Positions 1 through 43,655 of a stretch of 43,655 nt of DNA are shown piece after piece. Below the pieces are notes generated by a model that had not been told where the DNA came from, did not search any database, and saw only the letters and a list, made by a program, of their open reading frames with translations. A program made the position numbers and the translations under genes. Numbering within the stretch: the first letter of the stretch is position 1; each line of letters starts with the position of its first letter. The DNA is from Botryosphaeria dothidea (taxonomy: Eukaryota; Ascomycota; Dothideomycetes; Botryosphaeriales; Botryosphaeriaceae), in assembly GCA_011503125.2 (NCBI GenBank), contig WWBZ02000019.1, positions 1 through 43,655 on the forward strand. Direction: 5' to 3'.

Positions 1-1351
1 ATTAAGGTCTCTAAGCCCGACCTCTATTACGGCGACCGGAAAAAGATCTAAGCTTTTATTATATAGTTAGACGACTATATCTACTTTATCTAAGGCGACT
101 TCGCTAGCCCCGCTAACTAAGTTCTATACGTAAGTATCTATCTTAGAAGATCGGCTAAATAGTAGTTCCGCTTCTTTAAGCGCGAATATTAAGAAAAGCC
201 CTAGTATCTATAGTCCGAGACTACTACGGTCGTCTTTAGCGACTACCGTAACTTTATAAAGTAACTTAAGAGAGCCTTTAGCGGTATCGACGAAACTCGC
301 TTAGCTATACGTACTCTTATAAGCCTTAAATAAAAGAAAATAGTCTAAAACTATATACTACTAGGTTCTAAGACGTAGCCTATACCGCTAAAGAATACTT
401 CGATTTTACTCTACGTACTTTCTACTACTAAGGGCTAAAGAACGAAATTAAGAAAGCTATAACCTACTACGAAGAACTAGAAACTTTTAATAATATAATT
501 AAGCTAGCCGTACTTATAGATAAGCGTCGCTTAGAGAGATAGTTTAATAAAAAGAATATTATACTAATACGTCTAAATTAAGGTGCTTTCGCTATATCTA
601 AGAAGGAGGCGACGCTATAGAACTTAACGCCGCCGAAAAGAGAAAATAAGATAAAAAGGGAAGCGAGGTCGACGCTAATAGACCTAAGAAGAAAAGGACC
701 TCTATAATAAGAAACTATATACTCGCTATACTACTAAATAGAAACCCGGACACCGCTATTTATAAAGAAATAGAAAAAGTAAGACCGCTACGCGCCGCCG
801 AAATAACCGCGTAAGACGAAGAAGCCTCGCTCGACGTCTATAATAAGTAGAGAAGTTAATTACGTAGTACTTAGCTAGACTATCTACTTTAACGATAGCT
901 ACTAAATCTATAAGAGTAATAAGAACGCTACCGGATAGTATCCTTCTAAGCCCCGATAACTAAACCTAGCGACTCGTAACGAGAAAGTATTAGAAATCGA
1001 CGACCTAATCGATAATCTTCCGTATAACGACGAGCTAGTTAATAGTATATACGGGCGAGCTCTATAATAGTATTCTAGAATCTAGCGAGATAGAAAGTAC
1101 CGAATAATAGTAGAACTAAGCTATACTCTCGCGAATTATAGAATATCTAAGCTAATACGGAGATATAAGACGCGTAAAACCTAGCCTAACGCCTATAATT
1201 ACCTAGATACTAGCGCTAAGAATAAATCTTTCTACGTAGTAATACTAAATAGATAACGGAAAGCTTAGTTCCCGATTCTACTAAGATAACTAATAGTACT
1301 TCTAAAGAGAAGCCCTTATTTATATAGCCGAGGAGATAGCCGTCTAGCTAC
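1..1351 (+). pseudogene. RIPed gag of the old chromovirus, N-terminal part
   Basis: This is the gag of the oldest gypsy element in the nest, read on the plus strand through many TAG and TAA stops. Near position 35 the translation gives GDRKK and near 120 VLYAS.YLR, matching GDRKK and VLFASTYLR in the intact gag at 6960-8789. Around 875-935 it retains a degraded form of the post-zinc-knuckle motif: WT, then Tyr where the intact gag has Cys, Cys and His, then a YP dipeptide. At 1010-1040 it reads DNLPYNDELVN, against DSFPLDDELVN in the intact gag. The Cys and His to Tyr changes are what RIP produces. The start of gag and the 5' LTR lie before the window. The frame is broken at 1351 by the intact chromovirus and resumes at 9365. 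Confidence 0.85.
1347..1351. repeat. Target site duplication, left copy (GCTAC)
   Basis: The five bases GCTAC lie directly before the TGTAACG terminus of the left LTR. They recur at 9365-9369 directly after the TAACA terminus of the right LTR. This is the normal 5-bp duplication of a Ty3/gypsy integrase and shows that 1352-9364 is one intact insertion. Confidence 0.93.
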
Positions 1352-1829
1352 TGTAACGAGCGGGCCTCTACCTCTAAGGATCCAAACACCAAAGAGGGTG
1401 GAAACCTGTCGAGGGTTTTCCTTGAGTGGGTACAAGAAGAGGTACGTGAGGAACGAGTAGACGACTGAAGACTGAGCACTGCGTGCGAAGGCCTTGTTAC
1501 TAACAATTGGTGCTGAATTGTTATTGAAGTTGACCACGAAGGTCAAAGCTATCTAGAGAGCGTGGTTTATATACGTAGGAGAGTTCTATACAATCTATGT
1601 GCTCAATAGGCGGGTTGCGCTCAATGGCGCGTAGTCTTCTGAGCGAGCTGTTGTGATTGAGCAGGATGGCTCAGTAGGTGGGGCCCGCTCAGGCAGCCTT
1701 GGCAATCTGAGCGGGTGGGTCTAGTTGAGCGCGAGGTCACGTGACCTCGGATCTTTATGACCCCGACTTCTGTTGTTCCGGCGGGGCTGATCCCTAACTT
1801 CCTCAACCTGTGGAGGCTGCGCCGTAACA
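1352..1829 (-). repeat. 3' LTR of the intact chromovirus
   Basis: This is a 478-bp long terminal repeat, TGTAACG to GTAACA on the plus strand, identical by eye to 8887-9364. Relative to the element it is the 3' LTR and supplies the polyadenylation region. It also lies upstream of the antisense ORF, whose transcript would have to start in or just after this LTR. A TTTATATA sequence at about 1566-1573 is close to palindromic and could act in either direction. Confidence 0.95.
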
Positions 1830-1842
1830 CTATCCCCCCCTT
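1830..1842 (-). other. Polypurine tract of the intact chromovirus
   Basis: On the minus strand the bases before the 3' LTR read AAGGGGGGGATAG, then TGTTACGG at the LTR start. This is the plus-strand priming site for reverse transcription. Very similar purine tracts followed by TGTTACG or its RIPed form TATTACG precede the LTRs at 24354 and 31989. Confidence 0.88.
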
Positions 1843-1926
1843 AAGGATCTTCGGCCCGAAGATTCTTCCGTATTGCCTATTTCCTTGTGGGTTCTTCCTG
1901 GCTTACTTTCTCTCCGTAAGTCCATC

Positions 1927-2910
1927 ATGTCTAAACGTAAGCGGGATACTACGGAGGAACGACGTCGTTTGGCGGCCCTCGTGGAGTCTATTTCCTTTCC
2001 CGCGATTCGTCCCTGCTTTGATTGTGAACTAAACGGTAGGCCGTGTAAGGTTGCTCCGGAACACGATCGTTGTGGTGCTTGTATTGCGAAGGGTACTACG
2101 ATGTGTGATGCGAAGAAGATGTCGCTTTCTGGAGGTAGGTGGTCTTTTCTTCTGTCCGGGATGCTTGCTCACGTTTTTCTAGCCTTAAGTCTTCGCCGCG
2201 AGCAGGAGAAGTTAAAGGCCAAGGAGGCCGAGGCTCAAGAGAAGTTTCTGGCTTCTCTGGCTGATCTTGATAGGCTCCGTGCTGTTCAGGAGGAAGAGCG
2301 AGTGCGCTTACGGCGGGAGCAAGAGGAGATGCATCGTCGTCATGAGGAGGTCCTGCGATGCCAGGAGAAAGAGCTAGGGACTGTTGCTGCTCGTTTGAAA
2401 CGGTTGCGGGCCAACCAGCGTTTGTTGGAGGAGCGTGGTTACAAGGCTCTTCTTGCTGAGTCTGGTAGTTTGGCCGCGTTGGATGAGCATGATCGTCGGG
2501 AAGCGGAGGAGTTGCTGGCTGCGCTGGCCGAGGATGAGGGGTACGCTCCTGACCCTGAGAATTCTGAGGGTCCGTCCGCGTCAAAACGGCCACGTCACGA
2601 GACGGTGGGTCTTGCTGCGCCGCATGTGGCTGAGTCTGCCGAGTCTGCCGGCGAGCCTGTGGCTGGTGCGAAATCTCCGTGCTCTCCTGAGCCTGTGAAT
2701 TCTGCCCGTTTATCCCCTATCTTGAGGGTCTCTCGCCGTTCTCGTTCGGGGACGACCTCGTTTCCGTGGGAGGTCGGGATTTTGACGGTGGAATTCTGTG
2801 ACGAGATCTGGATGTATGTCGTCCTTGGGTACCCATTGGTTATCCTCATTTCCGTATCCTTCCCATTTGACAAGATATTTGAGCTGATGTCCGAATCTTT
2901 TGCAGTCTAA
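1927..2910 (+). CDS. Antisense ORF: six-cysteine plus coiled-coil protein carried by the chromovirus
   Basis: This frame runs opposite to gag-pol, between the end of pol and the 3' LTR. The frame is open from 1873, but that is a TTG. The first ATG is 1927, with A at -3, giving 327 codons before splicing. Residues 1-14 are basic (SKRKR), a possible nuclear signal. Six cysteines at 30, 33, 40, 49, 52 and 60 form C-x2-C-x6-C-x8-C-x2-C-x7-C, probably zinc-binding. An in-frame 48-nt intron is likely at 2135-2182. A long Arg/Glu/Leu-rich coiled coil follows (about residues 88-215), then a Ser/Pro/Ala tail. The last 201 nt overlap pol tail to tail, and the final ~40 residues may simply be antisense chromodomain. 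RIPed relatives at 14676-15395 and 23560-24240 keep the cysteine spacing, the coiled coil and intron signals. That argues for a real protein. The function is unknown; a nucleic-acid-binding or regulatory role is only inferred. Confidence 0.75.
   Translation: MSKRKRDTTEERRRLAALVESISFPAIRPCFDCELNGRPCKVAPEHDRCGACIAKGTTMCDAKKMSLSGGRWSFLLSGMLAHVFLALSLRREQEKLKAKEAEAQEKFLASLADLDRLRAVQEEERVRLRREQEEMHRRHEEVLRCQEKELGTVAARLKRLRANQRLLEERGYKALLAESGSLAALDEHDRREAEELLAALAEDEGYAPDPENSEGPSASKRPRHETVGLAAPHVAESAESAGEPVAGAKSPCSPEPVNSARLSPILRVSRRSRSGTTSFPWEVGILTVEFCDEIWMYVVLGYPLVILISVSFPFDKIFELMSESFAV
2135..2182 (+). other. Probable 48-nt spliceosomal intron in the antisense ORF
   Basis: GTAGGT at 2135 fits a fungal 5' splice site. 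A CTCAC branch-like sequence lies at about 2168-2172, and a pyrimidine run ends in TCTAG at 2182. The length is a multiple of three and the insert has no stop, so the ORF stays open if unspliced. Splicing would remove a hydrophobic stretch between the Cys motif and the coiled coil. The related RIPed ORF has GTAAGT...CTAAC...CTAG (14929-14975, 47 nt) at the same place, where splicing would be required to keep the frame. Confidence 0.65.
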
Positions 2911-5900
2911 GATTTTCTCGACTGGGTATTCGTCTTCTTCGGCATCTGGGTTTTCTGGGATTATCTCTTCTGGAGTTTCTGGGATTGTGGCGTTTTCTGG
3001 TGCTGGCTCGAGCAATGCCACGTGAAAGGTGGAATTCATTCGTGTCGTTGCTGGCAATTTGAGTCGATACGTAACGTTTCCAAGTTTTTCTGAAATTTCG
3101 AATGGACCGGTTTTCTTGAAATCCAATTTGTCGCTTGGTCGCTTCGATTTGATGTTTTTTGTGAGGAGGTATACTTTATCCCCCCTCTTTAGGTTCGGTG
3201 CCGCCTGGTGCCGTCTGTTGTAGTACTTGGACATCATGATTCGTACGTGCTCGAGGTCGAGACTGATGGCTTTGTGTAGTTCTTTTAGCTGCTCGGCTTT
3301 AAGAACACCTTGTTGGGCCAATTTTCGACTTGGGATGGCTTCTCTATACGCGTCTGGTTCGAATCCATAGTTGGCAAAGAACGGGGATACGTTGGTTGAC
3401 TCTTGTTTGGCGCTGTTGTAGGCGAACTGTGCCATAGGTAGCCATGTGGCCCAATCGTCCTGTGGGTAGTTGACGAAACAGCGGAGATATTGTTCGAGAG
3501 TCCGGTTCATCCGTTCTGTCTGACCGTCCGTTTGCGGGTGTGCGGTTGTAGAGAGTTTGTTCTTAGCCCCAAGTTGACGCATGAGCGTTTGCCAGAATTC
3601 AGAACGCATTAGCTTATCTCTGTCCGAAACCAGTTCTTCCGGCATTCCGTAATCCGCGAAGATGTATCGGAGGAACGTATGAGCTAGCTGCTCTGCATTC
3701 GATGCCTCGAGGTAGGGCAAGAAGTAAGCGTACTTCGTGAGTCTGTCGACAAAGACTAGGATCGAGTCGTGCTTAACTCCGGTAAGCGAGTCTCTAGACT
3801 GTGGCAGCTTCGTAATAAAGTCTAGCGTAACCGATTGCCATGGTCGTTCTGGAACTTCTAGGGGTTGTAGTTGTCCGTACGGAGCGTGTGTCGCGGCTTT
3901 GCTTCTAATGCAAAGGTCACATTGCGAGACTATGCGCTGGACTGTCTTCCGTAACCCTGGAAAGTAGAAGTTTCGTGTGATCCTTTCGGTTGTCCTGTCG
4001 ATGCCCTGATGTCCATGCGCGGGTGCTTCGTGTATATCCTTGACTAGTACTTCTCGCAGTCTTGCCGGGACATAGATTAATCCTTTGAAGAGAAGCGTTC
4101 CTTCCCTATCTCGAGCAATACGCGGGTCGTCCTCAAGCGCTAAAAGTTCCTGCGCGAAGGAGTCCTGTGCGTATGCTTCTCGGATCTTCAGATGCCATGG
4201 GTTTGACTCGATGCGAAGCATTGGGAAAGACGGTCTGGCAAGGGTGAGCGATCCATCGCTATCCACTGCGAACACTGCAGGGTGCGGCTCGATTCGTCCT
4301 TCCATGTAGTCTACCCTTCTGCTGAGTGCGTCAGCGGCGGCGTTATCTACACCTTTTCTATGTGTAATCTTAAAATCGTAGGAGGCCATTTCTTCAGACC
4401 AGCGAACCTGTCGTCGGTTCAGCTCCTTAGTCGTGGTGAAGCGCGTGAGGTTTTGATGATCGCAGTGCACTACCACCTGGTAGCTGGCTCCTTCAAGATA
4501 GTGTCTCCATTGCTTGAATGCTGAGACGATAGCTAAGAGCTCCTTGTCGTGAGTATCGTAGTTGAGCTCTGCCGGTGTGAACTTCCTAGAGTAAAACGCG
4601 ATTGGGTGCCATCGACCTTGATCGTCAGGCTGGCTGAGACATGCTCCGAGGGCGAATCCTGACGCATCAGTTTCTACTTCGATAGGTTTGTCGGGATCAT
4701 ATATCCCTAGAACCGGTGCTTCGCAAAACATGCGTTTAAGCGATTCGAAGGCTTGCTGCTGATCGTCTCCCCATTTGAAGCCATGCTCCTTTCGAGTGAG
4801 TCGCGTTAAAGGTTCCGTGACCTTTGAGTAGTTCCAAATGAACTTTCGGTAGAAGTTCGCGAATCCAAGGAAAGACTGAACTTCCTTGATCGTCTTGGGT
4901 ACTGGCCATTCTCTAATGGAATCCAGTTTCGAGTCGTCCATACCGACGTGACCTGGGGTGATGACAAAGCCTAAGAATTCTGTCCTTTGAACGTGCCATT
5001 CGCATTTCTCGGGTGCGATAGACAGATTCTTTGCCTGGAGGGCTTCTAGGACCTTTCTGACATGCTTCTTATGATCCTCGAGGGTCTCTGAAAAGATGAG
5101 GATATCGTCGAGGTAAGCTAAGCAGAAGATATCCAAGTATTCGCGCAGCGTATCGTTGACAAGATTTTGGAAAGTTGCTGGCGCGTTGGTAAGCCCGAAT
5201 GGCATAACCGTATACTCGTAGAGTCCTAGCCTCGTTCTGAAGGCTGTCTTCCATTCTTCCCCTTCTTTGATCCTAACCAGGTGATATCCTTCCCGGAGGT
5301 CCAGCTTCGTAAAGTACTTTGCTTTCCCTAACTTGTCCTGGAGCTCGTCGATGCGTGGGAGCGGATAGCGGTTCTTGATCGTGATGTCGTTGAGTTGTCG
5401 GTAGTCGACACAGAGGCGTAGTTTGCCATTCTTCTTTGGGACGAAAAGGATCGGATATCCGGCTGATGACGTTGAAGGCCGAATATATCCGCGTTCGAGG
5501 TTCTTCTCGATGTATTCCCTTAAAGCCTCCATTTCCTTTGCTGATAAGGAGTAGATGGGCTTATAAGCTGGCTTCGTGCCCGGCTTGAGTGGAATCTCGT
5601 GGTCCCATGGTTGATGCTTCGGCAAATCTCCTTTTCCTCTTTCTTGGCAAACGGCTTTTAAGTCCCAGTACTCGCTGGGTACCGTTTCCATTTCCGGTAT
5701 TGGAGGTTCTCCGTATGGATTGTTCCATGTCTCCAAACTACCGTGTTGTCCCCTTCTAATCCTCGCGGGATCGTCTCCTCCAATGGGAGTAGGACTATCC
5801 TCATCCTTAAGCCTTTCCCGTGCGGCCTTGGCTAGTGCTCTCTGTTGCACCGCCTGTGAGGGTTTGATGTACATGAGGCAGACCTGCTGGCCTTGGCGTC

Positions 5901-6945
5901 TCATACGCTTGAATGCCTCTCCTGAGATTGTCTGGACGTCGACTTGAGGTTCAGTGGCTGCTAATTGCTTACGCGAAGCCTTACTCTTAGCCTTATGCCT
6001 TTTCCTCGTAGTCCTTCGTGACGTATGCTGTACTTGTTCGTCGGGAATACTAGACTCGGTTGGTCTTACTCCGCTTGAGGTGCTGCATTTTACCGAGGAG
6101 GCGGCGTCTCGTACGCTACTGTCCTGGTCCTGTTTTACGCTTTCCTTAAGGTTGCCGTTGATGCTGCCGTCGCTGGGCCTTACGCCATCATTGCCGTTGA
6201 TGCTGCCGTCACTGGGCCTCACGCCATCGTGGCTAGAGTCGTATCTTAAGTCGGGGGTATCGTTTCGCTTAGTAGGGCTTATTCCTGCAATAGGGTTGCA
6301 TTTTACCGAGGAGGCTTCGCTACTTGCGTCGCAGTCCTGGTGCTGACTTACACCACTATCGGAGTCGCCTACACAGTTGCCACATTCAGGCCTTACACTG
6401 GCTACTTCCCGTGTTGATGTCGATAGGAGCTTTCGAAGGGTATCCAACAACCCATTCTCCTTCTGTAATCCTTGTTTTCGTAGGAGGTCCTCGAGCTCCT
6501 CTCGAAAGATAATGGAGTCTCCTTCTCCGAAGTCGAAGATAGGTTTCTGTGTCCGGATCCAGGGCATACCTAGAATGATATCGTGCCCAGGAATACGTTG
6601 GACGTCGAGGGAAATCCGTTCTTGATGGTTCCCTATCTGGAGGGTTGCTTCCTCCGTTTCTATCTTTACCCAGCCTTCTCCGTAGGCTGCCTGGGATCCG
6701 TCGAATCCACTGAGGGGATACGGTTCCTGTTTCTTGCGGTATGGGATATTCATCTTCTGCACAAGCTCGTTGTGGATGAAATTTCCGCTTGATCCTGTAT
6801 CGATCAGGATTCTAGTGGGTACTCCGTTGAGTATTCCTTGTGTCTTGAACTGTTTCCATAGGTTTGGTCCGGTAAGAGTTTCCGTTTCCGATGTGCGCGA
6901 TACCATATGAAGGGACCTAGACTGTGGCCCCTGGGTTGGTCCCAT
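2710..6945 (-). CDS. pol: Pol polyprotein (PR-RT-RH-IN-chromodomain) of the intact chromovirus
   Basis: This 1411-residue polyprotein copies and integrates the element. A retropepsin is visible as DTGSS at residues 49-53. Next is a Ser/Asp-rich linker with a 13-residue tandem duplication (about 239-264). Reverse transcriptase spans about 450-715 with YLDD at 611-614. RNase H has VETDASG (D760) and HCDHQNL (D829). Integrase has an HHCC finger (H972, H979, C1009, C1012) and a D1042, D1108, E1144 triad with DD35E spacing. A GPY/F module follows (about 1276-1298), then a C-terminal chromodomain (about 1339-1391) with VEKIL and LVKWEGY, which in this group directs integration to marked chromatin. 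The ATG at 6945 lies 14 nt past the gag stop. The frame is open back to 6963, so synthesis as Gag-Pol by -1 frameshifting is more likely than independent initiation. No inactivating change is visible. Confidence 0.96.
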   Translation of the reverse strand: MGPTQGPQSRSLHMVSRTSETETLTGPNLWKQFKTQGILNGVPTRILIDTGSSGNFIHNELVQKMNIPYRKKQEPYPLSGFDGSQAAYGEGWVKIETEEATLQIGNHQERISLDVQRIPGHDIILGMPWIRTQKPIFDFGEGDSIIFREELEDLLRKQGLQKENGLLDTLRKLLSTSTREVASVRPECGNCVGDSDSGVSQHQDCDASSEASSVKCNPIAGISPTKRNDTPDLRYDSSHDGVRPSDGSINGNDGVRPSDGSINGNLKESVKQDQDSSVRDAASSVKCSTSSGVRPTESSIPDEQVQHTSRRTTRKRHKAKSKASRKQLAATEPQVDVQTISGEAFKRMRRQGQQVCLMYIKPSQAVQQRALAKAARERLKDEDSPTPIGGDDPARIRRGQHGSLETWNNPYGEPPIPEMETVPSEYWDLKAVCQERGKGDLPKHQPWDHEIPLKPGTKPAYKPIYSLSAKEMEALREYIEKNLERGYIRPSTSSAGYPILFVPKKNGKLRLCVDYRQLNDITIKNRYPLPRIDELQDKLGKAKYFTKLDLREGYHLVRIKEGEEWKTAFRTRLGLYEYTVMPFGLTNAPATFQNLVNDTLREYLDIFCLAYLDDILIFSETLEDHKKHVRKVLEALQAKNLSIAPEKCEWHVQRTEFLGFVITPGHVGMDDSKLDSIREWPVPKTIKEVQSFLGFANFYRKFIWNYSKVTEPLTRLTRKEHGFKWGDDQQQAFESLKRMFCEAPVLGIYDPDKPIEVETDASGFALGACLSQPDDQGRWHPIAFYSRKFTPAELNYDTHDKELLAIVSAFKQWRHYLEGASYQVVVHCDHQNLTRFTTTKELNRRQVRWSEEMASYDFKITHRKGVDNAAADALSRRVDYMEGRIEPHPAVFAVDSDGSLTLARPSFPMLRIESNPWHLKIREAYAQDSFAQELLALEDDPRIARDREGTLLFKGLIYVPARLREVLVKDIHEAPAHGHQGIDRTTERITRNFYFPGLRKTVQRIVSQCDLCIRSKAATHAPYGQLQPLEVPERPWQSVTLDFITKLPQSRDSLTGVKHDSILVFVDRLTKYAYFLPYLEASNAEQLAHTFLRYIFADYGMPEELVSDRDKLMRSEFWQTLMRQLGAKNKLSTTAHPQTDGQTERMNRTLEQYLRCFVNYPQDDWATWLPMAQFAYNSAKQESTNVSPFFANYGFEPDAYREAIPSRKLAQQGVLKAEQLKELHKAISLDLEHVRIMMSKYYNRRHQAAPNLKRGDKVYLLTKNIKSKRPSDKLDFKKTGPFEISEKLGNVTYRLKLPATTRMNSTFHVALLEPAPENATIPETPEEIIPENPDAEEDEYPVEKILDCKRFGHQLKYLVKWEGYGNEDNQWVPKDDIHPDLVTEFHRQNPDLPRKRGRPRTRTARDPQDRG
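6151..6230 (-). repeat. Two-copy 39-bp tandem repeat in the pol linker
   Basis: Two adjacent copies of a 39-bp unit encode DGVRPSDGSINGN twice. The RIPed relative has the same duplication at about 18764-18842, so it predates the split between the two elements. It lies in the protease-RT linker, a region with little structural constraint. Confidence 0.8.
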
Positions 6946-6969
6946 TGCCGTAGGGCCGTCTAGTTTTTT
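6917..6969 (-). promoter_or_regulatory. -1 ribosomal frameshift signal at the gag/pol junction
   Basis: On the minus strand gag ends CCA AAA AAC TAG. The heptamer A AAA AAC (6969-6963) is a canonical X XXY YYZ slippery site in the gag frame, touching the stop codon (6962-6960). A -1 slip gives CTA GAC GGC and is in phase with pol. Downstream arms can pair: CTAGAC (6963-6958) with GTCTAG (6922-6917), and GGCCC (6957-6953) with GGGCC (6930-6926). A small TGGG/CCCA hairpin sits inside. The heptamer and stop are retained in the RIPed relative at 19582-19573. Confidence 0.85.
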
Positions 6970-8789
6970 GGCATAGGGTAGCCGTAGACTTCACTGTGCA
7001 TATAGTCTTCCCATTCGTTGACTTGGAGATATGCTTGCTTCCAGTTGGTCCATTTGTCGGAGTTCTGCTTCCTTCGCCAGTAGACTTTGTCCTTTCGAAC
7101 CTGATATCTAAAGGTTGGTCGATTGAGCTTCTTGTCCGGAATCCACTGGAGTGTACGATGCTGGATCGTTGCCGTGCCGTACTGGCAGAGAATCCGTGCT
7201 AGTTCCCGGAGGGAGTCGTAGTCTGCTTGCTCGCGTGCTGAGGTTCCTTGGTGGTGGCGTTCGACGAGTGTCGTTTCTTTGGTCACCGGAAGTTCGTACT
7301 TCTTCCCGTCTTGTTCAATTCGGGTTTCCCAAAGGGTGTTCTGACGCCATCCCCAAATGACCGTAAGCGCGATGCCTTTCTGATGCGGAATCCAGATTGT
7401 TTGACTAAGATTGCCCCATTCGTCCCGTAGGTGGTTGCCAATGCCGTATCTTTCAGCGAGAACTTCTAACGAGACGAGGGTGTCTAGTTTGTCCGATGGT
7501 ATAGGTGCATTATCTGACTGCGTTTCACTAGTACTCTCGTATAGTTCTCCTGTTTCGCTGTTGACAAGTTCGTCGTCTAGAGGGAAACTATCGATGATAT
7601 CGTCGGTTTCGATGACTTCTTCGTTCCTGGTCATCATACCGAAGTTTCGAGGTTCGTGGGGGTACCATCCAGAGATATCCTTGCTGGTTTGGTGCGTCTG
7701 ACAGCCGTCATCGTAACAGGCTGTCCAGTGTAGCGTATCGTGGTTGTCTTGGCGAGATGCAACCGACGCTTCACGCTGAGCGCTCGAAGTCTGCTTGTTG
7801 TCCTTCTTGCTGCGAGGGTTCTGCGGACACTTAGGAGAGAAGTGTTTGTCACTGCCGCAGGTGATGCAGAGTCGATCCTTATAGCGCTGTTTCTGCTCAT
7901 CCGTCCAGTTCGGGTTAGGTCCCTTGGGCTTCTTGTTGTTGTGACCATTGTTGCCCTTCTTGGAATCCTGTCTGTTGGCCGCGTCGAGGGCCATAGCGTC
8001 TCCGCCTTCGAGGGTTGTTCTTTCACGGCGGGGCTTCGAGGTGTTGGATTGTCGAGAACCCATCTTCCATTCGTACATGCGACCGTCGATCTGAGACGCA
8101 AGGTCTACCATCTTCTGAAAGGTAGGTGGGTATTCGTGAGTGATCATGTTCTTCTTGACTTCGTCCTTCAGGCCTTTATAGAAGAGGTCGCGGAAAGTCT
8201 CGTCTGACCATTCGAGGTAGGCTGCAAGCTGCTGAAACTTGGTTGCGTAGACAGCTACAGATCCCATCTGTCTAACGGTCATAATATCGTTAGAGGCTTT
8301 GCGGACTTCGTCCCGATCGTTGAAAGTGGCCCTAAGGTTGTCTGCGAATCCCGTGTAGGTGTCGAAGATTTCCTTGGTCTTTGCCCGTCTCTTCTCGAGA
8401 GAGTGTTCGTTGGCTAGGTGGTCGCGAAGGTATGGTTCCATCCATGCTTCTGCCGTTCCTCTGAGGTAGGTTGATGCGAAGAGCACTTCTTCGGCGTCGT
8501 TGTCGAATTGTGCTTGGTTAAACTGGAGGTAGCGTTGCATCTGGAGTAGGAAGGATTGGAGCTTCTTCCTGTCCCCATCGAACTTCTCGGGTGCCGCTAC
8601 TTTAACCTTAGTAGCGCTCCGCTTTGTCGTGTGCTCGATCAGTCGAGCGTTCTGAGCTTTCAACTCCTCGATGAGTTGTAAGAGCTCAGCTCTGGTAGGC
8701 TCTGTTTGCAGCGCGGGCGGAGCACGCCCTGGGGCACCCTCAGCGCGGCCCTCCGTTGGGTCGACGTCCATCTGAGATCCTGGTGCCAT
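6960..8789 (-). CDS. gag: Gag protein of the intact chromovirus
   Basis: This 609-residue structural protein forms the virus-like particle. A short N-terminal helix (TRAELLQLIEELKAQNARL, about 32-50) precedes the capsid-like domain (about 65-240), which has the usual fungal gypsy features GDRKKLQSF, TYLRGTAEAW and YATKFQQLAAYLEW. A CCHC zinc knuckle lies at C308, C311, H316 and C321. Unusually, about 290 residues follow it. That extension contains WTACYDDGCQTH and GWYP, resembling a second zinc-binding motif, then an acidic stretch and a Trp/Tyr-rich C-terminal domain. The older element's gag at 1-1351 and 9365-9640 shares this extension, so it is a stable part of this lineage. The ATG at 8789 follows a 97-nt gap from the LTR. 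The stop at 6960 carries the frameshift site. Confidence 0.95.
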   Translation of the reverse strand: MAPGSQMDVDPTEGRAEGAPGRAPPALQTEPTRAELLQLIEELKAQNARLIEHTTKRSATKVKVAAPEKFDGDRKKLQSFLLQMQRYLQFNQAQFDNDAEEVLFASTYLRGTAEAWMEPYLRDHLANEHSLEKRRAKTKEIFDTYTGFADNLRATFNDRDEVRKASNDIMTVRQMGSVAVYATKFQQLAAYLEWSDETFRDLFYKGLKDEVKKNMITHEYPPTFQKMVDLASQIDGRMYEWKMGSRQSNTSKPRRERTTLEGGDAMALDAANRQDSKKGNNGHNNKKPKGPNPNWTDEQKQRYKDRLCITCGSDKHFSPKCPQNPRSKKDNKQTSSAQREASVASRQDNHDTLHWTACYDDGCQTHQTSKDISGWYPHEPRNFGMMTRNEEVIETDDIIDSFPLDDELVNSETGELYESTSETQSDNAPIPSDKLDTLVSLEVLAERYGIGNHLRDEWGNLSQTIWIPHQKGIALTVIWGWRQNTLWETRIEQDGKKYELPVTKETTLVERHHQGTSAREQADYDSLRELARILCQYGTATIQHRTLQWIPDKKLNRPTFRYQVRKDKVYWRRKQNSDKWTNWKQAYLQVNEWEDYMHSEVYGYPMPKN

Positions 8790-8876
8790 TGTATGCTTTC
8801 CCTAAACGCGTTAGGCGGGGTGATACTTAACCTAATAACTCGTTCTTCCTGAACGGTCCCTCTCCTTGCAAGGATG

Positions 8877-8886
8877 GTGGTCAAAG
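8877..8886 (-). other. Primer-binding site, self-priming type
   Basis: After the 5' LTR the minus strand reads CT then TTGACCAC (8884-8877). It does not begin with TGG, as a tRNA-primed site normally would. It is the exact complement of GTGGTCAA at 9072-9065 in the LTR, which lies ~30 nt past a TATA box and so near the predicted mRNA 5' end. This is the layout of Tf1/sushi elements, whose mRNA primes its own reverse transcription. Confidence 0.72.
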
Positions 8887-9364
8887 TGTAACGAGCGGGC
8901 CTCTACCTCTAAGGATCCAAACACCAAAGAGGGTGGAAACCTGTCGAGGGTTTTCCTTGAGTGGGTACAAGAAGAGGTACGTGAGGAACGAGTAGACGAC
9001 TGAAGACTGAGCACTGCGTGCGAAGGCCTTGTTACTAACAATTGGTGCTGAATTGTTATTGAAGTTGACCACGAAGGTCAAAGCTATCTAGAGAGCGTGG
9101 TTTATATACGTAGGAGAGTTCTATACAATCTATGTGCTCAATAGGCGGGTTGCGCTCAATGGCGCGTAGTCTTCTGAGCGAGCTGTTGTGATTGAGCAGG
9201 ATGGCTCAGTAGGTGGGGCCCGCTCAGGCAGCCTTGGCAATCTGAGCGGGTGGGTCTAGTTGAGCGCGAGGTCACGTGACCTCGGATCTTTATGACCCCG
9301 ACTTCTGTTGTTCCGGCGGGGCTGATCCCTAACTTCCTCAACCTGTGGAGGCTGCGCCGTAACA
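8887..9364 (-). repeat. 5' LTR of the intact chromovirus
   Basis: This 478-bp LTR carries the element's promoter and the start of its transcript. It is identical by eye to the left LTR, so insertion is recent. By the predicted transcript start (~9072), U3 is about 290 bp and R-U5 about 186 bp. Confidence 0.95.
9101..9108 (-). promoter_or_regulatory. TATA box of the chromovirus promoter
   Basis: The minus strand reads TATATAAA at 9108-9101. The sequence complementary to the primer-binding site begins at 9072, 29 nt after the end of the box. This is the right distance for it to be the transcript start. Confidence 0.7.
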
Positions 9365-9962
9365 GCTACGAGATAAAGCTCGCGGCGCCTAATAGAAGGA
9401 AGATAGGTAATACCTACGAAATATAGCACGTATACTCTATCGCTACGGGACCGTAATATAGTATAAGAACACGCTATACTAGATTCCCTAGGGCAAGTAT
9501 AATATACCGATCTTCTAGTACCGGGTTAAGAAAAATTAGATTTACTAGAGACGCCGTATACGGCGCGGCTAGTAGACTTAGTAGAAGAACGCTATCTTCT
9601 TCTTAGAGAAATAAAACGAATATATTAGCTAAGAACTAATAAAAGTACGGGTATTCTACGTCTTTCCCGCTAACGAAGATATTTAGCCTATAACGCCGGC
9701 TATCTATAGAATCTATAACGTATCTAAGAATCTACGCTATATATCGTTAAAAAACTAGACGGCTCTATAAATATAGAATATTCGTAGAGGCCGTAACCTA
9801 GATTCCTTAATTAGGTTTTATATATATTAAACGATATATACGCTTTAGGAAAAGTACTTAGGATACTAGTAACTATTTACGAAAGAACTATAATAGTAAT
9901 ACTTAATAGCGGAGTAGAGGGTAACTTTATTAGCTATATCTTCGCTACTAAAAGTAATATTA
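9365..9962 (+). pseudogene. RIPed gag C-terminus and protease start of the old chromovirus
   Basis: The old gag frame resumes right after the intact insertion. At about 9435-9530 the translation reads YRYGTV and then Y.VKKN, matching CQYGTA and YQVRKD near the C-terminus of the intact Gag. The protease core appears at about 9890-9940 as ILNSGVEGNFI, against ILIDTGSSGNFI in the intact pol. The catalytic DTG has become NSG, so it is dead. The frame is interrupted at 9962 by the Fot1-like transposon. Confidence 0.8.
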
Positions 9963-10024
9963 ACGTAGTTTATTAGCGAGCCGCGTATATTAGCGACCCG
10001 CGTACTTTTTCTTAGCGTAACTAC
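9963..10024. repeat. Terminal inverted repeat, left, of the Fot1-like element
   Basis: Inverted partner of 12322-12383. Identity over the first ~49 bp despite heavy RIP elsewhere in the element is notable. Confidence 0.9.
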
Positions 10025-10299
10025 TCTTTACCCGAATTACGTAGCTAATATCTCTTAAATTAATTAAAATTAGTCGGAACTATAAATACCGGACATTACT
10101 TCTTCGACCTAGTATATTTATATATTATATCCGGGCTCGCCGTAGATACCGTATCGCCGTATAGTCGCCGGCCTTCCTCCGCCGCCATCCCGATTTTCGC
10201 GCCTATCGCGCGCTATCTATTTCTTACTATTTCTTTAAGCTAAAATATCTCGTATATCTTTAGTAGTTAATATACCTCCTTTACGGATACGTGTTTTCT

Positions 10300-12270
10300 T
10301 AGCCCTCCGGCGCTTACTAAGTACTTTATTTACTTTTTAAAGCGCGCGGTTCTCCTCGGTTAAAAGAGTTACCGTATAGACTATTTTCTCTAAACTCTTT
10401 ACTATTTACTTAATAACGGAAAAAATAGGCGTCGGGGAGCTTCCTTAATAACTATTAATCCGAGATATAACTAACTTAGATTACGAAATAGTCTCGGTCG
10501 GGTTATATAGCGTCTAGAAGACCTAAAGGTCGGCGTTAGCGTTAGAAGTACGCGCGGGTATTAGCGTCCGTAATTTAATATCTAACTTAGAAATAACGGC
10601 TTATAGATTAAATAGAATAAGTCTAGCACTCCGAAAAGCGCCGGTAATATTTTTCTTAGTTATTATAATATTATATATTCGAATCTTAGACCGCTTACCT
10701 ACTCGTAGTATATACGTCCTACGTTAAAAGTATACGTATCCGCGTTCTTCCTAGCGGTAATAAGGGGGAAAATCTATAAATAGTTAGGGTGGGCTATAAG
10801 TAGTATATACGTCCTACTATAAAAGTATACGTATCTACGTTCTCTCTAGCGGTAATAAGAAGAAGAAGAGCTAGCTAGGCGCTTCTAAAAATAAATTTTA
10901 AGAGCGCTTTACTAGCGCTTATAAATAGATAAGCCGGAACTTCTTACGGCTTAGTCTTAAGATTTATAGTTACCTCTCTCTATAGTTCCTCTCTCTTAGC
11001 TACTCTTTCTACTTTAGATACCGCTACTAATATATAGAAAAAACTATACTAAATAGAGTATCTATAGATACTACTATTATAGATAGAGAAGATTTTTACC
11101 CGGGCTATTCTAAGAAAGTAGCTACGGTTTTTTCTTCTATATACTCTTATAGATAGCTATAGCTATATAGACTCTTCGGGGAGCTAAATTAGCTTAAAAT
11201 TAAATTTATCTATCTATCTATTTATAATATTATATACTACGCGAAATACTAAGAAGAACTCGATCTTAGTAATATAGTTAATATACGCGCGGATAAATAG
11301 CCCGATTTCCTTTTCGTATACTCTTTTTAACGCGCTAAAGAAGCCGACGTTAAGCGGTTAGATTAAGTAGAACGAATAGGAAGGTAGGTAGATAGTAATA
11401 ATATTATATACCTTATAGAATTCCTTAAATTCGACTAATTAGTAGCTCTCGTACTTATCGAGTACTAGTATCTAGTAACTATCCTTTATACGCGCCGTAG
11501 TATACTTCTCGAAGTACTTAATCTAATCTAGATCTATATCGTTATCGGTCTACCCGTTAGAGGTCGGTTTAACCGGCTAGAAGTTAGAAAGACTACTCTT
11601 AGTATACTAGTTAGTAAGATAGCACCGGCCTTAAACTAGTAAAAACGGAAGGACGTTAAAGCCGTTACCGCTAATATAGATAATCGCGGTCGCCTATTCT
11701 TAATTACTAGGCTAAATTACCTTATTTTTTCTACGTTGATTAGCCCGGGTAATAACTATAGTAGAGTAGACTATATCTATTATAAAGCCGGTCTCGTCGA
11801 AATTATATAAATCGTAGTTCTAGATATTATATTTAGCCCGTATATTCGAGAATAGAGCGAACTATTCGCTTATAAGCTAAGAATCTTTATAAAGGGCTCG
11901 CTAGAAGTCGTAGGCGCGAGAAAAACGCGTACGTAGCTCTTCTCGTCGCTTAATAAAGCGGTTTAGCTAGAGCTTTCCGACGCGTCGCGCGCTCCGCGAC
12001 GCGAGGATATAGTCCGCTATTACGCGTACGTCTTCGATTAAGAGTAGGAATCCTCGTAAATCTAAGTCTAAGATATATTAGACGATTATATTCTTCTCGA
12101 TCTTAGCTAAATTCTAAGTAGCGGGCCGGGAATCGGCTTTAGGGGTTCTACCGTTTATTCTATCGCGGAGTATTAATTCGGGCACGTTATAGATCTTTAC
12201 CGCGGCGCGGCGGCTTAATTTTCGAGAGATTCGGATAGCTTCGATAGCTAAGATAATTCGTACTTTAGTT
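10300..12270 (-). pseudogene. RIPed pogo/Fot1 transposase (HTH + DDE)
   Basis: The minus-strand translation gives a helix-turn-helix region (about 12245-12090; VPELILRDRINGR), a CENP-B-like second HTH (about 12060-11900; RRVGKL, NRFIKRREELRTR) and the DDE domain. NFDETGF holds the first catalytic Asp (codon 11798-11796). LVLDKYES holds the second (around 11457). The expected LQPLDVGCF motif now reads LNVGFF, so the third Asp has become Asn (about 11351-11349) by a TpG to TpA change. Many stops come from CAG and TGG codons. It is inactive; its boundaries are approximate. Confidence 0.85.
10705..10859. repeat. Direct repeat, 95-bp period, in the Fot1-like element
   Basis: A ~61-bp sequence beginning GTAGTATATACGTCCTAC occurs at 10705 and again at 10800. 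The copies differ mainly by RIP-type transitions. It lies in the transposase C-terminal or 3' region. Confidence 0.7.
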
Positions 12271-12321
12271 ATTTAAATTCGTATACTTAGCTATAGAGAA
12301 AACGCGTATAGAAGATAAAAA

Positions 12322-12383
12322 ATAGTTACGCTAAGGAAAAGTACGCGGGTCGCTAATATACGCGGCTCGCTAATAAACTACGT
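12322..12383. repeat. Terminal inverted repeat, right, of the Fot1-like element
   Basis: Reverse complement of 9963-10024, followed by the TA target duplication at 12384-12385. Confidence 0.9.
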
Positions 12384-14113
12384 TAGTCTAATAAGAAAGA
12401 ACCGACTATATCTACTACGAACGGTAGACGGATTAGCCTCCTTCTACGATAAGAGATAGATATAAATTAAGACTAAACCCGTAAAGCTTACTATCGGGAA
12501 ATATATAAAGAAGATTATATTAGACGTAACCTCTATACTAGGGTATAATATTATTCTAGAAATCCCGTAGTTTAAAGCCTACGAACCTTATATTAAATAG
12601 AAAGAAAGAACCGTTACCTTTCTAAATAAGAAATACGCTAAATATCTAGCTACCGCTAGAAGAATATCTACGGATAAGAGTAGCTAGAGCTAAAGCTAGA
12701 AGTTAGAAAACTAGAGCTAGAAACGCTAGAGCCGCTAAAGTTATAACGACCCCGTAGACGTTAAAGAAATCTTCTACGTAGTAGTCTAACGTATAAGACG
12801 CTAAGAAGAAAAAATATATACGCTCTATCTAAAGCTAAGTAGAAAAATCGAGTAGAAAATTATAGCACGAATAAGACGGGGCCTCTATTTAGAGAATAAT
12901 AATATTCTAAAGCTAGTCGGAGAAGACTACCCCTAGAGGACTAATTAGAAGTATTACGGTCGCCTAATAAGGGGAAAACCTATACTTATAGATATTACGA
13001 TAAGCGAGAAAATATATAGGAAACTCGGCGGTATTATAAGGCCTAATATTAATAAATTAGTACTAATACCGGAATTAGAAACGGTATCTTAAGAGTTTTA
13101 GAAATATCTACGAATCTTCTAAGAAAGAGGTAAAGAATAACTACTAGAGTATAAACCTTAGAATTACGAAATTCCTCTTATACTAGGAGCGTAGCCCGCG
13201 TTTAAGCCTATCTACTCTCTATTAGAGAAGAAACTCGAGGCTCTAAAGAAATATATCGATAAGAACTTAGAACGAGGATATATACGGCCGTTATTATTAC
13301 TAGCTAGCTATTCTATTCTATTCGTTCTAAAAAAGAATAGTAAACTACGACTCTACGTAGACTACCGTTAGCTAAACGATATTACGATTAAGAATCGGTA
13401 CTCGCTTCTAAGAATAAACGAGCTATAGGATAAGTTCTAAACCGTAAAGTACTTTACGAAGTTCGACCTTAGAGAAGAATATTATCTAGTTCGTATAAAA
13501 GAAGAAGAAGAATAGAAAACCGTATTTAGAATACGCCTAGAGTACTTCGAGTATATAGTTATATCTTTTAGGCTTACTAACGCCCTAGATACGTTCTAGA
13601 GCCTAGTTAACGATATCTTACGCCCGTATCTAGACGTGTTTTATACGGTCTATCTAGACGATATTATTATTTACTTAGATACGCTCGAGAAGTATACTAA
13701 GTATATCTATAAGGTTCTTAAGGTACTCGAAGAACGAGATCTCTAGATCGTACCGGAGAAATACGAATAGTATATATAGAAAATAGAATTCCTTAAATTT
13801 ATTATTACTCCTAGATATATTAGTATAGACGATAAAAAGCTCGATACGATTAGAGAATAGCCCGCACCTACGTTAGTAAAGAACGTATAATCCTTCTTAG
13901 AATTTACTAACTTTTACCGAAAGTTTATTCTAAACTACGTAAAGATATTAGCGCTACTTTTAGACCTAATAAAAAAGAAGTACGGGTTTTATTAGAGAGA
14001 AAGATAGTAAATCGCCTTCGACTCGCTTAAGCGAATATTTATAGAAGCGCCGGTTCTAGGTATTTATAACTCTAACCTACTAATTACGGTAGAAACCGAC
14101 GCTTTAAACTACG
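12384..14113 (+). pseudogene. RIPed pol (protease end, linker, RT, start of RNase H) of the old chromovirus
   Basis: The pol frame continues after the Fot1-like insertion. LGYNIILEIP (about 12535-12570) matches the protease end LGMPW region. From about 13140 the RT is readable: KPIYSL, KNLERGYIRP, YVDYRQLNDITIKNRY, then FTKLDLRE and a YLDD box (about 13650). The segment ends at VETDALNY (about 14090-14113), the first catalytic Asp region of RNase H (VETDASGF in the intact pol), where the RIPed LTR element begins. Both CpA and TpG are depleted here. Confidence 0.88.
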
Positions 14114-14574
14114 TATAACGAGCGGGCCTCTATCTCTAAGAATCTAAATACTAAAGAGGGTAGAAACCTATCGAAGGGTTTTCCTTAAGTAGATATAAGA
14201 AGAGGTACGTAAGAAACGAGTAGACGACTAAAGACTAAGTACTATATACGAAGGCCTTATTACTAATAGAGTCTAAATTCTATTATAAAGTTAACTACGG
14301 AGGGTTAAATACTAGCTAGGGAGTAAAGCTATATATACTATAGAGAGTATATATAATTTAGTAGTACCGTCTTTTAAGAGTATCGCTAAGCGTATCGTTT
14401 CTTAAGGATATACGTTAGTATACCGTTTATTAAGGGTATAGGTAGGTTATACGTAATAACTTACGTAGTAGAGTCCGTAATCTCGTAACCTCGGTTTTAT
14501 AAGACTTCCGACTTCTCGCTATTTCGTCGGAGTTAATCCGTAATTCTCTAACCTAAGAAGGCTATACCGTAATA
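14114..14574 (-). repeat. 3' LTR of the RIPed chromovirus
   Basis: 461 bp, TATAACG to GTAATA, the RIPed forms of TGTAACG and GTAACA. It pairs with 21499-21960. Its outer ~150 bp match the intact LTR closely; the centre is divergent. Confidence 0.9.
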
Positions 14575-14675
14575 CTATCTCTCTCTTTAAAGATCTTCGG
14601 CCCGGAGATTCTTCCGTTTCTTTAGTATATCTTCCTATAGGTTATTAGCTTATTTCTTCCTTATAAGTTTCCGCG

Positions 14676-15395
14676 ATACCTCCGAAAAAGCGTGTTGCTA
14701 AAGATTTCGCTATTAACCTTCGTCCTCGTAAGGTAAATAGAGTTATTCTTCGTCGCTAGGAGCTACTAGACGAGATTTTCTTTCGGGATATCGAGATAAT
14801 TTCTTATACGAATTATCTAGAGCACGAATTGGAGTGCGTAGCGTTATAAGAGAACCTATCTATTTATACTGCCTATTTAGGAGCTCGTCGGATAGAGTAT
14901 AATGTCGTAGTTCGGGGTGTTTCGCGTTGTAAGTTCTTTCTCTTTCTTTTTATATTTATACCTAACCGGCCCTAGTAGATTCTTTAGAGCGGGAATAGGC
15001 TCGTCTTACCGCGGAGGAGGACGTAACGTTAGAGAAGCTTCTTCGCCTACGTAAGTAGTAGCGTTTTCTTTAGTCGCGTCGTTCCCGTATAATTCGCGAA
15101 GGTTTCGAGTCGCTAGAGGAGCTTAAGAGGGCTAAGGCTTCCGGGTTACCTAGGGGTCCTTCTAACCCTAAGACCTCTAAGGATCCGTTCTTATTAGAGC
15201 GGCCACGTTACGAGTTAGTAGGTCCTACTATACCGTAGTCGGCTAAGTCTACCGCGTCTACCGGCGAGCCTACGGCTAATACGAAGTCTCCGCGTTCTTC
15301 TAAGCTTATAAATTCTACTCGTTTATCTTCTTTTCTTAAGAGTTTCCCGTCGTTCTCGTTCGGAGACGACCTCGTTTCCGTAGGAGGTTAGGATT
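14676..15395 (+). pseudogene. RIPed antisense ORF (six-cysteine plus coiled coil)
   Basis: This is the counterpart of the intact ORF at 1927-2910. The start codon is now ATA. The Cys motif (about 14810-14905) reads YTNY, LEHELEC, IYTAY and RRIEY. Restoring Tyr to Cys, as RIP implies, gives C-x2-C-x6-C-x9-C-x2-C-x7-C, one residue different from the intact ORF. A clear intron follows (14929-14975). An Arg/Leu/Glu coiled coil comes next, then a tail aligned with the intact protein (ERPRYELVG against KRPRHETVG; STGEPTANTKSP against SAGEPVAGAKSP). A one-base insertion breaks the frame near 15330. The shared organisation shows the ORF predates the split of the two subfamilies. Confidence 0.78.
14929..14975 (+). 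other. 47-nt intron in the RIPed antisense ORF
   Basis: It has a perfect GTAAGT donor at 14929, a pyrimidine-rich body, a CTAAC branch site (14962-14966) and a CTAG acceptor ending at 14975. It sits just after the Cys motif, as in the intact copy. Its length is not a multiple of three. Confidence 0.75.
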
Positions 15396-18300
15396 TTAAC
15401 GATAGAATTCTATAACGAGATCTAGATATATATCGTTCTTAGGTACCTATTAGTTATCCTTATTTCCGTATTCTTTCTATTTAATAAGATATTTAAGCTA
15501 ATATCCGAATCTTTTATAGTCTAAGATCTTCTTAACTAGGTATTCGTCTTTTTTAGTATCTAGATTTTCTAAGATTATTTCTTTTAGAGTTTCTAGAATT
15601 ATAGCGTTTTCTAGTACTAGTTCGAGTAATACCACGTAAAAGATAGAATTTATTCGTATCGTTACTAGTAATTTAAGTCGATACGTAACGTTTCCGAGTT
15701 TTTCTAAAATTTCGAATAGACCGGTTTTCTTAAAATCTAATTTGTCGCTTAGTCGCTTCGATTTAATATTTTTTATAAGAAGGTATACTTTATCCCTCTT
15801 CTTAAGGTTTAGTACCGCCTAGTACCGTCTATTATAATATTTAGATATTATAATTCGTACGTACTCGAGGTTAAGACTAATAGCTTTATATAGTTCTTTT
15901 AGCTAGTCGGCTTTAAGAATATCTTACTAGGCTAATTTTCGACTTAGAATAGCTTCTCTATACGTATCTAGTTCGAATCTATAGTTAGTAAAGAACGGAG
16001 ATACGTTAGTTAACTCTTATTTAGCGCTATTATAGGCGAACTATACTATAGATAGCTATATAGCCTAATCGTTCTATAGATAGTTAACGAAATAGCGGAG
16101 GTACTATTCGAGAGTCCGGTTTATCCGTTCTATCTAACCGTTCGTTTACGGGTATACGGTTATAGAGAGTTTATTCTTAGCCCTAAGTTAACGTATAAGC
16201 GTTTACTAAAATTTAGAACGTATTAGCTTATCTCTATCCGAAACTAGTTCTTCCGGTATTTCGTAATCCGCGAAGATATATCGGAGAAACGTATAGGCTA
16301 GCTATTCTATATTCGACGCCTCGAGGTAGAGTAAGAAGTAAGCGTACTTCGTAAGTCTATCGATAAAGACTAGGATTAAGTCGTACTTAACTCCGGTAAG
16401 TAAGTCTCTCGACTATAGTAGCTTCGTAATAAAGTCTAGCGTAACTAATTACTATAGTTATTCTAGAACTTCTAGGGGTTATAGTTATTCGTACGAAGCG
16501 TATATCGCGGCTTTACTTCTAATATAAAGGTTATATTACGAGACTATACGCTAGACTATCTTCCGTAACCCTAGAAAGTAGAAGTTTCGTATAATTCTTT
16601 CGGTTATTCTATCGATGCCCTAATATCTATACGCGGGTACTTCGTATATATTCTTAACTAGTACTTCTCGTAGTCTTGCCGGAATATAGATTAATTCTTT
16701 AAAGAGAAGCGTTCCTTCTCTATCTCGAGCGATACGCGGGTCGTCCTTAAGCGCTAAAAGTTTCTACGCGAAGAAGTCCTATACGTATACTTCTTAGATC
16801 GTCTAATACTATAGGTTTAACTTAATACGAAGTATTAGAAAAGACGGTCTAATAAGAGTAAGCGATCCGTCGCTATCTACTACGAACACTATAGAATACG
16901 GCTCGATTCGTTCTTCTATATAGTCTATCCTTCTACTAAGCGCGTTAGCGGCGGCGTTATCTATATCTTTTCTATATATAATCTTAAAATCGTAGGAGGC
17001 TATTTCTTTAGACTAGCGAATCTATTATCGGTTTAGCTCCTTAATCGTAGTAAAGCGCGTAAGGTTTTAATAATCGTAATATACTACTATCTAATAGCTA
17101 GCTCCTTTAAGATAGTATCTCTATTACTTAAATACTAAGACGATAGCTAAGAGCTTCTTATCGTAAGTATCGTAGTTAAGCTCTACTAATATAAACTTCC
17201 TAGAGTAAAACGCGATTAGGTACTATCTATCTTAATTATTAGACTAGCTAAGATATACTCTAAGGGCGAATTCTAACGTATTAGTTTCTACTTCGATAGG
17301 TTTATCGGGATCGTATATCCCTAGAACCGGTACTTTATAAAATATTCGTTTAAGCGATTCGAAGGCTTATTACTAATCGTCTTTCTATTTAAAGCTATAC
17401 TTCTTTCGAGTAAGTCGCGTTAAAGGTTTCGTAACCTTTAAATAGTTCTAGATAAACTTTCGATAGAAGTTCGCGAATCTAAGGAAAGACTAAACTTTCT
17501 TAATCGTCTTAGGTACTAGCTATTCTCTAATAGAATCTAGTTTCGAGTCGTCTATACCGACGTAACCTAGGGTAATAATAAGCCTAAGAATTCTATTCTT
17601 TAAACGTATTATTCGTATTTCTTAAGTACGATAGATAGATTCTTTACCTAGAGAGCTTCTAGGACCTTTCTAATATACTTCTTATAATTCTTAAGAATCT
17701 CTAAAAAGATAAGAATATCGTCGAGGTAAGCTAAGTAGAAGATATCTAAGTATTCGCGTAGCGTATCGTTAACGAGATTTTAGAAGGTTACTAGCGCGTT
17801 AGTAAGCCCGAATAGTATAATCGTATACTCGTAGAGTCCTAGCCTCGTTCTAAAGGCTATCTTCTATTCTTCTTCTTCTTTAATCCTAACTAGGTAATAT
17901 CCTTCTCGGAGGTCTAGCTTCGTAAAGTACTTTACTTTCTCTAACTTATCCTAGAGCTCGTTAATACGTAGGAGCGGATAGCGGTTCTTAATCGTAATAT
18001 CGTTAAGTTATCGGTAGTCGATATAGAGGCGTAATTTACTATTTTTCTTTAGGACGAAAAGAATTAAATATTCGGCTAATAACGTTAAAGGCCGAATATA
18101 TCCGCGTTCGAGGTTTTTCTCGATATATTCCCTTAAAGCCTCTATTTCCTTTACTAATAAGAAGTAGATAGGCTTATAAGCTAGCTTCGTGCTTAGCTTA
18201 AGCGGAATTTCGTAGTCCTATAGTTAGTACTTTAGTAAATCTTCTTTTCCTCTTTCTTAGTAAACGGCTCTTAAGTCCTAGTATTCGCTAGGTACCGTTT

Positions 18301-19558
18301 CTATTTCCGGTATTAGAGGTTCTTCGTATAGATTATTCTATATCTCTAAACTACCGTATTATCCTCTTCTAATTCTCGCGGGATCGTCTCCTCTAATAGG
18401 AGTAGGACTATTCCTATCTTTAAGCCTTTCCCGTACGGCCTTAGCTAGTACTCTCTATTATACCGCCTATAAGGGTTTAATATATATAAGGTAGACCTAC
18501 TGGCCTTGGCGTCTTATACGCTTAAATACCTCTCCGGAGATTATCTAGACGTCGATCTAAGGTTCTACGGCTGCTAATTACTTACGCGAAGCCTTACTCT
18601 TAGCCTTATACCTTTTCCTCGTAGTCCTTCGTAATATATACTATACTTATTTATCGGGAACGTTCGACTCGGTTAGTCTTACTCCGCTTAAGGTGCTATA
18701 TTTTACTAAGAAGGCGGCGTCTCGCACGCTACTATTCTAGTTTTATCTTATACTTTTCTTAAGGTTGCCGTTAATACTACCGTCGCTAGGCCTTACGCTA
18801 TTATTACCGTTAATACTACCGTTACTAGGCCTTACGCTATCGTAGCTAGAGTCGTATCTTAAGTCGGGGGTATCGTTTCGCTTAGTAGAGCTTATTTTTA
18901 TAATAGGATTATATTTTACCGAGGAGGCTTCGCTACTTACGTCGTAGTCTTAGTACTAACTTATACTACTATCGGAGTCGCCTATATAGTTACTATATTT
19001 AGGCCTTATATTAGCTACTTTCTATATTAATATCGATAGAAGCTTTCGAAGAATATCTAATAATCTATTCTTCTTCTATAATTCTTATTTTCGTAGAAGG
19101 TTCTTAAGCTTCTCTCGAAAGATAATAGAGTCTTCTTCTCCGAAGTCGAAGATAGGTTTCTATATCCGGATCTAGGGTATACCTAAAATAATATCGTGCC
19201 TAGGAATACGTTAGACGTTAAGGAAAATTCGTTCTTAATAGTTCTCTATCTAGAGGGTTACTTCCTCCGTTTCTATCTTTACCTAGCCTTCTCCGTAGAC
19301 TACCTAGAATCCGTCGAATCTATTAAGAGGATACGGCTCCTATTTCTTGCGGTACGGGATATTTATCTTCTATATAAGCTCGTTATAGATAAAATTTCCG
19401 CTTAATTCTATATCGATTAGAATTCTAGTAGATACTCCGTTAAGTATTCCCTATATCTTAAACTATTTTTATAGATTTAGTCCGGTAAGAGTTTCCGTTT
19501 TCGATATACGTAATACTATATAAAGGGACCTAGACTATAGCCCCTAGGTTAGTCCTAT
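15323..19558 (-). pseudogene. RIPed pol of the 14114-21960 element
   Basis: Collinear with pol at 2710-6945 and nearly the same length, with stops from CAG, CGA and TGG codons and many C-to-Y or D-to-N type changes. The order chromodomain (about 15400-15560), integrase, RNase H, RT and protease can be followed right to left along the plus strand. The plus-strand frame at 19196-19405 is only a shadow of this gene. Dead. Confidence 0.9.
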
Positions 19559-19572
19559 TACCGTAGGGCCGT

Positions 19573-21402
19573 CTAGTTTTTTAGTATAGAGTAGCCGTAG
19601 ACTTTACTATATATATAGTCTTTCTATTCGTTAACTTAGAGATATACTTACTTCTAGTTAGTCTATTTATCGGCGTTCTACTTCCTTCGCTAGTAGACTT
19701 TATTCTTTCGAATCTAATATCTAAAGGTTAGTCGATTAAGCTTCTTATCCGAAATCTACTAGAGTATATAATACTAAATCGTTACCGTGCCGTACTAGTA
19801 GAGAATCCGTGCTAGTTCCCGGAGGGAGTCGTAGTCTACTTACTCGCGTACTAAGGTTCCTTAGTAGTAGCGTTCGACGAGTATCGTTTCTTTAGTTACC
19901 GGAAGTTCGTACTTCTTCCCGTCTTATTCGATTCGGGTTTCCTAAAGGATATTCTAACGCTATCCCTAAATAACCGTAAGCGCGATACTTTTCTAATACG
20001 GAATCTAGATTATTTAGCTAAGATTGCCCTATTCGTCCCGTAGGTAGTTACTAATACCGTATTTTTTAGCGAGAACTTCTAACGAGACGAGGGTATCTAG
20101 TTTATCCGATAGTATAGGTATATTATTTAACTACGTTTTACTAGTACTCTCGTATAGTTCTCCTATTTCGCTATTAATAAGTTCGTCGTCTAGAGGGAAA
20201 CTATCGATAATATCGTCGGTTTCGATAACTTCTTCGTTTCTAGTTATTATACCGAAGTTTCGAGGTTCGTAGAGGTACTATCTAGAGATATTCTTGCTAG
20301 TTTAATACGTCTAATAGCTGTTATCGTAATAGGCTATCTAGTATAGCGTATCGTAGTTATCTTAGCGAGATGTAACCGACGCTTTACGCTAAGCGCTCGA
20401 AGTCTACTTATTATTCTTCTTACTACGAGAGTTCTACGGATACTTAGAAGAGAAGTATTTATTACTACCGTAGATAATATAGAGTCGATCCTTATAGCGC
20501 TATTTCTACTTATCCGTCTAGTTCGGGTTAGATCTCTTAGGCTTCTTATTATTATAACTATTATTACCCTTCTTAGAATTCTATCTATTAGCCGCGTCGA
20601 GGGCTATAGCGTCTCCGCCTTCGAGGGTTATTCTTTTACGGCGTAGCTTCGAGGTATTAGATTATCGAGAACCTATCTTCTATTCGTATATACGACCGTC
20701 GATCTAAGACGTAAGGTCTACTATCTTCTAAAAGATAGGTAGATATTCGTAAGTAATTATATTCTTCTTAACTTCGTCCTTTAGGCCCTTATAGAAGAGG
20801 TCGCGGAAAGTCTCGTCTAACTATTCGAGGTAGGCTATAAGCTACTAAAACTTAGTTATATAAATAGCTATAGATCCTATCTATCTAACGGTTATAATAT
20901 CGTTAGAGGCTTTACGGACTTCGTCCCGATCGTTAAAAGTAGCTCTAAGGTTATCTACGAATCCCGTATAGGTATTAAAGATTTTCTTAGTCTTTACCCT
21001 TCTCTTCTCGAGAGAGTATTCGTTAAATAGATAGTCGCGAAGGTATAGTTCTATCTATACCTCTACTGTTCCTCTAAGGTAGGTTAATACGAAGAGTACT
21101 TTCTCGGCGTCGTTATCGAATTATACTTAGTTAAACTAGAGGTAGCGTTATATCTAGAGTAGGAAGGATTAGAGCTTCTTTCTATCTCTATCGAACTTCT
21201 CGGGTGCCGCTACTTTAACCTTAGTAGCGCTCCGTTTTATCTAGTACGCTAGTAGGCGCTCGATCTAGGCTTTTTATTCTTAAATAAGTGCCTAGAGTTC
21301 TTCTCGAGTGGGCTCTATTTACTACGCGGGCGGAGTACGCCCCTAAGTACTCTTAGCGCGACCCTCTATTAGGTCGATATCTATCTAAGATCCCGGTGCT
21401 AT
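19573..21402 (-). pseudogene. RIPed gag of the 14114-21960 element
   Basis: Collinear with the intact gag, with the start codon changed to ATA (21402-21400) and many stops. The stop codon still follows the slippery heptamer A AAA AAC (19582-19576). The downstream arms of the frameshift hairpin (about 19576-19530) are mostly retained. The 5' leader matches that of the intact element. Confidence 0.9.
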
Positions 21403-21488
21403 CGTATACTTTCTCTAAACGCGTTAGGCGGGGTAATACTTAACCTAATAAACTCGTTTCTAAAAAGGTCTCTCTCTTTATAAGGATA

Positions 21489-21498
21489 GTAGTTAAAG
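21489..21498 (-). other. Self-priming primer-binding site of the RIPed chromovirus
   Basis: Two bases after the LTR the minus strand reads TTAACTAC (21496-21489). GTAGTTAA, its exact complement, is at 21683-21676 in the LTR, about 35 nt after a TATATA sequence. RIP changed both sites in a way that kept the pairing. Confidence 0.65.
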
Positions 21499-21960
21499 TA
21501 TAATAAGCGGGCCTCTACCTCTAAGGATCTAAATACTAAAGAGGGTAGAAACCTATTAAAGGGTTTTTCTTAAGTAGGTATAAGAAGAGATACGTAAGGA
21601 ACGAGTAGACGATCGAAGACTAAGCACTACGTGCGAAGGCCTTATTACTAATAGAGTCTAAATTCTATTACGAAGTTAACTACGGAGGGTTAAATACTAG
21701 CTAGAAAGTAAAGCTATATATACTATAGAAGAGTATATATAATCTAGTAGTACCGTCTTTTAAGAGCATCGCTAAGCGTGCCGTTACTTAAGGGTATACG
21801 TTAGTATACCGTTTATTAAGAGTATAGATAGGTCGTACGTAATAACTTACGTAGTAGAGTCCGTAATCTCGTAACCTCGGTTCTATAAGACTTCCGACTT
21901 CTCGCTATTTCGTCGGAGTTAATTCGTAATTCTCTAACCTAAGGAGGCTATGCCGTAATA
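21499..21960 (-). repeat. 5' LTR of the RIPed chromovirus
   Basis: 462 bp, TATAATAAGC to GTAATA, partner of 14114-14574. Confidence 0.9.
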
Positions 21961-23530
21961 GCTCGCTGCTATTTATAGTATAGAATAATTATAGCTCTAA
22001 GAAGGACTCGACGAATCGCTTACCCCGGTTAAAATACTAGCACTAGCGATACGCCTCGAATAGAACGACTAGACTAGAAAAATTAGAGAGATATACGAAG
22101 ACGACTCCACGATTTAGGAATTCGGAAATCTAGAAAACGACCCTCGGCTATCTAAGGACGTAGACGGCACTATCCTATTCTTAGGATTAGTCTACATCCC
22201 GGTTAGACTTCGGGAAGAACTCGTTAAAGATATACACGAAGCACTAGCACACGGTTATTAAGGAATCGATAAAACGATTAAGCGGATTACTAGGAGCTTC
22301 TACTTCCTAGGGCTTAGAAAGATAGTCTAACGGGTAGTCTCGTAGTATAACCTCTACATTCGAAGTAAGGCCTCGAGGCACTCGCCCTATAGGCTACTCT
22401 AATTACTATTAGCCCCGGAACGACCCTAGTAATTAATCTCGCTCGACTTTATTACGGATCTACTAGAGTTAGAAGAGCCCCTTACTAAGGTAAAGTACGA
22501 CTCGATCCTAGTTATCGTCGATAGGCTCTCTAAGTACGTATACTACCTACTATACCTTAAGTCGGCAAACGCGGAAGAACTAGCCTATATATTCCTTAGG
22601 ACAATCCTCGGCAACCACGGGTTACCGAACGAGCTCGTGTTAGATAGAGATCGGTTATTTACATCCCGATTCTAGCAAACTCTCACCCGTTAGCTTAGAT
22701 CCAAGTACAAGCTCTCTACTACGGCACATCTATAAATAGACGGATAGATAGAACGAATAAACTAGACGCTCGAGTAATACCTACGCTACTATCTTAACTA
22801 TACGTAGGATAACTAGGTAGAACTACTACCTCTCGCCTAGTTCGCCTATAATAGTTCGAAAGCGTTAGCTACTTAAGAGTTACCGTTCTACGCTAATTAC
22901 GGATTCGAACCTACTACCTATAAAGAGCTAATCCTAAGCGAATCTCTAGCCTAGAAAGGAATCCTTAAAGCAGACTAGCTAAAAGCTCTCTACGAACAAC
23001 TACACCTCGACGTCGAATACGTATCTATAATAATAGGACGATACTATAATAGACGGTACTAGGAGGCACCAAAGCTTAAGAGGGGGGATAAAGTCTACCT
23101 CCTTAGCAAAAATTTTAAAAGAAAGTAAGGAGACCGACTAAGCAAGAAATTGGACTTTAAGAAAGTCGGCCCCTTTAAAATTAAAGAACAGATTAGAAAG
23201 GTCAACTTCCGCCTTAAATTGCCAGAAACCATACGGATACACCTAGTTTTCCACATCTCTTTACTCGAACCGGTACTAAGAAACGCCATACCTATTCGCT
23301 AAACCGAGGAAATAATACTAGAAAACCCCGACGCCGACGAAAATAGAGACTAGAACGTAGAATAGGTCCTCGACAGCGGCTACGTCGACGGTTAGTTTAG
23401 ATATCTTCTAAAATAGGAAGGAGACTAGGATAACACCTAGGAACCCCTAGAACTATACGACTATTAAGAACTTATTAATAAGTTCTATCGCCGAAACCTA
23501 GATCGACCTATACCGCCGACGCGTTATTTA
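21961..23530 (+). pseudogene. RIPed pol C-terminus (integrase, GPY/F, chromodomain) of the old chromovirus
   Basis: From about 22080 the frame matches the intact pol from residue ~920: KIREIYEDD, LVYIPVRLREELVKDIHEA, the zinc finger (GIDKT; the CDLC pair now YNLY), SLDFI, VIVDRLSKY, LVLDRD and [22 protein letters not shown] and a degraded chromodomain (VLDSGYVDG, FRYLLK) follow. The RNase H section between VETD (14113) and here, about 135 codons, is missing. CpA is well preserved while TpG is almost absent, unlike the 12384-14113 half. These facts leave open whether the two halves belong to one element. Confidence 0.85.
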
Positions 23531-23559
23531 AGAAGGGCCTAAAATTAAAACTAGGAGAC

Positions 23560-24240
23560 AGAGGCTACCGCGCCTAATTTACTAGCTCGGAACTCTCGGG
23601 TAGCGTAGTATTAGAACTAGCGCTAGGAGGACCGATAGACTAGGATAGACCTATAGCGTTATTAGCTAAGGGCTCGCTACGTAAACGCTTTAGTAACCGC
23701 TTCTCTCTAGTATTTTTAGAGTTAGTAGAGTCCCTAGCCTTACGAGTAGTCTCTAGGCGATCTAACTTCTCTAGCTTCTCTATAGTCGAGGCCTTCTTCG
23801 TAATTATTAGGCTTCCGCGCTTCTTTAAAAGATCCTTCTACTTCCTCGCCCGGTCTAGACGCGCTATCGTAGCCTAAGCGGCCCTTAGAGCCTCTACTTT
23901 ATCCTACTCGGCTTTATTAAGGGCTCGTCGTATACGAAGAACTAAGAAAGTTAGTAGCTAATAAGAAAATAAAGAAAGAAGTATATAATCCGAATAATCT
24001 AGGCTAGTAGCATTATAGGCCGACTTCTCCTTACGAGTATACTCTCTATAACGCGAATAGAACTTATCTATACGATAAACGATAAACGACGAATTATTCT
24101 CCTCTTTACTAAAATTTAGTAATAAATAAGAAGAATAAGGAAGGGGCATATCCTCGCTAAAAAGATTAATCTCGTTATCTAAATCCACGCGCTTAGCACG
24201 CTAACTATTACGCTTACGCTTACGAGACTCGAATAGTATA
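23560..24240 (-). pseudogene. RIPed antisense ORF of the old chromovirus
   Basis: It lies between pol and the 3' LTR, opposite to pol, exactly as in the other two chromoviruses. A basic start (SRKRKRN, about 24225) precedes an open stretch at 23958-24188. Tyrosines sit where the family has cysteines: YSSY, then YRIDKFYSRY, REY and SAY. This gives C-x2-C-x16-C-x8-C-x2-C-x7-C if restored; only the second spacing (x6 to x16) differs. A TACTAAC branch site and TTCTTAG acceptor (23956-23942) mark the same intron; its donor is not clear. After it comes a Lys/Arg/Glu/Leu coiled coil (about 23935-23650) and a Ser-rich tail. Confidence 0.65.
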
Positions 24241-24330
24241 GTAGAAGAACTTATAGAAGGAAAGAAAAAGAAAGCGGAGAAGAAAATAAGGAAGCCTAAG
24301 ATATAAGCGTATAAATAAATCTTCGGGCCG

Positions 24331-25061
24331 AAGATCCTTAAGAAGGGAGGTAGTATTACGAATTCTAGGCTATACGGACTTTAGTATCCTAAGAATAGAA
24401 AACCCGTACGGGAGAAAATACCGTAGGGACTAAGTTCCCGCACGGCTAGTAGAGCCGTACTATAAGAGATCCCGTACGGAAAGATTAGCCCTAAGGAAGT
24501 CGGCGCTTAAAGAATTAGTTACTAAGACTAAGGCCCGTATAAGAGGAAAGCCTATAAGGTATAAGGAAACTAGCGAAGCGCCGATAAGTTAGAGAACCCG
24601 TAGGGGAATAACGCGACTAAGAGCCGCCGGTAACGCTAAACGGTTAGGCTAGTAGAACCCGGGAAACTAATAAGAGGTATAGAAAGCGGTTAAGAGAAAG
24701 GTAGTTATCGCGTCCGTTTATAAGATTAGAAAACGGGATCCGGGAGAGAAGTCTAAGCGCCCGTATTATATAAGAACCTACCTTAGATTAGGACTAATCT
24801 AAGACCTATCTTTAGATCTTTACTAATCTAATACCTACTAGATTAGAAAAGATCTAAATACTATACTAGATTATTATAGCTTTTCTACTTATATATAACT
24901 ATACTTATTAGATAGTACTTTAACCTTCGTAATTAACTTAAAGTTCTAATATAACTCTATTAGAGGTAACGAGTCTTTCGTATACCGTATACTTACTTAT
25001 TACGTAATTTCTACCCGTTATTCCTATTCTTTATCCTTCTCTTATTATTTAAGGTAAACCC
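24331..25061 (+). repeat. Polypurine tract and 3' LTR of the old chromovirus
   Basis: AAGAAGGGAGGTAG (about 24340-24353) is the polypurine tract, preceded by a CTTCGGGCCGAAGATCCTTA block shared with the intact element. The LTR begins TATTACG at 24354 (RIPed TGTTACG). A TATATA near 24890 and TTCGTAATTAACTT at about 24926 correspond to the TATA box and transcript start region of the other LTRs. The 3' limit is not certain; homology to the helicase repeat begins near 25062. The partner 5' LTR is outside the window. Confidence 0.75.
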
Positions 25062-25589
25062 CTAATCGAAAAAGTTAAATCTATCCTTATAACGGTAGAT
25101 TTAGCGCCTATATAAATTAAGGTTTAGGATTAGAATTATAGGTACGGTAGATTTAGGTACGGTAGATTTAGAAAAAGAAATCGGATTCGCGTTAGATCGA
25201 GATATATTATAGAGCGCGGTCGGGCGATAAGAATTTTTACGTATAATATACCCGTCCGATCGCGCGTTCGAGTATAATTTAGTAGTTAGGATAAGTTAGG
25301 ATTAGATTTAATAGGGTAAAAGTAGCCCGAGCGGAGCGGTAGTAGACGGATAGAATCGCCGGATAGATAAAGAGTAAGCGAACGTATAGCCGGTAGTAGT
25401 ACGGGACGAGTTAGATAGTTTAGCGGCGATAAGGAGGGGAGTAGTTAGATAGAAAGAATAAGCCGGTTAGAGGAAAATAAAACGTATTTTTTATATTAGA
25501 GTATTAAAGTAGCGAGTAGTAAGTAGCGAATAGTAAGTAGTAGATAGTAGATAATAAGCGTAAGTTATTATAGCCGCCCGAGTAGCCGA
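25062..25589 (+). promoter_or_regulatory. Upstream region shared by two TLH copies
   Basis: It aligns with 35168-35690, including a TATATAAAT sequence (about 25112-25120) and a block of CGGTAGATTTAG repeats. Low-complexity AGTAGCGAGTAG repeats precede the coding homology. It probably holds the promoter and leader of the helicase gene, but no transcript start can be fixed. Confidence 0.45.
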
Positions 25590-26496
25590 GTATTTTTATT
25601 ATTTAGGCGAGTATTAGGTCGCGGTATATAAAGAATACCGGTACGCCGTATAGCCGGATTAGGTATAGAAATATTTATAGAGTAGATATTACGGTATTAG
25701 CGGTAAGGACGCGGAGGTAATCGCGGACGAGATTAGATAGTTCTCTAGATTAATTAGATTTCCTACGGAGTTCGAGGTGCCCGTAGATATCGATAAGCCG
25801 ATCCCGGAGTTACCGGTATACGCGGACGGGTTAATATATAAGTTATAGCCCGATAGATATAGATATATTTACTAGAACGAGAAGGCGATAAAAAAGTATT
25901 AGCGTATCGAGTATTAGTAGTCGGCGGGTAGATAGAAGGGCGAATTAGATAAGAGTAAGAGCGAGCGGTTCGAGAGATAATTTTAGAGAGTAGCGAGATA
26001 GGTATATTATTAGCGATTTTTTACGAGCCGGTACGAATTATAGTATTTCGAAGTACGATAGCCGGTAGAGAAGAAGAATAGAGTAGACGAAGACGGCGGA
26101 GGCGGTAGTAGTAGTAGTAACGATAGTAGTAGAAATATATAGATACGGGCGTAGTAGTAGATATAAAAACGAATCGAAGAGGCTAAGAAGATAGCGGCCG
26201 CGATTATTTAGAACGCTAAGAGGAATTAGACGAACTCGTAGTTAGAGCGGACGTAGTAGTAGTAGTATTTAGTTAATAAGAACCGCGAGAATTTATTATA
26301 GGCCGTTAGAAAGCTAGGCGGCGGCGATAATAGTAAAAATAGAAGGCGGAGGGCCTTCGGCGAGAACGAAAAAGACGACCCGTATAAGCTAATTAAGATA
26401 GCGGTATAGACGGCGATAGAGAACGTTAGTCGTATTAGTTAGAAGAGCGTAGCGAAGAGAGTAGGCGTATCGATACGGATATAGGCGATTAGAACG

Positions 26497-26888
26497 GTAT
26501 AATAAACGAATCTTAGAGGGGAGGCGGAGAGACGAGGTAACGAAGCCGGTAAAGGTAGTAGAAGTAAAATAATACCGAAGTATAAGAGTATAGTTTAAAG
26601 GGCGAGGGTACGAGGTACGAGAGACGAGGAGCGAGAAACGAGGGGCGAGAGACGAGGAACGAGAGAGGTAAGTAAGGTCTAATTTAAGGCGTACTAAGTT
26701 ATACGCGAGGAATACTTATTACTAGACTAAAAAACTAACTATAAAGTAGAGGGGCGAGCTTTATATATATAAAGAACGAATTAAAATACTAGCTTTCTAA
26801 TTTATAAGTAGGTAAGTCTAGATCTAGATTTTAAATTAACGAAGATAAATAAGTAAGAGGTCTATATAAGCTACGTTTATAATAGACG
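26497..26888. mobile_element. MITE-like insertion in TLH copy 1
   Basis: Copy 3 reads GATTAGGACG-GAGAAGTATT without interruption (36598-36617). Copy 1 has about 390 extra bases at this point. The insert ends are short inverted repeats (TATAATAAACG and CGTTTATAATA, one mismatch), and ACG flanks both sides. It has no coding capacity and carries a purine-rich minisatellite (26599-26669, units like GACGAGGGGCGA). It is probably a non-autonomous DNA element; the superfamily is unclear. Confidence 0.6.
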
Positions 26889-28489
26889 GAGAAGTATTAG
26901 AACCGGTACTAGCCGTTATAGCCGTATTTAGACGAAGAGTCGATTAAGAACCGGGTCCGGCCGTATTAGTAGATATTAATATTTTTTATTAGAACGTAGC
27001 GGGAGTACGATTAGAATAGCCTAGAGTATAAATTTATTTATAGTTAGAAGAAGATATTTATAAGGTTAATAAACGAGGCCGAGAGGGTAGTAGGAGACGA
27101 AGACGGTAGCGGAATTAAGGACGAAGACGACGACGGTAACGATAGGAAAATTAATAGTACTAATAAGGAAGAGAACGATAACGACGACGGTAACGGCGAC
27201 GGCGACGACGACGGTAATAACGACGGTAACGGTAATAACGACGGCGACGGCGATAACGACGACGATAACTAGTCGTAAAAATTAACCCGTATTTAACGCG
27301 CGTGTTTAGATTTTTATATAGAGTTATTAAATTAGCGATTCGCCGCGTATAAGTACGAAAGCGCGTTAGTATACGCCGTAGCCGTATTAGAAGTTAACCC
27401 GATAGGTAATAGTTAGAGGAGCCCGGATACGTATACGTCGATTTTATTAGCGTTAATAAAGATAGCGTATTTTATAGTAATTTAGAAAGTATTTAAGATC
27501 GTAGCCCTAGCGAAGAAGAACGAGCGGTATAGCCTAAGCGTACGGCCGTACGATTTTAAGAATAGCGGATATAAAAGTAGCGGCGGTAGCGGCGGTAGCG
27601 GCGGTAGTAGTAGCGGTATGAGTAGTAGTAGAAGTAGTAGCGGTAGTAGAAGTAATAGCCGTAACGATCGGACTAGATAGCCTAGTAGAAGTAGTTTATA
27701 GTAGATAAATAAGATAATAGACGATTTTATAGTCCGCGATAGCGATAGCCCGATATAGTAGTAGTTAGATTTACGGGCGTACGGGATAAAGATTTATTTT
27801 AATACGACGGCGAAGGAGTACGTCGGATAGAGAAGTAGAAATATATTAGAGTATAAGAACGTATCGTTTAGTATAACGTAGTTCCGCGGGATAGTATACC
27901 GTTTAGCGTAGAGAACGACGTAAGTATTAGTCGAGAATTTATTATTTTATAGAAGTAGATAGAAGATACCGGCCGTGCCGTAGTATTCGATATACGACGA
28001 TCCGACGAACGGACGCCGGGGGTAGAATTTTTTATAAGATTAGCGTAATAGATTCCCCGTAGACGGTAGATCGTAGTTATTCGAGTAGATTATAGAGAAT
28101 AGTAAGATTAGAAGGCGGTTTACCCGGTAGAAAGCGGCGTTAAAGTTAAGCCGCGAGGCCGCGTTAGATTAGATAGGCCGCGTGGCCGCGTTTAAGGAGA
28201 AGTTATTAGTATTAATATATATTACGGGCGGATAGCCGGGAAGAGACCCTAAGATATTAAGTATTAGATATAGTAATACGGCCGAGGCCGGGTACCGGTA
28301 TATTTTTATCGAGGACGGTATAGTCGTATTTATAACGCGGTATTATAAGGGGTACGCGTTATAGGGGGACGTTAAGATTATTTATCGATATTTACCCCGC
28401 GAGATAGGCGAGTTATTAGTATTATATTTATAGTTAGTTTTATCGTTTTAGTAGCGAATAAAGATATTAATACGAGATAATCTATAGAA

Positions 28490-28615
28490 ATAGTAGGGGC
28501 GGTAGAAGTAGTAGAGATAGTAGAAGTAGTAGAGATAGTAGAAGTAGTAGAAGTAGTAGAAGTAGTAGAAGTAGTAGAAGTAGTAGAAGTAGTAGAGATA
28601 GTAGAAGTAGAATTA
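28490..28615. repeat. AGTAGTAGA trinucleotide-type repeat in TLH copy 1
   Basis: A run of (AGTAGTAGA) and AGTAGT units. In frame it is TAG-rich, consistent with RIP of an earlier CAG (polyglutamine) run. Confidence 0.75.
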
Positions 28616-30578
28616 AAGATAATAATAGAGGTAAGAGTAGTTATAAAGATAGAGATAGAATTAAAGATAAAAGCCGCCGTAGTTACCGCTATTATTAGTA
28701 TATTTATAGGCGCCCGAGCCCGGTAGTAAGAGGTAGACGATAGAGCGGATAAGATAGGTAATAAAGCGTAAGACGGCCGCCGGTTTAGGGTATAAGATTA
28801 CCGTATAGGCGTACCGCGATATCGTAATAGTAATTAGTAGGTAGTAGATCCGAGGGCCGACGGCGTTTAGATAGAATAATAGAAAAGAAGATAATAAAGG
28901 GCCGTAGAATAAAGACGATATAATAGTAGCGATCGCCGACGCGTAGGTAGGTTATATATCGTATATAGTAGGTATCGTATACGCGCGGGATATTATAGAG
29001 TAGTTAGGTTAGATAGCGGAGCGGAGGTAGAAGTTTCGAGTATATAGTATCGATTAGTATCGATTTTTAGAATTCGAATCGACTAGTTAGGCGGACGAAC
29101 GGTACGAGTAGAACGAAAAGAACGAAAAAGACGGACGGGTAGATAGTAAGATAATAGATAAGAAGCGTAAGCGGTGCCCGTTTAAGGACGAGGCCGACGA
29201 GAAGTAGTTAAACCGTCGGATTTAATTAAGAAAGATAAACGCTAAGAAGTAGTTAAAGTAGTTAGTAGATAAGAAGGCGATATTCCGTAGCGTGTAGAAG
29301 CCGGTAATAGAGATAATTAAGGCCGGATATAGCCCCGTAGTAGCGGTAATACCGACGGGGGCGGGTAAGAGCGTATTATTTATATTATTAGCGTAGATAG
29401 AGCCCGGGGGTATAACGGTAGTAGTAGTATCGTTAAAGTCGTTACGTAAGAATATAACGCGGCGGTATAAAGAGGTAGACGTAAGATACGTAGTATAGGA
29501 CGGTAGATAGTAGCCGGACGCTAAGTTAATCGTATTAGTAATACCGGAGGCGGCGGTAGGCGAGAAGTTTAGAACGTTTTTAAAGCGTATTAGATAGATA
29601 AGGTAGTTAGACCGAATCGTCGTAGACGAATATTACGTCGTATTAAACGACCGAGTAGATTTTCGGAAGTATTTATAGCGGTTAGATAAGTTAGTGGAGA
29701 TAGAGACGTAAATAGTATTATTAACGGCGACGTTATCGCCGGCGGAGGAGGATAAATTATATAAGCGGATAGATTAGATAGCGGACGAGGTAAAGATATT
29801 TAGAGAATCGACGGTACGTAAGAACGTATAGTATAGAGTAGTAGATAGAAAGAAGAGCGGTAGAAAGAAGTAGGAGAATTTAGTAACGAAATTAGTAAAG
29901 TAGTAGTTAACGGCGTCGGCGGAGGATAAAGTAGTAGTTTATTATAAGACGAAGGTAGAGGTCGAGCGGTTAGTAAGAGTAGGCCGGTTCGTTTATAAGG
30001 CGTTTTACGCGGATATTAGCGATTAGCGTAAGAATAAGGTATTAGAGGATTTTCGGGCGGGCCGCGAGCGAGTAGTAGTAGTAACGAGCGCGTTAGATAT
30101 AGAAATCGATATTCCGAATATTAGGTTAATCGTATATACGGGCGAGCCGCGTAGTATAATAGATTACGGGTAGAAGAGCGGTAGAATAGAAAGAGATAGT
30201 AGAAGAAGCGAGGTAGTCGTAGTTAGAGAGAAAGATAGAGAGATAAAGAATAAGTTAGTTAGATAGTATACGGATCCGGTAAGCGGGTAGTACCGCCGTA
30301 TTATTATAGACGAGTATTTTAATAGCTAAAGGAGGCGAATTTTATACGAGAACGGCGAAGAATTATATAATAATTACGGGGAAGACGGGAAAAAGCGAGA
30401 AGTAGAGGTAGACGAGGTAGAGGTAGAGTAGGCGAGAAGAAAGTAAATAGAAAGAGGATAGATAGAGAGAAAGTAAATAGAGAAGAAGCGAATAGAAAGA
30501 GAACGGGCGGAGCGGGAAAAGAGTAGGAAGATATTCCGTAGATAGAAGTAGTAACGGGCCCGGCTAACCGTAATATAG

Positions 30579-30685
30579 TAATAATTTCGGGGTCGAAATT
30601 ATTAGTAGGCCTATATAAATCGAAAGTAGGGTTAGTAGTTTCCGGGGTCGAAATTATTAGTAGGAGGGGTCGAAATTATTAGTAG
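30579..30685. repeat. Tandem GGGGTCGAAATTATTAGTAG repeats with a perfect hairpin
   Basis: Three copies of a ~20-bp unit start near 30589, 30645 and 30666. At 30579-30602 AATAATTTCG and CGAAATTATT form a perfect 10-bp inverted repeat around GGGT. It lies just after the helicase C-terminus and could be a 3'-end or boundary structure. Confidence 0.7.
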
Positions 30686-31150
30686 AGGAGAATAGAAATT
30701 ATCGGCGTTTCCGAGCGAAAATCTAGGATACGACCGCGTAGAATACTAAGTACGCGTCTATATATCCCGTAGCCGATTCGAACGGGTCGGAAATACGCGT
30801 TCGTAGTAATTAAATCGACGGTTAAAGTTCGAGGTATCGTAGTTTTAATAGGATATTAGTTTTACGCACGGACTAGCGGTAATAGCGTACGTTATAAGCG
30901 CCGGGTAAGTTAGAATTAGTTATTAGCGAATTAGAGCGTAGCGGAGGTAGATAGAAGCCCTAGAAGTAAGAAAAGCTAGTAGAAAGAAGAGTTAGTAAAG
31001 GCGTTTAGTAGTAAGTTTTAGTCGTAGTATAATATAGCGTAGCGTAGCGTAGTATACTAAAGTAAAGTAGATAGATAGATAGTTAGTTAGTTAGCTATTT
31101 ATCTATTTATTAATCTATCTATTTATCTATTCGCCTACTCGCGCGCTAAT
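30686..31150. other. RIPed spacer between TLH copies 1 and 2
   Basis: No gene is recognised. It contains short AGCGT repeats (about 31030-31050) and, at about 31070-31130, a palindromic block of GATA/GTTA units followed by TATC/TATT units. It probably holds the 3' flank of copy 1 and the 5' flank of copy 2. Confidence 0.4.
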
Positions 31151-31537
31151 TAGTTAAAGTAGTTAAAGCTAGCGTAGTAATAGAGCTATTTAGATACGTA
31201 CTAGAGTTTAATATCGTCGTTTATAAAGATTACGGGTTTACCGTGTTACCTACCTACGTAAATACGTATTTAGAGAGTTCTAAGTATAAGATAGATATAG
31301 CTAGAAGGAAGGATATTACGGAGACGATAGAATAGATTAATAAGTTAATCCGTATAGAGGGTTAGTTAGTAGCCGAGTTTAAGTAGCCTACGTAGCTAGT
31401 ACGGCCTATCTAGTATTTACTAGTATATAATAATAGGTTTATATACTAGTAGGAGGTTAAGGGGGGCGTGGAATACGGATATATTATGCGAACGGTTAAG
31501 AGAATTAAGACGTATTATCGGACCGCGTATAGATAGG

Positions 31538-31690
31538 TGTTACGGATCTACCTGTATATAGAGTTGTTAGGGCACGATCAGCCACCAGGCTGATCATTGC
31601 TGAACCTTTTGTCGACTGAGAGTCGACGGGAGGTTGGCCGAATGGTCTTACACACCGACTGAAACCCAACACGGTCGGTCCGTCGTAACA
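31538..31690 (+). repeat. Left LTR of the TRIM
   Basis: 153 bp. It differs from the right LTR at two sites: A31569 against G32020 (TpG to TpA) and C31583 against T32034 (CpA to TpA). Both are RIP-type transitions, one in each LTR. It contains three potential hairpins: GATCAGCC/GGCTGATC, GTCGACT/AGTCGAC and ACCGAC/GTCGGT. Confidence 0.93.
31555..31560 (+). promoter_or_regulatory. TATA box in the TRIM LTR
   Basis: TATATA, with the predicted transcript start (GGCTGATCAT at 31588) 33 nt after its first base. Confidence 0.6.
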
Positions 31691-31729
31691 ATATGATCAG
31701 CCTACCCATGGGTCGACAGGTTCGAGCCC
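31635..31729 (+). promoter_or_regulatory. Pol III-type A and B boxes in the TRIM
   Basis: TGGCCGAATGG at 31635-31645 fits the tRNA A-box consensus (TRGYNNARNNGG). GGTTCGAGCCC at 31719-31729 fits the B box (GGTTCGANNCC). They are 84 bp apart, within the range of long-variable-arm tRNAs and tRNA-derived SINEs. The A box is in the LTR and the B box in the interior, so only the left LTR has both. A proper tRNA fold is not evident. Confidence 0.5.
31693..31702 (+). other. Self-priming primer-binding site of the TRIM
   Basis: ATGATCAGCC starts two bases after the left LTR. It is the exact complement of GGCTGATCAT at 31588-31597 in the LTR, 33 nt past the TATA box. The spacing matches the site in the intact chromovirus. 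Confidence 0.75.
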
Positions 31730-31974
31730 CGGTTGCGTCAACTGGAAGTTTGCCTAGTTGACAGGCGTGAGAGAAGAAGTGGGTCTGGTCCCCCCACTCT
31801 CGCGGCAAGCGAGCGCGCCCGAGCGAAGCAACCAGGTGACTCGTTCCCCCGGCTCACAGCCACAGTCCGCTGCAGGTCCGGTCTTGTTTGACTGGCGCAT
31901 GACTGGATGGTTGGGGGTAACTCTATATCCAGATGACAGCCGGCTGAGTTCTGGGCAGCTAGGCCATCTGCCTT

Positions 31975-31988
31975 AAAGGGGGAGGTAG
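31975..31988 (+). other. Polypurine tract of the TRIM
   Basis: AAAGGGGGAGGTAG directly before the right LTR, close to the tracts of the chromoviruses (AAGGGGGGGATAG and AAGAAGGGAGGTAG). Confidence 0.85.
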
Positions 31989-32141
31989 TGTTACGGATCT
32001 ACCTGTATATAGAGTTGTTGGGGCACGATCAGCTACCAGGCTGATCATTGCTGAACCTTTTGTCGACTGAGAGTCGACGGGAGGTTGGCCGAATGGTCTT
32101 ACACACCGACTGAAACCCAACACGGTCGGTCCGTCGTAACA
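31989..32141 (+). repeat. Right LTR of the TRIM
   Basis: 153 bp, 151 of them identical to the left LTR, followed by the ATAGG target duplication at 32142-32146. Confidence 0.93.
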
Positions 32142-35100
32142 ATAGGTTAATAGCTAGCGTAGGGGCGGGTCGTTAGTATAGCGCCGCCGGGCTAGCGAGG
32201 CGTCGAGGCCGTAGCGCACCGGCGTTAGATACTAGAGGTTTTTTAAGCACGGCCCTAGATAGAAGTATTTTAAGGTATTAGTAGAGAGCTAGTAGTAGTA
32301 GTAGTAGTAGTAGTAGTAAGAGTAAGAAATAGTAGCACCGATAACGGCTAGCTAGCGTATCCGCTAGTAGATTAAGGCGGAATTATAGTAGAAGAAGAAG
32401 CGGCGTAAGGCGGTAGTATAGCCGTAGAGGAAGTTAGAGGTAAACCCGTAGTTACGTAGAGTCGGGTAGGCGGAGTATTTAGCCGGGTTCGCTATAAAGA
32501 AATTATAGTAGTACGCGGAGTTACTAGCGGAAGAGTAGAAGCGGTAGTAATAGAAGTAGTAGAAGAAGAATAGGCGGAGGGGCGAGGATAGAGAAGGTAG
32601 TAGCCGGGTTAAGCGGGATAGGTAGCGGAGATAGTAGACCTAGGCGGAGATTTTAGCTATTATATACTAGAGTTTTAGCTAGATAATCGATAAGGCGTAA
32701 GCAACGGTTTAGACGTCGGTTAATATCGAGGTTTTATTCGAGATAATCTATAAGAAGAGCAACGTTAAGCTAAGATACCCGTTCGAGGCGCGTATAGGCG
32801 AGGATACTAAGTAGCGGTATAAGTAGATATAGTAGCGGATTATCGGGTACGTTTTCTATACGTACGCTATAGTAGTAGTCGATAAGTAGTAGTAGTAGTA
32901 GTAGTAGTAAGAACGGTAGTAAAGATAGTAGTAGTAGTACTAGTACTAGCCGGAAGTAAGGCCGCCGTACGAGTTAACGGTAGAGTAGAATAGAGCGTTA
33001 TAGAATTTTATTAAGGAAGTCCGGTTAGAGTAGGTAGAGAGTAAGGCGGTAGAGCTAGTAATTCTAGTTAACGAGAATATCGAGAATAAGAATAAGAAAG
33101 AGAAGATTAAATTCGAGTTCGAGAAGAAAGGTAAGAATAGTAGAGATATATTAGAGAGTATTAATAATAAGAAAGAATATAGTAACGAGGCGAAGAAGAA
33201 AGAGAAAGAAGAAGAAGAAGAAAAAGAAGAAGGAGAAGAGAAGGATAAAAACGAGTTAAGTTTATTAGAGTGTAAGTATTTAGTATTTTATATTAGTTTA
33301 TTAGACTACTAGACCGAGGACGATAGCTATACTAACGCGTTAATTAGCGGATTAGCCGTATTAGAAATTAGTAAAGAGAGAAAAGAGTAGTAGAGCCCGT
33401 TAGTATATACGCCTAAGTTATTAGTAGTTATTAAGTTAGCGCGTATTATAGTAGTATAGAGCGCGTAGTAGGCGGCTAAGAATAGCGGGAATAGTAGGGT
33501 TTAGTAGCGGGTACGCGAGATAGTTAATAAGTTTATAGTTAGGGACGAACCGACGCCGATAAGTTAGATATACGACGCTAGAACGTACGGGATAAAGATT
33601 AGATATACGACTACGGCACCGGGTACGATACGGTAGACGGAGCTAGGCGGCGAGACGTTAGTATACTAGGATATCGAGTTTAGTATAGATAGTTTCCGCG
33701 CGTAGATATACGGATTAGCGGGCGATTATAGATAGACGTTAGTAGAGAAGATAATATAGGTATCGACTAGCTAGAAGCGGATAGGGGAGTTGCTAGCTAT
33801 TAGATAGGATCGGATACGCGATAATCTAAGCGTAACGGAGCCCGGGTAGTTTTTTATTAAGGACTCGCGGAATTAGTAGCCGTTAGAGGAGGAGGCGGAC
33901 GGCTAGTAGTAGTTATACGAGCGGTTAATTACGGGGTAAGAGCGAGGGCGATAGTAGAGGTAGTAGTTTATCGCTAACCCGTACGAGGACCCGGTATAGT
34001 ACCCGGCTAGGTAGAACCGCGAAGCTATTAACGGGTTTAGGCGGACGGTAGGTAGATTTAAAGAGTAGTTAGCCGTATTAATATATATTACCGGCGGCGG
34101 GCCGGCGCGGGTATCCGAGTTAATAAGTATTCGGTATTATAATACGGCTAACGGCGGGTAGCGTAACGTATTCGTCGAGGACGGGTTAATAGTATACGTA
34201 ATCTAGTACTATAAGGGGTACGGCCGGGATAGTAGTTTAAAGATTATCTACCGGTATTTACCGTAGGAGGTAGGCGAGTTATTAATATATTATATATAGA
34301 TAGTTATCCCGTTTAAGCGGTTATTAGCGTACGTAGCGGAGGGAAGAGATAGGCCGCCGAAAGAGTACGGGTTCGTTTAAAGCCCGGAGGAACCGGCGGT
34401 AGCGAAGTAGACGGCTAGCCGGTTCCGCGACGCGATAAAGCGGGAGAGTAAGGCGCGGATAGAGATAGAAATTAACGTAGCTACGTACCGGTAGTACGTC
34501 TAGATAATCGGAAATAGATTTATTAAAGAGGATTATTTTTTTAACGTAGACGAAGTAGTAGGAGAGAAGGCGGAGGGTAAGAAAGGCGACGGTAATATAA
34601 AGAGCTAAAGCTATACGTAGAATATATAGTTTAGATATAGCACGCGTATAGCGGGCGTAGTATACGGCCGGTTAATAATCGAGGTAGCCTAGGAGTTAAA
34701 GACGACGATAGAGAGATATAGAAAAGCTAGTATCCGGTTCTACTAGTTCTAGTAGTACGCGTTAATATTACGGTAGTTACGGCGAAGTAGTAAGAAGCGG
34801 TTAGTAGTAGTAGTAGCGGAGAATATAGACGCGAATTTTAGGCGTTAGAAGAAGATTAAGATAGTAGATAGGCGGTAGATATTACGGTAGTTAATAGGCT
34901 AAGAGAATATCGAGTTTAGAGAAATATAAAAGTAGGTAGTAAAGGCGGTAGTAGAAGGCCGTAGTCCGTTATTAGTAGTAATAGGTATAGAAGCGGGTAA
35001 GAGTATAGTATTTATAGTCCCGGCGTTATATACTACTAGTATAGACGAGACGGAAACGACGGTAGTAGTAGTACTATTAAATTCGTTACGGAAGAATATA

Positions 35101-35167
35101 GTAGATAAATACTATAAGGCGAGTATTTTAGTAGTAGAGTAGAATAGGTAGCGGCTAAGAGAGGCGT

Positions 35168-38100
35168 TAAACCGAAAAGTATAAATCGACCGTTATAAGG
35201 GTCGATTTAGCCGGCTATATAAATTTAAGTTTAGGATTAGAGTTACGAGTACGGTTAATTAAGTACGGTCGATTTAGAAAAAAGATATCGGATTCGCGTT
35301 AAACCGAGATATATTATAGAGTACGGTCGGGCGATAAGAATTTTCGCGTGCGATATACCCGCCCGATCGCACGTTCGAGCGTAGTTTCGTAGTTAGGGTA
35401 AGTTAGAATTAGATTTAATAGGGTAAAAGTAGCCCGAGCGGAGCGGTAGTAAACGGGTAGGATCGCCGGGTAGGTAGAGGGCGAGCGAACGTGTAGCCGG
35501 TAGTAGTACGGGACGAGTTAGATAGTTTAGCGGCGATAAGGGGCGGGTAGTTAGATAGGAAGAATAAGCCGATTAGGGGAGAAAAAAAAAAAAAATAAGA
35601 CGTATTTTTTATATTAGAGTATTAAAGTAGCGAGTAGCGAATAGCGAGCGGTAGATAGTAGATAATAAGCGTAAGTTATTATAGCCGCCCGAGCAGCCGA
35701 GTATTTTTATTATTTAGGCGGGTATCGGGTCGCGGTATATAAAGAATACTAGTACGCCGTATAGCCGGATTAGATATAGAAATATTTATAGAATAGATAT
35801 TATAGTATCGGTAGTAAGAACGTAGAGGCGATCGTAGACGAGGTTAGGTAGTTTCCTAGATTAATTAGGTTTTCTAAGGAGTTCGAGGTGCCCGTAGGCG
35901 TCGATAGGCCGATCCCGGAGTTACCGGTACACGCGGACGGGTTAATATACGAGTTATAGCCCGATAGATATAATTATATTTACTAGGGCCGGATAACGAT
36001 AAAGAAGTATTAGCGTATCGAGTATTAGTAGTCGGTAGGTAGGTAGAAGGGCGGATCGGATAAGAGTAAGAGCGAGCGGATAGAGAGGCGATTCTAGAAA
36101 GTAGCGAGGTAGATATATTACTAGCGATTTTTTACGAGCCGGTACGGATCGCGGTATTTCGAGATACGATAGCTAGTATAGAAAGAGAACGAAGCGGGTA
36201 AAGACGGCGATAGCGGTAGTAGCGATAGTAATAGAAATACGTAGACGCGGGCGTAGTAGTAGATATAGGCCCGGTTCGAGTAGGCCGAGAATAAGATAGC
36301 CGCCGTAATTTAAGATATAGAGAGGAATTAGGCGAACCCGTAGTTAGAGTAGACGTAGTAGTAGTAGTATTTAGTCGGTAAGAACCGCGAGAATTTATTA
36401 CGGTATATCGTTAAGCCGGGCGGCGAAGAGGACGAAAAGAAGAAGAGAAGACGATAGAAAGCCGGCCGCGAGGAGAAGAAAGAAGACGATCCGAACGAGC
36501 CGATTAAGATAGCCGTATAGTAGGCGATAGAGGACGTGGCCCGTATTAGTTAGGAGAGCGTGGCGAAGCGGGCGGGCGTATTAATACGGATATAGGCGAT
36601 TAGGACGGAGAAGTATTAGACGCGGTACTAGCCGTTATAGCCGTATATAGACGAGAAGTCGATTAAGAATCGGGTCCGGCCGTAGTAGTAGATGTTAATA
36701 TTTTTCGTTAGAACGTAGCGGGAGTACGATTAGAATAGCCCGGGGTATAAGTTTACCCGTAGCTAGTTTAGCGCGTTCGTCGGGTTAATCGAAGAGGCGG
36801 AACGGAAGGTTAAAGGCGGAGAAGATAGCGAAGACGAGAAGAAGAAGAAGAAGAAGAAGAAGAAGAAGAAGAAGAAGAAGAAAGAAGAAGAAGAAAAAGA
36901 AGAAGAAGAAGATAGTAAGAAAGATAGCGGGGAAGATAGTAAGGCGGGCGAGAAGGGCGAGGAGGTATAAAAATTAAGCCCGATTTAACGCGCGTATTTA
37001 GATTTTTATATCGAGTTATTAAATTAACGATTCGTCGAGCGCGAGTACGAGAGCGCGTTAGTATACGCCGCCGCCGTATTAGAAGTCGAGCCGACGGATA
37101 ATAGTTAGAGAGGCCCGGAGACGTACGGGTTAATTTTATCGGCGTTAATTAAGGTAGCGTATTTTATAGTTATTTAGAAGGAATTTAAGGTAGTAACCCC
37201 GGCGGAGAAGAACGAGTATTTTAGCGCGAGCGCGAGGCTATACGATTTTAAAGGTAGCGGATATAAGAGCGGAGAAAGTAGTAGAAGTAGTAGAAGTAGT
37301 AGTAGGGGTAACGGTAATAGTAATATTAGACGCCCCGGTAGAAGCGGATTATAGTAGGTAAATAAGATAATAGACGATTTTATAGTCCGCGGTAGCGATA
37401 GCCCGATATAGTAGTTTTTAGATTTACGGGCGTATAGAATAAAGATTTATTTTAATACGACGGCGAAGGGGCACGTTAGATAGAGAAGTAGGAATATTTT
37501 AGAGTATAAGAACGTATCGTTTAGTATAGCGTAGTTCCGCGGTATAGTATATCGTTTAGCGTAGAGAACGACGTAGATATTAGTCGAGGATTTATTATTT
37601 TATAGGAGTAGGTAGGAGGTGCCGGCCGTGCCGTAGTATTCGATATACGACGATCCGACGAACGGGCGCCGGGGGTAGAATTTTTTACGAGATTAGCGTA
37701 ATAGATTCCCGGTAGACGGGCGGTCGTAGTTATTCGAGCGAATTATAGAGAACGGCGCGGTTAGAAGGCGGTTCGCCCGGTAGAAAACGGCGTCGGGATT
37801 AAGCCGCGAGGTCGTATCGGATTAGATAAGCCGGGTAGCGGCGTTTAAGGAGAAGTTATTAGTATTAATATACGTTATAGGCGGGTAGCCGGCGAGGAGA
37901 CCGGAGATTTTAAGTATTAGATATAGTAACACGGCTAAGGCCGGGTACCGGTATATTTTTATCGAGGACGGTATAGTCGTATTCGTTACGCGGTATTATA
38001 AGGGGTATACGTTATAGGGCGACGTTAAGATTATTTATCGATATTTACCCCGCGAGGTAGGCGAGTTATTAGTATTATATTTATAGTTAGTTTTACCGTT

Positions 38101-38450
38101 TTAGTAGAGGATCGAGGTATTAATAAGAGGTAAGTAGACGTAGTAGGAATAGAAAGAGGAACGGAGATAGATATAGAAAGAGAGAAAGTAGCGGTGGCGG
38201 TAGTAGTAGTAGAAGAAGTAGAAGTAGTAGTAGTAGTAGTAGAAGTAGAAGTAGTAGAAATAGCCGTAGTACCCGCCGTTATCCGCGTATTTATAGGCGA
38301 CTGAGCCCGAGGGTAAGAAATAGATAACCGAGCGGATAAGATAGGCGATAAAGCGGGAGACGGCGGTAGGATTAGGATATAAAATTACCGTACGGGCGTA
38401 CTATAATATCGCGATAGTAATTAGTAGGTAGTAGATCCGCGGGCCGACGG
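35168..38450 (+). pseudogene. RIPed TLH gene, copy 3, 5' region and N-terminal half
   Basis: Close relative of copy 1: upstream region 35168-35690, coding homology from about 35690. It is more readable than copy 1: EFEVPVGVDRPIPELPVHADGL (about 35880-35945, given in part), YQRFFTSRYGSRYFEI, KSIKNRVRP, YIELLNQRFVEREYESALVY (about 37000-37060), FRARYGIVY-like and GRQEVPAVP-like blocks. It then has the TGGQPAR-like block (about 37875) and IEDGIVVFVTRYYKGY. A GAA/GAAGAA run lies at 36832-36912. It lacks the MITE-like insert of copy 1. Homology ends at GGGCCGACGG (38450), where a gypsy LTR begins, so the helicase domain is missing. Confidence 0.8.
36832..36912. repeat. (GAA)n microsatellite in TLH copy 3
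   Basis: Nearly uninterrupted GAA units, coding for Lys or Glu by frame. Not present at this length in copy 1, where the corresponding region is GAC/GGC-rich (27130-27270). Confidence 0.85.
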
Positions 38451-38700
38451 TATAATAGCTTATATCCGGTGCACTCGCGGAAATATAGTAGTATTACTAT
38501 CTACGAGAAGACTAAGCTAAAGAGAAAAGAAAGAAAGGTTTAAGTAAGATAGCGCTGCTTATATATCTCTCTAGAGTCCCTTTTACTAGTAGCGAGTTAT
38601 AGGGTTTTCTTATTAAGCTTCGTTAAGCTTTAGGGTTCTCTTAACCTAAGATCTCGCCGTAGGATCTATCTAAGGCACCCTTAGGGTTTAAACCGTAATA
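38451..38700 (-). repeat. 3' LTR of the telomere-proximal gypsy element
   Basis: 250 bp. It starts TATAATAGC at the break in TLH copy 3 and ends CCGTAATA on the plus strand. Just inside, the minus strand has the purine tract GGGAGGGGGGTAA (about 38713-38701). The 5' LTR has been lost at the telomere, so no second copy or target duplication can be checked. Confidence 0.72.
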
Positions 38701-38749
38701 TTACCCCCCTCCCGGCTTTAAAGATAGATCTCTAGGGCTTTAGTATCTT

Positions 38750-41700
38750 CTAAAGCGCTTACTAGTTCCTAAGTTAGCCGCGCGTATCCTCTCTACTTAA
38801 CTTAATAGAGTTTCTACCGTTTCCGCTAGCCTAGCCGTCTTCCTAGTTTTTTATCTAAGATAGCTTTAACCCTCTATTCTTCTTCTCTATTAACGAGTAT
38901 AGCTAGTAGTTAATAATCGTTCTATTCTTAGCTTGGTAAAGGATCTATTCTAGCTAGGTGTAAGAGATCGACGTTAAAGACGTTATATATCCTAGTTGGT
39001 ACGTCTAGTTTATAGCTATAAGGGCTAATAACCTCGATAACTATAAACTTTACTACTCGATTATTAAGCTTCCGGCTTAGGCGGTCCGTTCGTATATTCT
39101 TAAGATTTAGTTAGACTTTATCCCCTACTTTATACGCTAGTAATAGGTCCCTATATCGATTTGCTTAGGTCTCCTAATCCTATTATACGTTCGCTATTAA
39201 TACTTCTACCTATTCGGTTATCTCTTTAATCTTTACCACGATTACTTCTCCTTTTTATATTAGTAATATAGGATTCGGGACTAGTTAAGGATCCTTAAAT
39301 AACTATAGTGGCTCGAGGTAGTATCTATAAGAGAGGAAGAAGGGGCTAACACCTATCGATAAGGATTCTTAGCTATTTATAGCAAGCTCTATTGCTAGTA
39401 ACTAGTTAACCTAGTTATCTTGCGCGTAGTTAACTATCCGGTAGAGCTTTCTTTCTATCTCGGTGTTCGTACGCTCCGTTAATCTATCTATTTCTAGATA
39501 GTAGGCTATTAAGATTCGTCTTTCGATTCTAAGTAATTGGCAAACCCTCTTCTATAGCTGGCTAATAAATTAGCTTCCCCGGTTAGAGATAATAGCGGTT
39601 AGGACTCTATAGTGGCGGTAGAAGCAGCGAATAAATATCCTAGTAACTATTTCTACTTTAATATCCTTACAGGCCTTAAGGATAACTTCTTTACCTAATT
39701 AATTAGTAATAACTATAAGTATCCGATATCCTTGGCTCTCGGGTAGCGGTCTAATAAAGTCGACTAAGATCTCTCTCTACTAACGGTTTAGTACTAGTAA
39801 CGGCCGTAGTAGTCCTTGTTTACGGTCTCTCTAGACTCTAGTCCTTCCGTAGACGTCATAGTTACGTACGAATCTACGTATATTAGATACGAAGTTCGGC
39901 CAGAAGAACTATCTTGCGATAAGGGCTATTATTCTAGTACGTCCAGGATAAACTACTATTATTAAATCGTGGAGTATCTAGATTAGCTTAGTTCTTAAAG
40001 GCTCGTGGTTTAGTACCTAACGTCTGCTGCGGAACAGCAACTCTTCTTAATTATTTAAGGAGTAATTAGTAATTAAGAGCTTAACTAGTTCTTCTAAATC
40101 GTTTGGTAGCGTTCTTCTACCCTCTCTTACTACTATTATAAGACGTCTATAGTCCGGATCCGCTGCTTTTGCCTCTTACTAGAGCTACCGTAAATAGTCT
40201 TCGATTAACGTTGCTTCTTGTTCGTATACTAGTTCGTCTATAGATCTATCTAATGGTTCGTCTACTAGTTCATCTACTAGTTTATCTACTTGTTCGTCTA
40301 CTCCTTATTCGGTTATAGCTTGTCGTCTTATTTACACTAGTGTTGCTAAAACTCTCTAATAGTTGGCTTAAACCTTATCTGGGCTTAAGAGTCGTGCGAC
40401 ACGATATTAAAGCCTCTTATTATCTTAAGATACTAGTAAGTCTTAGTCTCTTCGTGTAAGTACGTTAGGCTAAGCCCTAAGCTTGCCTAGACGGTAAGTA
40501 ATAGTAAAGTTAAATCGGCTTAGAATTAGCTACCATCTTATTTACCTCTTAGAGAGCCGTCGGACTATTATAAAGTATTCGAGATTCTTATAGTCCGTAA
40601 CAATCTTAAATTCTTTTACGCTTCGTAGCTCTATATCCCACTACTAAAGACACTTAATAATCGTAAGGAGCTTCTTATCGTAGATCTCGTAGTTATACTC
40701 TACTAGCGAGTTCTTCTTTAAGAAGTAGGCAACTAGCCGGAGCACTCTATTATCATCGTATTAGGATAAAATTCCTTCTATATAGTATCCTAAGGAGTTA
40801 GTCTCGAGGATTATCTTTCGGTCCGGGTCAAATTAGGCAAGGATTGGTGCCGTAATAAAGGCCTTCTTTAGCTTTCGAAACGCTCTTTCTACTCCTTCTA
40901 TTTAATAGAACGGAACGTCTTTCTTTATAAGTGCATATAACGGAGCCGTAGTCTTCGAGTATTTATTAATAAAGCGCCGGTAGAAGTTCGCAAAGCTAAG
41001 GAATCTAAGCACTCCTTTAACTATAGTTAGTGTTTCCCATTCCTAAATAGCTTTTACCTTAGCTAGGTCCATGCGGATACCTTTCCCAGCTTCGATAATA
41101 AATCTAAGATACTTTATTAACTAAACCTCGAATTCGCACTTATCGATATTAAGCTGTAGTCCCGCTGCTTATAGCTTTTCGAGAACCTTAGTTACGTGCT
41201 CTCGGTATTAGGTACGGGATCCCTCGGTAAAAATAAGTATATTATCGATATAAGCCGATACGAAGTCGTCTAGGAAGTCCTATAGGGTCTAGTTAATATA
41301 TCGTTGAAAGGTGCTTAGTGCATTAGCTAGTCCAAAGGGAGTAACAAGCCACTTAAATAGTCTAAAGCGGGTTCGAAAGGCTGTAAGCCATTTATCTCCT
41401 AGTTTAACCCGAATCTTATTAAATACTGCGATTATATCGAGTTTCGTAAACCATCTTGCCTTACTAATCCGGTTAAGGGTCTCCTAGATAAGAGGTAGTA
41501 GATATCGATCCTTCCGTGTAAGTTGATTAAGGGCTCGGTAGTTATAACAGAATCGTAAGCCTCTACCTAGTTTCTTTATAAAGAGGACTAGCGCTGCGGC
41601 TAGAGAATTGCTTACACGGATAAAGCCTTTATCGAGTAGCTCTATAAGCGTTTTCCGGAGTACTAGTAGTTCGTCTCTAGATATATTGTATAAGGGTCCC

Positions 41701-42450
41701 CATGGGGCCACTAGTATCCTCCCATTCTTATCTTTCTTAAGCTTAATCTAATAATCGATTCCAGGTCGGTATAGAGGTAACTTATCGGCCTTACTTCTAT
41801 CGAAGATATCGAGAAACCGTTTATCTAACTAGGCTAGTAGTTTCGTCCTTAGGTCCGTATGCTTCTTCTTAGCAAGTGCTTTATTAATATTAGCTAGACT
41901 TGCTAAGAAAACCTAGTAACCGAGTCGTTTCTTCCTCGTAAGAAGGCGGAACCTAGCGGCTCCGACCCTTCTATAGTCGAGTTTTTTTCTCTCTCTCTAG
42001 CTTTATACTACTAGGCTAGAGTCCTTAAATCTAAGGATTTGTTTTTCTATATCTAGTTCTACTCTCTCTTTTACTAACTATAGTAAGCTAAGAATAACTT
42101 TATAGCCTTTAATCCTTAGAGCTATATAGAAGTAAGCTCTTTTCGTTTAGTATCCGCCGATATCGATCTCGGTAATTACTACTTCGGTAATCTAGGAGTC
42201 GGTAATAGTATTAACTAACTAGATTTATCTTAGTCGGATAGAGATACGCTAGAGTTTATGTCTTCGAGCGAATCGAGCATCGATAAAGCTATAGAATAAG
42301 TATCTAGAATTAATAAGGGTTTAAGTAGAGATCTCCTTATTAATAAGTACTAAAACTAAGAAAGGTAGTTTTTCTATATACTTATTCCCGAATTACTTCT
42401 AATCTACTTAAAGCTTACTTTACTCCTTTCGCTTCTAACGGCGAATTTTA
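38750..42450 (-). pseudogene. RIPed pol of the telomere-proximal gypsy element
   Basis: The most readable part is RT: an open stretch at 41484-41711 starts [19 protein letters not shown] and includes a [13 protein letters not shown] box. Beyond it are WFTKLDI, TAFRTRF, PFGLANA, the catalytic AYIDDILIF (about 41235) and KYLRFIIEAGKGIRMD (about 41075). RNase H follows (about 40830-40560). Integrase spans about 40000-39300 with VDFIRPLPES, NRGS where DRGS is expected (Asp lost) and LTERTNTEIERKLYR. A GPYSYKLD motif lies near 39000. The protease region is not clearly readable. Dead. Confidence 0.85.
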
Positions 42451-43471
42451 TTAGGAGCTACTCTTTTTCCGAATTCTTATTAACCTCTAACACTTTAGTA
42501 TCCTCCTCTAATTACGGAGGAACTTCCTACTCCGACTATCTAATACTAGTAGCTTAAGCTGGGCGACGGGCAGGCGTATAAGGGCATGCATGCTTCTAGT
42601 ATCCTAAAGCACTATAACGCGTGCAAAGCCTATTCTAACGACGTCGGTTAATCTTATCTTAAGTTACCTATTTAGCTCTCCGGGTTAGTGCGGCTTTAGC
42701 TAGGCCTATTAGTTCCTAGTCTATTTAGTCGTTTTAAAGAGGCTTTAGATACGTAGTAGGTCTAGTAGTCGTTATTAATCGAGTAGATCTCTTATCGGTT
42801 TAAGGACTTAGGCTTCTCCTTCCTTAATACCTACTTCGTATAACTAACTTCTTAGCCTTATTAACAGCCTCTATATCGTTACTAGTTCTAGCTAGTAAGT
42901 TAGCAAATTCGTGGAACGTAAGATCTTCTAAGCTCTTGTCAACTAGTCGGTCTTTTAGTTCCTAGCTAATTAAGTCCCAAAGAGAGTCTTTCTTTTGCTT
43001 ATCGTCCTATATAGTACTTTTACTAGATTTAAGCATTAGATAGCGGAACTTTACAAAGTATTCTCTAAAGGGGCCACCTTTTTAATGTAGGGCTCGGAGC
43101 TCGCGACGTGCTTTTTCCTCGCGATATAGGTCGCCAAATACGGCCCTTAGCTATTCGAATAGGTCCTAGGTTATAGCCGTCTGGCTTAAGGATCTCTACT
43201 ATAGTTATAAGTAGGTAAGCGCGGTTTCTCGTAGCTAATTAAATAGTAACGCTACTTATATCGTTTCTAGGTAGCTTACGTAATCGATTCGAAGTTTCTA
43301 ATTTACTTAATTAATCTAGGCTTCTAGCTCCTTTCGTTCTTCTTTAAATTCTACTAGCTCGGGTAGAATTTTTCTTAGCCTTTAACTTGCCGTAAGCGCT
43401 TAAGTAACCGCTTTAGCAATTACGGTTAGTAGGGTTTATACTTAAGCCGTCGGGGTAGATATAGCTATTCC
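42450..43471 (-). pseudogene. RIPed gag of the telomere-proximal gypsy element, truncated by the telomere
   Basis: The minus-strand translation includes AVFGDLYREEKARRELRAL (about 43150-43095), GGPFREYFVKFRYLML (about 43075-43030), DKQKKDSLWDLI and LEDLTFHEFANLLARTSND (about 42940-42880). This is a gypsy Gag capsid region. A zinc knuckle is not clear in the lower part. The N-terminal end runs directly into TTAGGG repeats, so the start codon, leader and 5' LTR are gone. Confidence 0.8.
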
Positions 43472-43655
43472 TAGGGTTAGGGTTAGGGTTAGGGTTAGGG
43501 TTAGGGTTAGGGTTAGGGTTAGGGTTAGGGTTAGGGTTAGGGTTAGGGTTAGGGTTAGGGTTAGGGTTAGGGTTAGGGTTAGGGTTAGGGTTAGGGTTAG
43601 GGTTAGGGTTAGGGTTAGGGTTAGGGTTAGGGTTAGGGTTAGGGTTAGGGTTAGG
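43472..43655 (+). repeat. Telomere, (TTAGGG)n
   Basis: About 30 perfect TTAGGG units with no variants, G-rich strand running 5' to 3' to the end of the window. This marks a right-hand chromosome end. TTAGGG is the repeat of most filamentous ascomycetes. There is no separate telomere-associated satellite between it and the gypsy gag. Confidence 0.98.

Follow-up and report, generated by a model that had tools for sequence, protein, structure and literature searches.

The window (the whole 43,655-nucleotide stretch analysed, contig C15 of the 51.7-Mb assembly G000 of the plant-associated fungus Botryosphaeria dothidea, which is also the genome that we searched) carries a retrotransposon on its minus strand, bounded by LTRs and the target-site duplication GCTAC. 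The domains RVT_1, RT_RNaseH, Integrase_H2C2, Chromo, and Ty3_capsid all score above their Pfam cut-offs and identify the element as a Ty3/gypsy chromovirus; the integrase core, rve, falls below its cut-off in this element (18.4 vs. 32.6). On the opposite strand the element bears an antisense gene that starts 97 bp from the U3 end of the LTR, and two related genes lie farther along the window:

1352..9364, minus strand: host element, with LTRs and target-site duplication
1352..1829, minus strand: 3′ LTR, 478 bp, identical to the other LTR
1732..1749: 18-bp U3 palindrome CGAGGTCACGTGACCTCG
1847..1863: perfect 17-bp palindrome ATCTTCGG-C-CCGAAGAT, between LTR/PPT and gene
1927..2134, plus strand: exon 1, basic start KRKRD and six-Cys segment
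2014..2106, plus strand: six-Cys segment C-x2-C-x6-C-x8-C-x2-C-x7-C
2135..2182, plus strand: predicted phase-1 intron GTAGGT...TGCTCAC...TTCTAG, 48 nt
2183..2801, plus strand: exon 2, long helix, second basic cluster KRPRH, Ser/Pro tail, acidic-aromatic end
2183..2535, plus strand: exon-2 part of the predicted single long helix (coiled-coil candidate; AlphaFold2 on homologue P0002)
2549..2564, plus strand: cassette junction, type-specific gene upstream, pol-shared sequence downstream
2710..6945, minus strand: open pol frame of the window copy, with protease, RT, RNase H, integrase, and chromodomain
6960..8789, minus strand: gag
8887..9364, minus strand: 5′ LTR, 478 bp
14676..15412, plus strand: second antisense gene, type F, RIP-marked, start approximate, window-type pol
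23560..24240, minus strand: third antisense gene, type E, RIP-marked, ends approximate, other pol lineage
24319..24335: type E palindrome

We distinguish six versions of the gene, types A to F, the window element carrying type A; the type survey covered 18 of 20 diverse loci (all except L034 and L038).

The remainder of the window has features of its own. TTAGGG-type telomere repeats stand at its end, and the members of a subtelomeric copy pair (25172–28863 and 35279–38450), ∼10 kb apart, are 76%–89% alike in the pieces listed and contain AGTAGT/GGTAGT-rich stretches. Inverted repeats of 70 bp, 96% complementary and spaced by 2.3 kb, mark a segment (9961–12385) that resembles a RIPed DNA transposon, and a pair of 157-bp direct repeats (31537–31693 and 31988–32144) is 99% alike with a spacing of 451 bp.

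The antisense frame begins at the ATG at 1927 and is open on the plus strand for 327 codons, to 2910, in the window copy. The original prediction took this frame for the intact gene; the openness stands, and what does not is its use as the frame of the family, the sister copies reading shorter, across a predicted intron. The genome search returned at least 19 near-identical copies elsewhere in G000, plus many diverged ones. Read without splicing, all 19 sister copies are open for only 84 codons. Removal of a predicted 47-nt intron, which has the same donor and acceptor in every one of them, yields one identical 275-residue protein in 18, ending at the family stop, which corresponds to window 2801; in the remaining copy (L020) a stop interrupts the frame. 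In the window copy the intron measures 48 nt and the frame shifts before 2801 and stays open to 2910, its single long frame arising because homopolymer runs differ in length by one base, differences that may be genuine or errors of assembly.

The small intron that had been placed just after the Cys segment is borne out as a GT...AG candidate whose signals and phase are kept in types A–D. Its predicted length is 47, 46, 49, 49, and 47 nt in A, B, C1, C2, and D, with donors GTAGGT, GTAGGT, GTAAGT, GTAAGT, and GTAAGA, respectively, and phase 1 in all five (for type D, the acceptor was picked between two AGs so as to keep the frame). No canonical intron was settled for type E, where the frame is open through a pyrimidine-rich stretch. 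The same splice junction is found in the gene model of homologue P0002 (B. dothidea GTA08_BOTSDO13028, 217 residues), whose C-terminus matches that of P0004 from Macrophomina. Homologue searches gave 11 proteins, three of them from Macrophomina phaseolina, and the search with exon 1 as query gave one; metagenome contigs are among the sources of P0005–P0012. A further gene model, P0003 (B. dothidea SLS57_006002), joins an NmrA-like domain to exon 2 of this family and represents either a host–transposon fusion or an annotation artefact. Counted among elements that bear the gene, the antisense frame lies at the pol/3′ LTR side in at least 19 sister copies and in types B–F. We conclude that the antisense gene, with its predicted intron, is a real protein gene.

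The gene had been described as lying between pol and the 3′ LTR, which holds for the window copy only. In all eight sister copies sampled, the pol frame runs past the window stop and continues opposite the gene to the equivalent of window ∼2031, +105 from the gene's ATG, with ∼256 codons of pol tail open opposite the gene; pol thus overlaps the gene, which is mostly nested in an open pol tail. In type D the open tail likewise covers much of the gene, and in the type E copy L049, whose gene is open too, it covers the whole gene. The question therefore arises which of the two frames codes. In L049 and L041–L048, the pol tail past the chromodomain is open for ∼250 or more codons opposite the gene, a natural case of overprinting; selection on this tail is not seen in types A–D.

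RIP makes transitions only, and we therefore counted transversions alone. The codon tests used five sequences (A, B, C1, C2, and D, types E and F lying outside the comparison), with ω calculated for five of the ten pairs, which are not independent of one another. Pooled transversion ω in the gene frame is 0.23 for A-B (bootstrap 95%, 0.12–0.42), 0.32 for A-C (0.21–0.47), and 0.58 for A-D (0.46–0.75), each interval lying below 1, so that the protein-level selection originally proposed is found among types A–D. The exons also preserve the gene frame through several length changes. As for the other five frames, which had been expected to be less conserved, ω of the gene frame is the lowest of the six in pooled A-B, A-C, and A-D, and this ranking fails in exon 2a (the first part of exon 2) for C-D, where it is 0.80 and not below two reverse frames (0.72 and 0.76); for A-D in exon 2a the margin is narrow, with 0.69 in the gene frame and two reverse frames at 0.72 and 0.76. 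The third positions of the gene coincide with those of one reverse frame, for which ω is low throughout.

The antisense frame might be a side effect of pol-tail coding on the opposite strand, a reading that draws on the open tail in the eight sister copies, in much of type D, and in all of L049. The codon data make it very improbable. In type A, the pol tail reads in reverse frame 0 along exon 1, overlapping its later half, and in reverse frame 2 along exon 2, where the third position of the pol tail is the second position of the gene. Transversions at gene codon positions 1/2/3 number 22/11/29 in exon 1 and 31/13/37 in exon 2a for A-D, and in exon 2a 9/3/15 for A-B and 6/8/17 for A-C2. Seen from the pol tail in exon 2a, the third position has the fewest transversions for A-D and A-B and the second fewest for A-C, and the second position has the most in all three. 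ω of the pol-tail frame is above 1 wherever it is defined (1.1 to 5.3): in type A, 1.1 and 3.5 in exon 1 (undefined for A-B) and 2.2–4.1 in exon 2a for pairs with A. The tail of L041, moreover, has no Pfam match. On codon-position counts, ω, and this blank Pfam result, we reject the mirror frame of the pol tail as the coding frame; the antisense gene is under purifying selection, and the pol-tail frame opposite is not.

The protein follows the plan read from the window sequence at the outset. Its six Cys have the spacing 2-6-8-2-7 in the window copy, and the plan remains recognizable in copies 2 (14676–15395, plus strand) and 3 (23560–24240, minus strand), both with RIP marks; the variant C-x2-C-x16-C-x8-C-x2-C-x7-C is intact in the related copy L049. 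Across types, the spacing is 2-6-8-2-7 in A, 2-6-9-2-7 in F, and 2-16-8-2-7 in E; copies with the full six-Cys spacing are present in types A, B, E, and F. RIP-marked copies of types C and D have Tyr at one or more of the six Cys codons, and homologue P0012 is without one Cys of the plan. The long coiled coil is matched by one long predicted helix, 121 residues (9–129) in the AlphaFold2 model of P0002, which covers exon 2 of type A only, with pLDDT mostly over 90. The tail is of low confidence in the model and does contain the Ser/Pro residues described. Exon 1 opens with the basic start KRKRD or KRPRD; homologues retain KRPR, and most also retain the acidic-aromatic C-terminus. An AlphaFold2 model of exon 1 from a three-sequence alignment reached a pLDDT of 52 and is uninformative on the fold of the Cys segment, and a sequence search of solved structures gave weak matches only (E 0.22 and above).

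Zn2Cys6 proteins have the spacing C-x2-C-x6-C-x5-12-C-x2-C-x6-8-C, typically with basic residues between the second and third Cys. Types A and F fit this spacing, which 1 of 200,000 shuffles of the window exon-1 protein matches, and type E, with x16, does not. The Pfam model Zn_clus (PF00172), the sole transcription-factor model to show up in the Pfam scan, scores 11 bits with window exon 1, under its cut-off of 21 (E 0.49), and its profile has no match to three other exon-1 proteins. The loops between Cys 2 and Cys 3 (ELNGRP and STNGRV) hold one Arg each, so that the basic loop is missing. On the Pfam score and the missing loop together, we reject a plain Zn2Cys6 factor. Neither a bZIP domain nor TRP28 (PF04195) appears in the Pfam scans.

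The window had been thought to hold three diverged chromoviruses. There are three elements, and they belong to two pol lineages: Copy 3 (type E) is indeed diverged, with 13% transversions over the 1150 of 4149 pol bases that align, and copy 2 combines pol of the window type (12 transversions over 4148 aligned bases) with a different gene cassette. In all, four other gene versions (B, C, D, and F) are found on pol of the window type. Over nine stretches (2.1 kb of pol aligned for D, ∼4.1 kb for B, C, and F), these pols differ from that of type A by 0.22%–0.39% transversions. The gene, from its ATG to the junction (the first ∼190 codons), differs from A by 4.6%–4.9% in B and by 10.2%–10.4% in C and gives no DNA alignment in D and F; 3′ of the junction the difference drops to 0%–0.4% in B, C, and D and 1.2%–2.7% in F. 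The versions therefore differ in the N-terminal two thirds of the protein, and the change falls at one junction, window 2549–2564.

That the gene is more diverged than pol, as originally noted, is thus clear (4.6%–10.4% or unalignable vs. 0.22%–0.39%). Its explanation as the ordinary drift of a selected gene does not survive, as pol is nearly without transversions, silent positions included. This is too similar for divergence in place, and recombination is therefore the likely cause: The gene versions probably arrived by recombination. The types are nonetheless homologous: In a search of the one genome, the type E protein matches a gene of type F at C58:2593513 (E 9.9e-8) and one of type D at C10:44691 (E 9.1e-5). 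U3 goes mostly with the gene version. Locus L025 (G000:C58:2589000-2597000) shows crossed combinations of types A and F, so U3 and gene are not strictly linked; there, an A-type gene copy that follows an F-type LTR contains within it an F-type gene preceded by an A-type U3.

The 17-bp palindrome beside the gene has the form CGG-N-CCG and lies 63 bp upstream of the gene start; CGG and CCG triplets are half-sites of Zn2Cys6 factors. It is unchanged in 15 of the 16 upstream sequences examined and has a single mismatch in copy 2 of the window, which is RIPed, but it lacks CpA and RIP cannot easily erode it, so its survival in RIPed copies is weak evidence. With at most one mismatch, there are 73 sites in 51.7 Mb, vs. 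three for a reversed control pattern. Among the 50 exact sites listed (of the 73), 46 lie within 1.5 kb of a gene-family match whose orientation agrees with that predicted from the centre base; for at least three of these 46 (C4:134272, C8:22862, and C58:23357), the match is to a C-terminal piece opposite pol only. The exact sites at G000:C29:154036, C36:1537527, C47:3965188, and C58:818623 have no recognized gene match within 1.5 kb and possibly mark further cassette types. As an RNA hairpin, the palindrome has a z of −3.2 on the gene's strand and −2.4 on the other. Types A, B, C, and D have a further palindrome, in U3, with CACGTG at its core, and in some B and C copies it is broken; between GAGGTCACGTGACCTC (types A and B) and GGAGTCACGTGACTCC (type D), the changes are symmetric. 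It was not found in two type E and two F-type upstream stretches.

We tentatively favour the reading that the antisense gene encodes a nuclear DNA-binding regulator acting on the element's own LTR, which we hold to be quite possible if somewhat short of probable. The U3 of the 3′ LTR would drive the antisense gene, and the long helix would lead to dimers; the Cys segment would bind zinc, and in dimeric form it would contact the palindrome, U3, or both. This contact would raise or lower LTR transcription, and exchange of the cassette by recombination could then bring new regulatory specificity while pol stays constant. The basic clusters (KRKRD/KRPRD and KRPRH), the long helix, the palindrome beside the gene, and selection on the frame all agree with such a regulator; the Zn_clus score, the lack of a basic loop, the hairpin potential of the palindrome, the absence of U3 palindromes from the E and F stretches, and the crossing in L025 speak against it. 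Somewhat unlikely, in our judgement, is that the protein acts on RNA or as a silencing or export factor, its Cys segment and helix binding genomic RNA or a host silencing protein. The same lack of basic DNA-contact residues in the Cys loop and of Zn_clus membership would suit this role, as would a conserved palindrome that can form an RNA hairpin adjoining the polypurine tract, and the strong difference between versions is what a host-interaction protein might show. However, basic clusters of nuclear-import type and adjacency to U3 suit transcription control better, and the hairpin extension of types A and D is, by eye, not kept in E.

The antisense transcript itself might instead be the active agent, as a copy-number antisense RNA or an RNAi trigger, with the protein secondary. 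The gene lies mostly opposite open pol in the eight sampled sister copies, and its transcript would therefore be complementary to pol mRNA; selection on amino acids and upkeep of the intron phase are not needed for an antisense RNA, and we regard this alternative as improbable. LTR elements do capture genes, and the NmrA-like fusion in P0003 could hint at a functionless piece of a captured host gene. That the gene exists in six versions on two pol lineages, has relatives in Macrophomina, and is under selection in its frame makes this hardly credible, and we reject it.

Antisense genes of retrotransposons as such are already known, and the Botryosphaeria gene is a variant of these. The view that no fungal family of the kind had been described is mistaken: The antisense gene brtn, “the additional antisense gene,” was reported in Boty-like retrotransposons of Botrytis cinerea (Zhao et al. 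2011, Virology 417:248, as cited in PMC8365987, PMC4227169, PMC7264820, and PMC5987419). According to these citing papers, brtn is antisense to gag-pol, adjoins the 3′ LTR of Boty, and is present also in Sclerotinia, and a Monilinia transcript resembles truncated Pol plus BRTN. By that description, both systems consist of a fungal chromodomain-bearing gypsy element with an extra antisense gene next to the 3′ LTR; Botrytis is absent among the named hits of our homologue searches, which reach close relatives only. The literature search led to brtn and to the plant cases and gave no description of the Botryosphaeria gene, nor of cassette exchange, the six-Cys plan, or the conserved palindrome, BRTN being represented there through citing papers only.

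The antisense ORFs of plant gypsy elements (Grande, RIRE2, Retand/TRP28, and PvRetro13), as summarized in PMC7264820 and PMC11963269, also lie between pol and the 3′ LTR, and a nuclear regulatory role has been proposed for them. They belong to other elements and have another protein plan, whereas the Botryosphaeria gene overlaps an open pol tail and has no TRP28 match. HBZ of HTLV-1 carries a bZIP helix. It is likewise an antisense gene, with a nuclear product (as given in PMC11963269); in contrast, the Botryosphaeria protein has a six-Cys segment and no bZIP match. With the Gal4-type Zn2Cys6 factors (PF00172), the gene shares the Cys spacing of types A and F, a predicted coiled coil after the Cys, and a CGG/CCG palindrome nearby, and it departs from them in its sub-cut-off Pfam score, the absent basic loop, and the x16 of type E.

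The immunity regions of lambdoid phages place an interchangeable regulator cassette on one core genome. A constant core and a swappable cassette are common to both systems; here the carrier is a retrotransposon, and the palindromes are only candidate operators. By this analogy, the antisense gene could be an exchangeable “immunity region”: At least five heterologous regulator versions on the same pol would each recognize their own element class through operator-like palindromes before the gene and, in most types, in U3, with a resident repressing incoming relatives and a cassette swap serving as escape, a conjecture that we consider quite improbable. Antisense retrotransposon genes have mainly been known as open frames without an assigned function. 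In the present family, selection on the protein is seen in changes that RIP does not make, a candidate binding site is conserved and lies for the most part next to the gene, and natural gene swaps occur on a constant pol. These features turn the function of such genes into a testable question.
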